A stretch of 64,000 nt of DNA, taken from the NCBI GenBank assembly GCA_018970025.1, contig JAGWXF010000003.1:62001-126000 (forward strand). Reading direction: 5' to 3'. A program made the position numbers and the translations under genes. Numbering within the stretch: position 1 is the first letter of the stretch; each line of letters starts with the position of its first letter. The stretch is from Actinomycetales bacterium (GTDB lineage: Bacteria; Actinomycetota; Actinomycetes; S36-B12). Shown here one piece after another: positions 1-64,000 of the stretch. The notes below the pieces were generated by a model, which saw nothing but the letters and a program-made list of their open reading frames with translations, ran no database searches and was not told where the DNA came from.

Positions 1-1029
1 GATGCCCACGCCGAGCACTGGGCAACCAAGCTGGCCGATGCGGGCATCCCGGTGCCGGCACCGCCGGAGCAGCTGAGCGCTGCTGACGCGCGCATGGTCG
101 GCCGCGCCCGGGGTGCCGGATTCGCCGACGTCCTGGCCACGCTGGAGCAGGCCGAGAACCAGGCGCAGTCGGCCTACGATGACGAGCCCGAGGCCCCCGA
201 GTCGATGGCAGCCGATGAGCGGTCCCATGCGGAGGCGTTCCGCCGGATGATCCAGCAGTCCACTTTCCCGACCGACGGCTCGACCCCCGCGCCCCGGGCA
301 ACGTCGGCGGCATCGGGCAAGGGCGAGACCTGGCACCGCAGCGACCGCTCCGGGGCCACCCGGGCAGCCGTCTTCGGCATCAGCGACGGCCTGGTCTCCA
401 ATACGGCCCTGGTCATGGGCTTCGCCGGTGCATCGCCCGACAACCGCACCATCCTGTTCGCCGGCGTGGCGGGCCTGCTGGCGGGTGCCTTCTCCATGGC
501 GGCCGGCGAGTACGTCAGCGTCGCCAGCCAGCGCGACCTCTTCCGGCGCGAGATCCAGCTGGAGGCCGAGGAGCTGCGCAGCAAGCCGGAGGAGGAGCAG
601 CGCGAGCTCGAGCTGATCTACCGGGCCAAGGGCCTGAGCGCCGACGTCGCACGGCAGACGGCGGCCCAGATCATGGGCAACCCCAAGACGGCCCTTGACA
701 CCCTGGCCCGGGAGGAGCTCGGGCTCGACCCCGATGAGCTCGGGTCCCCGGTGAAGGTGGCCCTGTCGAGCTTCGCTGCCTTCGCCATCGGGGCCGTCGT
801 CGTCGTCCTGCCCTACCTGTTCTTCCTCGGCCCGCAGGCCTCCTCGACGATCCCGCTGGTGCTGGCCATCGCGCTAGCCGTAACCGCGATGCTCGCGGTC
901 GGCGGCCTGGTCGGGCGACTGTCCGGACGCGGGGTGGTCTTCTCCGCGCTGCGCCAGCTGATGTGGGGTGCCGGTGCCGCAGGGGTCACCTTCGTCGTCG
1001 GCACCATCATCGGGGTCAATATCTCCTAG
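1..1029 (+). CDS. VIT1/CCC1-family iron/manganese transporter with N-terminal ferritin-like segment (5' partial)
   Basis: Frame is open to base 1 (DAHAEHWATKLADAG...); GISDGLVSNTALVMGFAGAS and FSMAAGEYVSVASQRD are VIT1-family motifs. Confidence 0.85.
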   Translation, partial: DAHAEHWATKLADAGIPVPAPPEQLSAADARMVGRARGAGFADVLATLEQAENQAQSAYDDEPEAPESMAADERSHAEAFRRMIQQSTFPTDGSTPAPRATSAASGKGETWHRSDRSGATRAAVFGISDGLVSNTALVMGFAGASPDNRTILFAGVAGLLAGAFSMAAGEYVSVASQRDLFRREIQLEAEELRSKPEEEQRELELIYRAKGLSADVARQTAAQIMGNPKTALDTLAREELGLDPDELGSPVKVALSSFAAFAIGAVVVVLPYLFFLGPQASSTIPLVLAIALAVTAMLAVGGLVGRLSGRGVVFSALRQLMWGAGAAGVTFVVGTIIGVNIS

Positions 1030-1064
1030 GGGCATCATCCCCTCGGCCTGCATAGGGACGTTCC

Positions 1065-2213
1065 ATGGCTGCAGCCGTCGTACCCGCGAGCCTGGCCCAG
1101 GCGACCGGATCCCTGGCCACCGCCGCGACCCGGCTGATGGAGGAGGGCCTGCCCTGGTATCGCGACCTCGGCGCGCAGGAGCGCTCGTGGGTCGGCCTCG
1201 TGGCGCAGGCAGGCATCACCGCCTTCCTCGACTGGTATCGCGATCCCCGGCATGCACCGGCACTGACGTCCAGCGTCTTCGGCGCAGCGCCCCCGCAGCT
1301 CGCCCGGGTCATCTCCCTGGAGCAGACCGTGGCGCTCGTGCGCGCCACGATCGCGGTCGTCGAGTCCGCCATCGACGAGCTGGTCGAGCCAGCTGATCAG
1401 CCGCCCCTGCGAGACGCGATCCTGCGCTACTCGCGGGAGATCGCCTTCTCCGCCGCTGAGGTGTACGCCCGCGCGGCCGAGGCCCGCGGTGCCTGGGACG
1501 CCCGGCTGGAGTCGCTCGTCGTCGATGCGCTCCTGCGCGATGAGCTCGACGACTCGGTCGCCAGCCGGATCGCAGCCCTGGGGTGGGCGAGCCACCGTGC
1601 CCTGGTGGTGGTCGCCGGTGACGCCCCGACCGGCGACCCGGAGCAGGCGATGCAGGTGATGCGCCGCGCGGCGGGCGCCCAGCACCTCGACCTGCTCACC
1701 GGCATGCAGGGCCGCACCCTGCTCGCCGTGGCAGGCGGGGCCGAGGAGCCGGGGAGGCTGGCACGGCTGCTCGCCGCCCATCTCGGCCCCGGGCCGGTCG
1801 TCTTCGGGCCGGTCGTGTCGACCTTCGCGGACGTGTCCGCGACCGCTCGAACCGTGCTCATCGGGCTGCGGGCCGCGGTCGGCTGGCCGGATGCCCCCCG
1901 GCCGGTCAGCGTCGATGAGCTGCTGCCCGAGCGAGCACTCCTCGGCGATCCGGCCGCCGTGACCCGCCTGGTGGCTCAGGTGCACGAAGCGCTGCTGCGG
2001 GATCCGGCCCTGATGGAGACCGCAATTGCGTACCTCGATCGGTACGGGACGCTGGAGGGCACGGCACGAGCCCTGTTCGTGCATCCCAATACCGTGCGCT
2101 ACCGGCTGCGGCGCATTGCGGACGTCACCGGCTGGAGCCCAACGGACCCACGCGAGGCCGCCTGCCTGCGAGCTGGCCTCACCCTGGGCCGGCTGACCGC
2201 GACGCCCTTGTAG
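1065..2213 (+). CDS. PucR/CdaR-type transcriptional regulator (FasR-like by position)
   Basis: C-terminal PucR HTH: YLDRYGTLEGTARALFVHPNTVRYRLRRIADVTGW; lies directly upstream of the fab cluster. Confidence 0.8.
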   Translation: MAAAVVPASLAQATGSLATAATRLMEEGLPWYRDLGAQERSWVGLVAQAGITAFLDWYRDPRHAPALTSSVFGAAPPQLARVISLEQTVALVRATIAVVESAIDELVEPADQPPLRDAILRYSREIAFSAAEVYARAAEARGAWDARLESLVVDALLRDELDDSVASRIAALGWASHRALVVVAGDAPTGDPEQAMQVMRRAAGAQHLDLLTGMQGRTLLAVAGGAEEPGRLARLLAAHLGPGPVVFGPVVSTFADVSATARTVLIGLRAAVGWPDAPRPVSVDELLPERALLGDPAAVTRLVAQVHEALLRDPALMETAIAYLDRYGTLEGTARALFVHPNTVRYRLRRIADVTGWSPTDPREAACLRAGLTLGRLTATPL

Positions 2214-2224
2214 ATACCCTACAA
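2208..2224. promoter_or_regulatory. Candidate operator, inverted repeat TTGTAG-N5-CTACAA
   Basis: Perfect 6-bp arms overlapping the regulator stop codon, upstream of fabD. Confidence 0.4.
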
Positions 2225-2292
2225 ACCATGCGGCACGACATTGGAGGAGCGGCCCAAGCCTGCCGTGGCCTGGTTGTGGGAGGCTCACCGTC

Positions 2293-3486
2293 GTGCTTGT
2301 GATCGTGGCCCCCGGCCAAGGCGCCCAGTCCCCCGGCTTCCTGACCCCCTGGCTCGAGGTACCGGGCGTGCGCGAGCGCCTGACCTGGCTGTCGGCCGTT
2401 GCCGGCATCGACCTGATCGAGCATGGCACGGTCTCCGATGCCGACACCATCCGCGATACCGCCATCGCCCAGCCGCTGATCGTCGGCGCCGGCCTGGTCA
2501 CCATGCTCAGCCTCTTCCCTCACCCGTCGTCGGCCTTCGCGCGCATCGGTGCCGGTGCGGGCCACTCGGTCGGCGAGATCACGGCCGCGGTGGGGGCAGG
2601 CGTCATGACCGCCGAGCAGGCAATGGTGTTCGTCCGGGAGCGCGGCCGGGCCATGGCCGCCGCCTCCGCCATCACCCCCACGGGGATGAGCGCCGTCCTC
2701 GGCGGCGAGCCGGATGCCGTCGTCGCAAAGGCGACCGAGCACCGGCTGACTCCGGCGAACATGAACGGTGCCGGGCAGATCGTGGTCGCCGGCACCATGG
2801 CCGACCTGCGGGCCTTCGCAGAAGATCCCCCGGAGGGGGCACGGGTGCGCCCCCTGGAGGTCGCCGGTGCGTTCCACACCGAGCACATGGCCCCGGCGGT
2901 CACCACCCTGTCGGGCTATGCGCGGGCCATCTCCACCCACGACCCGCGCCTGCGCCTGATCTCGAATGCCGACGGCCAGGTCGTGCATGACGGCCGGGAG
3001 GTGCTCGCACGGCTGGTCAGCCAGGTGCGCAGCCCGGTGCGCTGGGATCTGTGCATGCAGGCCATGGCCGATCTCGGGGTGACGGCCGTCATCGAGATCC
3101 CGCCGGCCGGCACCCTGGTCGGGCTGGCGAGGCGGGCCCTGCCGGGCGTTCAGACGCTCGCCCTGAAGACGCCGGACGACCTCCCGGCTGCCTGGGAGCT
3201 CATCAACGAGCACAGCGCTTCCTCGCCGATCGGCAGCCAGCCCACCTGGCGCCTGCTGATCGCACCGGTCAAGGGCACGTTCGTCCAGCGCATCACCGCA
3301 GCGGTCGGCGACTCGCTGCCCAATGACGCCATCGTGGGCACCATCGACACCCTGCGCGACAGCACGCCGATCACCGCCCCGCATGGCGGGGTGGTCGTGG
3401 AGTGGCTGGTGCACGATGGCGACCCGGTCTCCCCCGGCCAGCCGATCCTGCGGCTGCACCCCGAGCCCCAGGAGGCCCAGGCGTGA
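2293..3486 (+). CDS. fabD: Malonyl-CoA:ACP transacylase with C-terminal biotinyl/lipoyl-like domain
   Basis: GHSVGEITAAVGAG active-site motif; C-terminal LIAPVKGTFV...TIDTLRDSTPITAPHGGVVVEWLVHDGDPVSPGQPILRL. Confidence 0.88.
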   Translation: MLVIVAPGQGAQSPGFLTPWLEVPGVRERLTWLSAVAGIDLIEHGTVSDADTIRDTAIAQPLIVGAGLVTMLSLFPHPSSAFARIGAGAGHSVGEITAAVGAGVMTAEQAMVFVRERGRAMAAASAITPTGMSAVLGGEPDAVVAKATEHRLTPANMNGAGQIVVAGTMADLRAFAEDPPEGARVRPLEVAGAFHTEHMAPAVTTLSGYARAISTHDPRLRLISNADGQVVHDGREVLARLVSQVRSPVRWDLCMQAMADLGVTAVIEIPPAGTLVGLARRALPGVQTLALKTPDDLPAAWELINEHSASSPIGSQPTWRLLIAPVKGTFVQRITAAVGDSLPNDAIVGTIDTLRDSTPITAPHGGVVVEWLVHDGDPVSPGQPILRLHPEPQEAQA

Positions 3487-4487
3487 GCGGCCGGATCGGC
3501 CAGCGCACGGGGGCACCGGCCTGCCGGATCCTGTCGGTCGGCAGCTTCCGGCCGGCCCGGGTGGTCACGAATGCCGAGATCTGCGAGCGCATCGACTCCT
3601 CCGACGAGTGGATCCGGGAGCGCTCGGGCATCATCGAGCGGCGCTACGCCGCTCGCGAGGAGTCCGTCGTCGATCTCGGAGTGCAGGCCGCCCGAGTCGC
3701 GCTGGAGCGCTCCGGCGTCGACCCCGGTGCCATCTCGATGGTCCTGGTCGCCACGGTCACCCATCCGCTCCAGACGCCGTCTGCCGCAGTGGAGATCGCC
3801 TTCCGCGTCGGTGCCACGAACGCCGCGGCCACTGACATCTCCTCTGCCTGCGCCGGCTTCTGCTACGGCCTGGGCCTGGCCGACTCGATGATCCGCACCG
3901 GCGCCGCCGAGTACGTCCTGCTGGTCGGGGTCGAGAAGCTCAGCGACTGGGTGAACCCGGATGACCGCAGCTCGGCCTTCATCTTCGCCGACGGAGCCGG
4001 CGCAGTGGTCATCGGGCCCTCCGACACCCCCGGGATCGGGCCGACGATCTGGGGGGCGGACGGCTCGCAGACCGATGCGATCAACATGACGCAGACCCTC
4101 ATCCAGTACCGCAATGAGGGCGGCGAGATCTTCCCGCACCTGGTGATGAAGGGCCAGCAGGTGTTCCGATGGGCCGTCGGCGAGATGCCCAAGGTCGCCC
4201 AGCGGGCCCTGGACGCCGCAGGCCTGACCGCCGATGACCTTGACGCCTTCATCCCCCATCAGGCCAACATGCGCATCACCGATGCGATGGTCCGGGCCAT
4301 GCGACTGCCCGAGGGCCTGCCGGTCGCACGCGATATCGCCACCACCGGCAACACCTCGGCCGCCTCCATCCCGCTGGCCATGGATCGCATGCTGGCCGAC
4401 GGCGAGATCCGAAGCGGCGACATCGCCCTGCTCATCGGGTTCGGTGCCGGCCTGGCATTCGCCTCCCAGGTCGTCCGGGTTCCCTAG
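3483..4487 (+). CDS. fabH: 3-oxoacyl-ACP synthase III
   Basis: ILSVGSFRPARVVTN..., SSACAGFCYGL, PHQANMRI, TGNTSAASIP; GTG start overlaps the fabD stop (GTGA). Confidence 0.93.
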   Translation: MSGRIGQRTGAPACRILSVGSFRPARVVTNAEICERIDSSDEWIRERSGIIERRYAAREESVVDLGVQAARVALERSGVDPGAISMVLVATVTHPLQTPSAAVEIAFRVGATNAAATDISSACAGFCYGLGLADSMIRTGAAEYVLLVGVEKLSDWVNPDDRSSAFIFADGAGAVVIGPSDTPGIGPTIWGADGSQTDAINMTQTLIQYRNEGGEIFPHLVMKGQQVFRWAVGEMPKVAQRALDAAGLTADDLDAFIPHQANMRITDAMVRAMRLPEGLPVARDIATTGNTSAASIPLAMDRMLADGEIRSGDIALLIGFGAGLAFASQVVRVP

Positions 4488-4591
4488 CCGCCAGCCCGAC
4501 CCGATCCGCATCCCATCCACGAACCGCAAGGCACCCATGATCCGCACCAGCAACAACCGGAAGTGACGACACAAGAGATGAGAGGTATGCA

Positions 4592-4828
4592 ATGAGCCAG
4601 GACATCTTGGCGGGCCTCGCGGCCATCGTGAACGAGGTAGCCGGCGTCCCGGTCGAGGACGTCCAGCCGGACAAGTCCTTCGTCGACGACCTGGACATCG
4701 ACTCGCTGTCGATGGTCGAGGTCGTCATGGCGGCCGAGGACAAGTGGGGCGTGAAGATCCCCGACAGCGAGGTCAAGAACCTCAAGACCGTCGGCGATGC
4801 CGTCAGCTTCATCGCGGCAAACTCCTAG
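4592..4828 (+). CDS. acpP: Acyl carrier protein
   Basis: 78 aa with DIDSLSMVEVVMAAED phosphopantetheine site. Confidence 0.95.
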   Translation: MSQDILAGLAAIVNEVAGVPVEDVQPDKSFVDDLDIDSLSMVEVVMAAEDKWGVKIPDSEVKNLKTVGDAVSFIAANS

Positions 4829-4834
4829 GCCAGT

Positions 4835-4890
4835 GGGGGCGTCGCGTCGTCCGGGGCCGCACCTGCGACCGCGCGCGACGCGACGCCTCC
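4835..4890 (+). terminator. Strong stem-loop between acpP and fabF
   Basis: GGCGTCGCGTCG (4838-4849) / CGACGCGACGCC (4876-4887) perfect 12-bp arms, extendable with a G-U pair; no U tract. Confidence 0.45.
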
Positions 4891-4966
4891 AGGACTCCTG
4901 CCCTCATTCGGCAGGCCATGCGCCGCCGCACGCAAGCCTTCACCCACGCGCATCACAGGAGGATCG

Positions 4967-6199
<1,233 letters not shown>

Positions 6200-6200
6200 C

Positions 6201-7601
6201 ATGTCCCAGAGCCCGTCGGTCGACATCGACCCCCGATCCCCGCGCGCCCGCCTGGCCGCGCTCTTCGACGACGGGGCCTTCACCCCCATCACCCCCGAGG
6301 ATGACCGGGGGGTGCTGTCGGCGGTCGGGCAGGTGCATGGCGCCCGGGTCGTGGCGTTCGCGACCGACCCGACCGTGCAGGGCGGCGCGATGGGCTCGCA
6401 GGGCTGTCGGGCCATCGTGACGGCCTACGACCGGGCATTCGCCGACCACTGCCCCGTCGTGGGCATCTGGCACTCCGGGGGCGCTCGCCTGCGCGAGGGG
6501 GTCGCCAGCCTCGACGGCGTCGGGCGCGTCTTCGCGGCGATGACCCGGGCATCGGGCAAGGTCCCGCAGATCTCGGTCGTCGTCGGCCCCGCGGCCGGCG
6601 GCGCTGCCTACGGGCCTGCCCTCACCGACGTGGTCATCATGTCCGATGCCGGCCGGATCTTCGTGACCGGCCCGGAGGTCGTCCGCTCGGTCACCGGCGA
6701 GGACGTCAACATGGACATCCTCGGCGGAGCCGAGCCGCACGGGCGACGCAGCGGCGTGGTCCATATCACCACCGACAGCGAGGCGCAGGCCCTCGGGCAG
6801 GCCCGCGACCTGGCCGTGCTGCTGGCCCACCAGGGCTCCCTGGACATCGACGCGGTGGCAGATCGCGATCTGGGTGCCTACCTGCCCGAGTCGGCCCGAC
6901 GCGCCTACGACGTGCATCCCCTGGTCGAGGGCTTCCTCGACGACGGCACCTTCATCGAGCTGCATGCCCGCTGGGCACCGAACATCGTGGTGGGCCTGGG
7001 CCGGCTCGGCGGGCGGACCACCGGCGTGGTGGCCAACAACCCGATGCGCCTAGGCGGCTGCCTGGACTCCGCCAGCGCCGAGAAGGCTGCCCGCTTCGTG
7101 CGGATGTGCGATGCCTTCGCAATCCCGCTCATCGTGCTCGTCGACGTACCCGGCTACCTGCCCGGCCTGGGCCAGGAGTGGGAGGGCGTCGTGCGTCGCG
7201 GGGCCAAGCTGCTGCATGCGTTCGCCGAGTGCGTCGTCCCCCGGGTGACGGTGGTCACCCGCAAGGCCTACGGCGGCGCCTACGTGGCGATGAACTCCTC
7301 GTCCCTGGGAGCGACCCGCGTCTTCGCCTGGCCGGATGCCGAGGTCGCCGTGATGGGATCCGTGGCGGCCATCCGCATCCTGCATCGACGCCGGCTGGCC
7401 GAGGTACCCGAGGATGCCCGGGCCCAGGTCGAGCTCGAGCTCGCGGCCGAGCATGAGGTCATCTCCGGCGGGATCAAGCGAGCCGTGGAGATCGGGGTCG
7501 TGGACGAGGTCGTCGATCCGACCGTCACCAGGACGACGGTCGCACGCATCCTGCTCGATACCCCCGGCGTGCGCGGGGTGCACGGCAACATCCCCCTCTA
7601 G
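6201..7601 (+). CDS. accD: Acyl-CoA (acetyl/propionyl-CoA) carboxylase carboxyltransferase subunit
   Basis: AVGAAAGGAAYGPALTD-like and DVPGYLPGLGQEWEGVVRRGAKLLHAFAE motifs; follows fabF. Confidence 0.88.
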   Translation: MSQSPSVDIDPRSPRARLAALFDDGAFTPITPEDDRGVLSAVGQVHGARVVAFATDPTVQGGAMGSQGCRAIVTAYDRAFADHCPVVGIWHSGGARLREGVASLDGVGRVFAAMTRASGKVPQISVVVGPAAGGAAYGPALTDVVIMSDAGRIFVTGPEVVRSVTGEDVNMDILGGAEPHGRRSGVVHITTDSEAQALGQARDLAVLLAHQGSLDIDAVADRDLGAYLPESARRAYDVHPLVEGFLDDGTFIELHARWAPNIVVGLGRLGGRTTGVVANNPMRLGGCLDSASAEKAARFVRMCDAFAIPLIVLVDVPGYLPGLGQEWEGVVRRGAKLLHAFAECVVPRVTVVTRKAYGGAYVAMNSSSLGATRVFAWPDAEVAVMGSVAAIRILHRRRLAEVPEDARAQVELELAAEHEVISGGIKRAVEIGVVDEVVDPTVTRTTVARILLDTPGVRGVHGNIPL

Positions 7602-7616
7602 GGGCCGTCCGATTCG

Positions 7617-8171
7617 CTAGATCACCTGCTCCAGCACCCGAACCGTCGACTCCTCGAAGGTGCAGCGGAATGCCTCGAGCTCCTCGTCCCAGGGCTGACC
7701 GATGAGCCGTCCGAGCTCCTCCTCCAGGCAGGTCCCTGCGTAGGCGGCGTGGGCAACCGCGGCCTTGAGGCGATCCTCCGGAACCAGGACATCCCCGTGC
7801 GGGCCGATATCGGCCCGGAACAGGCCCAGCGAGGGGGTCGCCGAGAACCGCTCACCGAGGCGGCCGGGGGTGGGATCCTCGGTGACCTCGTAGCGCACCT
7901 GGGAGAACGGCAGCAGCGCGCTGGCGATCCGGGCCCCGGTACCGACCGGACCCTCCCAGGCCAGCTGGGCGCGAACGGAGGTCGGGACGACCGCCTGGGC
8001 CGCCCAGGAGATGCGGACGGGCTCGCCGAACACTGCGGCGAGCGCCCATTCCAGGTGCGGGCTGACAGCCCTGGGGCAGGCATGGACGAATACGACCCCG
8101 CGTGCCACGACGCTGGCGTCGTCAACCAAGGCCCTCAGCGCCGTCGCAGACGACGGCAGGACATGACGCAT
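7617..8171 (-). CDS. DUF3145 family protein
   Basis: MRHVLPSSATALRALVDDASVVARGVVFVHACPRAVSPHLEWAL...; recognised actinobacterial fab-linked family; start chosen inside the longer ORF. Confidence 0.75.
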   Translation of the reverse strand: MRHVLPSSATALRALVDDASVVARGVVFVHACPRAVSPHLEWALAAVFGEPVRISWAAQAVVPTSVRAQLAWEGPVGTGARIASALLPFSQVRYEVTEDPTPGRLGERFSATPSLGLFRADIGPHGDVLVPEDRLKAAVAHAAYAGTCLEEELGRLIGQPWDEELEAFRCTFEESTVRVLEQVI

Positions 8172-8300
8172 GATCGGTCTCCCTCGCTCCCGGCTCACCT
8201 TCCCCAGTGCCCGGTGCGATGCGACCGCCCGCAGCATAGCGCGGCGCAGCCCTGGGTGCGGACATTGCCCGGCAGACGGGCAGCCGGGCAGGATGGCCGC

Positions 8301-8990
8301 GTGGACGACAGCCGCGAGGACGCCGAGCGTCGCTATCACCATGGCGACCTGCGAGCGGCGCTGATCGAGGCGGCCGTGGCGCAGGTCGACGAGGTCGGCC
8401 TGGAGCACCTGTCGCTGCGCGCGGCCGCAGCCAGTGTCGGCGTGAGCCCGAGTGCGGCCTACCATCACTTCGCCGACAAGGACGCCCTCATGGCGGCCGT
8501 CGCCCTGGCCGCCAACGCATGCCTCGACGAGGCGATGCAGCGGGCCGTGGGCGAGGTCAGCGGGATCGGCGCCCGGGCCGCACGGGCGAGGGTGCGAGCC
8601 GCAGCCCGTGCCTACCTGGCGTTCGCCCTGGAGCACCCGCACCTGTTCCGGGCTGCCTTCAGCGGCCACGCCGCGGCGGCCGTCCAGGACGCCGCGACGG
8701 CAATCCAGCTCGCCCCGGCGACCGGCCACGACGCGCCGGCAGGCGCGCCCGTCGATGCCCATGCCGCCTACGGCCGCGCCTCTGCGCTGCTCGACCAGCT
8801 CGTCACCACAGGGGCGGCCCCGGACTCCTTCCGGCAGGGCGCGGAGGAGATCATGTGGGCGACGATCCACGGTATGGCCACCCTGATGCTGGAGGGCTAC
8901 CTCGATCGCCGGCGTATCGACGACTACCTGCAGGACATGGAGCGACTCATGCAGTTGACCTCAACCGCACAGGTACGGGCATCACGATGA
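8301..8990 (+). CDS. TetR/AcrR-family regulator
   Basis: RYHHGDLRAALIEAAVAQVDEVGLEHLSLRAAAASVGVSPSAAYHHFADKDALMAAV. Confidence 0.88.
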   Translation: MDDSREDAERRYHHGDLRAALIEAAVAQVDEVGLEHLSLRAAAASVGVSPSAAYHHFADKDALMAAVALAANACLDEAMQRAVGEVSGIGARAARARVRAAARAYLAFALEHPHLFRAAFSGHAAAAVQDAATAIQLAPATGHDAPAGAPVDAHAAYGRASALLDQLVTTGAAPDSFRQGAEEIMWATIHGMATLMLEGYLDRRRIDDYLQDMERLMQLTSTAQVRASR

Positions 8991-9736
8991 CGACTCGACA
9001 GGTGATGGCCAGCAGCGGAGGGTTCGTCCAGGTACCGGGCCTATGGGGGGTGATGCGCCCGGGCCGGATCTTCCTGGAGGCCCTGCGGCTGACGGGCAAG
9101 GACCGCCCGCGGGTCTGCCTGGTGATGACCGCCAGCGGCGACAATCCCGGGTACCTGGCCACCATGTACGCCGCCCTGGCGGACGTATCCTGCGATGTGG
9201 ACCACCTCACCCTGTTCACCCAGCCCAATCGCCCGGTCGAGGAGGCGATCGGCCGGGCCGACGTCGTGTGGGTCGGAGGCGGCAGCGTCGCGAACCTGCT
9301 GGCCCTGTGGCGGCTGCATGGCGTCGACGAGGCCATGCGGGCTGCCTGGGATCGCGGCACGATCCTCGGCGGGGTGAGCGCAGGCTCCATCTGCTGGCAC
9401 GTCGGCGGGCCGACGGACTCGTTCGGCGCCCAGTTGCGTCCGGTCACCGATGCCCTGGGCCTGCTGCCCTACGGCAATGGCGTCCACTACGACTCCGAGG
9501 AGCAGCGGCGCCCCCTCGTGCACCAGCTGGTGGGCGACGGCACGCTGCCCACGTCACTGGCGACCGATGACCACGTCGCCGTGCGCTACGAGGGCATTGA
9601 TCCGGTCGAGGTTATCTCGGACGAGCCAGTCGATCCGGCGCACGGGCCGGCGGCCTACGTCATCCGCCGCACGGCTGACGGCGTCATCGAGACACGCCTG
9701 CCGGTAGGCCCGATCGACCCCGCACTGCTGGGGTAG
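8987..9736 (+). CDS. Peptidase S51 (dipeptidase E-like)
   Basis: DVVWVGGGSVANLLALWRLHG and GGVSAGSICW nucleophile motif; ATGA overlap with tetR. Confidence 0.85.
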   Translation: MTTRQVMASSGGFVQVPGLWGVMRPGRIFLEALRLTGKDRPRVCLVMTASGDNPGYLATMYAALADVSCDVDHLTLFTQPNRPVEEAIGRADVVWVGGGSVANLLALWRLHGVDEAMRAAWDRGTILGGVSAGSICWHVGGPTDSFGAQLRPVTDALGLLPYGNGVHYDSEEQRRPLVHQLVGDGTLPTSLATDDHVAVRYEGIDPVEVISDEPVDPAHGPAAYVIRRTADGVIETRLPVGPIDPALLG

Positions 9737-9766
9737 GGCAGGGCGGCCCGGCCGGGTCGCCGTTGG

Positions 9767-10669
9767 CTACTGCTCGTCGGCGGGCCCCGCTGACGCTGGT
9801 GCGGTCATGCCCGCCCGCAGCAGGCCCATCGCTGCCGTCAGCTCGCCGGGGATGATCCATACCTTGTTCGCATCGCCCTCGGCCATCCTCGGCAGCGCCT
9901 CGAGGTAGCGATGCGCGAGCGCGGCCGAGGAGGGCGCCGCGTCGTGGATCGCCCCATACACCGTCACCAGGGCGGATGCCTCGGCCTCGGCCCGGATCAC
10001 CTGGGCCTTCGCCTCGCCCTCGGCGGTCAGGATGGCAGCCTGCTTGGCACCCTCGGCGGTCAGGATGGCAGCCTGCTTCTGCCCCTCCGCGGTCAGGATC
10101 GCTGCCCGTCGCTCGCGCTCGGCCTTCAGCTGCTTCTCCATCGACTCCTGCACCGAGGCCGGCGGATCGATGGCCTTCAGCTCCACGCGGTTGACCCGGA
10201 TGCCCCACTTGCCGGTCGCCTCGTCCAGCACCCCGCGCAGCTGCCCATTGATGGAGTCCCGCGAGGTCAGCGTCTGCTCGAGGTCCATGGAGCCGATGAC
10301 ATTGCGCAGGGTCGTCACCGTCAGCTGCTCGATGCCCAGCAGGAAGTTCGCGATCTCGTAGGTGGCCGCCTTGGCGTCCGTGACCTGGAAGTACACGACG
10401 GTATCGATGGAGACGACGAGGTTGTCCTCGGTGATGACTGGCTGGGGCGGGAAGGATGCGACCTGCTCGCGCATGTCGACCCGGCGGCGGATGCGGTCCA
10501 CGACCGGGATGAGGATGCTCAGCCCCGGGGTCAGGGTGCGCTGGAACCGGCCGAGCCGCTCGACCACGGCCGTGGAGGCCTGGTCGACGATCACGATCGT
10601 GCGGGTGAGCACGATGACGGCCAGGACAACGACCGCCACTCCCACGATGACCGGCAGGACCACGTCCAT
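9767..10669 (-). CDS. SPFH/band 7 (stomatin-like) protein
   Basis: VVERLGRFQRTLTPGLSILIPVVDRIRRRVDMREQV; AAILTAEG repeats. Confidence 0.92.
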   Translation of the reverse strand: MDVVLPVIVGVAVVVLAVIVLTRTIVIVDQASTAVVERLGRFQRTLTPGLSILIPVVDRIRRRVDMREQVASFPPQPVITEDNLVVSIDTVVYFQVTDAKAATYEIANFLLGIEQLTVTTLRNVIGSMDLEQTLTSRDSINGQLRGVLDEATGKWGIRVNRVELKAIDPPASVQESMEKQLKAERERRAAILTAEGQKQAAILTAEGAKQAAILTAEGEAKAQVIRAEAEASALVTVYGAIHDAAPSSAALAHRYLEALPRMAEGDANKVWIIPGELTAAMGLLRAGMTAPASAGPADEQ

Positions 10670-10727
10670 GGCATCTCCTTGACTCGTGACGGGACGTATC
10701 CCGTCGGGTTGGCGTGCGGGCGATCGG

Positions 10728-11189
10728 TCAGTCGAGCTCGTCGATCGGGTGGACCAGGGCCGTCGCGCCGTCGATGCGGGTGACGACCAGGGGGGTGCCC
10801 GTGGGGACGGGGACACGAGTCACGGCGGTGTCGAGCCGGGCTGACCAGGTCTCCCCGCGCAGGGACATCAGCCCGGCCTCGGCCGTGACCTCGCTCGCCG
10901 CGCGCCCGGTCATGCCCGGCAGGGCATCGACCCCGGTGCGCGCATCAGCGGGCATGCGGCGCATATGCCGCAGCGCGATCGGACGAATGAAGGCGATGCC
11001 GCCACCGGCCACGGCGATCCCCGCAACCGCCTGCGCCCACACCGGGCCGCCCAGGGCTGCGGTCGCGGCCGCCGCCAGGGCTCCCGCACCGATGAGTAGG
11101 AAGGTCAGGTCCGTGACGAGCAGCTCGATCCCCACGGCCACCGCTGCCACTGCGAGCCAGCCCCAGCCCATCGACGGCCTCCGATCCAC
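10728..11189 (-). CDS. NfeD-like membrane protein
   Basis: N-terminal TM helices plus OB-like C-terminus; next to SPFH protein. Confidence 0.75.
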   Translation of the reverse strand: MDRRPSMGWGWLAVAAVAVGIELLVTDLTFLLIGAGALAAAATAALGGPVWAQAVAGIAVAGGGIAFIRPIALRHMRRMPADARTGVDALPGMTGRAASEVTAEAGLMSLRGETWSARLDTAVTRVPVPTGTPLVVTRIDGATALVHPIDELD

Positions 11190-11208
11190 CTGCCTGCGGA
11201 GTCGGCAT

Positions 11209-11335
11209 CAGTGCCGAACACCATCCGCACTGAACTCGTTCAGTGCCGAACACCATCCGCACTGAACTCGTTCAGTGCCGAACACCATCCGCACTGAACT
11301 CGTTCAGTGCGAACACCATCAGTGTCGCACGGCAT
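11209..11335. repeat. 3 perfect 32-bp tandem repeats plus a degenerate fourth, hairpin-forming
   Basis: CAGTGCCGAACACCATCCGCACTGAACTCGTT at 11209, 11241 and 11273; GCACTGAA-CTCG-TTCAGTGC stem-loop at each junction. Confidence 0.95.
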
Positions 11336-12360
11336 CAGCCCTGAATCGACAGCAGCAGCTTGCCCACGTTGTCACCGCTGAACAGCCGCATGAAGACGTC
11401 GTGGAAGTCGCTCACCTGCCCCTCGACGATGGTCTCGGGTGCGGTGATCCGGCCCTGGGCGACCCAGCCGGCCAGGCGCCGACGGGCCGTTGCGTACTCG
11501 CGCTCGTAGTCGAAGACAAGGAAGCCGGACATCGTGGCCCGGCGCACCAGCAGGCTGAGGTAGTTGGACGGGCCTGGCACGACCGCATCGGCGTTGTACT
11601 GGGAGATCGCCCCGCAGATGACGACCCGGGCGTGCATGGCGAGGCTGGCCAGGGCCGCATTCAGTACCTCCCCGCCCACGTTGTCGAAGTAGACATCGAT
11701 GCCATCGGGCGCCGCCGCGCGCAGCTCCTTGCGCATCGCCGGGTCGCGGTAGTCGATGGCGGCGTCGAAGCCGAGCTCGTCCACGACCATCCGGCACTTC
11801 TCCGGCCCGCCGGCGATGCCGATCGTCCGGCAGCCGTTGATCCGGGCGAGCTGGCCGACGATGGTGCCGACGGCCCCTGCCGCCCCCGAGACCACGACGG
11901 TGTCACCGGGCCGGGGCCGGCCATGCTCCAGCAGGCCGAAGTAGGCGGTCAGGCCGGTGATGCCCAGGACCCCGAGGTACGTCGACGGCGCACCCAGGGC
12001 TGGATCCACCCTCGTCACGCCCCGGCCGTCGCTGAGGGCGAACGACTGGACCCCGCCGGTCGACTGGACGATCGTCCCGATCGGGAACTTCGGATGACGC
12101 GACTGCACGACCTCCCCAACCGTGCCTGCCCGCATGACCTCGCCCAGGCCGACCGGCGGCAGGTAGGAGGGCCGGTCATCGAGCCAGCCGCGCATGGCCG
12201 GGTCCAGGGAGATGTAGGTGGTGCGCACCAGGAACTGGCCCTCGCCGACGACCGGCATGGGCTCCTCGGCGATCGCCCAGTCCTCCGGGACGGGGCTCCC
12301 CACCGGCCGGCGTGCCAGGCGAACCGTCGTGTTCATGTCCATCGCCATCTCCTTCTTCAT
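11335..12360 (-). CDS. NADP-dependent MDR oxidoreductase (curcumin reductase/leukotriene B4 dehydrogenase type)
   Basis: YISLDPAMRGWL, GVLGITGLTAYFGLLEHGRPRPGDTVVVSGAAGAVG, FDNVGGEVLN. Confidence 0.9.
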   Translation of the reverse strand: MKKEMAMDMNTTVRLARRPVGSPVPEDWAIAEEPMPVVGEGQFLVRTTYISLDPAMRGWLDDRPSYLPPVGLGEVMRAGTVGEVVQSRHPKFPIGTIVQSTGGVQSFALSDGRGVTRVDPALGAPSTYLGVLGITGLTAYFGLLEHGRPRPGDTVVVSGAAGAVGTIVGQLARINGCRTIGIAGGPEKCRMVVDELGFDAAIDYRDPAMRKELRAAAPDGIDVYFDNVGGEVLNAALASLAMHARVVICGAISQYNADAVVPGPSNYLSLLVRRATMSGFLVFDYEREYATARRRLAGWVAQGRITAPETIVEGQVSDFHDVFMRLFSGDNVGKLLLSIQG

Positions 12361-13247
12361 GTGTCCAGGTCGGACATCGCCCGCAGCACGGGCACGACTG
12401 ACGCGACCTCATGGGTGCGCATGACGCTGGTGCCCCCCAGCGCGGCAAGTACCGCGAAGTATCCCTCAGCCTGGCGGAACTGGTCCTCGAACAGGTCGAA
12501 GGCATGGGGCAGCGCGTGACAGACCGGCAGGCCGAGCGCCCGCAGCCGGAAGGTCTGGAGCAGGACCTTCGCCTGGTGTCGCACCCTGGTCATCGGATCG
12601 GTGAGGTTGGCGTAGTAGAAGCCAAGGCCAGGGTCGATGACCAGCCGCTGCACCCCGTGCGACCGGGCCAGCTCGACCCGGGCCTGCAGGTGCTCGGCGA
12701 GCACCGGGATCGGATCCTCGGTGCGTACCTGCGTCACCTCGCGGACGTTCGCCCCGCCCACGTAGCAGACGATGACGGTCGCGCCGAACTGGGCGGCAAG
12801 GTCGAAGCACTCGCGCTGGTACTCCACCCCGGTGAGGTTGAGCACGAGTGCGCCTGCCTGCAGGCAGGCACGGGCGACCTGGGGCAGGTAGGTCTCCGCC
12901 GAGACGAGGATCCCCTCGGATGCCAGGGCCTCGATCACCGGGACCATCGCCCGTGCCTGCTCCTCGGCGCCGACCCGGGCCGCCCGGGCGGTGCTGGACT
13001 CGGCCCCGATGTCGACCAGGTGCGCTCCCTGCGCCGACTGGATCCGCGCCTTGCGGATTGCTGACGACGTCGAGGTGGCGATGCTCTCGCGATAGGTCGA
13101 GTCCCGGGAGAGGTTGACCGTGCCCATCACCACCGGGCTGGCATCCACGTCGAACGCCTGCCCGCCGATGAGCAGCGGCCCCACCGGATCCCGCGGCCCG
13201 TCCCCGAACTCCTGCGCGAGATCCGCGAGCCCGGCCAGGGTGATCAC
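12357..13247 (-). CDS. Divergent dihydropteroate synthase-like (pterin-binding) protein
   Basis: VVMGTVNLSRDSTYRES, HLVDIGAESSTARA, VIDPGLGFYYANL: DHPS layout with altered motifs. Confidence 0.75.
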   Translation of the reverse strand: MITLAGLADLAQEFGDGPRDPVGPLLIGGQAFDVDASPVVMGTVNLSRDSTYRESIATSTSSAIRKARIQSAQGAHLVDIGAESSTARAARVGAEEQARAMVPVIEALASEGILVSAETYLPQVARACLQAGALVLNLTGVEYQRECFDLAAQFGATVIVCYVGGANVREVTQVRTEDPIPVLAEHLQARVELARSHGVQRLVIDPGLGFYYANLTDPMTRVRHQAKVLLQTFRLRALGLPVCHALPHAFDLFEDQFRQAEGYFAVLAALGGTSVMRTHEVASVVPVLRAMSDLDT

Positions 13248-13987
13248 GGGCGCCGGGCCAGGTAGCGCTGGAAGGCGAAACCCTCGGCCCAGGCAACCTG
13301 GACGAGGTCGAAGGCGATGGGCGCGTCGAAGGCAGGGCCGGTGACCACCTGGCCGCCTCCGGCGATGACCGGCGCGACGGAGATATCCGCCTCGTCGATG
13401 AGCCCTGCCTGGGCAACATGGCGCAGCAGCATCGGACCACCCTCGCATACGATGCGCCGCAGGCCGCGCTCATGCAGGATCCGCACGACCTCGCGCGGGT
13501 CGAGCCGCTCCCCCGGCAGGGCGATCACCTCGGCATGCCGCCGGGCGAGCGACAGCCGGTCAGCAGGCGCCGACTGGCTGGCGAGCACCAGGACGGGCAG
13601 GGCTGACTCGCTGAAGAGGGGCTCCTGCCAGGGCAGGTCGGCCGCTGCGCTGACAATCGCCACGACCGGTGCCACCGCCAGGCCGAGCTCGGCACGCTGC
13701 TCGGCATGCTCAGCCTTGGCGAGCATCGGCCGATAGCGCTCGGCGCGGATCGTGCCGGCTCCGACGAGGACGGCATCGCACAGCCGCCGGGTCTCGGCGA
13801 ACACCCGTCGATCGGCGGCGCAGGAGATCGATCCGCTGCGGCCGTCCGGGCCGACAGCGGCTCCGTCCAGGGTGGTGACCATCATGGCCCGCAGCCAGGG
13901 CCCCTGGGGCCATGGATAGGCATCCGCCAGGCTGACATCGTCCAGGTGCCCGATGGCCCGGGTCTGGGCGCCCCCGCCTGCACGCAT
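13244..13987 (-). CDS. Pyrimidine reductase-family protein (RibD C-terminal domain)
   Basis: AMMVTTLDGAAVGPDGRSGSIS, CDAVLVGAGTIRAERYRP, IVCEGGPMLL. Confidence 0.85.
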   Translation of the reverse strand: MRAGGGAQTRAIGHLDDVSLADAYPWPQGPWLRAMMVTTLDGAAVGPDGRSGSISCAADRRVFAETRRLCDAVLVGAGTIRAERYRPMLAKAEHAEQRAELGLAVAPVVAIVSAAADLPWQEPLFSESALPVLVLASQSAPADRLSLARRHAEVIALPGERLDPREVVRILHERGLRRIVCEGGPMLLRHVAQAGLIDEADISVAPVIAGGGQVVTGPAFDAPIAFDLVQVAWAEGFAFQRYLARRP

Positions 13988-13992
13988 CGCGC

Positions 13993-14910
13993 TCACGCCC
14001 AGGCACGCAGCAGGGCGGCGACCAGGGCGTCCGGGGAGTCGGCATTCGGGGAGTGGCCGGCACCGGGGATCTCGATGGCCTGCGCGCCGAGGTCGCGGGC
14101 CAGCTGCTGCTGCAGCTCGATGGGCCAGGCGTCGTCGTGCTCCCCCCAGATCACCGTCGTCGGGATGGCGTCTCCCCCATCGCCGCCGCTGACGCGCTCC
14201 CTGAGCTGGACGGTGTGCGGCGGCTGCTCGAGCAGGAGTCGGCCGAACTGCTGCAGCTGCAGCGGATGATTGCGCAGCCAGCGGCGCTCCAGGAAGGCAT
14301 CCACCTCGGGCGGCTGGCCGATCCCCTCGCCGCGCTCGGCCGCCTCGGACTCGTCCAGGGCCCGCTTCATCTCCCACAGGGTCGCCAGCGAGGTACGCGG
14401 CAGGGACTGGACCAGGGTGGGCAGCGGACCATGACGATGGGGCGGCAGGGCACCGGGGCCGGTGCACAGCAGGACGAGGGAGGCCGGCCGCACGACGCCG
14501 GATGCCACGGCCTGCTGGGCCACCAGGCCGCCGAAGGAGTGGCCGACCAGGTGCGGCGGATCCGCTCGGCCCAGCCGCTCGGCGGCCTGGGCGATGACAT
14601 CGGCGAGGTCCTCCGCCAGTCGGGGCAGCGCATAGTCGCTCGCCTCGGCCGACCCATCGGACTCATGCTGGCCGATCTGGTCGTAGGTCAGCATCCCGAC
14701 GCCCCCGGTGGCGAGCAGGGGCGGTAGCGCGATGAAGTCCTCCTTGCTGCCCGTGAAGCCCGGCACGAGGACGGCCCAGGCCTGTGCCTGATCCGCGCCG
14801 GGCACGCCGTCGACCAGCCCGGAATGCAGCACGGCCAGCGAGCCCACCCGCCCTGGCCAGCGCTCCAGGACGGCTCCCGCCGACAGGCGCAGGTGCGGCG
14901 GGGTGCTCAT
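13993..14910 (-). CDS. Alpha/beta hydrolase
   Basis: LVPGFTGSKEDFIALPPLL, LVGHSFGGLVAQQAV, C-terminal GAGHSPNAD. Confidence 0.85.
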   Translation of the reverse strand: MSTPPHLRLSAGAVLERWPGRVGSLAVLHSGLVDGVPGADQAQAWAVLVPGFTGSKEDFIALPPLLATGGVGMLTYDQIGQHESDGSAEASDYALPRLAEDLADVIAQAAERLGRADPPHLVGHSFGGLVAQQAVASGVVRPASLVLLCTGPGALPPHRHGPLPTLVQSLPRTSLATLWEMKRALDESEAAERGEGIGQPPEVDAFLERRWLRNHPLQLQQFGRLLLEQPPHTVQLRERVSGGDGGDAIPTTVIWGEHDDAWPIELQQQLARDLGAQAIEIPGAGHSPNADSPDALVAALLRAWA

Positions 14911-14943
14911 GCAGCGGTTCTATCAGGTGACGCTCAGCGCACC

Positions 14944-16398
14944 TCAGCCGCGGTCGATCTGCATCACCACGGCCTTGGGCTCGGTGAAGAACTCCCGGCT
15001 GAAGTTGCCGCCCTCGCGACCGACACCGGACTCGCCGACCCCACCGAAGGGTGCGCGCAGGTCGCGGATGAAGAAGCAGTTCACCCAGACCGTCCCGGCG
15101 CGCAGCTTGCCCGCCACCCGGTGCGCCCGGCTGAGGTTCTCGGTGAAGACCATCGCATTGAGCCCGTATCGCGTGTCGTTCGCCAGGGCGATTGCCTCGT
15201 CCTCGGTGTCGAAGGGGGTCGCCACGACGATGGGGCCGAAGATCTCCTCCTTGATCACCCGGGCGGTCGCCGGGGCATCGGCGATGATCGTGGGCCGGAC
15301 GCTCCAGCCATCGCCCAGGCCGCCGGTGACCACCCTGCCCCCGGCCAGGGACTGCTCGTCGAGGTAGCTGCGCACCTTGGTGAAGTGCTGCTCGCTGGCC
15401 AGCGCCGCGGAGAACTGGGTGGCCGGGTCCTTCGGGTCGCCGACGACCAGGGCCTCGGCGGCGTGCTTATAGCGGAGCATGAACTCCTCGTAGATCCCCC
15501 GCTGCACGTACAGCCGGCTACCGGCCAGGCACACCTGCCCGGCATTGCGGAAGATGGACTCCACGGCCCAGTGCACGGCATTGTCCAGGTCGGCATCCTC
15601 GAAGACCAGGTTCGCGCCCTTGCCGCCGAGCTCGAGGCTGACCGGGATGAGATTGGCAGCGGCCGCCCGGCTGATGACCTTGCCGGTGCCCGACTCTCCG
15701 GTGAAGGTGATCCGGTCGACATCGGGATTCTCGGTCAGGGCCGAGCCCACGGAGTCGGGCCCGTACCCGTGGACGACATTGAAGACGCCGGGCGGGAAGC
15801 CGGCCTCGATGGCCAGCCGGGCGGTGATCGTCGCCGACACCGGGGTGTCCTCGGCCGGCTTGAGCACGACCGTGTTGCCCCAGGCCAGGGCGGGGACGAA
15901 CTTCCACGTGGCCAGCATCAGCGGGAAGTTCCAGGGCGAGATGGCCACGGCGACCCCTGCCGGATCCATCTGCGCGTAGGCATGGTGGCCGCTGTCCATC
16001 GGATACGCCTCGGACATCGACATCCGCGCATGGTCGGCGAAGAAGCGCACGTTCCAGATACTGCGCGCGACATCGTGCCGCGACTGGGTGATGGGCTTGC
16101 CCATGTCCCGCGTATCGGCCATGGCCAGCTCATCGGCGTGGGCCTCCATCAGGTCCGCGAGCCGGTGCATCAGCTGCTGCCGCTTCTCAAAGCCCATCCG
16201 CGGCCATGGCCCCTCGTCGAAGGCCCGGCGAGCCGCGGCCACCGCCCGGTCGGCATCGGCCTTCGTCCCGGATGCGATGCTCGCCCAGGGCTGACGGGTG
16301 TAGGGATCGATGTCGTCCATGGTGCCGCCGTCCAGGCTGGGCACCTCGACGCCGTCGATGATGTGTCCGTAGAAGTCCATCGCCTCTGCCTCCTGCAT
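14944..16398 (-). CDS. Aldehyde dehydrogenase, probable 2-hydroxymuconic-semialdehyde dehydrogenase type
   Basis: ISPWNFPLML, LELGGKGANLVF, NAGQVCLAGSRLYV; operon context. Confidence 0.88.
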   Translation of the reverse strand: MQEAEAMDFYGHIIDGVEVPSLDGGTMDDIDPYTRQPWASIASGTKADADRAVAAARRAFDEGPWPRMGFEKRQQLMHRLADLMEAHADELAMADTRDMGKPITQSRHDVARSIWNVRFFADHARMSMSEAYPMDSGHHAYAQMDPAGVAVAISPWNFPLMLATWKFVPALAWGNTVVLKPAEDTPVSATITARLAIEAGFPPGVFNVVHGYGPDSVGSALTENPDVDRITFTGESGTGKVISRAAAANLIPVSLELGGKGANLVFEDADLDNAVHWAVESIFRNAGQVCLAGSRLYVQRGIYEEFMLRYKHAAEALVVGDPKDPATQFSAALASEQHFTKVRSYLDEQSLAGGRVVTGGLGDGWSVRPTIIADAPATARVIKEEIFGPIVVATPFDTEDEAIALANDTRYGLNAMVFTENLSRAHRVAGKLRAGTVWVNCFFIRDLRAPFGGVGESGVGREGGNFSREFFTEPKAVVMQIDRG

Positions 16399-16427
16399 TG
16401 CCCGGGCTCGTGACCGGGAGTCGACCG

Positions 16428-17207
16428 TCAGCCGCGGACCGCAATCGATCCGAGGCTGGTGAAATGGGCCCCGACATTGGTGCCGGGCGTGGTGAAGACG
16501 GCATCGGTCATGCCGCCGGTGAGGACGATCCAGCCGGCCTCGAGCCGCAGGCCGCGGCTGGCGAGGTCGTTCGCCGCCAGGGCCAGCGCCTCGGCGGGGT
16601 GCCCCTGCACGGCACCGCCCGTGGCGGAGTCGACGATGGCGCCATTGACCTCGAGCAGGCAGGCCTCCATCATCAGGTCGAGCTCCTCGGGCCTTCGCCC
16701 GACGCCTCCGAGGATGAACTTCGCGCTCGAGGCGTTGTCGGCGATGACGTCGGGCAGGGTGAACCGGAAGTCCCGATAGCGGCTGTCGATGATCTCCACC
16801 CCGGCGTAGACCATGTCGACCGCTGCCATGGCGGTCGCGGCCGTGACGCCCGGGCCGACGAGGTCAGCCCCGAGGACGAACACGATCTCCGGCTCGGCGC
16901 GCGGGTGGATGAGCTGATCCTGCGGCACCGGGACCCCGGCCTGGAGCACCATCGCGTCGGTGAGCCACCCGGTCAGCGGGGCGTGGACGTTCATCCGCTG
17001 CTGCTTGGCGCGCGAGGTCAGCCCCAGCTTGACCCCGATCACCCGCTGGCCGGCGGCGACCTTGCGGCGCAGCACCTCGTCCTGGACGGCATAGGCGCTC
17101 GCCTGATCCAGGCCGCTCCACTCCTCGGTGATGGGCCCGCGATCGCGCCGCTCCTCCTCGCAGGCGAGCAGCTCCGTTGCGCACGAGTCGATATCGGTGA
17201 TGGCCAT
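16428..17207 (-). CDS. 2-keto-4-pentenoate hydratase / 4-oxalocrotonate decarboxylase family protein
   Basis: GVKLGLTSRAKQQRMNVHAPLTGWL, RAEPEIVFVLG, VEIIDSRYRDFRF, NASSAKF; ATGA overlap with aldolase. Confidence 0.85.
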   Translation of the reverse strand: MAITDIDSCATELLACEEERRDRGPITEEWSGLDQASAYAVQDEVLRRKVAAGQRVIGVKLGLTSRAKQQRMNVHAPLTGWLTDAMVLQAGVPVPQDQLIHPRAEPEIVFVLGADLVGPGVTAATAMAAVDMVYAGVEIIDSRYRDFRFTLPDVIADNASSAKFILGGVGRRPEELDLMMEACLLEVNGAIVDSATGGAVQGHPAEALALAANDLASRGLRLEAGWIVLTGGMTDAVFTTPGTNVGAHFTSLGSIAVRG

Positions 17208-18265
17208 CAGCGTGTCCCCGCTCCTGCCAGGTCGCCCATGTCGCGCTCCTGCGCGATCTGCAGGGCGATGTCGATGATCATGTCCTCCTGGCCGCCGACG
17301 TAGCCCGCCTCGCCGACCCGCTGCAGGATCTCGTGGGTGGGCACGTCGTACCGTGCCGCGGCCCGCTCGGCGTGCAGCAGGAAGCTGGAGTACACGCCTG
17401 CATAGCCCTGCACGATGGAGGATCGGTCCATGTGCGGCAGGCGCGGGATGAACGGCTTGACGACCTCCTCGGCTGCGGCGAGCGCGGCCTGCACGTCGAT
17501 GCCCGTGGGCACGCCGAGCCGGTCGAAGGTCGCGGCCAGTACCTCGGTCGGCGAGTTGCCGGCCCCCGCGCCCAGGGCCAGCAGGGCGCCGTCGATCTGC
17601 CGGGCACCGGCCTGGTAGGCCAGGACCGAGTTCGCCACCCCGAGGGAGAGGTTCTGGTGGCCGTGGAAGCCGACCTGTGCCTGCTGGCCGACCTCGTCGA
17701 GCACCGCCTGCACCCGGGCCTGGGCGTCGCCGAGCACGAGGGCACCGGCTGAGTCGACGACGTAGACGCACATCGCGCCGGCATCGACCATGATGCGTGC
17801 CTGCTGGGCAAGGGTGGCCGGCGTGGCCCGGTGCGACAGCATCAGGAAGCCGACGGTCTCCATCCCCAGGGCCCGCGCCGCCTTGAAGTGCTGGATGGAG
17901 ACGTCCGCCTCGGTGCAGTGGGTGGCGATGCGCGCGACGGATGCCCCGGCATCATGGGCCCGGCTGAGATCCTTGACGGTGCCCAGGCCCGGCAGCATGA
18001 GCACGGCGATCTTGGCCTGCTGCGCCTCCTCCACCGCGGCGGAGATGAGCGCGATCTCGTCGACCAGGCTGAACCCGTAGTTGAAGCTGGATCCGCCCAG
18101 CCCGTCGCCATGGGTGACCTCGATCACCTCGACGCCGGCTGCATCGAGGGCATGCACCACGCTGCGCACCTGCTCCTCGGTGAACCGATGCGCCATCGCG
18201 TGGCTGCCATCGCGCAGGGTCGAGTCGGTGATGCGGACCTTCGGGGCCGTGCTCTCCTGCGTCAT
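17207..18265 (-). CDS. 4-hydroxy-2-oxovalerate aldolase
   Basis: [57 protein letters not shown]. Confidence 0.95.
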
Positions 18266-19164
18266 GCGCTCGCTCCCGCCTTGGCCTTGGCCAGCATGTC
18301 GCCCACGTGCGCGGCAGCCGCCGTGATGATGTCCAGGTTGCCGGCATAGGTCGGCAGGTAGTCGCCCGCGCCCATCACCTCGAGGAAGACGGCCACTCGC
18401 GCCAGGCCGTTCCAGATCTCGCGCGGATCATCGAACTGGGGCTCGGCTCGCAGGCTGTAGCCGGGGACGTACTCCTGCACCCGCGCGACCATGGCGTAGA
18501 TGGACGCTGCAACGGCATCGCGATCGCAGTCCGCCGGGATCGAGCAGAAGATGGTGTCGCGCATGATCATCGGCGGCTCGACCGGATTGAGGATGATGAT
18601 GGCCTTGCCGCGCCTGGCATTGCCCACCACCTCGATCGCATGGGACGTCGTCTCGGTGAACTCGTCGATATTGGCACGGGTCCCGGGGCCGGCCGACTTG
18701 GATGCAATGGATGCCACGATCTCGGCGTAGTCGACCGGCACCACGCTGCTCACCGCGGCGACGATCGGGATGGTGGCCTGGCCGCCGCAGGTGATCATGT
18801 TGACGTTCGGTGCGGCCAGGTTGACGTCGAGGTTGACCGGCGGGCAGATGAACGGGCCGATCGCCGCCGGGGTGAGGTCGACCGCGGTGATGCCTGCCTG
18901 CTCGTAGCGGGGCGCATTGGCCTTGTGCGCGTAGGCGCTGGTCGCCTCGAAGACCAGGTCGGGCAGGTCCTCCTGCTCCAGCAGCCAGTCGACCCCGCCC
19001 GCGGACGCCTCGACTCCGCGGGCCCGGGCCCGGGCCAGGCCGTCGGATGCCGGGTCGACGCCGATCATGTAGCGCACGTCGACGTGCTCGCTGCGCTGCA
19101 GCTTGGCCAGCAGGTCGGTGCCGATATTGCCCGACCCGACGATGGCCGCGGTTGCCTTGGTCAT
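18262..19164 (-). CDS. Acetaldehyde dehydrogenase (acetylating)
   Basis: [60 protein letters not shown]. Confidence 0.95.
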
Positions 19165-19976
19165 GCTGCTCCCACTGTCGTTGCGACGCGATCCCCGGTG
19201 AACCTGGCGGTTACGCTGCCGATCCCGCCGAACCTGGCGGTGACGGCGTCCCCTGCACTGACCGCGACGGCGCCGGTCTGCGAGCCGGGCAGGATCACAT
19301 GGCCCGGCTCCAGGGTCACCCCCAGCGCCCCGACCGTGTTGGCCAGCCAGACCAGGGAGGTCAGCGGCGAGCCGAGCACGGCTCCCCCGGCACCCGTGGC
19401 CGCGACCTCGCCATTGACGTGCAGGACGCATCCGGACAGTCGCAGGTCGACCTCGCCGACCCCGACCGGTGTGCTGCCCAGGACGATGCCGCCGGAGGAT
19501 GCGTTGTCGGCGATGGTGTCGAGCAGGCCGATCCTCCAGTCCTTGATCCGGCTGTCGATGATCTCGATGGCGGGCAGGACGAAGTCGATGGCCGCGATGG
19601 CCTGGTGCACGGTGACCCCAGGGCCGCGGAGCTCGCGCTTGAGCACGAAGGCGATCTCCGGCTCCACCTTCGGCTGGATGTAGGCGTCGACAGGGATCGG
19701 CAGGTGCTCGAGGTGAACCATGTCATCGGTGATGTGCCCGTAGTCGGGCTGATCCACGCCCAGCTGCCGCTGCATGGCCGCGGAGGTCAGGCCGACCTTG
19801 TGCCCGACGATGGTGCGCCCCTCGGCAAGCCGACGGCGAATCTGGATCAGCTGGATCTCGTACGAGTCCTCGACCACCATGCCCGGGTGCCGGTCGCTGA
19901 GTCGATCCAGGGGCACCTTGGTTCGGTAGGCCTCGTACAGCTCATGGGCGAGCATCTCGCGCGTGCCGGAATCCAC
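19161..19976 (-). CDS. 2-keto-4-pentenoate hydratase family protein
   Basis: [66 protein letters not shown] start inferred. Confidence 0.88.
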
Positions 19977-20106
19977 TGGCCCTCCTGGATCTGCGCCTGG
20001 CAGGTGAACAGCACCACCGTAGGGGTGCCGTGATCCGGGTGGCGCACGTCGTTCCATCATGCGGAACGCATGGTCGGCATCCGCCACACGGGATCCGGCG
20101 GATGTC

Positions 20107-20205
20107 ACGAACCCACGACGGTCGTCCGCCCGCCCCGTTACGAACCCACGACGGTCGTCCGCCCGGCCCGTTACGAACCCACGCCGGTCGGCCGGCCGGC
20201 TCGGG
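20107..20205. repeat. 33-bp tandem repeat (two near-identical copies plus a diverged third) at the 3' end of the IclR gene
   Basis: ACGAACCCACGACGGTCGTCCGCCCG(C/G)CCCGTT at 20107 and 20140; next copy diverged. Confidence 0.85.
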
Positions 20206-21079
20206 ACGGCCGCTGCATCGTCCCCGAGAGCCGCTTGGCGGCGGCCATCACCAGCCGAGCGTGCCGATCCTGGTGCTCGCCGAGATCGTCCACGGACCCG
20301 GTAATGGAGATGGCCGCCATCGCCACTCCATGGCGATCGAGCACGGCCGCGGCCACCGAGGCCAGGTTCGGCATGAGCTCGGCGTTCGCCGTTGCGTACC
20401 CCATCCGGCGCACCCCCGCCAGTGCCGCGGCGAAGCCGGTCTCGTCCGCGACGGTCTGCGGGGTGAAGACCGGGAAGCCGGCCTCGATACGCGCCTGGCA
20501 GGCGACCGGATCATGGGCGCAGATCGCCTTGCCGCTGGACGTCGCATGCAGGGGCCAGCGGCGCCGGTACTCCCCGATCGCCCGCATGCCGCGCAGGGTC
20601 GACAGCCGCTCCAGGTACAGCACGTCGGCCCCCGATGCCACGGCCAGGTGCACCGTCATGCCGCTGCGCTCGCGCAGCTCCTCCAGGAGCACCTGCGACT
20701 CCCGGCGCAGGTCGATGCGGCTGACCGCGAGGTCCCCCAGCTCGAACAGCCGGACTCCCAGGCGGTACTTGCTCGTCGCCGGGCTCTGCTCGACCAGGCC
20801 CCGCGAGGCCAGGGTGGTCAGCAGCCGATGGGCCGAGCTCTTCGACATGCCGATCCGGCGGGCGATCTCGGAGACCCCGAGCTCGGCATCCTGGGCAAAG
20901 CAGTCCAGGACCTCCAGCGCAGCGGCAACCGAGCGCAGCCCGCCATCCTGCCGGGACGTCGAATCTTGCCTGGACGTCGAATCTTGCCTGGACGTCGAAT
21001 CTTGCCTGGACGTCGGACGAGTCCGGGCCGTCCTGCCCTGCCCGTCAGCCGAGGGCGTCGAGCTCGGCGATCGCGGCAT
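20171..21079 (-). CDS. IclR-family regulator
   Basis: [47 protein letters not shown]...[12 protein letters not shown]. Confidence 0.92.
20955..21014. repeat. 18-bp in-frame tandem repeat in the IclR N-terminus
   Basis: GACGTCGAATCTTGCCTG at 20955, 20973 and 20991; encodes (S)TSRQD repeats. Confidence 0.95.
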
Positions 21080-21920
21080 CGTCCAGGGTGATCAGGGCAG
21101 CGGCGCAGTTCTCCTCCAGGTGCGCCACCGAGCCCGTCCCCGGGATCGGCAGCATGGCGGGAGACCGCTGCAGCAGCCAGGCCAGCGCGACCTGCGACGG
21201 GGTGCAGCCCAGCCGCTCGGCGATCCCGGCCAGCGGGCCGTCGGCTGCGACCAGGGTGCGCCCGCCGAGGGGGAACCATGGGATGAACCCGATGCCATCG
21301 GCGGTGCACACGTCCAGGAGCGCCTGGCTCTGCTGCTGCTGCAGGTGGTAGAGGTTCTGCACGCTGACCACGGGCAGCCCCTGCTGGGCGGCCCGCAGGT
21401 CATCGACCGAGACCTCCGACAGGCCGACATGCCGGATCAGCCCCTCCTGCTGCATCTCGCGGATCGCCCCGAACTGCTCGTCCGCCGGGACCTTCGGGTC
21501 GATGCGGTGCAGCTGCCACAGGTCGATTCGCTCGACCCCTAGGCGGCGCAGGGACATCTGCACGCACTGGCGCAGGTACTCGGGCCGGCCGACAGCCTGC
21601 CACTGATCGGGCCCCTGCCGGGTCAGGCCGCCCTTCGTCGCGATGAGGATGCCGTCGTACGGGTACAGGGCCGCACGGATGAGGTCCTCGCTGACTTCCG
21701 GACCGTAGCTGTCGGCCGTGTCGACGAAGTCCACGCCGAGCTCGACGGCCCGGCGCAGGACGGAGATCGCGATCTCAGGGTCGGCCGGATCGCCCCAGAT
21801 CCCGGGGCCGGTGATGCGCATGGCTCCGAAGCCCAGCCGTCGGACGGCGATCGGGTCGTCGGTGAAGCCGCCAAGGACGAAGGTGCCGCTGGCAGCGATC
21901 GGTGCAGTGGGCTCGCTCAT
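21045..21920 (-). CDS. Aldo/keto reductase
   Basis: [60 protein letters not shown]. Confidence 0.92.
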
Positions 21921-22056
21921 GGCCGAAACCTACGCGACCGCAGATGCGCGATCCCGGCCAGTGGCGTAGAGTGGTAGTTGAAACTTGAACGATCAGCACG
22001 ACCCGACCAGCACGACCCGACCAGCACGCATGATCGAGCAGACCAGGAGTCACGCC

Positions 22057-23022
22057 ATGCCCGCAGCAACCGCCGACCCGCTGACCCTGCCCCGAGTGTC
22101 CGCCTCCGCGCAGGCTCGCCCCCGCGCGGTGACCTCGCTCACAACGGCACCGACCGGATATGAGGGCGAGGGCTTCCCCGTCCACCGCGCATTCGCGGGA
22201 GTCAGCCCGGCAGACCTCGACCCGTTCATCCACCTCGACCAGATGGGCGAGATCGAGTACGCGCCGGGCGAGCCGAAGGGCACTCCGTGGCACCCGCATC
22301 GCGGCTTCGAGACCTTCACGTATCTCATCGACGGCCAGTTCCTGCACCAGGACTCCAATGGCGGTGGCGGCACCATCAATGACGGCGGCACCCAGTACAT
22401 GACCGCCGGCGACGGCATCCTGCACATCGAGACACCCCCCGAGCACCTGGTCATGTCTGGCGGCCTGTTCCACGGCCTGCAGCTGTGGATCAACCTGCCG
22501 CGGGCCAAGAAGCGCATCGCTCCGGCCTATCAGGACCTGCAGGGCCAGGACCTCACGATGATCACCAGCGCCGACGGCGGCGCCATCATCCGAGTGCTCG
22601 CCGGTGAGATCGACGGCCATGCCGGGCCAGGCATCTCGCACACGCCACTGGCACTGGCACACGTGACCCTGGCACCGGGTGCCCAGGTCGACATCCCATG
22701 GCGAGCCGATTTCAACGCCCTGGCCTACGCGCTGGCCGGCAGCGGCGCGGTCGGGGCCGAGGGCCGGCTGTTCCGCGCCGGGCAGCTGGCCGTCCACGGT
22801 GCCGGCGACACCATCCGCATCTCGGCGTCACCGCGCCAGGACTCCCGCACCCCGAGCCTGGAGGTGTTCGTCCTCGGCGGGGTGCCGCTGCGCGAGCCGA
22901 TCGTGCAGTACGGGCCGTTCGTCATGAGCTCCAAGGCCGAGGTCATGGAGGCATTCGAGGACTTCCAGGCCGGACGCTTCGGGCGCATCCCGGCGAACGC
23001 GATCCAGCCCTTCCGCGCCTGA
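22057..23022 (+). CDS. Pirin family protein
   Basis: DPFIHLDQMGEIEYAPGEPKGTPWHPHRGFETFTYLIDGQFLHQDSNGGGGTINDGGTQYMTAGDGILHIETP; start uncertain (ORF opens at 21985). Confidence 0.92.
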   Translation: MPAATADPLTLPRVSASAQARPRAVTSLTTAPTGYEGEGFPVHRAFAGVSPADLDPFIHLDQMGEIEYAPGEPKGTPWHPHRGFETFTYLIDGQFLHQDSNGGGGTINDGGTQYMTAGDGILHIETPPEHLVMSGGLFHGLQLWINLPRAKKRIAPAYQDLQGQDLTMITSADGGAIIRVLAGEIDGHAGPGISHTPLALAHVTLAPGAQVDIPWRADFNALAYALAGSGAVGAEGRLFRAGQLAVHGAGDTIRISASPRQDSRTPSLEVFVLGGVPLREPIVQYGPFVMSSKAEVMEAFEDFQAGRFGRIPANAIQPFRA

Positions 23023-23076
23023 TCCACTGCGGCGCTTCATGCCCAGGCCTGCGTCAGGCTCAGGCGCGCGTCAGGC

Positions 23077-24258
23077 TCAGGACTCCGGCAGGCCGATGCT
23101 CGCCCGGGCCACCTGCATGCCCCGGGCGACGGCGCCCATGATCGCCGCGCTGCCGTGCAGTGACGACTCATGCACCTTGATCGGATACGGGGCAACGCGC
23201 GCGAGCTCCCGGCGCACGCCATCGAGGACGAACGGCACCGACCCGATGCGCCCGGCGAGCACCACGAACTGCGGATCGACCAGGACGCAGACGGCGAGGA
23301 TGGCGCGGGCGATGAGCTCGGCCTCCTGCTGCGCCGTCGCGACCGCCGCCGGCTCCGCCTCCTGCAGGGCCCGCAGGAATGCCTCCAGGGTTGGGCGGCC
23401 GGCCGCGAGTCCGCGCTCGGTCCGCTCGGCCCGGTAGCGCGCGAGCAGCCCGCTGAGCCCGGCCTGCGACTCCAGGGCCCCGATCCGCGCCACTGGGCCG
23501 ACCAGCCGCGCTGACCCCAGCGGCAGGTAGCCCGCCTCGCCGGCAGCACCCCGACTGCCGCGCAGCAGCTCCCCGTTCAGCATCAGGCCCATGCCGACAC
23601 CGGTGTCGACGAGCAGGAAGACGAAGTCATCGGCACCCCGGGCGATGCCGTAGCGATGCTCCGCGATCGCGGCGAGGTTCACGTCATTCTCGAAGGCGAT
23701 GGACGCATCGAACCGCCTGCCGAGCAGGCGATGCAAGGCACGGTCGTCCAGTCCGGGCACGTTCTGAGCCAGCGCCCGGTGGTCGGAGCCGGGCTCCAGG
23801 ATGCCCGGAGCTGAGATGGAGATGGCTCGCACTGCATCAGCGTCAACCCCCGCCTGCTGCAGGACCTCGTCCACCAGCGCGGCCGTCCCGGAGATGAGCC
23901 GATCCGGCCGGGGCAGCGGGGCATGCTGCCGGGCGCGCTGGTCGCCGGTGATGTCGGCGATGACGGCACCGATGCCGTCGCCGTCGAAGGCCAGGGCCAG
24001 CACCATGCCCGCCTCCGGGTTCAGCTGCACCAAGGAGGCCGGCCGGCCGATCGAACCGGTGCGGATACCGGCCTCGCGCAGCAGGCCGGTCGACAGCAGC
24101 TCATCGACCAGGGCATTCACGGTCGGCTTGCTCAGGCCGGTGGCCGCCGCGATCGCGACCCGGCTGACCGGCTCCGCCTCGGCTGAGATCGCTGCCAGGA
24201 TGCGGCTCTCGTTGTGCTGCCGGACGAACACATGCCGATCGACATGCGCGTCGGTCAT
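23077..24258 (-). CDS. ROK-family transcriptional regulator (NagC/XylR type)
   Basis: N-terminal HTH (SRVAIAAATGLSKPTVNALVDELLSTGLL) plus ROK domain (VDTGVGMGLMLNGELLRGSRGAAGEAGYLPLG). Confidence 0.9.
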   Translation of the reverse strand: MTDAHVDRHVFVRQHNESRILAAISAEAEPVSRVAIAAATGLSKPTVNALVDELLSTGLLREAGIRTGSIGRPASLVQLNPEAGMVLALAFDGDGIGAVIADITGDQRARQHAPLPRPDRLISGTAALVDEVLQQAGVDADAVRAISISAPGILEPGSDHRALAQNVPGLDDRALHRLLGRRFDASIAFENDVNLAAIAEHRYGIARGADDFVFLLVDTGVGMGLMLNGELLRGSRGAAGEAGYLPLGSARLVGPVARIGALESQAGLSGLLARYRAERTERGLAAGRPTLEAFLRALQEAEPAAVATAQQEAELIARAILAVCVLVDPQFVVLAGRIGSVPFVLDGVRRELARVAPYPIKVHESSLHGSAAIMGAVARGMQVARASIGLPES

Positions 24259-25100
24259 CCCTTGACCGCGCCCTGGCTCAGCCCGCGAACCAGCCGGCCC
24301 TGCATCACCACGGTCAGCAGGGCGATCGGGACGATCGCCAGGCTCGAGGCCGCGGCAAGGGGGCCCCAGTCCAGGGTGCGGGCGCTGACGAATCCGGAGA
24401 TGAACACCGGCAGGGTCTTGGTCGCCTCACTGCCGAGGACCACCGGCAGCAGGAACTCATTCCAGGCCAGCAGCCCGACGAACAGGCCGGTCGCGACGAC
24501 CCCGGGCAGGGCCAGGGGGAACACCACCGTGCGGAAGACCTGCGCCCCCGACGCGCCGTCGATGACGGCGGCCTCCTCCAGCTCCATCGGGATGCCCTGG
24601 AAGTACGGGGTCATGATCCAGATCGCGAAGGGGAGGTTGACCATCGCGTAGAGCACGATCAGCATGGGCATCTTGCCCAGCAGCCCCACCCCCGCCAGCA
24701 CGTCGTAGAGCGGCACCACCAGCACGACACCGGGCATGGCCCGCAGCAGGATCAGCGAGACCTCCAGCGGCCGGCGACCGCGGAAGCGGGGTGCGCGTGC
24801 CAGCGCGTAGGCCGCCAGCGAGCCGATCAGCAGCGCCACGATGGTGGACCCAGCCGTCACGATGATGGTGTTGGCCATCACCCGGATGAAGGTGGGATCC
24901 TCGAACAGCTGCGAGTAGTTCTTCCAGGTCGGGGTGAAGCCCACGATGACCGGCGGCAGGCGGAAGGTATCGACGCGGTCCTTGATCGACGTGGAGACCG
25001 TCCAGAAGATCGGGAACAGCATGACGGCCGAGGTCACCGTCAGCACCGCATACAGCCCGATCGAGCCCAGCGGGCTGCGACCGCCCGCCCGACGCGCCAT
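24255..25100 (-). CDS. Carbohydrate ABC transporter permease (MalG type)
   Basis: EEAAVIDGASGAQVFRTVVFPLALPGVVATGLF EAA loop. Confidence 0.92.
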   Translation of the reverse strand: MARRAGGRSPLGSIGLYAVLTVTSAVMLFPIFWTVSTSIKDRVDTFRLPPVIVGFTPTWKNYSQLFEDPTFIRVMANTIIVTAGSTIVALLIGSLAAYALARAPRFRGRRPLEVSLILLRAMPGVVLVVPLYDVLAGVGLLGKMPMLIVLYAMVNLPFAIWIMTPYFQGIPMELEEAAVIDGASGAQVFRTVVFPLALPGVVATGLFVGLLAWNEFLLPVVLGSEATKTLPVFISGFVSARTLDWGPLAAASSLAIVPIALLTVVMQGRLVRGLSQGAVKG

Positions 25101-26137
25101 CACGACCGCTCCGCCAGTGTCGACACCCGGCGCCACAGGAAGTAGATCGGCAGCGTGATCAGCATGAGCACCACGCCGATGGCCGAGGCGCGGCTGGTCG
25201 CCAGGAAGGTGAAGGCGACGTTGTAGTCGAGCATGCTCACCGTCTGCGTCGCGGTGCCCGGCCCGCCCCTGGTGAGGATGAACACCACGTCGAAGATCTT
25301 GAAGCCGTCGATCACCCGGATCATCAGGGTGACCAGGATGACCGGCATCAGAGCCGGCAGGGTGACATGCCGGAAGACCTGCCATCCCGATGCCCCGTCG
25401 ACCCGGGCGGCCTCCTCCGGCGAGGTCGGCAGGGAGGCAAGGCCTGCGGTGAGCATCAGGACCACGAGCGAGAGCGCCTGCCAGCTGTCGACGAAGGTCA
25501 CCGCGAACAGCGCCGGCCAGGGGGCACCGAGCCAGTCGACGCCCGGCAGGCCGAGCACCCCCAGCCACCAGTTGATGATGCCCAGCTCGGGGTTGTACAT
25601 GAACCGCCACATCAGGCCCACGGCCACCGGGGTCAGCAGCATCGGCACCAGGATCGCGGTGCGGAAGACGCCGCGGCCGCGCATCTGCTGATGCAGCAGC
25701 AGGGCCAGGGCCATGCCGAGCGGGAACTGCAGGGCCAGGCCGAGGGCGAGGATCAGCAGGGTGACGACCAGGGCCTCGCCGAAGACCGGGCTCAGCACAT
25801 CGGTGCGATAGTTGTCCAGGCCGACGAAGGACGGCTCCATCGGGAAGCCCAGGGTCTTGTCGTAGAACGACAGGTAGATCCCGACCCCGAGCGGCAGGAA
25901 GAACATCGGGACGAGGAAGACCCACGTGGGCAGGGTCAGCAGGACGGCACTGCGTGCCCGACGCTCGGCGATCCAGTTGCGCGCCGGCGGCGCGCCGGCC
26001 AGCCGTCCATTCGACGCCACCGGGCCCGCCGACGAGACCGAGCCCGCCGACGAGACCGAGCCCGCCGACGAGACCGAGCCCGCCGAGGGGGCGCCAGATG
26101 CTGGCGCCCCCTCCGCGGTCATCGCCTGCTCGGCCAT
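25100..26137 (-). CDS. Carbohydrate ABC transporter permease (MalF type)
   Basis: EEAARVDGASGWQVFRHVTLPALMPVILVT EAA loop; SAGSVS repeat at N-terminus. Confidence 0.92.
   Translation of the reverse strand: MAEQAMTAEGAPASGAPSAGSVSSAGSVSSAGSVSSAGPVASNGRLAGAPPARNWIAERRARSAVLLTLPTWVFLVPMFFLPLGVGIYLSFYDKTLGFPMEPSFVGLDNYRTDVLSPVFGEALVVTLLILALGLALQFPLGMALALLLHQQMRGRGVFRTAILVPMLLTPVAVGLMWRFMYNPELGIINWWLGVLGLPGVDWLGAPWPALFAVTFVDSWQALSLVVLMLTAGLASLPTSPEEAARVDGASGWQVFRHVTLPALMPVILVTLMIRVIDGFKIFDVVFILTRGGPGTATQTVSMLDYNVAFTFLATSRASAIGVVLMLITLPIYFLWRRVSTLAERS
26025..26090. repeat. 18-bp in-frame tandem repeat
   Basis: CCCGCCGACGAGACCGAG at 26025, 26043 and 26061 plus partial; encodes SAGSVS repeats on minus strand. 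Confidence 0.95.
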
Positions 26138-26200
26138 GTCACTGCCATGTGCCCGAGGCCATGGGTACCCACGCTCCTTCGCTTACCAGTGCTCCTCCGC

Positions 26201-27532
26201 CTACTTGGGCTCCTTCGCCAGCACCGGCTCCAGTGCCGACTGCATGGCATCGAGGCCCTCCTGGACGGGCACCTCGCCGGAGAGGATCTTGGCGAGGTTG
26301 TCGGAGGCCACCTTGTCGAACTCCGGCCACACCACGATCTGCGGGTAGGTGTTCACCACCGCATCCGGGCTGATGTTGAGCAGCTTCAGGTACGGGTACT
26401 TCGCCTGCAGGGCAGGGTCATCGATGATCGAGATCCGGCCGATGGCGGCAGCGCCGTTCTCCAGCAGGGTCTTGGCATTGGACTTGCCCAGCATGTACTC
26501 CAGGAACTTCCAGCCGCACTGCGGGTTGGGCGAATCCGACGGGATGCCGATATTCCAGCCCGCCAGCTCGACCGCATTGACCTTGCCCGCCGGCAGCGGC
26601 GCCACCGCGATGCTCGCCGCATTCTTGGACGAGGTCGGGTCGAACACCCCGGCCGCATAGCCGGAGTACTGCACCATCTGGCCGATGTCGGAGCCGACGA
26701 ACTGCAGGGTCACGTCGTCACCGGTCGCGCCCAGGGCACCGCTCGGGGATGACGCCAGCAGGCTCTTGTAGTACTCGGTCGCCGCTGCGGCCTCCGGGGT
26801 GTTGACGGTCGGCTTGAAGTCGGAGTCGTAGAGCGCCCCGCCGAACGACCAGACCAGCTGCATCCACCACCAGGTGGTGTTCGGGCCGAAGCCCATCATC
26901 TGGCCGGCTGCCTCGCCGGACTTCTGGATCGCCTCGGCATTCGCCTTGTACTCGTCCCAGGTGGTTGCCGGCTTCAGGCCCAGCTTGTCGTAGATGTCCT
27001 GCCGGTACCACTGGATGAACGGCTCGGTCGACAGCATCAGGCCGTACTTGGTGCCGTCGAAGTCGCCGTAGTTCTGCAGCGACGGCGGGATGTCGCTGAT
27101 GTCGTACTCCGCCGAGTTCGCCGCCCAGTCGCCGATATCGGTCAGCGCCCCGGCCTTGGCGAATGCCGCCAGGAAGGTGTTGTCGAACTGGACCACGTCG
27201 AAGGCGCCCTGCTTGGACTGGATCGACAGCAGTGCCTTCTGGTGCGCGGTGCCGTACTCCACCTCGCTGACGTTCACGTTGATGCCGGTTGCCTCGGTGA
27301 ACGCCGGGATCATCGCCTTCATCGCATCAGCGCTCGGGCTGGGGATGAGGAAGACGTTGATCGCCTCGCAGGTCGCCTCGGCAGGCGCGCTCGCTGCGCT
27401 GGACCCTGCTGGGGCGGACTCGGCCGCGGCCGACCCCGAGGTGCTGGTGCTGCTGCTCGAGCATGCGGCCAGGGCGAGACCGGCGACTGCCAGGCCCGCG
27501 ATGGCTGCGATGCTGCGTCGCGTCATCGTCAT
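26201..27532 (-). CDS. Extracellular solute-binding lipoprotein of sugar ABC transporter
   Basis: Lipobox LALAACSSSS; family-1 SBP-like sequence; upstream of the two permeases. Confidence 0.92.
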   Translation of the reverse strand: MTMTRRSIAAIAGLAVAGLALAACSSSSTSTSGSAAAESAPAGSSAASAPAEATCEAINVFLIPSPSADAMKAMIPAFTEATGINVNVSEVEYGTAHQKALLSIQSKQGAFDVVQFDNTFLAAFAKAGALTDIGDWAANSAEYDISDIPPSLQNYGDFDGTKYGLMLSTEPFIQWYRQDIYDKLGLKPATTWDEYKANAEAIQKSGEAAGQMMGFGPNTTWWWMQLVWSFGGALYDSDFKPTVNTPEAAAATEYYKSLLASSPSGALGATGDDVTLQFVGSDIGQMVQYSGYAAGVFDPTSSKNAASIAVAPLPAGKVNAVELAGWNIGIPSDSPNPQCGWKFLEYMLGKSNAKTLLENGAAAIGRISIIDDPALQAKYPYLKLLNISPDAVVNTYPQIVVWPEFDKVASDNLAKILSGEVPVQEGLDAMQSALEPVLAKEPK

Positions 27533-27661
27533 GCAGGACTCCTTTCGGCAGGCCGATCGGCCGCCTGGTGGTTGACGAGCAGGTTAGTACGCAATATTGA
27601 CGAAGTCACGCGCTTTGTAAATACTGTTCGCCAATTCACGGCAGCGGTGGAGGGAGCAGGG

Positions 27662-28576
27662 GTGAGCGATGGGCGCAGCAGCCTTGACCGGCTCGCGGGG
27701 CGCCCGATCCTGGCCTTCGTCGCCCATGCCGACGACTGCGCCCTGTTCATCGGCGGCACGATCCGGCTCCTCGCCGACGCCGGGTGCCCCATCACCCTGG
27801 TCCGGTTCACCGACGACTGCACTGACTCCGACGGACTGGACCCGTCCGAGACCATCCGGCGCAATGACCGAGAGCTGCAGGAAGCGTGCGAGATCCTCGG
27901 CATCCGGCACCGGCACGACCTGGGCTACCCGTCCGACACCCTCGGCGACGTGCGCCGCGGCGAGCTGCGCGAGCATGCGATCCGGCTGATCCGCCAGGTG
28001 CGGCCCTATGCCGTGCTGACCTTCGACCCGTACGCGCGATTCGGCGAGGACAACCAGGATCACATCCGCATCGCCCAGGAGGTCGACGAGGCGTTCTGGA
28101 CCTCGATGTTCGACAAGCACCATCCTGAGCACCTCCAGGCCGGCCTCGCACCCCACGGGGTCGTCGAGCGCTGGTACTTCGGGCGACGGGTGACCGAGCC
28201 GACGGACGTGATCGACATCAGCGCGGCGATGCCCGCCAAGACCGAGGCAGCCGTCGCGCACCGCACCATGATGGGCAACCTGATGCGCCAGCTCACCCTG
28301 ATGGGCCGGACCGCCGAGGTCGACAGCGACTGGCTCGGCGGCGTGCTCGGCGACCAGGATGCGATCGTCCGGCGGATGGTCGGCCACTCGACGACGGAGG
28401 CCTTCCGGGTCGTGCGCTTCAGCGGGTTCGCCGCCCTGTTCGACGATGCGCCCCGGCATCGCACCATTCCAGATGCAGCCAGGACAGATGCAGCCAGGAC
28501 AGATGCAGCCAGCACGCCCGATGCCAGCCCTCGCCCGCCGACCAGCGAGCGCCCCGACCTGAATGGATCCGCATGA
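27662..28576 (+). CDS. PIG-L/LmbE-family deacetylase
   Basis: PILAFVAHADDCALFIGGTIRLL, RNDRELQEACEILGIRHRHDLGYPSD, NQDHIRIAQ; GTG start inferred. Confidence 0.88.
   Translation: MSDGRSSLDRLAGRPILAFVAHADDCALFIGGTIRLLADAGCPITLVRFTDDCTDSDGLDPSETIRRNDRELQEACEILGIRHRHDLGYPSDTLGDVRRGELREHAIRLIRQVRPYAVLTFDPYARFGEDNQDHIRIAQEVDEAFWTSMFDKHHPEHLQAGLAPHGVVERWYFGRRVTEPTDVIDISAAMPAKTEAAVAHRTMMGNLMRQLTLMGRTAEVDSDWLGGVLGDQDAIVRRMVGHSTTEAFRVVRFSGFAALFDDAPRHRTIPDAARTDAARTDAASTPDASPRPPTSERPDLNGSA
28471..28515. repeat. 15-bp in-frame tandem repeat at the deacetylase C-terminus
   Basis: AGATGCAGCCAGGAC x3 (third diverged); DAART repeat. Confidence 0.9.
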
Positions 28577-29661
28577 GCAGCCCGGACCACGCCAGCGCCC
28601 ACGCCAGCACCAACGCCAGCGCCAGCACCAACGCCGCCGACCCGTCAGCCTTCGTCTCCCGGCACGGTTTCGCCACCACGTACGGCCACGGCGTTGCCAC
28701 CGGGGTCGGCGACCGACCAGGCTCGGTCGTCGCGGTCTGCGATCCGGAGGTCTGGCAGTGGTTCGGGCCTGCCTTCGGCCCGGCACCCGACCTGCGCATC
28801 GACGCGGTCGAGCTCTCCCCCGCCCACCTCGACGAGCTCGCCGGCTCCGTTCCGGCAGACGCCACGATCATCGGGATCGGCGGCGGGGTCGCGATGGACG
28901 TCGCGAAGTGGGTGCACTGGCGCCGCGGACTGCCGTTGATCCAGGTGCCGACCCTGCCGAGCGTCAACGCCTGCTTCACCCGGATGACGGCACTGCGCGA
29001 CGGCGGCCGCGTGCGCTACGAGGGCAACGCCATCCCCGAGCAGGTCATCGTCGACTTCGACATCTTCCAGGCCGCGCCCCCGGCGCTGGTGCGCGCCGGG
29101 ATCGGCGACGTGCTCTCCTGCCATACCGCCCTGTGGGACTGGCGGGTCGGCGTGGCTGCCGGCTTCGACCCGGCCTGGGATGACGACAGCGCCGGCTCGT
29201 CGATGCGCTACATCGATGCCCTGCGACGGGCCGCGCCCGGCATCCACGACGTGACCGATGCCGGCATCGCGTCGCTGATGGAGCTGCATCGCGAGATCGG
29301 CTGGCGCTGCCACGAGATGCAGCATGCGCGCTTCGAGGAGGGCAGCGAGCACTTCTTCGCCTACTGCTTCGAGGAGGTCACCGGGCGGACGATCCTGCAT
29401 GGCGAGCTGGTCAGCGTGGGCGTGCTCATCATGTCCGCCATCCAGGGCAACAATTCGTGGCTGCCGCGGTCGATCGTCCACTCGGCCGGCACGCGGCATC
29501 GTCCGCAGGACCTCGCGATCACCTGGGACGAGATCGATGCCACCCTGGATCACCTCCGGGCCTTCACCACGGCCGGCGGCTATTGGCACTCGGTGATCCA
29601 GGAGGGGTTCGACGTCGGCCGGGCGAAGGAGCAGGCGCGTGCCGCCCTCGACTTCGACTGA
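28573..29661 (+). CDS. Iron-containing alcohol dehydrogenase / glycerol-1-phosphate dehydrogenase-like protein
   Basis: IIGIGGGVAMDVAKWVHW, VPTLPSVNACFT, IGDVLSCHTALWDW, EEGSEHFFAY, LHGELVSVGV metal-ligand motifs. Confidence 0.85.
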   Translation: MSSPDHASAHASTNASASTNAADPSAFVSRHGFATTYGHGVATGVGDRPGSVVAVCDPEVWQWFGPAFGPAPDLRIDAVELSPAHLDELAGSVPADATIIGIGGGVAMDVAKWVHWRRGLPLIQVPTLPSVNACFTRMTALRDGGRVRYEGNAIPEQVIVDFDIFQAAPPALVRAGIGDVLSCHTALWDWRVGVAAGFDPAWDDDSAGSSMRYIDALRRAAPGIHDVTDAGIASLMELHREIGWRCHEMQHARFEEGSEHFFAYCFEEVTGRTILHGELVSVGVLIMSAIQGNNSWLPRSIVHSAGTRHRPQDLAITWDEIDATLDHLRAFTTAGGYWHSVIQEGFDVGRAKEQARAALDFD

Positions 29662-30673
29662 TCTCCGCCAGCCAGGCTCGGTACCCGTCGCCGGCATCGA
29701 CCTCGGCGGCACCAAGGTTCGCGGGGCCATCGCCGACCCCAGCGGTCGCATCATCGCCGAGTCCACCGAGCCCACCCGCGCCAGCGGGGCACGCGACGTC
29801 ATCACCCAGATCGCCGGGATGGTGCGCTCGCTCGGTGCGCAGTGCGGGGTCCGGCCCGAGCTGCTCGCCGTCGGCTCCCCCGGGGTCGTCGACGAGCGCG
29901 GGCGATTCCAGCTGTCCTTCAATATCGACGAGCTCGCCGATCTCTCCCTGGCCTCCGAGATCGCGGCCCACGTCGGCGTGCCGGTGATCGTCGACAACGA
30001 CGCGAACATGGCCGCGCTCGGCGAGCAATGGCAGGGGCTGGCCCGAGGCTGCCGCGACTTCGTCGTGCTGTCGGTCGGTACCGGCCTGGGCATGGGCCTG
30101 GTCATCGACGGGCGGCTGCATCGGGGCTCGCGGGGCTTCGCCGGGGAGATCGCCTACCTGCCGATCGGCGAGGACCCGAGCGTTGCGCAGGCCCGTCGAT
30201 TCGGGGCCCTGGAGTGGGCCGCCGGCACGGCCGGCATCCGGCGTGCGCTGATGGCGTCCCTGGACTCCGGGCAATACCCGGCGACCGGGCTGGCACCCGA
30301 GGCCGACGTCCATGCCGTCTTCGAGGCCGCCCGCGCCGGCGACCAGCTCGGCATGGCCCTGGTGGAGCACGAGGCTGGCCTGCTCGCCCACGCGATCCTC
30401 GCCGTCGCCGCGGTCATCGACCCCGAGCTGGTGATCATCACCGGCGGCATCGGCGCGGACCCGCTGCTCATCGACCGGCTGCGGGCCCGGCTGGACGACA
30501 TCAGCCCGCACCGGATCCGCGTCGAGCGCTCGATCCTGGGCGATCGATGCGGGGTCATGGGGGCGCTCGCGGCCGCCCGGGCCACCGCCGCGCAACCCAG
30601 GGCCCATGAACCCCAGGCCCATGAACCCCAGGCCCATGAACCCGATTTCCAGGAAGGGCACTCCCATGTCTGA
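29639..30673 (+). CDS. ROK-family sugar kinase
   Basis: VAGIDLGGTKVRGAIADPSG, VIVDNDANMAALGEQW, VLSVGTGLGMGLVIDGRLHRGSRGFAGEIAYLPIG. Confidence 0.92.
   Translation: MPPSTSTDLRQPGSVPVAGIDLGGTKVRGAIADPSGRIIAESTEPTRASGARDVITQIAGMVRSLGAQCGVRPELLAVGSPGVVDERGRFQLSFNIDELADLSLASEIAAHVGVPVIVDNDANMAALGEQWQGLARGCRDFVVLSVGTGLGMGLVIDGRLHRGSRGFAGEIAYLPIGEDPSVAQARRFGALEWAAGTAGIRRALMASLDSGQYPATGLAPEADVHAVFEAARAGDQLGMALVEHEAGLLAHAILAVAAVIDPELVIITGGIGADPLLIDRLRARLDDISPHRIRVERSILGDRCGVMGALAAARATAAQPRAHEPQAHEPQAHEPDFQEGHSHV
30601..30644. repeat. 15-bp in-frame tandem repeat at the ROK kinase C-terminus
   Basis: GGCCCATGAACCCCA x3; AHEPQ repeat. Confidence 0.95.
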
Positions 30674-31907
30674 GCTCGCCGCCCTCGGCGGGACGCCGAT
30701 CCGCAGCGCCCCCTACCCGGCCTGGCCGCACTACGACGACAGCGAGCGCGACGGCCTGCTGCGCGTCCTGGAGAGCCGCAACTGGTGGTCGAGCCAGGGC
30801 GTCGAGGTCCGGGCATTCGAGCAGGAGTGGGCCGCCTTCACCGGTGCCCCGCATGCCGTCGCGATGACGAACGGCACCCACACCCTGGAGGCGGCCCTCC
30901 TCGCCACCGGCATCGGCGCAGGCGATGAGGTGATCGTCCCCGACTGGTCGTTCTTCGCGACCATCGGCGCAGTGCTCGCCGTGAACGCCGTCCCGGTCAT
31001 CGTCGACGTCGATCCGCGCACGGGCACGATGGACCCAGCCCTGGCCGAGGCCGCCATCACCGGGCGAACGAGGGCGATCCTGGTGGTGCATGTCTGCGGC
31101 AGCGTCGCCGATATGGACGCCATCACGGCCCTGGCCCAGCGACATGGCCTGCGGGTGATCGAGGACTGCGCCCACGCCCACGGCAGTACCTGGCACGGGG
31201 TGCATGCCGGCCTCCTCGGCGACGCCGGCTCGTTCTCCTTCCAGGCCAGCAAGCTGATGACTGCCGGCGAGGGCGGTGCCGTGATCACCCGGCATGACGA
31301 CGTGGCCGCGCTGCTGGCGTCCTACGTCAGCTGCGGGCGCGACCCCGGCACCTGGTACTACCGGCACTTCCGGCTCGGCGAGAACTGGCGGATGACCGAA
31401 TGGCAGGGCGCCGTCCTGCGCTGCCAGCTGGCCCGCTTCCCGCAGCAGCAGGCCAACCGTGCCGCCCATGCCGACCTACTCAATGCCGAGCTCGCCCGCA
31501 TCCCCGGTGTCACGCCCCAGGGCCGGCTGCCCGGCTGCGACAGCCAGGGCAACTACTGCTACGTGGTCATGGTCGACCCGGACGAGTTCGGCGCATCGCG
31601 CGACCACGTCCGCACGGCACTGCTGGCCGAGGGCATCCCGCTGACGACGTCCTATCCGCCGCTGCACGCACTGGAGCTGTTCAGCGACCCGGCCGGCCTG
31701 GCCCCTCGCATCAAGGACCGCTCAGCCCTGCCCGACTACGCGCGCCAGTCCTTCCCGGTCACCGAGCGCCTGGCCGCCACCTCGCTGTGGTTCACCACCT
31801 CGGTCCTCAACGGCACCGATGAGGACGCCCTCGACGTCGTCCGTGCCATGGAGAAAGTGCATCGCCTTCGCGGGCAGCTGGCGGAGGTGGATGCAGTTGC
31901 GTACTGA
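30666..31907 (+). CDS. DegT/DnrJ/EryC1/StrS-family PLP aminotransferase
   Basis: MTNGTHTLEAALLATGIGAGDEVIVPDWSFFAT, VIEDCAHAHGSTW, FSFQASKLMTAGEGGAVITR PLP lysine. Confidence 0.93.
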   Translation: MSELAALGGTPIRSAPYPAWPHYDDSERDGLLRVLESRNWWSSQGVEVRAFEQEWAAFTGAPHAVAMTNGTHTLEAALLATGIGAGDEVIVPDWSFFATIGAVLAVNAVPVIVDVDPRTGTMDPALAEAAITGRTRAILVVHVCGSVADMDAITALAQRHGLRVIEDCAHAHGSTWHGVHAGLLGDAGSFSFQASKLMTAGEGGAVITRHDDVAALLASYVSCGRDPGTWYYRHFRLGENWRMTEWQGAVLRCQLARFPQQQANRAAHADLLNAELARIPGVTPQGRLPGCDSQGNYCYVVMVDPDEFGASRDHVRTALLAEGIPLTTSYPPLHALELFSDPAGLAPRIKDRSALPDYARQSFPVTERLAATSLWFTTSVLNGTDEDALDVVRAMEKVHRLRGQLAEVDAVAY

Positions 31908-33009
31908 TCAGCAGGCCGACGTGATCGGCGAGCCATTCGACACCAAGCACGCCGACGTGATCGGCGAGCCATTCGACACCGTCCACGCCGACGCCATCGA
32001 GGTCCTTGCCGACCTCGGACCGACGGCCATCATCGCGGCCAATGACCCGCCATGGGCGGCCATCAGCACCGCGCTCGCGGACCGCGGCATCACCGGCCTG
32101 GGCGTTGTGCTCGCGACCAGCATGGAGGAGGCCGACCTCGCGCAGCTTGCCGCCGCCCAAGACGAAGCGATCGAGCGGGGCGCCACCTGCGTGATCGGGG
32201 TCGGCGGCGGCACGGCCATCGACACGGCCAAGTACCTGGCCTGGGCACGAGGCCTGCCGGCCGTCTACATCCCCACTATCGCCTCGGTCGATGCCACCTT
32301 CACCGATGCGGTCGGCATCCGCCGGGACCGCCGCGTGGCGTACATCGGGCAGGTGCGGCCCCGCGAGGTGGTGATCGACCTGCCCCTGATCACCTCGGCA
32401 CCGCCACGGCTCAATCGCGGCGGCATCGGCGACATCCTGTCCTGCCATACCGGGCTGTTCGACTGGCGGCTGGCGGCTGACGCGGGCCTGGGCGCACCCT
32501 GGGATGAGCGGCTCGCCGCCCTCGGGCGCACCCTGCTCGACGAGCTCGAGGCCGCGTCCGCGGATATCCATGCGGCATCGGCGGCCGGCGTCGGCTTCCT
32601 GCTGGACGCCTACCGCAGGATCGGCGCCGCCTGCGCGGCCGCCGGCCACTCGCGCTTCGAGGAGGGCAGTGAGCACTTCCTCGGCTACGCCCTCGAGGAG
32701 GTCACCGGCGAGCACTACGTCCACGGCGAGCTCATCAGCATGTGCGTGGTCGCGATGAGCACCATCCAGGGCAATGACCCCGAGCGAGCCGCGCGGATCA
32801 TCCGGGCAGCGGGCACCAGCGCCCACCCGTCATCACTCGGCCTGGACCAGCCCACCGTGGTCGGCGCGCTCATGGGCCTGGGCGCCTATGTCAAGGCCGA
32901 GGGCCTCGACGACTGCATCGCGACCATGGCGACCATCAGCGAGCCGACGGCCCAGGCCGCGTGGGCTGCCATCGACGCTCTGCCGGGTCACGCAAGGAGC
33001 GCATCATGA
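31891..33009 (+). CDS. Second iron-containing alcohol dehydrogenase / glycerol-1-phosphate dehydrogenase-like protein
   Basis: VIGVGGGTAIDTAKYLAWARGLPAVYIPTIASVDATFT, IGDILSCHTGLFDW, EEGSEHFLGY, VHGELISMCV; paralogue of 28573-29661. Confidence 0.85.
   Translation: MQLRTDQQADVIGEPFDTKHADVIGEPFDTVHADAIEVLADLGPTAIIAANDPPWAAISTALADRGITGLGVVLATSMEEADLAQLAAAQDEAIERGATCVIGVGGGTAIDTAKYLAWARGLPAVYIPTIASVDATFTDAVGIRRDRRVAYIGQVRPREVVIDLPLITSAPPRLNRGGIGDILSCHTGLFDWRLAADAGLGAPWDERLAALGRTLLDELEAASADIHAASAAGVGFLLDAYRRIGAACAAAGHSRFEEGSEHFLGYALEEVTGEHYVHGELISMCVVAMSTIQGNDPERAARIIRAAGTSAHPSSLGLDQPTVVGALMGLGAYVKAEGLDDCIATMATISEPTAQAAWAAIDALPGHARSAS
31915..31986. repeat. 36-bp in-frame tandem duplication
   Basis: GCCGACGTGATCGGCGAGCCATTCGACACC(AAG/GTC)(CAC/CAC) at 31915 and 31951. 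Confidence 0.95.
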
Positions 33010-34124
33010 CCGCCACCGGCCAGCGCGAGGACGAGCGCGTGCAGATCGCGGTCATCGGCGGCGCCTTCGCCGGAACGCTGCATGCCGAGGCGATCAGCCT
33101 GACCACCACCGCCAGGGTGAGCGCCGGCGTCTCGCGCTCTGCGCAGACCCGGGATGCCTTCGCTGCCCGATGGGACGTCCCCGCCTATCCGACGCTGGAG
33201 GCCCTCCTGGCGGACGTCACGGCAGGGGTCGTGGCGTGCGATGCGGTATCCCTGGCGGTGCCCAATCACCTGCACCGACCGCTGACCGAGCTGGCGGCCG
33301 CGCACGAGCTGTCGGTGATCTGCGAGAAGCCCCTGGCCCCCACCTATGCCGATGCCGAGGCGATGGTGCGGGCCTGCCAGGAGGCCGGCGTGCACCTGCT
33401 CTACGCCGAGCAGCTGTGCTTCGCCCCCCGCTACCGGCGGGTGCAGCAGCTGATCGCCGCGGGATCCTTCGGCGACCTGGTGCAGCTCCAGCACTGGGAG
33501 CGGCACGGCGGCCCGCATGCGTCGTGGTTCTACGACCCGGTGCAGTCGGGCGGCGGCGTGCTGCTGGACATGGGCTGTCATGGCATCGGCGTCGCCCGCT
33601 GGCTGAAGGGCGATATTCCGGTCGTCGGGGTCAGCGCCCAGCTCGGCACGTTCGTCCATCATGAGCACCCGGTCGAGGATCACTCCCTGGTCACCCTGCG
33701 CTTCGCCGATGGCACCATCGCGGTCATCAACTCCTCCTGGGCAGCGCCGGGCGGGATCGACGAGCGGCTGGAGGTCCTGGGCACGGCAGGTCACGTGATG
33801 GCCGACCTCGCCCGCGGGCAGTCCCTGCTCGCCTACAGCGACGCCGGCTTCGATGCCACCGCCGAGAAGTCGGTGCAGCAGACGGGCCTGGCCTGGATCG
33901 CCCATGACGAGGCCTGGACGTGGGGCTGGCATGGCGAGTTCGCCCATTTCGCGGACGTCCTCGCCGGTCGTGCCGAGCCGCTGCTCACCGGCGCCGACGG
34001 CCTGGAGATCCTCGGCATCGTGAGTGCCGCCTACGTGGCCGCCGCCGAGCATCGCGTGGTGACACCCCCCTGGCCGACCGGCGATCACCTGCTGGTGCAG
34101 CCCTGGCTCGACCGGCGCAGGTGA
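33006..34124 (+). CDS. Gfo/Idh/MocA-family oxidoreductase
   Basis: QIAVIGGAFAGTLHAEAI, VSLAVPNHLHRPL, VICEKPLAPTYADAEAM; ATGA overlap. Confidence 0.92.
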   Translation: MTATGQREDERVQIAVIGGAFAGTLHAEAISLTTTARVSAGVSRSAQTRDAFAARWDVPAYPTLEALLADVTAGVVACDAVSLAVPNHLHRPLTELAAAHELSVICEKPLAPTYADAEAMVRACQEAGVHLLYAEQLCFAPRYRRVQQLIAAGSFGDLVQLQHWERHGGPHASWFYDPVQSGGGVLLDMGCHGIGVARWLKGDIPVVGVSAQLGTFVHHEHPVEDHSLVTLRFADGTIAVINSSWAAPGGIDERLEVLGTAGHVMADLARGQSLLAYSDAGFDATAEKSVQQTGLAWIAHDEAWTWGWHGEFAHFADVLAGRAEPLLTGADGLEILGIVSAAYVAAAEHRVVTPPWPTGDHLLVQPWLDRRR

Positions 34125-35182
34125 GCCAGCCCAGCGCCCCGGCCGGCACCGTGATGCTGGACGAGATCCGGCAGCAGGCGCGGCTCGCCGCCGACTGGGC
34201 CGGCGCCGGCGGGTACCGGGTCGATCACATCGCGCACGCGGTGGCGTCCTACGCCCCAGCATCGGTGACCCTCATCGCTCGCGGCACCAGCGACAACGCG
34301 GCCGGGTATGCGAAATACCTGCTGGAGATCATGGGCGGCTATGTCGTCAGCAGCGCCTCCCCCTCTGCCGTCACCCTCTACGGCGCCAAGCCCCGGCAGG
34401 CACGGTCGCTGTGCATTGCGGTGAGCCAGTCGGGCCAGTCGCCTGACCTGCTGCGGGCCATGTCGGCCATGCGCGAGGCCGGGAGCCTGGGCATCGCGGT
34501 GACGAATGATCCAGCCGCCCCCCTGGCCGTGCAGGCCGACTTCGTGGTCGACCTCGCCGCCGGCGTCGAGCATGCCGTGGCCGCCACCAAGACCTTCACC
34601 TGCGAGCTGCTCGCGCTGCTCGACCTGGCCACCGCCATCTGCGGCACCCAGGCACCCGAGCGCGCCGGCATCGCCGGCGCCATCGCCTCAGTGATCGCCC
34701 CGCACGCGGATCTCGACGATGCCGCCCGCCTGCTCGGATCCGCGCTGGCCAGCGCCGGCCACCTGCTGGTCGTCAGCCGGGGTGCCAGCACCCCGATCGC
34801 CCACGAGGGGGCGCTGAAGATCATGGAGACCGTGGGGCTGCCGGCGCTCAGCTACAGTGCCGCCGACCTCGAGCACGGCCCGATCGCCTGCGTGCACGCG
34901 GGAACCCCGGTGATCGTGATCGACTCCGCCGGCCCGGCAGCCGGCTCGCTGGCCCACGTCATCGCGCGGCTGGTCGACCTCGGTGCCGAGGTCATCCAGG
35001 TCGGGTCCGGCGATGCGGCCCCCGGCATCCGAGCGCACATCCCCGTTCCGCGGCTCGATCCGCTCGTCGCGCCCATCGCCGAGGCCATCCCGCTGCAGCT
35101 GCTGGCCCACCGCCTGGCAACCGCGATGGGCCACGACCCCGATCAGCCGCCGGGCCTGACGAAGGTCACCCGCACGTCATAG
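34121..35182 (+). CDS. SIS-domain sugar isomerase/deaminase-like protein (GlmS C-terminal/AgaS type)
   Basis: LIARGTSDNAAGYAKYLLE, IAVSQSGQSPDLLRAM, GVEHAVAATKTFTCEL, SRGASTPIAHEGALKIMET; GTGA overlap. Confidence 0.9.
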   Translation: MSQPSAPAGTVMLDEIRQQARLAADWAGAGGYRVDHIAHAVASYAPASVTLIARGTSDNAAGYAKYLLEIMGGYVVSSASPSAVTLYGAKPRQARSLCIAVSQSGQSPDLLRAMSAMREAGSLGIAVTNDPAAPLAVQADFVVDLAAGVEHAVAATKTFTCELLALLDLATAICGTQAPERAGIAGAIASVIAPHADLDDAARLLGSALASAGHLLVVSRGASTPIAHEGALKIMETVGLPALSYSAADLEHGPIACVHAGTPVIVIDSAGPAAGSLAHVIARLVDLGAEVIQVGSGDAAPGIRAHIPVPRLDPLVAPIAEAIPLQLLAHRLATAMGHDPDQPPGLTKVTRTS

Positions 35183-35196
35183 CCGGATGGCCGTGG

Positions 35197-35991
35197 CTAC
35201 TGGGGAGCGAGCGTGCCGGAGAAGATCTGCCAGGCGAGCAGGGACTTCGCAACCAGGCTCAGAATGATGTAGGCCCGCTCCCCGCGCATGTAGTCGGCCC
35301 ACTTGCCGATCTGCTTGTACTGCAGCCACTGCACGATCGCGAAGCAGTTGAAGAAGATGAACAGCGAGATGATGATCCCGTAGACGAAGCCCGGCGTCTG
35401 CACGTCGCTGGTCGACCCGGGGGCGATCACGAAGAACACCACGATGATCCACGGCACGATCCCGGTCATGCAGCCGAAGATGAACGGCAGGAAGCCGCCG
35501 CTGCCCGGCTTCTCGTACTTCTCCTGCACCCAGCCGAAGAAGATCATCGAGGCGTTGACCCCGAAGATCGCGATCAGCGCCGCGACGTCGGTGATGCCGA
35601 CGATCTGGCAGATCAGGACGATCATCACCGAGGAGCTGATCGAGTACTCGACCCAGCGGAAGTAGTTGTGATGCTCCACCAGCCCCGCCGAGTAGCGCTG
35701 GTAGAACGGCGGTACCGAGACGATGAAGTGGAAGAAGGCCGACAGCAGGAAGAACAGTGCGACGCCCCACCCGATGCGCGAATCGAGCAGGGTCACCGGC
35801 TCGGACAGCGGCGTGCCGGGCGGGCCGGCCATGTAGCTGGCCGTGATCGGCAGGGTGAAGTCGTTGGCGAGTGCGAGGACGGCGATCGCCTGCACGAGGT
35901 GGGCGAAGCCGGCGATGATGTTCCAGCGGCGCAGGCGCTGCGCGGTGATCGGGCTGGGCGTCGAGACGGCAGGACTATCGGCAATGGCCAT
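35197..35991 (-). CDS. Heliorhodopsin
   Basis: 264 aa, seven hydrophobic segments; NIIAGFAHLVQAIAV (TM1), FFLLSAFFHFIVSVPPF (TM2), YFRWVEYSISSSVMIVLI (TM3), SLVAKSLLAWQIF (TM7 retinal lysine). Confidence 0.93.
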   Translation of the reverse strand: MAIADSPAVSTPSPITAQRLRRWNIIAGFAHLVQAIAVLALANDFTLPITASYMAGPPGTPLSEPVTLLDSRIGWGVALFFLLSAFFHFIVSVPPFYQRYSAGLVEHHNYFRWVEYSISSSVMIVLICQIVGITDVAALIAIFGVNASMIFFGWVQEKYEKPGSGGFLPFIFGCMTGIVPWIIVVFFVIAPGSTSDVQTPGFVYGIIISLFIFFNCFAIVQWLQYKQIGKWADYMRGERAYIILSLVAKSLLAWQIFSGTLAPQ

Positions 35992-36092
35992 AAGGCATGG
36001 TCCCACGCCCGCCTGGCCAGCGCCTGCCGACACCCCGATAGCCACTCCTGACGCGCATCCGCTCACCGACCTGCATCTGGCAGCATGCGGTC

Positions 36093-37244
36093 ATGCCTGG
36101 CCGCCCTGGCGACGATGACATCGTCCCGATCGATGCCCAACTCGCCTGGCAGGAGGAGTACTGCAGGTCCGCGGGGTCGCCCACCGCAGCCCTGCTGCTG
36201 CAGGCCGTCCGCGACGACCTCGCCGCCGCGGGCGTGAGCCTCGAGGTGCTGCCCGAGCGGACGAGATTCGGCGACCTGCTCGGCCTTCGCATCATGGCCG
36301 TCCTGCACCGACTGGCCATCGAGCGCCAGGCGCCGGCCATCGCCATCCGCGTGCCGACCCTGGGCGGGATCGCGCCGGATGCCAGCGCGAATCCAGCCCG
36401 GGAGCGCATCAGATTCCAGCAGGCCGTGATCGAGACCATCGCCGGGCATCTCGGTCAGGTCCGCCAGGCCATCGCCGAGGTACCGCAGACCAATGAGGTG
36501 GGCCGCAGCGTCCCGCTGCGCATCGCCCTCAGCCGGATCGCAGCCCGCCACGACTCGGGGCATCAGGAAGCTCTCGGCGAGCGACCGCGCATGCCCGTCC
36601 GACTGCTCGAGATCGGCGCCTCCGCAGGGCTCAACCTCCGGGCCGATCACCTGCCCGGGGATCCCAGCCTGGAGGCGGGCCCGATGCCCGCCATCGTCGA
36701 GCGGCTCGGCTGCGACCTGCACCCCATCGACGCCACCACGACCGCAGGGCGCGCCCGGCTGACCAGCTACGTGTGGCTGGACGATGTGGAGCGCTACGAG
36801 CGCCTGCGGCAGGCCTTCGAGGTCGCGGCCCGTGTGCCCGCCACGGTGATCCGCCAGGATGCCGTCGAGTTCGTCCGCGGCCTGCGCCTGCGCGAGGGCA
36901 CCATCACCGTGCTCTGGCACAGCGCGATGTGGATCTACCTGCCACCGAAGGAGCGCCAGGGCGTCGAGCGGCAGATCCTGCGCCTGGCATCACAGGCCAG
37001 CGCCAGCATGCCCCTGTGGCATGTCTGGTGGGAGTGGTCGGCCGACGCGGCGCCGACCCAGGGCACATCCAGGCAGGGCCCATCCACCCAGGGCCCATCC
37101 ACCCAGGGCCCATCTCCCCAGGGCTCGACCGTCCCGGAGACGTTCGCCCTGGGTGCCCGAGCCTGGTGCGGGACGGACGCCGACGGCGTACCCGTCACGC
37201 TCGCCACCGGCATGTCGCATGGCCGGCAGGTCCGACTCGCGTGA
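36093..37244 (+). CDS. DUF2332 family protein
   Basis: LAWQEEYCRSAGSPTAALLLQAV, LLEIGASAGLNLRADHL, VLWHSAMWIYLP; TQGPS repeat near C-terminus. Confidence 0.85.
   Translation: MPGRPGDDDIVPIDAQLAWQEEYCRSAGSPTAALLLQAVRDDLAAAGVSLEVLPERTRFGDLLGLRIMAVLHRLAIERQAPAIAIRVPTLGGIAPDASANPARERIRFQQAVIETIAGHLGQVRQAIAEVPQTNEVGRSVPLRIALSRIAARHDSGHQEALGERPRMPVRLLEIGASAGLNLRADHLPGDPSLEAGPMPAIVERLGCDLHPIDATTTAGRARLTSYVWLDDVERYERLRQAFEVAARVPATVIRQDAVEFVRGLRLREGTITVLWHSAMWIYLPPKERQGVERQILRLASQASASMPLWHVWWEWSADAAPTQGTSRQGPSTQGPSTQGPSPQGSTVPETFALGARAWCGTDADGVPVTLATGMSHGRQVRLA
37074..37118. repeat. 15-bp in-frame tandem repeat in DUF2332 gene
   Basis: CAGGGCCCATCCACC x3; QGPST repeat. Confidence 0.93.
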
Positions 37245-37251
37245 GCGCACG

Positions 37252-38433
37252 TCAGCGGCGAAAGGCCAGGGCGAGCTCCCGGGTCGCGCCGGCACACGCA
37301 TCGAGGGCAGGCTGCAGCGCCGGCGCACTCGTGATGTTGCTGCACGCGATGTCGATGAGCATCCCCTCGCCGACGAGCCGGGTCACGATGGCGTCAATGC
37401 CCTCCTCGCCCTGGTAGGAGGCCGTGACGGATCCGTTGGGCAGGCCGTCGACGCGATAGGCACCAATACTGGCGGGGTCGTCCGCCAGGGCGGCCACGAA
37501 CTCCTGGGCGAGCGCCGGATTCGAGGTCGGCGTGATGAGCACCTGCAGGAGCAGCTGCGAGGGGGCACCGGCGATGGCGTACTGCAGTGCCAGGCTCAGC
37601 GGCCGCATCGACTGATAGAACCCCGGCGTGGGCTTCCCGTAGGGCAGCCAGCCATCACGCGACCGGACCCCGGCGCTGATGGGCGTGAGCTTCGCCGGCG
37701 GAGCCGCCGGGAGCAGGCTGGCGAGGTAGGGGGGCAGGGCCAGCGCATCGCCGGGCAGCATCATGCGCTGCTGCAGCGCACGGGCCTCGGCCCAGGCGCG
37801 GTCCCACTGGGCGGCCGACCACGCCCCCTTCGGCGGGCTCATGACCATCCGGATGAAGGTCGAGCCCTGGATAGCGAAGGACTGGCCGAGATCCCCTGTG
37901 GCCGTTGCCCCGGCCCACGAATCGAAGGCCGGCCAGCTGCCCTGGCCCGGCACGGCCTGCTCGCGCAGCTGGAGGGTGATGCCGGCCTCGCGGGCACTGG
38001 CGCGCATGGCCTTGGCGGCCGCTGCCGGCGAGGTGAACTGCGCCAGGCTCACGCCGAGGAAGCCGTTGCCATCACGGCCCGCGTACTCGCCGATGATGCG
38101 CGAGCGCAAGCCGGGCAGCGACATGGCGGACGCCACCTTGGGGCTGGCGTAGTAGGCCGAGACCTCGACGAACGCCGTGCCCATCACCGCACCGGCCTCC
38201 GCCTGCGTCGGCAGGTTCGCCAGGGCCGTGGTGGCGACCTGGCCGGCCACCTTGACGCGCTCGTAGGGCGACAGCGCCGACGCATCCTGGCGCGTCGCGC
38301 TCCCGGGCACCGACACCACGGTCGTCCAGGTCGGCACGGTTGCAGCAGCAGCGCCCGCACCGGGAAGCATCGACGTCACGCACAGCCCGCAGACGACCGC
38401 GAGCGATCTCCGAGCGCGCGTGAACCCGTGCAC
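37252..38433 (-). CDS. Secreted protein of unknown function
   Basis: Signal peptide VHGFTRARRSLAVVCGLCVTSMLPGAGAAAA; long conserved-looking frame; GTG start inferred. Confidence 0.65.
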   Translation of the reverse strand: MHGFTRARRSLAVVCGLCVTSMLPGAGAAAATVPTWTTVVSVPGSATRQDASALSPYERVKVAGQVATTALANLPTQAEAGAVMGTAFVEVSAYYASPKVASAMSLPGLRSRIIGEYAGRDGNGFLGVSLAQFTSPAAAAKAMRASAREAGITLQLREQAVPGQGSWPAFDSWAGATATGDLGQSFAIQGSTFIRMVMSPPKGAWSAAQWDRAWAEARALQQRMMLPGDALALPPYLASLLPAAPPAKLTPISAGVRSRDGWLPYGKPTPGFYQSMRPLSLALQYAIAGAPSQLLLQVLITPTSNPALAQEFVAALADDPASIGAYRVDGLPNGSVTASYQGEEGIDAIVTRLVGEGMLIDIACSNITSAPALQPALDACAGATRELALAFRR

Positions 38434-38469
38434 GACGCCAAGTGTGGACGCAGGCAGGGGCACGGCAGG

Positions 38470-38986
38470 CCAAATCAACGGAATTGAGCCGGACGGCAGG
38501 GACACATGGGGCGAATCGCCGGTGCGTCCTGTGCCTGGCCGGCCAAACCCGGGACGCATATATATATGTGCCGAACCGCCGAGTGGGCCACACAGCAACG
38601 CCTGGGCCCCTCCGCTGGGCCGGCGTGAGGGCCCAGCGCTGGGCCGGGGTCAGCGCACTGACCTGATCTGCCGTCAGCCTGCGCAGCTGGGCGAAGGTCA
38701 TCTGCGCCAGCACCACCGGCCGGATGCCCGCAACGGCTGCGGGATCCAGGGCGCCAATGGCAGCCGCTGGCAGCCGGGCGATGCCGATCGGCCGGACGGC
38801 AGAGACCTCGCGAGGCGACAGCCCCTGCACGTCGGCAGCCGTCACCTGGCGCGGATTGTCGATGGACTGGCACTCCACCGGCGGGTAGCCGCAGAGGGCC
38901 GCCGAAGCAGGCGGAGCCACGAGCAGGGCTGCGGCGACGGCAAGGCCAGCGGCCCCAGCTGCAGCAATTGAGGTAAACCGGGACAT
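38470..38986 (-). pseudogene. Truncated secreted protein with LTPAQ-like short repeats
   Basis: Signal peptide MSRFTSIAAAGAAGLAVAAALLVAPPASA, then ~11-residue repeats (VTAADVQGLSP..LTADQVSALTPAQRWALTPAQ); frame then becomes low-complexity and runs into the 37252-38433 gene. Confidence 0.45.
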
Positions 38987-39536
38987 TAACAACCCCCATG
39001 TGATGGTGAGTACTGTTGCCTGATGGCAACGCCTGAACCATAGCAGGCTGTTGCGTTCACGCAAGGCCCGATACCCTCGGGATGTGGCTCATCTGCGGCT
39101 AATCCTTCGACACGCACCACTGCTCGCGGCCATCGCCGTCTCCGGCACCCTGGCGATCACGGCAGGATTGCAGGTGCTGCAGGTCGCCCGCGCGGCCGAG
39201 CTGGTGCAGGCGCAGGCTCACGACTGAGCGCCTGCCCCGAGTCGACGCGGGCGCACAGGCCTTAAGCGCCGGCCGCGGCGACTGCCGGCGTATCCGAAGC
39301 GGCCGAGCCGCTGATCACCGCGGCAGCCAGCACCGCTGGCCTGTGTACCGGCCACGCTGGCATTGATCATCGTGAACTCACTGACCCGGGTGGTGTTCAT
39401 CTTCGCCCCCGGTGTTCTGGGTCCCCAGCGAGCTGACGCAACTGACGGTGAGCGTGTCGCTCGGCGTCACGGCCGTGAACGTCCTCGGCGGGCTGATCCA
39501 CTTCTCCCGCACCTGCAGTTGACTGGCCCACTGGCT

Positions 39537-39848
39537 ATGAGCAGGCGCACCAGAGAGGATCCGGGTAGCCCTGCCAAGGTGCCGTTGCCGGCCGTTGAGC
39601 CCGTGATCCAGCTGCGAAACGTCTGGGTGCAGCGGCGCGTGCACCATGCTCACTACTACAACCTCAAACGGACCCTGCCGAACGCGGTCACCCGCCATTA
39701 CCTCGATCCGGGCTGACGTCCTGCTGGTGGACGAGGGCATCGACGCGGCAGATGCCGAGTTCAATGAGCGGGCCGCCGACCGGCTGCGGGACTTCTACGG
39801 CGCCTCCGGCACCCTCATGCTGTCGCCGAGCCCGACGCCCAACGATCG
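39537..39848 (+). pseudogene. Remnant of polysaccharide-export ABC ATPase (Wzt/TagH type) with internal deletion
   Basis: N-terminal PVIQLRNVWVQRRVHHAHYYNLKRTLPNAV; then in another frame the Walker-B/H region DVLLVDEGIDAADAEFNERAADRLRDFYGASGTLMLS; Walker A and signature region absent. Confidence 0.6.
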
Positions 39849-39919
39849 CGTCCCGGGCAATCACATGCAGACCAATCACCACCAGGGCCTTCACACCCAG
39901 GGCGAGTCGACCAGCCCGA

Positions 39920-40585
39920 CTACGGCAGGTAGACGTACGCGGGCTGCTTGGAGGCGAGCCCGACGACGCGATCGCAGTTCTCGGCCCGCAGCCAGATCAG
40001 ATACGCACGACCGGATGCCAGGCCGGCGATCTCGATGGACGGGTGCGTGCCGGCATAGGCCCATGACCGCCGGTCGTCGATGGAGTACTCGTACCCCGAG
40101 ATCGGCGTGCCCATATCCGACGGCGGGCGGAACCAGACCGTCGCGCTGTCGTCCTTGACCTGCGCTCGCAGGACTGCCGGTCGGCCCGGGGGCCGCCCGC
40201 CGGGAGTCTCGATCGGGTCAGATCCCTCGCTCACCCCCGCCGAAGCGACCGCGCGAACCCGGATCCGCAGGAGCCTGCGCCCGTGGCTCAGGCTCACCTC
40301 AGCAGGGCTTGCCGGCGCGACCCTGGGTGACCAGGTCACCCCGTCATCGCGTGACACCTGGTAGCCGAGGATGGTCACGTCGCCGGGTCGCTCCGGCGGG
40401 GTGAAGTAGACCAGGCCCGTTCGGCTGCCGGAGGCGAACGCGAGGCCGATTGGCGGCGAAAGCGCGATGACGGCTGGGTCGCCCCCCTCGTCGACGACAC
40501 GCCCCCGAGCAGTGGACACCGCATCGATATCCGATGGCGGCACGTGCCGGGCAATGGACATTCCCCAGAAAAAACCCATTGACAC
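39920..40585 (-). CDS. Fibronectin type III-repeat protein, possibly fragment
   Basis: Two FN3-like units (PPERPGDVTILGYQVSRDDGVTW; PPSDMGTPISGYEYSIDDRRSW). Confidence 0.5.
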   Translation of the reverse strand: MSMGFFWGMSIARHVPPSDIDAVSTARGRVVDEGGDPAVIALSPPIGLAFASGSRTGLVYFTPPERPGDVTILGYQVSRDDGVTWSPRVAPASPAEVSLSHGRRLLRIRVRAVASAGVSEGSDPIETPGGRPPGRPAVLRAQVKDDSATVWFRPPSDMGTPISGYEYSIDDRRSWAYAGTHPSIEIAGLASGRAYLIWLRAENCDRVVGLASKQPAYVYLP

Positions 40586-40679
40586 GCTCCCCCCGAGAAC
40601 CGCCGCGCATCACCATGCCAGGCGGGGCATCAGGAGGCAAGGAGCCTTGCGGCTAGGAAGCGGCCATATCCGCTTGCCG

Positions 40680-40910
40680 GCCTGTGGCATGATGTCGGCT
40701 CGGCGGTTGCACCAGTCGGCTCTCGAGGCGGTGTCCAGGTACGCGGGATCCCGCTCGCCCAAGGGTGACTGCTCGCCGGAGACGGCATCGAGCTTGCGCT
40801 GCAGGATCCAGGTGCGGACGTTCTCAGCACGACCGGCACTGAGCGCCTTGTTGTACGCGAAGGAACCACGGGTGTCCGACTGACCGCGGACGAGGACGCT
40901 CCGAACTCAC
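40680..40910 (-). pseudogene. OmpA-like C-terminal domain remnant
   Basis: Manual translation: SVLVRGQSDTRGSFAYNKALSAGRAENVRTWILQRKLDAVSGEQSPLGERDPAYLDTASRADWCNRRADIMPQA, preceded by an in-frame TGA. Confidence 0.6.
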
Positions 40911-41001
40911 GCATGTCCTCCAGGCGTCCGGACGCACGTTGGCAGACGAGCGGGAAGTGATGGTCCACTGACCGGTACGACAGCGGTGGTACATTTCCGG
41001 G

Positions 41002-41265
41002 ATGGTCGATCGCGTCAAGAAGTCCGTTTCCGTGCCCTCGGAATTGGACGCCGCCATCCGAGCCGCAGCCGAGCGATCCGGCATGACCTACTCCGGATGG
41101 CTCGCGCATGCCGCGCAGCGGGCACTCCGCATCGAGGCAGGCCTTGCCGCAGTCGCCGAGTATGAAGCAGAGCATGGCCCCTTCACCGCGCGGGAGCAGG
41201 CAGACGCGGACGCATGGCTTGACCGAATGATCGCCGAGGCCCAACCGTCGACCGGCGCCGCCTGA
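41002..41265 (+). CDS. Antitoxin (VapB/RHH-like) of type II TA pair
   Basis: VKKSVSVPSELDAAIRAAAERSGMTYSGWLAHAAQRALRIEAG; overlaps the next gene by TGATG. Confidence 0.7.
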   Translation: MVDRVKKSVSVPSELDAAIRAAAERSGMTYSGWLAHAAQRALRIEAGLAAVAEYEAEHGPFTAREQADADAWLDRMIAEAQPSTGAA

Positions 41266-41633
41266 TGGACATCACCTACGACACCGGCGCATTGATCGCT
41301 GCTGATCGGAACGACCGGACGTTCTGGGCCCGGCACGCAGGCGCACTCAAGCGCGGCTACCTCATCACGGTTCCTGCGCCCGTCGTTGCCCAAGCATGGC
41401 GCACGCACACGCAGGTGCTTGTGGCGCGCCTGCTCAACGGGTGCCTGATCGAATCGCTCACCCCCGAGCAAGCACGACGCGTTGGTGTCCTTGCCGCCTC
41501 GACTGGTGTTGCAGATGTCGTTGACCTGACGGTCGCCGAAGGCGCCCTGCGCCGAGGTGACATCGTTTGGACATCCGACCCGGACGACATCTCACGGGCA
41601 GGCCTCGGTCGGTTGTACGTCGAGCGCATCTGA
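41265..41633 (+). CDS. PIN-domain toxin (VapC-like)
   Basis: MDITYDTGALIAADRNDRTFWARH, acidic residues in VVDLTVAEGALRRGDIVWTSDPDDI. Confidence 0.75.
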   Translation: MDITYDTGALIAADRNDRTFWARHAGALKRGYLITVPAPVVAQAWRTHTQVLVARLLNGCLIESLTPEQARRVGVLAASTGVADVVDLTVAEGALRRGDIVWTSDPDDISRAGLGRLYVERI

Positions 41634-42216
41634 ACACCTGCTCGACAACGGCGCTCCAGTCGACCTGCGCCGGCAAGCCGGTGCCGAAGGCGTCCCGATC
41701 GCCCTCGCCGCGGGACTCAAGCACGGGCCGCGAGCCGCGCAGTTCGCGTGGCTCGACTCCCTCGACACCCCCAGCCGCTCCATCGGCGGCGAGGCCTCTG
41801 GTCCATCGTCGTCGGACCTGATCATCGGGCGCAGGAGCCGCACGCCTCCGCCTGCATCCAGGGCCCGTCAGTCGTGCAGCCCAGAGACGACGCCCTCGCT
41901 GCCGTGCCTGCACTGTCCCATCGACTCGACCTGCGGCCCGATCCCTGGCTCACCTTGCCACCCACGCCGATCTCATCCAGGATGATCACGCTGCCGCCCC
42001 GCCGCCACAGGTGGCCTGAGCGGCCGAGCAGATGACCTCAGGTCTCATCCGTCGGGCCGGCCCAGCTTCAGTTGCCAGCACGCAAGGTTCATTGACTCTC
42101 GGCAGGCCGCCAAGGTCTCCTCGCTCAACACGGGACAGACCCTGTGAGCGAACCGGCTAGTCGCAGGATTATCGTAAGGGCGCACACACTCCCGCACCCA
42201 AGACGAACACAGCCGG

Positions 42217-42525
42217 ATGGAGAACACGATGTACGCCACCCCAGAGCAGAGCGCCACGTGGTTGCGTGCTCGCATGGCCGAACTCGATCTTGGCTCCCTC
42301 GACGCGGTCGCTGAGCGCTGCGGCTCCGACAAGGGGAACATCTCGCGGATCTTCCACCAGCAGCAGCGGCCCAGGGTCGATGCGCTCGAGGGCCTCGCCG
42401 AGGGTCTGCAGGTCAGTGTCTACGAGCTACTCGTCCGCATTGGGGCCGTAGATCCCGATGCCGATCCAAACCCCATGCGCCGGAAGGATGGCCGCAGGGT
42501 GACCTTTAGCTGGCCACGGCGCTAA
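42217..42525 (+). CDS. XRE-like helix-turn-helix protein
   Basis: LGSLDAVAERCGSDKGNISRIFHQQQRPRVDALEGLAEGLQVSVYELL. Confidence 0.75.
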   Translation: MENTMYATPEQSATWLRARMAELDLGSLDAVAERCGSDKGNISRIFHQQQRPRVDALEGLAEGLQVSVYELLVRIGAVDPDADPNPMRRKDGRRVTFSWPRR

Positions 42526-42961
42526 CCCCCGGCAGCAGGACAACTGCCTCGTGCCAGGGCTCAAGCACCGCCGAGGCGCGGGCGGCGCACGTCGGCCCTG
42601 GTAGTCCTGGAGAAGCCAGAGGCAAGCACCCACGAAGTTCCGCAGGGTGCCATCAGGTCGATCCGCGGGCCGCCCACCACCCAGAGCACGGTCATGCCCA
42701 AGCCACCGAGCTCGCAGGCACAGCGGGCAATGCCGTCATGGGCCCCGGCGATGCCTGGCCGGCCAGCACCGCGGCAGCCAGCGCCAGCCACTGCATGGAT
42801 CGCCCGAGCGCGGCACGGCTACCCATCGGCGCAGTATGGCCCAGTTCGCCGCTCTGCGGCCGCAGGGCACTGCTCAGCAAAGTGACGTCCTTTCGAATTT
42901 GCGAAATCGCAACCGCATCTGGCGATTCGACAGCCCTGCCCGCACTAGCTCGGGGGGAACA

Positions 42962-43602
42962 ATGACACAGGCATCGCTCGGGGGCATCCCCGCATTCCTC
43001 AGTTACCTGGGGACGTTCCCTGGGCCGGATGCCGTTGCCTATGCGCTCGCCGGTGGGCCGCTGGCCTACCTCGAGACCAGCGATGTCGTGCTGATGCGGG
43101 GCGACGGCGCTGGCTCGCTCATCCCGGACGGCTGGAGTCGATCTGTCGAGTCGCTCGCCGGGCACGTCCCGCCCCTCCCGATGGCGTCCGAGCTGCCGCC
43201 CTCGTTGCGGCCCCGATCACCTGCCAGGGTCGAAGTGTCGGCGGATTTGCGGCCTGGGTCGCCCAGCCGCTGCAGCATGAGGACTTCCCGCTCCTCGGTG
43301 CCGTCTCAGCCGCCCTCGGCCTATGGATGACCCACCCGCTCGCTGGCCTCAGCACCCGAGCCCCCGGCCGGGAGGCCGGGCTGCTCTCCGATCGGCAGGG
43401 ACGCATCCTGCGCCTGGTCGCGGAGGGCAAGACCAACAAGGCCATCGCCTCGCTGCTCGGCTACTCCGAGTCGACCGTGAAGCTCGAGCTGAGCCGGACC
43501 ATGGAGCTCCTCAAGGCCAATGACCGGCAGCAGGCCGTGCAGGTCGCACGCAATCTCCACCTGCTGGAGCAGGCGGCACCACATGGCGAGGTCGCCGGGT
43601 AG
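42962..43602 (+). pseudogene. GAF-LuxR type regulator, frameshifted
   Basis: Frame 2 gives MTQASLGGIPAFLSYLGTFPGPDAVAYALAGG...PMASELP; frame 1 from ~43201 gives LVAAPITCQGRSVGGFAAWVAQPLQHEDFPLLGAVSAALGLWMTHPLAGL..LSDRQGRILRLVAEGKTNKAIASLLGYSESTVKLELS. Confidence 0.65.
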
Positions 43603-43721
43603 GGGCTCGGCAACGCCGGCGCTATCGTGGCTCGGTGCGCTTCGTCGAGGCCCAGCACGGTGCACGTCACGCATATATGGCAAGTCACGTATATCAACGT
43701 ACGGCGTGGCTCCGTGCGCAT

Positions 43722-44507
43722 ATGGAACTGCTTGGACGATACCTGGTCGCCGCCTGCCTGATCGCGGCGGTCGGCCCGCTGGCCCTCCCGACACCCGCCC
43801 ATGCGGCACCCCGCGAGCCACGCCCCGGGGACTGCTACGACTACCCCCGGTTCGCCACCGTCAAGGCCGCCGAGGCCTCCCCGGTGCCCTGCCGCCGCCG
43901 ACATGCCGCGGAGACGTTCCTGGTCGACCGGCTGCCGGCCTCGCTCGGGCCACCGCGCGCGGCGACCTACGCCGAGCGAGCTGCAGCAGCCCGACCCTGC
44001 ACCGAGCAGGCCATGCACCGGGCGATCGGCCTGGGCAGCCGCGATATCCCGAGCCGGTTCGAGGTCGTCGTGGTGTTCCCCACCAACGCCCAGTGGCGTC
44101 AGGGAGCCAGGTGGATGCGGTGCGATGCCGCACTCCTGCATGGGTCGACCTATGCGCGGCTCGCAGGCGCGCTGTCGGAGGTCATCGCGAAGGCCGCGCC
44201 CCGGGCGTTCGACTTCTGCACCCCTGGGGTCCCGGGGTCGAAGGCCAAGGTGGCCAGCCGCTGCACCCGGCCCCGGCGGGACTGGATCCTGATCGACGAG
44301 CCGCGTATCGCGGCCGCGACCGCCGCCTTCCCCGGGCCCGATGCGTCGGCGCGCGAAGCCAAGGCCCTATGCCGGCGGGCAGCCGCCCGCTACGACGACC
44401 CGGAGAATCGATGGTGGGCGATCTGGCCGAAGCGCGCCGGCTGGCGGGCCGGGTATCGGCTGGCCATGTGCTTCGTCCCGTACGCCGCCTACCGGGCCGG
44501 GCGGTAG
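43722..44507 (+). CDS. Secreted septum-formation-domain protein
   Basis: Signal peptide; RPGDCYDYPRFATVKAAEASPVPCRRRHAAETF pattern; start uncertain (ORF from 43635). Confidence 0.65.
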   Translation: MELLGRYLVAACLIAAVGPLALPTPAHAAPREPRPGDCYDYPRFATVKAAEASPVPCRRRHAAETFLVDRLPASLGPPRAATYAERAAAARPCTEQAMHRAIGLGSRDIPSRFEVVVVFPTNAQWRQGARWMRCDAALLHGSTYARLAGALSEVIAKAAPRAFDFCTPGVPGSKAKVASRCTRPRRDWILIDEPRIAAATAAFPGPDASAREAKALCRRAAARYDDPENRWWAIWPKRAGWRAGYRLAMCFVPYAAYRAGR

Positions 44508-44541
44508 GGATACCGACGCAGGCTCCAGCGCCGGCTCACGC

Positions 44542-44557
44542 CCCGGCACTGGCCGGG
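44542..44557. terminator. Small GC hairpin between convergent genes
   Basis: CCCGGC-ACTG-GCCGGG. Confidence 0.4.
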
Positions 44558-44558
44558 C

Positions 44559-45185
44559 CTAGTCGAGCTCGTCCCGGCAGATCCGCTCGATCAGCGGCCG
44601 CGGATCGATGGCGTCCGACTCGCCGCCGCTCTTCCAGTACTCGAAGTGCAGGTGGACGGCCCCGGGCGACCCGGTGTCGCCCATCGTCCCGATGACGTCG
44701 CCGGCCCGGACCCGCTGGCCGCCGGTGACGAGCACCTCATCCATGTGACCGTAGTAGAACTTGCTGCCGCTCACCCCGCGCATCACGATCTGCAGGGCCC
44801 CGTTCTCCTGCCGCTTGGTGCGGTCGATCCGACCGTCCTCGACGGCGTAGATCGGCACGCCCCGGTCGCCGCCCAGGTCGATGCCCAGGTGCCTGCGATT
44901 GCCGCGATCGGCGCCGAAGCCATCCCCGACCCAGAAGTCGCGCGTCGGGCACGCCATGCCGTCACCTTTTGATGAGCTGCGGCCGCTTGGCTTGCCGCCC
45001 TTGCCTGCCTTGCCCGGCTCGGATCGGCCCGAGGTGCCGGCGTTGCCGCCGCCGACGTGCGTGTCCTCCGCCAGGGCGGGGGCCGGGGCGAGGAGCAGCG
45101 AGCCCCCCATGACCAGGCTCGCCGCGCACCCAGCCAGCTCTCGGCGGGCCCGACGGGGGGACCGCATTCCGGTCGTCCACGGCAT
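44559..45185 (-). CDS. M23 (LytM) peptidase, secreted
   Basis: RRHLGIDLGGDRGVPIYAVEDGRI, YGHMDEVLVTGGQRVRAGDVIGTMGDTGSPGAVHLHFEYW. Confidence 0.9.
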   Translation of the reverse strand: MPWTTGMRSPRRARRELAGCAASLVMGGSLLLAPAPALAEDTHVGGGNAGTSGRSEPGKAGKGGKPSGRSSSKGDGMACPTRDFWVGDGFGADRGNRRHLGIDLGGDRGVPIYAVEDGRIDRTKRQENGALQIVMRGVSGSKFYYGHMDEVLVTGGQRVRAGDVIGTMGDTGSPGAVHLHFEYWKSGGESDAIDPRPLIERICRDELD

Positions 45186-45233
45186 CGTGCCACGCTATCG
45201 CCAACGAGCACGAGGCAGCGAGAGGGGGGTCAG

Positions 45234-46514
45234 ATGCGCCGCAGCCTGCTGGCCTTCACCGCGACCCTCGGGGCCGTGGCCGTCGCCGGGCTGGCCTACG
45301 CCGGCTGGGGGCTCGGGCAGGCCTTCGCCGACTCCGACGGGGAGCCGCCTCAGGTCGTCGTGGCCACCTGGATGCGCGACCATCAGCTGGGCTGGGCGGT
45401 GGCGCGGCTCGAGGACGTCTACTACGCGACCGTCGCCAGGGCCAGGGTCGGAGGGTCGCCATCGATCAGCGCGGACCTCGGCGCGGATCTGGCGGGCGAT
45501 CCCGACGCAGGCCCCAGCGCGACGCCAGCCCCAACCCCTATCGCTGGCGCGACGCCAACCTCGACCCCCGTCGCTGGCGCGACGCCAACCTCGACCCCCA
45601 TCGCTGGCGCGACGCCAACTTCAACCCCGAGCCAGAGCCAGAGCCCCAGCCCCAGCCCAAGCCGGACCCACCTCGACCCTCCCCCGCCCATCATCTCCCC
45701 GGTCGCCGAGCCTGAGCCGATGGAGGGCATCTGGCAGCCGGTCGGCGGCAAGGTCGACGGGCTGCCGGCCATGTATGCCACCCGGGTGCGCGCCGACGAC
45801 GTCCACACCTCCTACTACGCATCCGTGCTGTGGATCGACCCGACCCTGGCCACGACCATGTTCGTCCCCGGCTACGAGGAGCCGCTCGGCGGGCCGAACC
45901 CCTTCGACGGAGCCCTCCCCGAGGAGTACTGGCCCGGCCTGCTGGCCAACGTCAACGGCGGCTTCCGGCTCAACGACTCCCAGGGCGGGTACGCCTACGA
46001 CGGCCAGGTCGTCCGCCCCCTGGCCAAGGGGATCGCATCGGCCGTGGTCTACCGGGATGGCCGGCTCGAGATCGGCCGTTGGGGACGCGACTTCGCCGGG
46101 CTCACCGACGACATGATGGCGGTGCGCCAGAACCTCGCCCTCATCGTCGACAAGGGGGTCTCCCGGGTCTCCAACCCCAACGACACCTACGTCTGGGGCG
46201 GCACCACCGACAAGGAGAGCATGGCCTGGCGCTCGGCCATCGGCCAGCGCGCCGACGGCAGCATCCTGTATGTCGGGTCGCCATTCCTGTCCGCCGCGGG
46301 ACTGGCCGACACCATGGTGCGGGCCGGCGCCCAGCGCGCCATGGTGCTCGACATGAACGACTGGTGGACGGCTGGCTTCATCTTCCGGCACCGCAGGAAC
46401 GGGGAGCTGGTCTGCCGAAAGCTCGACCCGTCCATCATCGGCGACTGCGAGCGCTTCCTGCACCGGTACAAGCGCGATAGCTTCCACTTCCTGGCACGCG
46501 CCGCCCCGGATTGA
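45234..46514 (+). CDS. Phosphodiester glycosidase-like (NAGPA domain) secreted protein
   Basis: ANVNGGFRLNDSQGGYAYDGQVVRPLAKG, MVLDMNDWWTAGF; N-terminal TM then Thr/Pro/Ser linker. Confidence 0.65.
   Translation: MRRSLLAFTATLGAVAVAGLAYAGWGLGQAFADSDGEPPQVVVATWMRDHQLGWAVARLEDVYYATVARARVGGSPSISADLGADLAGDPDAGPSATPAPTPIAGATPTSTPVAGATPTSTPIAGATPTSTPSQSQSPSPSPSRTHLDPPPPIISPVAEPEPMEGIWQPVGGKVDGLPAMYATRVRADDVHTSYYASVLWIDPTLATTMFVPGYEEPLGGPNPFDGALPEEYWPGLLANVNGGFRLNDSQGGYAYDGQVVRPLAKGIASAVVYRDGRLEIGRWGRDFAGLTDDMMAVRQNLALIVDKGVSRVSNPNDTYVWGGTTDKESMAWRSAIGQRADGSILYVGSPFLSAAGLADTMVRAGAQRAMVLDMNDWWTAGFIFRHRRNGELVCRKLDPSIIGDCERFLHRYKRDSFHFLARAAPD
45541..45630. repeat. 30-bp in-frame tandem repeat in linker
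   Basis: TCGCTGGCGCGACGCCAACCTCGACCCCC(A/G) at 45541, 45571 and 45601; TPIAGATPTS repeats. Confidence 0.95.
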
Positions 46515-46643
46515 CGGCGACGGCTCAGCCGCGCCTTGGTGACCCACGGTCGCACGCCGATCGCGAGGTAGCGTTGCCCGCGGCCTTCGGGCTTCGTCAG
46601 TGCACCGCCATCCGGGCGGCAGAGATGGAAGGCGGCCAGGCAG

Positions 46644-48053
46644 GTGTCCGATATCGCGACGATGAGCGCCATTGATATGGCGAACCTCATAGCCGGGCGG
46701 CAGGCCTCGCCCCGCGAGTGCGCCGAGGCCGTCCTGGAGCGGATCGCGACCTGGGAGCCGCACCTGCATGCCTTCGTCGACCTCGATGCCGAGGCCGCCC
46801 TCGAGCAGGCAGACGAGGCGACCCGAGCGGTGACCGCTGGTGCCGAGCTCGGCCCACTGCACGGCGTGCCGGTGACGATCAAGAACCTGCAGGCGGTGGC
46901 CGGCTACCCGACCCGGCGCGGATCCCGGCTCACCCCCGATACCCCCGCGGCAGCCGACGCGCCGCTCGTCGCCCGACTGCGCGATGCCGGCGCGGTCGTC
47001 GTCGGCACCACCACCATGCCCGAGCAGGGCTGGACGGCCACCAGTGACAGCCCGCTGACCGGCCCGACGATCAACCCCTGGGGGCTGGGGCTGACCTCCG
47101 GCGGATCCTCCGCCGGCGCAGGCGCGCTCGCCGGCGCCGGCTGCGGGCCGCTGCACGTGGGCACCGATGGCGCCGGGTCGATCCGAGTCCCGGCGCACTT
47201 CTGCGGTGCCGTGGGCTTCAAGCCGACCTATGGACGCGTCCCCTACACCCCCGTGCCGAACAATGCGCACCTGTCCCATGCCGGGCCGATCACCCGAACC
47301 GTCGCCGATGCGGCCCTGATCACGGCGGTGATGGCCGGGCCGGATCCGCTCGACCTGGTCAGCCTGCCCGGGAGCATCCCCGCTGGCATCGAGCCCGGCG
47401 GCCTGTCAGGCCTGCGCATCGCCTACAGCCCCGACCTCGGCCACGCCCGGGTCGACCCTGAGGTCGCCGGCCTGGTGCGATCGGCCGTCGACGCCCTCGC
47501 CGAAGCAGGTGCGCACATCGAGGAGGTGACGCCGGCCTGGGGCGTCGATGGCCCGAGCCTGATCCGGGCAATGTGGGGGCTCAGCGTGCTCAATGCGCTG
47601 CCGGCCGACGACACGGTCGCGGCCCAGATGGATCCGGCCCTGGTGGCCTGCGCCCGCGACTTCGCCGAGATGACCGCACTCGAGGCCGTCCGGGCGACCG
47701 GGCGGCGGCTGGCCTACGCGGCCGCCGTGAACACCTGGTTCGGCGAGCAGGGGTGGGATCTCCTGGTCACCCCGAGCGCATCGGTGGCCGCATTCGAGGT
47801 CGGGCGCATGCAGCCGGCGCACTGGCCGCAGCACCCCTGGGACTGGATCAGCTGGGCGGAGTTCTCCTACCCGTTCAATCTCTCCCACGGCCCGGCGATC
47901 AGCGTCCCATGCGGGCTGACCGCGGCCGGGCTGCCCGTCGGCTTACAGCTCGCCGGGCCGCGCCTGGCGGACGGGCTCGTCCTGCGGGCAGCGGCCGGCT
48001 TCCTGGAGTGCCGGCCCTTCGAGGTGCTGCCCGCGCCGCCCGCCGTGCCCTGA
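46644..48053 (+). CDS. Amidase
   Basis: TSGGSSAGAGALAGAGCGPLHVGTDGAGSIRVPAHFCGAVGFKPTYGRV amidase signature. Confidence 0.93.
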   Translation: MSDIATMSAIDMANLIAGRQASPRECAEAVLERIATWEPHLHAFVDLDAEAALEQADEATRAVTAGAELGPLHGVPVTIKNLQAVAGYPTRRGSRLTPDTPAAADAPLVARLRDAGAVVVGTTTMPEQGWTATSDSPLTGPTINPWGLGLTSGGSSAGAGALAGAGCGPLHVGTDGAGSIRVPAHFCGAVGFKPTYGRVPYTPVPNNAHLSHAGPITRTVADAALITAVMAGPDPLDLVSLPGSIPAGIEPGGLSGLRIAYSPDLGHARVDPEVAGLVRSAVDALAEAGAHIEEVTPAWGVDGPSLIRAMWGLSVLNALPADDTVAAQMDPALVACARDFAEMTALEAVRATGRRLAYAAAVNTWFGEQGWDLLVTPSASVAAFEVGRMQPAHWPQHPWDWISWAEFSYPFNLSHGPAISVPCGLTAAGLPVGLQLAGPRLADGLVLRAAAGFLECRPFEVLPAPPAVP

Positions 48054-48065
48054 CCGGCCGGAGCG

Positions 48066-48587
48066 CTACGCCGCGCAGAGCTGGGCGAGCACGGCCAGGT
48101 CGGGATCCTCGTCCGGGTTGACGCCGATCCGGCTCAGCAGCTTGGTGACCGTGCCATCGGGCTCGGCCTCCGCCCAGCCGGCGCGGTGATCCAGGCCCAG
48201 GTGCGGCATCCCCGGCAGCAGGACGGCGCCGGACGCGGCGACCTCGATCTCGGGGGTCGACGGCCTGGTCTGCGCCGGCGGATGCAGGACGAGCAGCGCC
48301 GGCGGCGGGGGCTCGGCCAGGTCGCCCGGCCGCGGGGCCTGCTCCCCGATCGCCGGGCCCGCGCACATGACCAGGCCGACAGCCGTCGGATCAGGCTGAT
48401 CCGGCAGCGCCTCCACGGCGTGGAAGATCGCGCTGGAGCGCAGCCGGCCCGGCTGCGCCGCGATGCCGACCGCCAGTGCCAGGAATGCCGTCCACTCCCT
48501 GGTGCTGCTCGGCCATCGCCCGTGGATCACGAACCCGGCAATGGTGAAGTCAGGACGATGAAAGGGTGCGATCTCGACCGATGGCAT
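48066..48587 (-). CDS. Hypothetical protein
   Basis: Uninterrupted 173-aa frame with plausible start; no recognised family. Confidence 0.5.
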   Translation of the reverse strand: MPSVEIAPFHRPDFTIAGFVIHGRWPSSTREWTAFLALAVGIAAQPGRLRSSAIFHAVEALPDQPDPTAVGLVMCAGPAIGEQAPRPGDLAEPPPPALLVLHPPAQTRPSTPEIEVAASGAVLLPGMPHLGLDHRAGWAEAEPDGTVTKLLSRIGVNPDEDPDLAVLAQLCAA

Positions 48588-48740
48588 CCCTGCCTCCCTT
48601 CGACGCTGCAGCGAAGATTGCCCGAAACGTCCGTTAGCAGACAAGACCCATCGAGTGCCAGGTGTTTCGGACCGGTCCCGGATGCGTCATTCGATGCTCG
48701 GAGCATCCGCCGGACGTGCGCGTCCGCCTAGAGTGCGGCA

Positions 48741-50039
48741 GTGGCCGTCGCGTCAGGAGTGCGCAGCGCACGGCAGTGCACCCGTCGGATCTCGCTGGCC
48801 TGCGCCCTGGTGGCGGTGCTCGCCGGCCTGGCCGCGATCTGGGCCTCGCACGTCGCCTGGCCGGACGCATCCGAGCTGGTCAAGGTCGCCGCGAGCGACC
48901 CGATCGCGCCGCTGGCACTGGCGCATGACCCGGGCTTCGGCCTCGTCGGGGGCCAGGAGCACTACGACGGCGTCTACTACTACGCGATCGCCCTCGACCC
49001 GCTGGCCCTGGGCCAGGCCCATGGGCTTATCGACCAGGCCGGCTATCGATACGGACGGCCCATGCACGGCTGGCTGGCATCGGCGCTCAGCCTGGGCAAT
49101 CCCGCCTCCGTACCCGAGGCCCTGCTGCTGCTGTCGCTGATCGGGCTGGGCGCCGGGGCCTACCTGGCCAGCCGCCTATGCGTGGTGTTCGGCCGCACCC
49201 CCTGGGGCGGCCTGGCGATCGCCATGAGCCCCGGCCTGCTGTTCGCGGCGACCGTGTCGGTGACCGAGACCATGGGCGCCGCCGTGACCATCGGGATCGT
49301 CCTGGCGTGGATGCGCCGGGCACCGGCCTGGCTCATCGCGATCCTGGCCGTGCTGCTGTGCCTGTACCGGGAGCAACTGGTCCTTGTCCTGCTGGGCATC
49401 GCCGGCTTCGAGCTGGTGGATCACCTGCGCGATCGCCGTCGCCTGCAGCGAGTCGACGGGCTGCGGCTGCTGGCCCTGGCGGCCGGGCCGGTCGCCCTGG
49501 TGGGCTGGCTGGCGTACGTCCACACGCGCTTCGGCAGCATGCCGGCACCCGCTGACCCGGGGAATGTCGACCTGCCGCTGATGGGGTGGCTGGAGGCCTT
49601 CCGATGGGCGACCTGGCTGCAGCATGCCGGCTCGCTGGACCAGCAGCAGATGGGCAGCACGGCGCCGCCGATGCTCATCGCGATCGCCGTGGTGCTGCTG
49701 GCTGCCCTGTGGGCGGCTCGCAACCTGCGCTCGCCACTGGATGGCGTGCTCGTCATGCAGGTGGTGCTGATGGCCGTGCTGAGCTGGCGCACCCTGGTCT
49801 TCCCCCATGAGCTGTACCGGATCCCGGCGCTGAGCCTGCTGATTGCCCTCGGCGTGCTCCTGCTCGGTGCCCCGGCCAGGGCAGGCGGTACGTTGTCCCA
49901 CCGTGGGGACTCGCAGCCTGGCCCGGGGCCTGGCCCAGATCGGGGCACTGGCGTCGATGGCTCTCGCGGCGAACACGGCGATCAACATGCGCCAGATTCC
50001 CCGGCCGGCGCCGAGCCAGCCGGCGGCGCGGGTCGATGA
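48741..50039 (+). CDS. Polytopic membrane protein, GT-C glycosyltransferase-like
   Basis: Multiple TM segments; early HYDGVYYYAIALDPL motif; tail overlaps next gene. Confidence 0.6.
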   Translation: MAVASGVRSARQCTRRISLACALVAVLAGLAAIWASHVAWPDASELVKVAASDPIAPLALAHDPGFGLVGGQEHYDGVYYYAIALDPLALGQAHGLIDQAGYRYGRPMHGWLASALSLGNPASVPEALLLLSLIGLGAGAYLASRLCVVFGRTPWGGLAIAMSPGLLFAATVSVTETMGAAVTIGIVLAWMRRAPAWLIAILAVLLCLYREQLVLVLLGIAGFELVDHLRDRRRLQRVDGLRLLALAAGPVALVGWLAYVHTRFGSMPAPADPGNVDLPLMGWLEAFRWATWLQHAGSLDQQQMGSTAPPMLIAIAVVLLAALWAARNLRSPLDGVLVMQVVLMAVLSWRTLVFPHELYRIPALSLLIALGVLLLGAPARAGGTLSHRGDSQPGPGPGPDRGTGVDGSRGEHGDQHAPDSPAGAEPAGGAGR

Positions 50040-51039
50040 GCGGGTATCCGTCCTCATCCCTGCCCGCAACGAGGCCCACCGCATCACCCCGACCCTGGTC
50101 TCCGTCCTCGCCCAGGAGGGCATCGACGACCTGGAGATCCTGATCCTGGACGACGGATCCAGCGACGGCACCGGCGAGGTGGCCGAGGCCATCGCGAACG
50201 GCGACCCGCGGGTGAAGGTGATCCATGGCCTGGACGACGCCCCGCCGGAGGGCTGGCGCGGCAAGCCGTGGGCCTGCCACCGGCTGTCGGAGCATGCGAC
50301 CGGCTCCGTCCTGGTGTTCATCGATGCCGACGTCGTGCTGCATCCCGCGGCCGTGGCCGCGGCCGTGCGCCAGCTCCGCGACCGCGACCTGCAGCTGGTC
50401 TCCCCGTACCCCCGGCAGGTGGCGCACGGGATCCTGGAGCGGCTCACCCAGCCGCTGGTCACCTGGTCGGCCTTCACCACCCTGCCGATGGCACTGGCCC
50501 GCGGGCCACATCCGGCCTTCAGCGCGGCCATCGGGCAGTTCCTCGTCATCGATGCCCACGCCTACCGGGACAGTGGTGGCCATGCGGCCGTCGCCGCGTT
50601 CGTGGTCGAGGATGTCGAGGTCCTGCGGGCCCTGAAGCGCCGCGGCTATCGGGGCATCCCGCTCAACGGCGGCGACATCGCGTCCTGCCGGATGTACGTC
50701 AGCAATGCCGATCTCTACGAGGGCTACACCAAGTCACTGTGGTCGATCTTCGGCAACACCCCCGGCGCCGTGGGCGGGATCGCGGCGCTGCTGCTGTTCT
50801 ATACGGCGCCACCGGTCATCGCCCTCACCTCGAAGGACCCGGCGGCCCGCCGCTGGGGGATGGCCGGCTACGCAGCCGGGGTGGCCAGCCGCGCGATGGT
50901 CGCCCGGCAGACCGGCGAGCGGATCTGGCCCGATGCCTTCACGCAGCCCGCATCGACGGCGGCCTTCGCTGCCCTCACGGCCGCGTCGATCGTCCGGCGT
51001 CGCCGGGGCACCCTCACCTGGAAGGGCCGGTCGATCTAG
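49903..51039 (+). CDS. Glycosyltransferase family 2
   Basis: VSVLIPARNEAHRITPTLVSVLAQ, ILILDDGSSDGTGEVAE, VFIDADVVLHP; GTG start inferred. Confidence 0.85.
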   Translation: MGTRSLARGLAQIGALASMALAANTAINMRQIPRPAPSQPAARVDERVSVLIPARNEAHRITPTLVSVLAQEGIDDLEILILDDGSSDGTGEVAEAIANGDPRVKVIHGLDDAPPEGWRGKPWACHRLSEHATGSVLVFIDADVVLHPAAVAAAVRQLRDRDLQLVSPYPRQVAHGILERLTQPLVTWSAFTTLPMALARGPHPAFSAAIGQFLVIDAHAYRDSGGHAAVAAFVVEDVEVLRALKRRGYRGIPLNGGDIASCRMYVSNADLYEGYTKSLWSIFGNTPGAVGGIAALLLFYTAPPVIALTSKDPAARRWGMAGYAAGVASRAMVARQTGERIWPDAFTQPASTAAFAALTAASIVRRRRGTLTWKGRSI

Positions 51040-51054
51040 GCGCGATCGCGGATC

Positions 51055-51954
51055 TCAGCCCTCGCCGCGCCGGCGCAGCGCCTCCACCTCGGCCTCGATC
51101 TCGTCGAGCTGATCCCTGATCGCGATCACGTGATGGATGAGCTTGGTGTGATCGTCGACGGTGTCCTTGCGCACCCGGATCGCCTCAGCCTCCCGGGCCT
51201 TCTCCATCGCCCCGATCACGATGCCGACGACCAGGTTCAGCACTACGAAACCGGCGATCATCACGTACGACAGGAAGAACAGGGTTGCGAACGGGCTGAA
51301 GGGCTGGGCCTGTTCGAGGTAGACCGGGAAGTTCTCCAGGGTGAGCAGCACGAACAGGGTCAGCATCGACTGGCCGATCGTGCCCCACTCACTCGGCAGG
51401 TCCTGGCCGAACAGGCTCCAGCCCAGGATCCCGTAGATGAACATGATCAGGACGGTCAGCACCAGCATCGAGAAGATCGACGGCAGTGCGTTGGCCATCG
51501 TCGCGATGATGACGCGGGCGTCCGGCAGGAAGCGCATCAGCCGGACGATGCGGGCAAGGCGCAGCAGCCGCAGGATCTCCGCCTCGGCGCGCAGCGCCGG
51601 CACCAGCGCGCCGCCGATGACGATGAAGTCGAAGACATTCCAGCCGGAGCGGAAGAAGTTCCACGGCTGCCGGCCGTAGGAGGCGATCCGGCACAGCAGC
51701 TCGATCACGAAGATGACGTAGAAGGCCTCATTGACCATGGCGAGCGTGTCGCCGAACCGCTCCTCGATCGCCGGGTAGGTCTCCAGCCCGAGCACGACGG
51801 CGTTCGCCACGATCACGCCGCTGATCAGCAGCTGGAAGCGATTGGAGTCGACCACCCGGGCCATCGGCGCCCATCGCGGGATCGCCTGGACGTCCGGCTC
51901 GTGCTGGGTTGCGTTCCCCTCGGATGCGATGCCTGCGGATGCGCTCGTCATCAT
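51055..51954 (-). CDS. Single-domain voltage-gated cation channel (NaChBac-like ion transport protein)
   Basis: S4 ILRLLRLARIVRLMRFLP, WNVFDFIVIGG, pore TLFVLLTLENFPVYLE, S6 and coiled-coil tail. Confidence 0.9.
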   Translation of the reverse strand: MMTSASAGIASEGNATQHEPDVQAIPRWAPMARVVDSNRFQLLISGVIVANAVVLGLETYPAIEERFGDTLAMVNEAFYVIFVIELLCRIASYGRQPWNFFRSGWNVFDFIVIGGALVPALRAEAEILRLLRLARIVRLMRFLPDARVIIATMANALPSIFSMLVLTVLIMFIYGILGWSLFGQDLPSEWGTIGQSMLTLFVLLTLENFPVYLEQAQPFSPFATLFFLSYVMIAGFVVLNLVVGIVIGAMEKAREAEAIRVRKDTVDDHTKLIHHVIAIRDQLDEIEAEVEALRRRGEG

Positions 51955-52105
51955 GCCCTCCTCATACCGGAACGGTAGCGGCGGAGCCGGCGAGCCGCGA
52001 TCCGTCCTGACGGCATCAGTGCCTGCGCGCGTGTGAGAATGGCCCGGCCAAGCCATGCCGACGTGCCCGCATCAGCCCGGCCGCCGCAGAGACACAGGGG
52101 AAGCC

Positions 52106-52540
52106 ATGCACCCACGGACCCGCCGTATCGCAACCGCCCTCGGGGCCAGCGCCGTCATCGGCCTCGGCAGCCTCCTCGCTGGCGCGCCGGCGGGAGCCGC
52201 CACCTCCCCCGTCCTGGTCGACTGCACCGGCACGGGGGTCACCAAGCCATCGAGCATCACGATCGCATGCGCGGATGCCGGCGTCGCCATCACGAAGATC
52301 AGCTGGTCATCCTGGAAGGCGTCCTCCGCCAAGGGCAAGGGCACCCTGACCGTGAACACCTGCGAGCCGACCTGCGCAGCCGGCAACAACGAGACCTATC
52401 CGGTGCGGATCAGCCTCGGCGGGCTGGCAGCTGCCCCGGGCAAGCCCGACGTGTTCAGCCAGGTGCGGCTGACCTTCACCAACGGCGGGCCGGCGATGCT
52501 CAACACCGGCACCTACGTCATCGACAACCCCATGTCCTGA
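52106..52540 (+). CDS. Small secreted protein of unknown function
   Basis: Signal peptide RRIATALGASAVIGLGSLLAGAPAGAA; Cys pair in CEPTCAAG. Confidence 0.7.
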   Translation: MHPRTRRIATALGASAVIGLGSLLAGAPAGAATSPVLVDCTGTGVTKPSSITIACADAGVAITKISWSSWKASSAKGKGTLTVNTCEPTCAAGNNETYPVRISLGGLAAAPGKPDVFSQVRLTFTNGGPAMLNTGTYVIDNPMS

Positions 52541-53127
52541 CCGGAGCCATCGGCCAGGCGCGATGACGGGCAGGCCTGCCCGAGGCCGTCGAGGAAGTCC
52601 GATGACGCGACGGTGAAGACCCGCACGACCGCGTCGTCCACCGGGTCGGTCGCGGCCAGCAGCCGACCGGACGCCGCATGCACGGAGGACTGCATCCGCA
52701 GCACGCCTTCCATCGCGTCCTGCTGGGCCAGCCACGCATCGTCCGGCGCCTGGGCCACCATCGCCTCCAGACCCGGGATCTGCTTGCTCAGGTAGCGATC
52801 GACGTCCCTCATGTAGCGACCCCAGGCGACGAAGAACGCCGCGCGACTCGGGTCCAGCCCGGTGTCATCCATCACCGGCAGGCCCTCGAGCATGGCCCAG
52901 CACAGCGGGGTGTCGGCCCCGGGATCGTCCTGCGGGGCTGGCGTCACGGTCTCCGGGGGTGGAGCGGAGTCCGGCCCAGGACTGGACGGGGCCGCCAGCG
53001 AGATGATCCCGCGCTGCGGGCTGATGGTGGGCCCGGCACAGCCGGCCAGCGCGAGCGCTGCCGGCAGGGCGAGCACAAGGCCGATCACTCGGAGCCCACT
53101 GGTGGCAAGCCGCCGGGTGACCGTCAT
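52513..53127 (-). CDS. Putative lipoprotein of unknown function
   Basis: Lipobox ALALAGCAGP; Pro-rich linker. Confidence 0.65.
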   Translation of the reverse strand: MTVTRRLATSGLRVIGLVLALPAALALAGCAGPTISPQRGIISLAAPSSPGPDSAPPPETVTPAPQDDPGADTPLCWAMLEGLPVMDDTGLDPSRAAFFVAWGRYMRDVDRYLSKQIPGLEAMVAQAPDDAWLAQQDAMEGVLRMQSSVHAASGRLLAATDPVDDAVVRVFTVASSDFLDGLGQACPSSRLADGSGQDMGLSMT

Positions 53128-53373
53128 CGCACTCCTATCAAGGCGGCCACAGGGAGCCGTCGAGCAACCGTGCCGGGTGCCTGCCGGGGATGTCGCGGCG
53201 AGGACCACTCGTCACTGGCCACAGGACGGTCACGGCTGCACCTGTGGCCGGGAGCCCGGGGCCGTGAGCCCGGTGCCTGCGGCCCGGCGCCCCGGGCGTG
53301 CTTGGATCAGCGGGTGCTCCGGGATCCACGGCGTTCGCCCGGGCCGCGGCGCAGCCGATGGGTCGTGCCGCCG

Positions 53374-53970
53374 ATGGCCCTCCTGATGGCCCTGCTGATG
53401 GCCTTGCTGACGTCCGTACTGCTGGCAGCGCCCGGGACGGCAGCCGCCCGCGCGGAGCCTGGCGAGCCTGGTCCGTCCACGACGACGGCAGCTCGCTATC
53501 GCGGACCGATCCTGGCGATCGGCGACTCGGTGATGCTCGGTGCCCAGCGCTGCCTGGAGACCCTCGGCTACGAGGTCGACGCCCAGGGGAATCGCCGGAT
53601 GAGCGCGGGCATCGACCTGCTGCAATCCGGGAAGCCGCCAGCGCGGGTGGTCGTCCATCTCGGCACGAACGGCGGCCTGCAGCCACGCGATCTCGACCGG
53701 CTCATGGCCACCCTCGGGCCGGATCGCACGGTCTTCCTGATGACCATCCAGCTGCCGGATGACACCTCCCGGTACACCTTCGAGGCGCGCACCAACGCCG
53801 CGATCGTCCGCCTGCCGCACCGGTACCCGAACGCCTACGTGATCAACTGGAATCGCCTGAGCGACCGCGTCGAGGGGCTGGTCGGCGGCGACCACATCCA
53901 CCTGACCGTCAAGGGCTGCACCGAGTACGCCGCCCTGGTCGACAGCCTTGCCCGGTCATTCATCGGATAA
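53374..53970 (+). CDS. Secreted SGNH-hydrolase-like protein
   Basis: ILAIGDSVMLGAQRCL (block I), VVVHLGTNGGL (block III-like), GDHIHLTVKG (block V); start uncertain. Confidence 0.7.
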   Translation: MALLMALLMALLTSVLLAAPGTAAARAEPGEPGPSTTTAARYRGPILAIGDSVMLGAQRCLETLGYEVDAQGNRRMSAGIDLLQSGKPPARVVVHLGTNGGLQPRDLDRLMATLGPDRTVFLMTIQLPDDTSRYTFEARTNAAIVRLPHRYPNAYVINWNRLSDRVEGLVGGDHIHLTVKGCTEYAALVDSLARSFIG

Positions 53971-54132
53971 CGGGCGTGGCCTGGTGGCACCGCACCGGCC
54001 GAGCAGGCATGCTGCAACTGCCCGCCGTCCGGCTCTCCCCCGTGCCGGCTGCGGGCCCTGCACACCAGCCCGTGATCAGCATGCGAACCCGTCATCTGCC
54101 GCGGTGATCCCGCCGCTGGCTACAGTCTGCGG

Positions 54133-55326
54133 GTGGACGTCCCGAGCAGTGACGGCATGCGGGACGTCATCGTCATCGGTGCCGGGCCAGCCGGTGCCAT
54201 GGCGGCCCACGCAGCTGCCAGCGCCGGCGCGGACGCGCTGCTGATCGAACGCCATGAGCTGCCCCGCTACAAGCTCTGCGGCGGCGGGCTCATCGGGCTG
54301 TCGACGCAGTCGCTCCCCGAGGGATTCCAGGTGCCGGCGCTGAACCAGGCACGATCAGCCTGCTTCAGCTACGACCTGGCCGAGGAGGCCGACCGCGATG
54401 CCGGACGCACCATCATCCCGATGGTCATGCGGGACGCCTTCGATGCCCAGCTGGTCGCGGCAGCGACTGCGGCAGGCGCGCACCTGATGACCGGCGTCGC
54501 CGTCGAGCGCATCGAGCAGCGGGCCGATGCGGTGCACGTGCACACGCCTGCGGGCCTGCTGCGCGCCCGCGCGGTCGTCGGGGCTGACGGCAGCGCGAGC
54601 ACCACGGCGCACGTGGTCGGTGCCCGGTACCGTCAGGTCGATCTCGGCCTGGAGGCCGAGCTCGAGGCCGACGCACCATGCCGGGCGCACTGGCAGGGCC
54701 GGGTGCTCATCGACTTCGGCCGGGTGCCCGGCGGCTACGCCTGGATCTTCCCCAAGGGCGACCGGCTTACTGTCGGGGCTATCGCGGCCAAGGGCATGGC
54801 CACCCAGCAGCGCGCCTACGTGGCCGACCTGATCGCCCGTCATGGCCTCGATGACCTCGCGATCGCCCATCAGGGAGGTCACCTGACCCGCTGCCGTGCG
54901 TCGGACTCGCCGCTGGCATCAGGCCGCGTCCTGCTTGCCGGCGATGCCGCGGGACTGCTCGAGCCATGGACCCGCGAGGGGATCTCCTTCGCCCTTCGCT
55001 CCGGCCGCCTTGCCGGCACCGCGGCGGCACGGATGGCTCGCATCCCGGGGTCGTCGCGCCAGGACGCGGATGTCTCGGCGGTCGGCGCTGCCTACCAGCA
55101 GCAGGTCATCGACAGCCTCGGCCAGGAGATGGCCATCGGATTCCGTGCCCTGGCTGCATACGAGCGGCATCCGAGGGCCTTCTACCGGGCGCTTCGGACG
55201 TCACGTGGCTGGTCGGCGTTCGTCCGGCTCTCCAGCGGCGAGACGACCCTCGCACGCGCCGGCCGGCACCGGGTCGTCCGCACCGCACTGGCGGCCCTCG
55301 GCGGCCCTGACCGTACCGTCAGATGA
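54133..55326 (+). CDS. Geranylgeranyl reductase-family FAD oxidoreductase
   Basis: DVIVIGAGPAGAMAAHAAASAGADALLIERHELPRYKLCGGGL, GGYAWIFPKGDRLTVG, VLLAGDAAGLLEPWTREGISFAL. Confidence 0.88.
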   Translation: MDVPSSDGMRDVIVIGAGPAGAMAAHAAASAGADALLIERHELPRYKLCGGGLIGLSTQSLPEGFQVPALNQARSACFSYDLAEEADRDAGRTIIPMVMRDAFDAQLVAAATAAGAHLMTGVAVERIEQRADAVHVHTPAGLLRARAVVGADGSASTTAHVVGARYRQVDLGLEAELEADAPCRAHWQGRVLIDFGRVPGGYAWIFPKGDRLTVGAIAAKGMATQQRAYVADLIARHGLDDLAIAHQGGHLTRCRASDSPLASGRVLLAGDAAGLLEPWTREGISFALRSGRLAGTAAARMARIPGSSRQDADVSAVGAAYQQQVIDSLGQEMAIGFRALAAYERHPRAFYRALRTSRGWSAFVRLSSGETTLARAGRHRVVRTALAALGGPDRTVR

Positions 55327-56485
55327 AGCCGTTCGGGGCCATCGCGACCTTCAGGCTGGTCGGGTCCATGCTCGTGCGCATCGCCAGGTCGACGTCCGCG
55401 AGCGCGAACTGATGGCTGACCATCTCCTCGAATGGATAGCGATCGGCATGCCGCTCCATCAGGGATAGAGCCGGGCCGTACCCGGTGGACGGATGGTTCG
55501 TGATGCCGATCAGCCGGATGTTCTTGCTGCACACGTGCCGGTGCACGTTGATCGACACCTCGCCGGTGTCGGCGAAGTTCCCCATCTCCAGCATCATCCC
55601 CCCTCGCTTGAGCATCTCGATGCCCTCGACGAAGGAGGCCGGGGTATTGGCCATGTGCAGGACGACATCGGCACCTCGGCCCGAGGTGAGCTCGCGGACC
55701 AGCGCGATGCGCTCCTCGGCCGAGGTCTGGGCCACGTTCATCGTGACGTCCGCCCCCATCCGCTTGGCGAACGCCAGCCTGGTCTCGCTGAGGTCCGTGG
55801 CGATGACCTGGCCTGCTCCCATCATGTCGGCCTTCGCCACGTGCAGCAGGCCGAGGGGACCGCTGCCGATCACCACCACGGTGTCACCGGAGTTGAAGCC
55901 CTCATGGGACATCGAGCTGAACTCCTTCAGCTTGTCCAGTGACGCTGCGCAGGCCATCAGCTCGACGAGCACCGCCGCCTTGGGCGACAGCCCGCTGGGC
56001 ACCTTGTAGACGAAGGTGTCCGGGCGGATGTACATCTGCTGCGACCAGCCGCCCATCAGGTGCGGCCAGTCCGCCGACGAGTACGAGTTGCCGTAGCAGT
56101 CGCTGTGCTCGCACCACACGTAGCCCATCACGTGCGTGCACTCGTAGCACCGGCCGCAGACGATGTCCGGGCACATCGCGATGCGGTCGCCGACCTTCAG
56201 CGGCCGGCCGTAGAACTCCAGGCTGCTGGCTGCCGTCGGGGTGATCTCGGAGACGATCCCGACGTTCTCATGGCCCTGGATGATCGGGAACGGCGTGTCG
56301 GTCTCAGCCGGCGTGCCGGCGTACTGCTTGGTCTCGCCCTGGTAGGTGTGCTTGTCGGTACCGCAGATGCCGGAGAGCTCGATCTGCATCAGCAGGGCGC
56401 CATCCGGCAGTGCCGGCCGCGAGAACTCCTCGATCTCATAGCGGCCCGGAGCCACCAGGACCGCTGCCTGCACCATGTCGCTCAT
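55319..56485 (-). CDS. Zinc-dependent alcohol dehydrogenase (MDR)
   Basis: [54 protein letters not shown]. Confidence 0.9.
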
Positions 56486-56617
56486 GGGCGCAATGTAGCC
56501 GTCCGGATGGAGTCGGCACAGGACCAGAAGGCTATACTCTTGCCAACTTTTGGATCTGTCCAGAATCCGCGATTCCCGATCCCCTGGTTCCATCAACCGC
56601 GAGCGTCGGAGGTGCCC

Positions 56618-57082
56618 ATGCCCGACCCAGCGTCATCGCTGCGCGCGCACGGGGTGCAGGTCACCGCCCAGCGGCTGGCCGTCTTGCAGGCCGTCGGCGA
56701 TCATCCGCATGCCACCGCCGACGAGGTCGCGGCCGCCGCCCGATCGGCGATCGGAGCCATCTCCCGGCAGTCCGTCTACGACGCGCTGGCCCTGCTGCTC
56801 GAGATCGGCCTCGTCCGGCGCATCCAGCCCACCGGCTCACCTGCCCGCTACGAGGATCGCGTGGCCGATAACCATCACCACCTGATCTGCCGGGCCTGCG
56901 GGGCGGTCGTCGACGTCGACTGCGCGATCGGCAGCGCCCCGTGCCTGGTTGCCGCCGACGACCAGGGCTACCAGATCGACGAGGCCGAGGTCGCCTACTG
57001 GGGGCGCTGCCCGCAGTGCCTGGTGACTGATGGCGAGCCCGTCGCCCGTGTGGCGACCATCGACCGGCGCCCCAATACTTGA
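56618..57082 (+). CDS. furA: Fur-family repressor (FurA-like)
   Basis: [46 protein letters not shown]; immediately upstream of katG. Confidence 0.9.
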
Positions 57083-59302
<2,220 letters not shown>

Positions 59303-59332
59303 GCCGTGACCACGGCGCCTGATGAAGGCGCC

Positions 59333-59374
59333 GAGTGAGGCCGGGCGCTGAAATGCCAGCGCCCGGCCTCACTC
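59333..59374 (+). terminator. Perfect 18-bp stem, 6-nt loop hairpin downstream of katG
   Basis: GAGTGAGGCCGGGCGCTG-AAATGC-CAGCGCCCGGCCTCACTC. Confidence 0.85.
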
Positions 59375-59389
59375 GATCTCACCCAAGGG

Positions 59390-59452
59390 CGCCCCGTTTC
59401 ACTCCTAGGCGCCCGATCTCATCGCTGGGCGCCCGATCTCACTCCTGATCCC
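59390..59452. repeat. Imperfect ~20-bp tandem repeats in the katG 3' intergenic region
   Basis: GGGCGCCCCGTTTCACTCCTA / GGCGCCCGATCTCATCGCTG / GGCGCCCGATCTCACTCCTGA. Confidence 0.7.
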
Positions 59453-59714
59453 CCGCTGATACCTCGGGCGGCAGGGCCTTTGCCGCATAGGACCGCCAGT
59501 TCTCGTCCAGCGCATCCATCAGCTGACGAACGAACAGCGGCGAGAGGTTGACCCGGGAGACCACCACCCCGCTCGGCGGATCCTCGAAGTCCATCCGGAC
59601 GAAGTCGATCGTGAACTCATATGGACTGTGGGCAACCCGAGCCCAGTTGGCCCACACCCCGCCCATGTCCTCGACTCGGATATGCACCTGCGGCTCGGCG
59701 TTGGGCGGCTCCAT
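59439..59714 (-). CDS. DUF3467 family protein
   Basis: VWANWARVAHSPYEFTIDFVRMDFEDPPSGVVVSRVNLSPLFVRQLMDALDENWRSY. Confidence 0.9.
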   Translation of the reverse strand: MEPPNAEPQVHIRVEDMGGVWANWARVAHSPYEFTIDFVRMDFEDPPSGVVVSRVNLSPLFVRQLMDALDENWRSYAAKALPPEVSAGDQE

Positions 59715-59770
59715 GCCGTCAACCTACGGGATGCCGCGCGTCAGTTCGGAGAGGTCGCGATGCCTGGCCC

Positions 59771-61144
59771 CTAGCGCTGCACTCGCGCTGCGGGGGACGT
59801 GGCGCCGAGCTGCGTCAGCATCGGCGCGAACGTCACCGCCACCCGGCAGGCAACCGTGGCACGGACGTCTCGCCGGTCCGGCGTGAACGTCCTGCCCGTC
59901 TGGCCGCCGACCGCACGGCCACCGCGCAGCCACTGGAAGCGGACCTTGGACACCGCCCATCCGGAGGTGTTGCTCACCTTGCAGGTCAGCGGCGACCCGA
60001 CCTTGGCATGGCCGGTGACCTGGGCGCTGAGGATCGCGCCGGCACCGGTACCGACGCTCGCGATCTGCAGGACATTCGCTGGCGGGGCCCCCACCACGTT
60101 GGCGAACCACATGCTGCCGTCGGCTCCCGACGACAGGTCGGTGGCATCAGAGCCCGCCGTCGGGATGGGCACCTGGGTGATCGCGCCGCTCACGGTGATC
60201 TGGGCCAGGGCGTTGGCCCCCGGCTCGGTGAACCACAGGCTGCCAAGCGGGCCCTGGGTCATCATGGTCGGCGTGGCCCCCGACGTCGGGATGCTGAACT
60301 CCGTGATGACCCCGGCCGGCGTCATCCGGCCGACCTGGTTGTCGTTCGGCTGGGTGAACCACAGGTTGCCGTCCGACCCGGCGGTGATGTCCCCCACGCT
60401 GATGGGGTTGGCCACCGTCGCGGCAGGCGGCGCGGTCGGCACCGGATAGCTCGTGACCACCCCATCGACGGTGATGCGCCCGATTCTGCTTGCCGCGGGG
60501 ATGGTGAACCACAGCGCGCCATCCGGACCGGCCGTGATCAGGTAGCCGCACATGACGCAGTTGGTCGATTGGACGATGGAGGTGGATCCGCTCGTGCCGG
60601 TCGCGGGTATCGGGAACTGCGTGATCACGCCGGCCGGGGTGATCCGGCCGATCGCGTTCGCGAAGTCCATCGTGAACCACAGGTTGCCGTCCGGGCCAGC
60701 CGCGATGCCGTACGGAGCCATGCCGCTCTGGGCCCCGGCAGGCGTCGGCACGGCAAAGGTCGTCACAGCGCCCGCGGGAGTGATCCGGCCGATCATGTTC
60801 CCGTAGAACTCGGTGAACCACATGTTCCCGTCCGGCCCGGCGGCCAGGGAGAACAGGCCTGGCCCGGACGACAGGGTGGTCGAGGTCGGCACGGGGAACG
60901 AGGCAACTGCGCCACCGGGCGTGATCCGGCCGATGGCATTGCTCGCGTTATCGGTGAACCACATGTTCCCATCCGGCCCGGCGGCAATGGCATTCCCGCC
61001 GTACCCGGCGGGGCCGATCGTGACGGACGTGAACTGCCCTGCCGGCGCAGCCGATGCACTGCCGGATCCGGCGAGCGCCATGGTCGCCGCGATGAGGCCC
61101 AGCGCACCTGCCGTGATCAGGGCCATGGCTGCTCGCCGGCTCAT
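59771..61144 (-). CDS. Secreted virginiamycin B lyase-like beta-propeller protein
   Basis: Repeated AAGPDGNMWFT...N.IGRITP.G units after a signal peptide. Confidence 0.88.
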   Translation of the reverse strand: MSRRAAMALITAGALGLIAATMALAGSGSASAAPAGQFTSVTIGPAGYGGNAIAAGPDGNMWFTDNASNAIGRITPGGAVASFPVPTSTTLSSGPGLFSLAAGPDGNMWFTEFYGNMIGRITPAGAVTTFAVPTPAGAQSGMAPYGIAAGPDGNLWFTMDFANAIGRITPAGVITQFPIPATGTSGSTSIVQSTNCVMCGYLITAGPDGALWFTIPAASRIGRITVDGVVTSYPVPTAPPAATVANPISVGDITAGSDGNLWFTQPNDNQVGRMTPAGVITEFSIPTSGATPTMMTQGPLGSLWFTEPGANALAQITVSGAITQVPIPTAGSDATDLSSGADGSMWFANVVGAPPANVLQIASVGTGAGAILSAQVTGHAKVGSPLTCKVSNTSGWAVSKVRFQWLRGGRAVGGQTGRTFTPDRRDVRATVACRVAVTFAPMLTQLGATSPAARVQR

Positions 61145-61261
61145 GATGGGCTCCTTCCGAGACTGGCCCACCTCACATTTCGGCGGATGCGCGCATCGTA
61201 GACGCCCAGGTGCGGACGACCGGACCTCGCGTGTCGAAGGCGGACGCCGCTGCCGGGATGG

Positions 61262-62332
61262 CTACGGACGAGGCCTGATGATCGTCACGCCAGGATGCGG
61301 ATGCGTGGCCATGCCTGCGAGGGCCGCCGGCACCTCGTCCAGGCCAATCCGTCGGGTCACCAGCCGCAGCGGGTCACAGGTGCCGTCGGCCACGAGCGCG
61401 AGCATCTGCGGATAGTCGCGGGCGGCCATCCCGTGCGATCCGAGGATGGAGAGCTCGAGCCCGATGACGCGGTGCATGGGCACCGTCGCGCGGTCGCCGA
61501 TCTCGGCGGGCGGCAACAGGCCCACCTGCACATGACGCCCGCGCGGACGCAGGCTCTCGACCGCGGCATGACAGGTGTCGATACTGCCGAGTGCGTCGAA
61601 GGTGACATCCGCCCCAGGCGGGATGAGCTCGCGGATCGCCTCGACGACCGACTGGCGCTGGCTCATCGGGGAGCCGTCGTCCGCGTGCAGGGCATGCGCC
61701 GCGCCCAGCTCCTGGGCCAGTGCCAGGGCATCGGGATTCGCATCGACCGCGATCACGCATGCTCCGCGGGCCGTCGCCACCATGACGATCGACAGCCCAA
61801 CGCCGCCGCAGCCGAAGACGATCGCCGTCTCCCCGGCCTGGACGTCGCCCACGCCCGCCACGGCCCGATAGGCAGTCGCGAATCGGCAGCCGAGCCCGGC
61901 AGCGGCGTCCATCGACACCGACGCCGACAGTGGCACCACGTTGAAATCGGCCCGAGGGATGGCAACGAACTCGGCGAAGGAGCCCGGACCGCTGAAGCCC
62001 GGCTGCCACTGCCGCGGGCAGACCTGGGCATTGCCGCTCAGGCACTGCGGGCAGGACCCGCACCCGCAGACGAACGGGACGGTCACGCGCTCGCCGACCG
62101 CACGGAGCCGCACCTGGTCGCCGACCGCCACGATGCAGCCGGCGAGCTCATGGCCCGGAGTGTGCGGCAAGGCCGTGATGTCGGGGTCGTGCCCCTGCCA
62201 TCCATGCCAGTCGCTTCGGCACAGGCCCGTCGCCTCCACCTGGATCACCACGCCGTCGGCCGGGGGCACCGGATCGGGGACGTCAGCCAGCGAGATCGGG
62301 CCGCCGAAGGAGGCGAACTGAACGGCTCGCAC
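61262..62332 (-). CDS. Zinc-binding alcohol dehydrogenase (MDR)
   Basis: TGLCRSDWHGWQGHDP, PHTPGHELAGCIVAVGD, CGCGSCPQCLSGNAQVCPRQ, VFGCGGVGLSIV. Confidence 0.92.
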   Translation of the reverse strand: MRAVQFASFGGPISLADVPDPVPPADGVVIQVEATGLCRSDWHGWQGHDPDITALPHTPGHELAGCIVAVGDQVRLRAVGERVTVPFVCGCGSCPQCLSGNAQVCPRQWQPGFSGPGSFAEFVAIPRADFNVVPLSASVSMDAAAGLGCRFATAYRAVAGVGDVQAGETAIVFGCGGVGLSIVMVATARGACVIAVDANPDALALAQELGAAHALHADDGSPMSQRQSVVEAIRELIPPGADVTFDALGSIDTCHAAVESLRPRGRHVQVGLLPPAEIGDRATVPMHRVIGLELSILGSHGMAARDYPQMLALVADGTCDPLRLVTRRIGLDEVPAALAGMATHPHPGVTIIRPRP

Positions 62333-62585
62333 CCGCTGAGGATAGGGCCGGCGGGTCGGATGGAGCCAGGAGGCGGGATCGCATGTCGGGTAATCGGCGT
62401 GCGTAAAAACCGATGAACCTGTCGGGTCGCCCGTTACGCGAACCTGCCATGCTCGGCTTCACTGGTGCACGCTCCAGATCCAGGCTTCAGGCGAGAGATG
62501 CCTTCGGACGAACCTTGGCATCGGACGAAATGTGGCATCGGGGCAGGGCGCAGCGAACGCCGCTGGGCCGGAAGGAGGCCGGTCG

Positions 62586-64000
62586 ATGGCTGCTCGACGC
62601 TCATTGCTGGCCGTGCCCGTCAGTGCACGCCTAGCGTGCCTGGCCTTCGCGGCCTGGGTCGCCGTCGCCGGCTGCGGCTCCAGCCAGACGCTGCCGGCCG
62701 TGGGTGCCTCCGGTATCAACGGGCAGGTCGCCGCGGATGGCTCCGGCGGCTTCGCCCAGCCCGACTGTGCCGGCATCGATCCGCAGGCCTGCATCGCGAG
62801 CGGCTTCGTGCCTGATGTGAATGGCTTCAGCTTCAAGAACTGGGCCGGCACCGGCTCGATCGATGCCACCACCATGGTCGCGCTGTTCGGCAAGGAATCC
62901 GTCTGCGCAGATGCAGCCTCCGACGACTGCCAGGTGCTGCCCGCTGCCCAGCAGTGGGCCGATCAGGTGAACCAGGCGATGAACGGCGGTCACTGCGAGG
63001 GCATGGCTACGCTTCCGCAGCGGATCTTCACCGACCCCACGCTGCTCAGTGGTATCAGCCCGTCAGCCGCGAACACCTTCGCGCTCTCCAAGGAGGACCC
63101 CAAGGTCACGTCGGCCATCGAGTTCTGGTGGACGACCCAGATGTTCCCTGCCGTGCAGGAGGCCTTCACGTCCTTCCACGATCAGGAGCCGACGCAGGTC
63201 GTCGATGCCCTGAAGGCGGGCCTCGCCGACGGCACGAACTACACGATGGCCATCTACTCCGACACCGGCGCAGGCCATTCGGTCACCCCGATCGCGGTCA
63301 CCTTCGACGGCTCGCAGTACGCGATCTCGATCTACGACAACAACTACCCCGGGACGGTTCAGCACGTGATGGTCGACCCGGCGACCCAGCGCTGGAGCTA
63401 TGCAGCGGGGACAACCAATCCGGATTCGCCGACCACCGGCTGGGAAGGCGGCACGGGCACGATCGACCTGACACCGATGTCCATCCGCGAGGTCCCCACC
63501 GGTGCGCCCTTCAGCGTCGCCGAAGCGAAGGGATCGGCGTCGGTGCGCGGCGACTCCTCCAGCCTGCTCGTGACATCTGCCGATCCGGATACCCAGGTCG
63601 GCGTCAGCCTGACCATTGACGGCCGGACGTACGACACCACGCAAGGATTCACCGACCTGCCCGAGGGCGTCATCGCCCGGCCACTGCTCGGCGCGGGGAT
63701 GTCCGGGAACGGCATGTACGTCACGATCGATCGCACGGTCGTCCCCGAGTTCGAGGCCAGCGGCATCGCGCGCTCACGCCAGACCGGCGAGGTTGCCGCA
63801 GACCGCGACTACAGCATGTCCATCGACACCCCTGGCGTGCCACGGGTCAAGGTGGATACGACGACGACCGCCGGCCCGGCGCCGGACCCCACCTTTCGCG
63901 TCGCGGACACTGGCCGCGTCGATGTCACGACCCCGCCGGGGCGAGAAGCCCGGGCGAGCATCGCGAACGGCCAGAACGGCCTCGACCTGAGCCTGGCCGA
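62586..64000 (+). CDS. Lipoprotein with papain/C39-like Cys-His layout (3' partial; absent from ORF track)
   Basis: Manual translation: MAARRSLLAVPVSARLACLAFAAWVAVAGCGSS...NGGHCEGMATLPQR...GAGHSVTPIAVTFDGSQYAISIYDNNYPG; frame open to window end. Confidence 0.75.
   Translation, partial: MAARRSLLAVPVSARLACLAFAAWVAVAGCGSSQTLPAVGASGINGQVAADGSGGFAQPDCAGIDPQACIASGFVPDVNGFSFKNWAGTGSIDATTMVALFGKESVCADAASDDCQVLPAAQQWADQVNQAMNGGHCEGMATLPQRIFTDPTLLSGISPSAANTFALSKEDPKVTSAIEFWWTTQMFPAVQEAFTSFHDQEPTQVVDALKAGLADGTNYTMAIYSDTGAGHSVTPIAVTFDGSQYAISIYDNNYPGTVQHVMVDPATQRWSYAAGTTNPDSPTTGWEGGTGTIDLTPMSIREVPTGAPFSVAEAKGSASVRGDSSSLLVTSADPDTQVGVSLTIDGRTYDTTQGFTDLPEGVIARPLLGAGMSGNGMYVTIDRTVVPEFEASGIARSRQTGEVAADRDYSMSIDTPGVPRVKVDTTTTAGPAPDPTFRVADTGRVDVTTPPGREARASIANGQNGLDLSLA

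Follow-up and report, generated by a model that had tools for sequence, protein, structure and literature searches.

Two antibiotic pathways pair a Gfo/Idh/MocA dehydrogenase with a DegT aminotransferase for 3''-amination, GenD2 with GenS2 for gentamicin and KanD2 with KanS2 for kanamycin. In vitro, GenS2 and GenD2 together can also work the other way, replacing the 3''-amine of kanamycin B or tobramycin with a hydroxyl (PMC4340712). We analyzed a 64,000-nucleotide stretch of DNA from an Actinomycetales bacterium (the window) in which a Gfo and a DegT are likewise paired. Whereas the antibiotic enzymes act in biosynthesis on pseudotrisaccharides, the window pair, about 30% identical to them, shares its locus with genes for import, deacetylation, and phosphorylation and with a SIS gene.

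Other described systems share parts of the gene set. Like the kanosamine branch that RifK, RifL, and RifN form in the aminoshikimate pathway (PMC8788734), the window operon codes for a DegT near AHBA synthase, a sugar kinase, and an oxidoreductase of the Gfo type; unlike it, the operon lacks an aminoDAHP synthase, an aminoDHQ synthase, and the phosphatase RifM, and its Fe-ADHs are not DHQ synthases. The Bacillus NtdA/NtdB/NtdC kanosamine operon uses a DegT and a Gfo at C3 of glucose (PMC8788734), but the window operon has no NtdB phosphatase, the locus has an importer, PIG-L, SIS, and Fe-ADHs in addition, and the match of its DegT to NtdA is weak (96 bits). The Thermococcus Dac-GlmA-GlmD pathway also has a PIG-L deacetylase acting first and a SIS GlcN-6-P deaminase-like protein (PMC6566704), while the window operon lacks the GlmA exo-glucosaminidase and adds DegT, Gfo, and two Fe-ADHs. 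EgsA/AraM, the glycerol-1-phosphate dehydrogenases (G1PDH), match the Fe-ADHs in fold and metal site, but the gene context in the window is amino-sugar metabolism. KdnB and KdnA from the Shewanella Kdo8N system were structure-search matches to the Fe-ADH (5k8c) and the DegT (5k8b). There a metal-dependent alcohol dehydrogenase and then a DegT aminotransferase act on one sugar, though that route is biosynthetic, works at C8 of Kdo, and shares little sequence (KdnB is 15% identical). In the open-licence literature we found no characterized pathway with the window gene set, in line with the original prediction, and no match for kanosamine or aminocyclitol catabolism.

Results

The plus strand (27662-35182) encodes, in this order, PIG-L, Fe-ADH 1, ROK kinase, DegT, Fe-ADH 2, Gfo/Idh, and SIS (Table 1). 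These seven genes overlap at all six junctions (start/previous stop 28573/28576, 29639/29661, 30666/30673, 31891/31907, 33006/33009, and 34121/34124). Divergent from this operon, the minus strand (27532-23077) encodes a sugar-binding protein (SBP), two permeases, and a ROK repressor. The repressor gene starts (24258) before that of permease 2 has ended (24255), so these four genes look like a single divergent unit. Open reading frames, Pfam, and homology agree on the 11 genes, their families, and this arrangement, all as originally predicted. Family calls are Pfam scores exceeding the gathering cut-offs, with the two permeases called by homology instead.

Table 1. Features of the locus, with positions in the window.
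Feature	Position	Strand	Evidence
ROK-family repressor	23077..24258	-	Pfam ROK 120 bits + MarR_2 + HTH_IclR
ABC permease 2, MalG type	24255..25100	-	ORF, start context, homology
ABC permease 1, MalF type	25100..26137	-	ORF, homology
Sugar-binding protein (SBP) of importer	26201..27532	-	SBP_bac_1 152 bits
Overlapping divergent promoter-like sites	27593..27625		TTGACG-17-AATACT (+), TTTACA-17-AATATT (-); consensus match only
PIG-L deacetylase	27662..28576	+	Pfam PIG-L 73 bits
Fe-ADH 1, G1PDH-like dehydrogenase, clade 1	28573..29661	+	Fe-ADH_2 45 bits
ROK sugar kinase	29639..30673	+	Pfam ROK 154 bits
DegT/DnrJ/EryC1/StrS aminotransferase	30666..31907	+	Pfam DegT 323 bits
Fe-ADH 2, G1PDH-like dehydrogenase, clade 2	31891..33009	+	Fe-ADH_2 58 bits
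Gfo/Idh/MocA dehydrogenase, GenD2/KanD2 type	33006..34124	+	Pfam GFO_IDH_MocA 79 bits
SIS protein, GlcN-6-P deaminase/isomerase-like	34121..35182	+	Pfam SIS 94 bits

Two sigma-70-like sites in all were found in 23000-36100, back to back at 27597-27625 (+) and 27621-27593 (-), both within the divergent gap between 27532 and 27662; shuffled sequences gave an expected mean of 0.9, and the sites carry supporting weight only. An operator search of the gap returned one imperfect inverted repeat and no convincing repeat common to the window and the homologous locus L016. No tRNA genes are present in the window, and an Rfam search of 20000-40000 gave no match.

The importer is a candidate CUT1 type, with the SBP identified by Pfam and the two permeases by homology; a MalK-type ATPase would be supplied in trans. 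The locus was predicted to lack an ATPase gene; none is present, and three genes with a MalK OB domain are found elsewhere in the genome. An ATPase gene does adjoin the homologous locus L025. The SBP is 87% identical to that of L016 (partial) and 50-60% identical to those of other loci. Permease 1 has 46-56% identity to permeases adjoining Fe-ADH or PIG-L genes in related loci. Permease 2, which starts at ATG 25100 or GTG 25103, also has homologs there, with 40% identity to the permease of L126. Solved relatives of the SBP bind many different sugars, so naming a substrate from it was dropped. By motif check, the ROK domain of the repressor lacks the DxGGT motif of kinases, and an HTH is present.

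To see whether these families belong together, the original prediction had proposed a gene-neighborhood search, which found them linked across many lineages. PIG-L and DegT are each encoded in 39 of 63 homologous loci, while the 20 control loci, centered on other Fe-ADH genes from the same order, carry no partner family (Fisher P about 2e-7 for each, indicative as the loci are mutually related). Relatives were mapped mainly by tblastn with the window proteins because ORF calls there were mechanical. The partners differ by Fe-ADH clade. Of 30 loci with Fe-ADH 2, 27 also carry DegT and 20 carry Gfo, and of 35 with Fe-ADH 1, 23 carry PIG-L. All or nearly all loci with Gfo carry DegT. Nearly full sets recur with shuffled gene order (L016, L025, L041/L126, L077, and the split L024 + L049). 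They are rare, at 4 of 397 Actinomycetota genomes. Seven acI-type genomes retain SBP, PIG-L, and Fe-ADH 1 but have no DegT, suggesting DegT is dispensable in some versions. The carriers are uncultured, mostly freshwater Actinomycetota with a few other phyla. No plasmid-borne named relative was close, about 36% identity being the best among the matches listed. Genes of hexosamine metabolism beside the relatives include GH18, a polysaccharide deacetylase, a BadF-type kinase, GlcN-6-P deaminase, GH84, and, in L058, a GH35 with a GlmA-like domain, the cluster of which is also in L046 and L047. Regulators there are of catabolic types (GntR/UTRA, DeoR, ROK).

The nearest solved relatives of the DegT are AHBA synthase and 2-deoxy-scyllo-inosose aminotransferases, and its PLP lysine (K196) is kept across related loci. 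In the Gfo, the catalytic K108, D188, and H192 are invariant. Its best solved matches, by sequence and by fold, are the aminoglycoside 3''-dehydrogenases GenD2 (6nor) and KanD2 (6jw6), and a second Gfo subgroup has identical top matches. The best NCBIfam model is inositol 2-dehydrogenase (IolG) at 143.6 bits, against an equivalog cut-off of 355. The original prediction had noted that such pairs occur in NtdA/NtdC and StsC/StrI chemistry. Given the 96 bits between NtdA and the DegT and the low IolG score, the sequences of the window pair point to the nearer GenD2/KanD2 type, with a predicted exchange between 3-keto and 3-amino hexose, rather than to the NtdC/StrI type.

The two Fe-ADHs form sister clades (support 100/99 for clade 1 and 99/97 for clade 2). 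Their fold matches that of G1PDH (the AF2 model of Fe-ADH 1 has a pLDDT of 92.7), and the Asp-His-His metal site, D179, H260, and H276, is invariant and aligned to G1PDH. Against structures, G1PDH matched at 7e-42 and DHQ synthase at best at 5e-9; the AroB model gave 36-39 of 305 bits. The Fe-ADHs were rejected as G1PDH itself, as Fe-ADH 1 and 2 score 95.9 and 132.1 bits with the EgsA/AraM equivalog of NCBIfam, far under the cut-off of 413.

Archaeal diacetylchitobiose deacetylases are the nearest solved relatives of the PIG-L, a likeness at the family level. The ROK kinase has the DLGGT motif and lacks the CxCGxxGC zinc motif. The best models for the SIS protein, NagB-II (193 of 430 bits) and GlmS type (179 of 381 bits), fall below their cut-offs. 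Kept across related loci are H22, D24, D25, H134, H153, and H154 of PIG-L, N120 and D121 of the kinase, and E229, K233, E236, H252, and K348 of SIS.

Elsewhere the host genome encodes a standard GlcNAc operon with NagA, a zinc-type ROK kinase, GntR, SIS_2, and GH84. The window operon was therefore rejected as an ordinary GlcNAc operon, and its substrate is probably other than plain GlcNAc.

Discussion

We tentatively favor reading the locus as a substrate-inducible catabolic operon that deacetylates first. The imported substrate would be an amino sugar carrying an N-acetyl group, either free or as part of a short glycoside. Substrate, step order, carbon position, and direction are all predicted here. 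The substrate would enter through the SBP and permeases with the ATPase in trans, and the ROK repressor would govern both divergent units. PIG-L would strip the N-acetyl group. DegT could then transfer the exposed amine to a keto acid, so that a ketone takes its place on the sugar, and Gfo, Fe-ADH 2, or both may reduce this ketone to a hydroxyl with NAD(P)H. Such an exchange of amine for hydroxyl would be GenD2/GenS2 chemistry in reverse, most likely at C3. Fe-ADH 1 may carry out a linked oxidation or reduction. The ROK kinase would phosphorylate the sugar, probably at C6, and SIS would convert a 2-amino sugar 6-phosphate to fructose 6-phosphate by isomerization or deamination.

We favor catabolism because of the observed gene set and its linkage, the conserved catalytic residues, the GenD2/KanD2-like Gfo, the importer and repressor, and the hexosamine neighbors, and because GenS2/GenD2 deaminate in vitro (PMC4340712) and the host GlcNAc operon is separate. 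Several points count against it, among them the seven acI-type genomes that lack DegT. Two Fe-ADHs and a Gfo exceed the reductases a simple scheme needs, and none of the operon genes scores as an equivalog of a characterized enzyme. The AHBA/DOI-type aminotransferases nearest to the DegT normally aminate.

Catabolism of chitin- or chitosan-type oligosaccharides in the manner of archaeal Dac-GlmA-GlmD seems unlikely. PIG-L, ROK, and SIS would take GlcNAc to fructose 6-phosphate, with the Fe-ADHs, DegT, and Gfo, just as doubtfully, handling a partner sugar, an aglycone, or an uncommon by-product. The diacetylchitobiose deacetylases nearest to PIG-L, the GlmA-like GH35 of L058 with its cluster in L046/L047, the neighboring GH18, GH84, and GlcN-6-P deaminase genes, and the deacetylate-first logic shared with Thermococcus (PMC6566704) are consistent with it. 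Yet the window operon has no glycosidase, the host GlcNAc operon with NagA and GH84 is separate, and such a route needs no aminotransferase or dehydrogenases, which are the most constant partners.

The importer and ROK repressor make biosynthesis or remodeling, in which Gfo or an Fe-ADH oxidizes a hydroxyl, DegT aminates, and the product goes to a glycan or small molecule, quite improbable, as do the catabolic regulators and glycosidases of the relatives; no glycosyltransferase, NDP-sugar, or phosphatase genes were seen in the operon. It would fit the nearest characterized DegT and Gfo relatives, which are biosynthetic. It would also fit RifK, RifL, and RifN, which produce and phosphorylate kanosamine (PMC8788734), and L020 and L022, where PIG-L, Fe-ADH 2, and DegT have no adjoining importer.

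The original prediction left amino sugars and aminocyclitols side by side. Importer, regulators, and the glycosidases, deaminases, and kinases of relatives argue for amino-sugar catabolism, while the aminocyclitol part finds likeness at the family level only. DegT and Gfo would turn an inosamine-type compound into an inositol, with PIG-L deacetylating and the Fe-ADHs oxidizing the cyclitol. The DegT does match 2-deoxy-scyllo-inosose aminotransferases, and inositol 2-dehydrogenase is the top NCBIfam model for the Gfo, but at 144 bits it is far from the cut-off of 355, GenD2/KanD2 are nearer, and SIS, ROK, and the hexosamine neighbors have no role in cyclitol breakdown, so we give this little credence. 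A further reading, in which the Fe-ADH paralogs act as sugar-phosphate cyclases akin to DHQ or DOI synthase and turn a hexosamine phosphate into a carbocycle, was rejected as very improbable, despite a common superfamily and weak AroB and DHQ synthase matches, since the G1PDH match is far better and the metal site is the dehydrogenase-type Asp-His-His in place of the Glu-His-His of cyclases.

If the operon is catabolic, it might, more tentatively still, represent an undescribed route that deacetylates an acetamido sugar and then removes the nitrogen through an aminotransferase-reductase pair, the reverse of aminoglycoside 3''-amination, with the two Fe-ADH clades as its signature. Annotation would label members of these clades as dehydrogenases of glycerol or of glycerol 1-phosphate, against scores and gene context alike. 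A catabolic relative of GenD2/GenS2 would bear on the origin of the aminoglycoside amination enzymes. Genomes of the acI/Nanopelagicaceae type are among the most abundant lake bacteria, and the conserved importer with its dedicated enzyme set offers a testable substrate class for the use of dissolved sugars by acI-type bacteria.

Organization of the locus

The original prediction placed a ROK repressor and a sugar ABC importer, made up of a sugar-binding protein (SBP) and two permeases, divergent from an overlapping seven-gene plus-strand operon. This layout is confirmed, and Pfam and NCBIfam searches confirmed the families. At each of the six plus-strand junctions the neighboring genes share 4 to 23 bases, which makes their translational coupling likely. 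The divergent gap holds two back-to-back sigma-70-like sites, the only such sites found across 13 kb. As predicted, no ATPase gene for the importer is present at the locus; three genes with a MalK-OB domain lie elsewhere in the host genome.

At gene ends, several operon junctions among them, there are in-frame short tandem repeats whose periods are divisible by three. They produce repetitive protein tails, for instance HEPQAHEPQA in the ROK kinase. Convergent with the end of the SIS gene lies a heliorhodopsin gene, which scores 345.7 bits against NCBIfam HeR (cut-off 100) and 335 bits in Pfam. Judging by its translations, a likely meta-cleavage tail operon adjoining an IclR-type regulator codes for an aldolase, an acylating acetaldehyde dehydrogenase, and a keto-pentenoate hydratase.

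Features of the locus and its surroundings (window positions unless a contig is named)
Feature	Position	Strand	Basis or remark
ROK repressor	23077-24258	-	Pfam/NCBIfam; minus-strand unit
Permease 2	24255-25100	-	minus-strand unit
Permease 1	25100-26137	-	minus-strand unit
SBP	26201-27532	-	Pfam/NCBIfam
PIG-L, Fe-ADH 1, ROK kinase, DegT, Fe-ADH 2, Gfo/Idh, SIS (in order)	27662-35182	+	Pfam/NCBIfam
Short tandem repeats at gene ends	28470-28512, 28587-28635, 30596-30643, 31910-31993		
Further short tandem repeats at gene ends	20945-21015, 26019-26086, 37056-37124		
Heliorhodopsin	35197-36066	-	
Likely meta-cleavage tail operon and adjoining IclR-type regulator	17207-20108, 20171-21079	-	translations read
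GlcNAc operon (L134)	host contig C4, 3877-9490		

Linkage and distribution of the gene set

Scanning the species-genome collection with Fe-ADH 2, one of the operon's two G1PDH-like dehydrogenase paralogs, yielded 63 loci, onto which the window proteins were mapped. They are mostly from Actinomycetota, including Acidimicrobiia and Nanopelagicaceae, with others from Chloroflexota, two Alphaproteobacteria, and single members of other phyla. The PIG-L deacetylase and the DegT aminotransferase are each encoded in 39 of the 63, permease 1 in 28, the Gfo/Idh/MocA dehydrogenase (Gfo) in 22, SBP in 17, ROK in 16, and SIS in 15. The 20 control loci, taken around other Fe-ADH genes from the same order and longer on average, have no partner family at all. 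The co-occurrence check suggested with the original prediction favored linkage.

The eight-gene order from SBP to SIS is identical to the window in one locus (L016). Two others encode nearly the same set in differing orders (L041, the same as L126, and L077), L025 has all but SIS, and genome G177 has the set divided between two contigs (L024 and L049). The L021 version looks decayed: its Fe-ADH 1 match is a short remnant, a stop codon lies inside the Gfo match range, and mapping the window proteins found no PIG-L match.

The gene set is rare. Of 166 genomes from the window's order, 5 encode Fe-ADH 2 relatives; Fe-ADH profile matches are found in 4 of the phylum's 397 genomes and in 1 of 200 from the order to which the Phenylobacterium carrier belongs. 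Such rarity points to horizontal spread or to repeated loss.

Fe-ADH 1 and Fe-ADH 2 form sister clades (support 100/99 and 99/97). Fe-ADH 2 is found with DegT in 27 of 30 loci and Gfo in 20; Fe-ADH 1 is found with PIG-L in 23 of 35 and permease 1 in 21. Both retain the Asp-His-His metal site and the glycine-rich NAD motif, and neither reaches the NCBIfam G1PDH equivalog cut-off. Modeled with AF2 (pLDDT 92.7), Fe-ADH 1 matches glycerol dehydrogenase and G1PDH; KdnB comes further down the list. DegT is absent from seven acI-type (Nanopelagicaceae-like) genomes, and the pathway therefore looks modular, with PIG-L and Fe-ADH 1 as a core to which DegT, Fe-ADH 2, and Gfo are added.

Enzyme relationships and proposed function

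By sequence and by fold (AF2 model pLDDT 87.9), the nearest relatives of Gfo are GenD2 and KanD2, from aminoglycoside 3''-amination in gentamicin and kanamycin; these are also the two top matches of a second Gfo subgroup, found in other loci. Nearest to DegT, whose PLP lysine is conserved, are AHBA synthase and 2-deoxy-scyllo-inosose aminotransferases. The general idea originally proposed held in outline, with the enzyme types sharpened. Acting as a pair, GenD2 and GenS2 replace the 3''-amine with a hydroxyl in kanamycin B and tobramycin (PMC4340712), by analogy a precedent for a DegT/Gfo-type pair as a deaminating module. In kanosamine metabolism RifL oxidises, RifK transaminates, and RifN phosphorylates (PMC8788734). 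The window's PIG-L resembles archaeal diacetylchitobiose deacetylases, and its ROK kinase keeps DLGGT without the CxCGxxGC zinc motif. For the SIS protein the resemblance is to GlcN-6-P deaminases; residues E229, K233, E236, H252, and K348 are conserved across its family, and we take them to be equivalent to the GlmS isomerase catalytic set.

Neighbors in relatives are hexosamine genes: GH18, polysaccharide deacetylase, BadF-type kinase, and GH4 in Chloroflexota; GntR/UTRA, SIS_2, GNAT, and GH1 in acI-type loci; and elsewhere GlcN-6-P deaminase, GH84, GH35 with a GlmA-like domain, and GH2. Ceramidase_alk (neutral ceramidase N-terminal domain) proteins also recur next to PIG-L, Fe-ADH, and DegT (L046, L047, L020, L022, L027, and relatives), perhaps as a second amidohydrolase acting on the same substrate.

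Together with the importer, repressor, and deacetylase, the hexosamine neighbors argue for a catabolic operon. DegT is constantly paired with a reductase, which argues for an amine being swapped with a hydroxyl by way of a ketone. Contig C4 of the host carries a separate, standard GlcNAc operon encoding NagA, a zinc-type ROK kinase, GNAT, GntR/UTRA, SIS_2, and GH84; its GntR, SIS_2, and GNAT are homologues of those in acI-type loci. A profile search of the host genome (2.64 Mb, 39 contigs, 89% complete) found no canonical NagB above cut-off. As the host already has the standard GlcNAc pathway, the operon in the window is expected to act on another amino sugar, either instead of GlcNAc or in addition to it. 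The SIS protein would handle the 2-amino group, and the simplest substrate would be a hexosamine bearing an acetamido group at C3, with or without another at C2; aminocyclitols and ordinary chitooligosaccharides are possible alternatives. What is new about the operon is how known families are combined; as a system it is not of a new kind.
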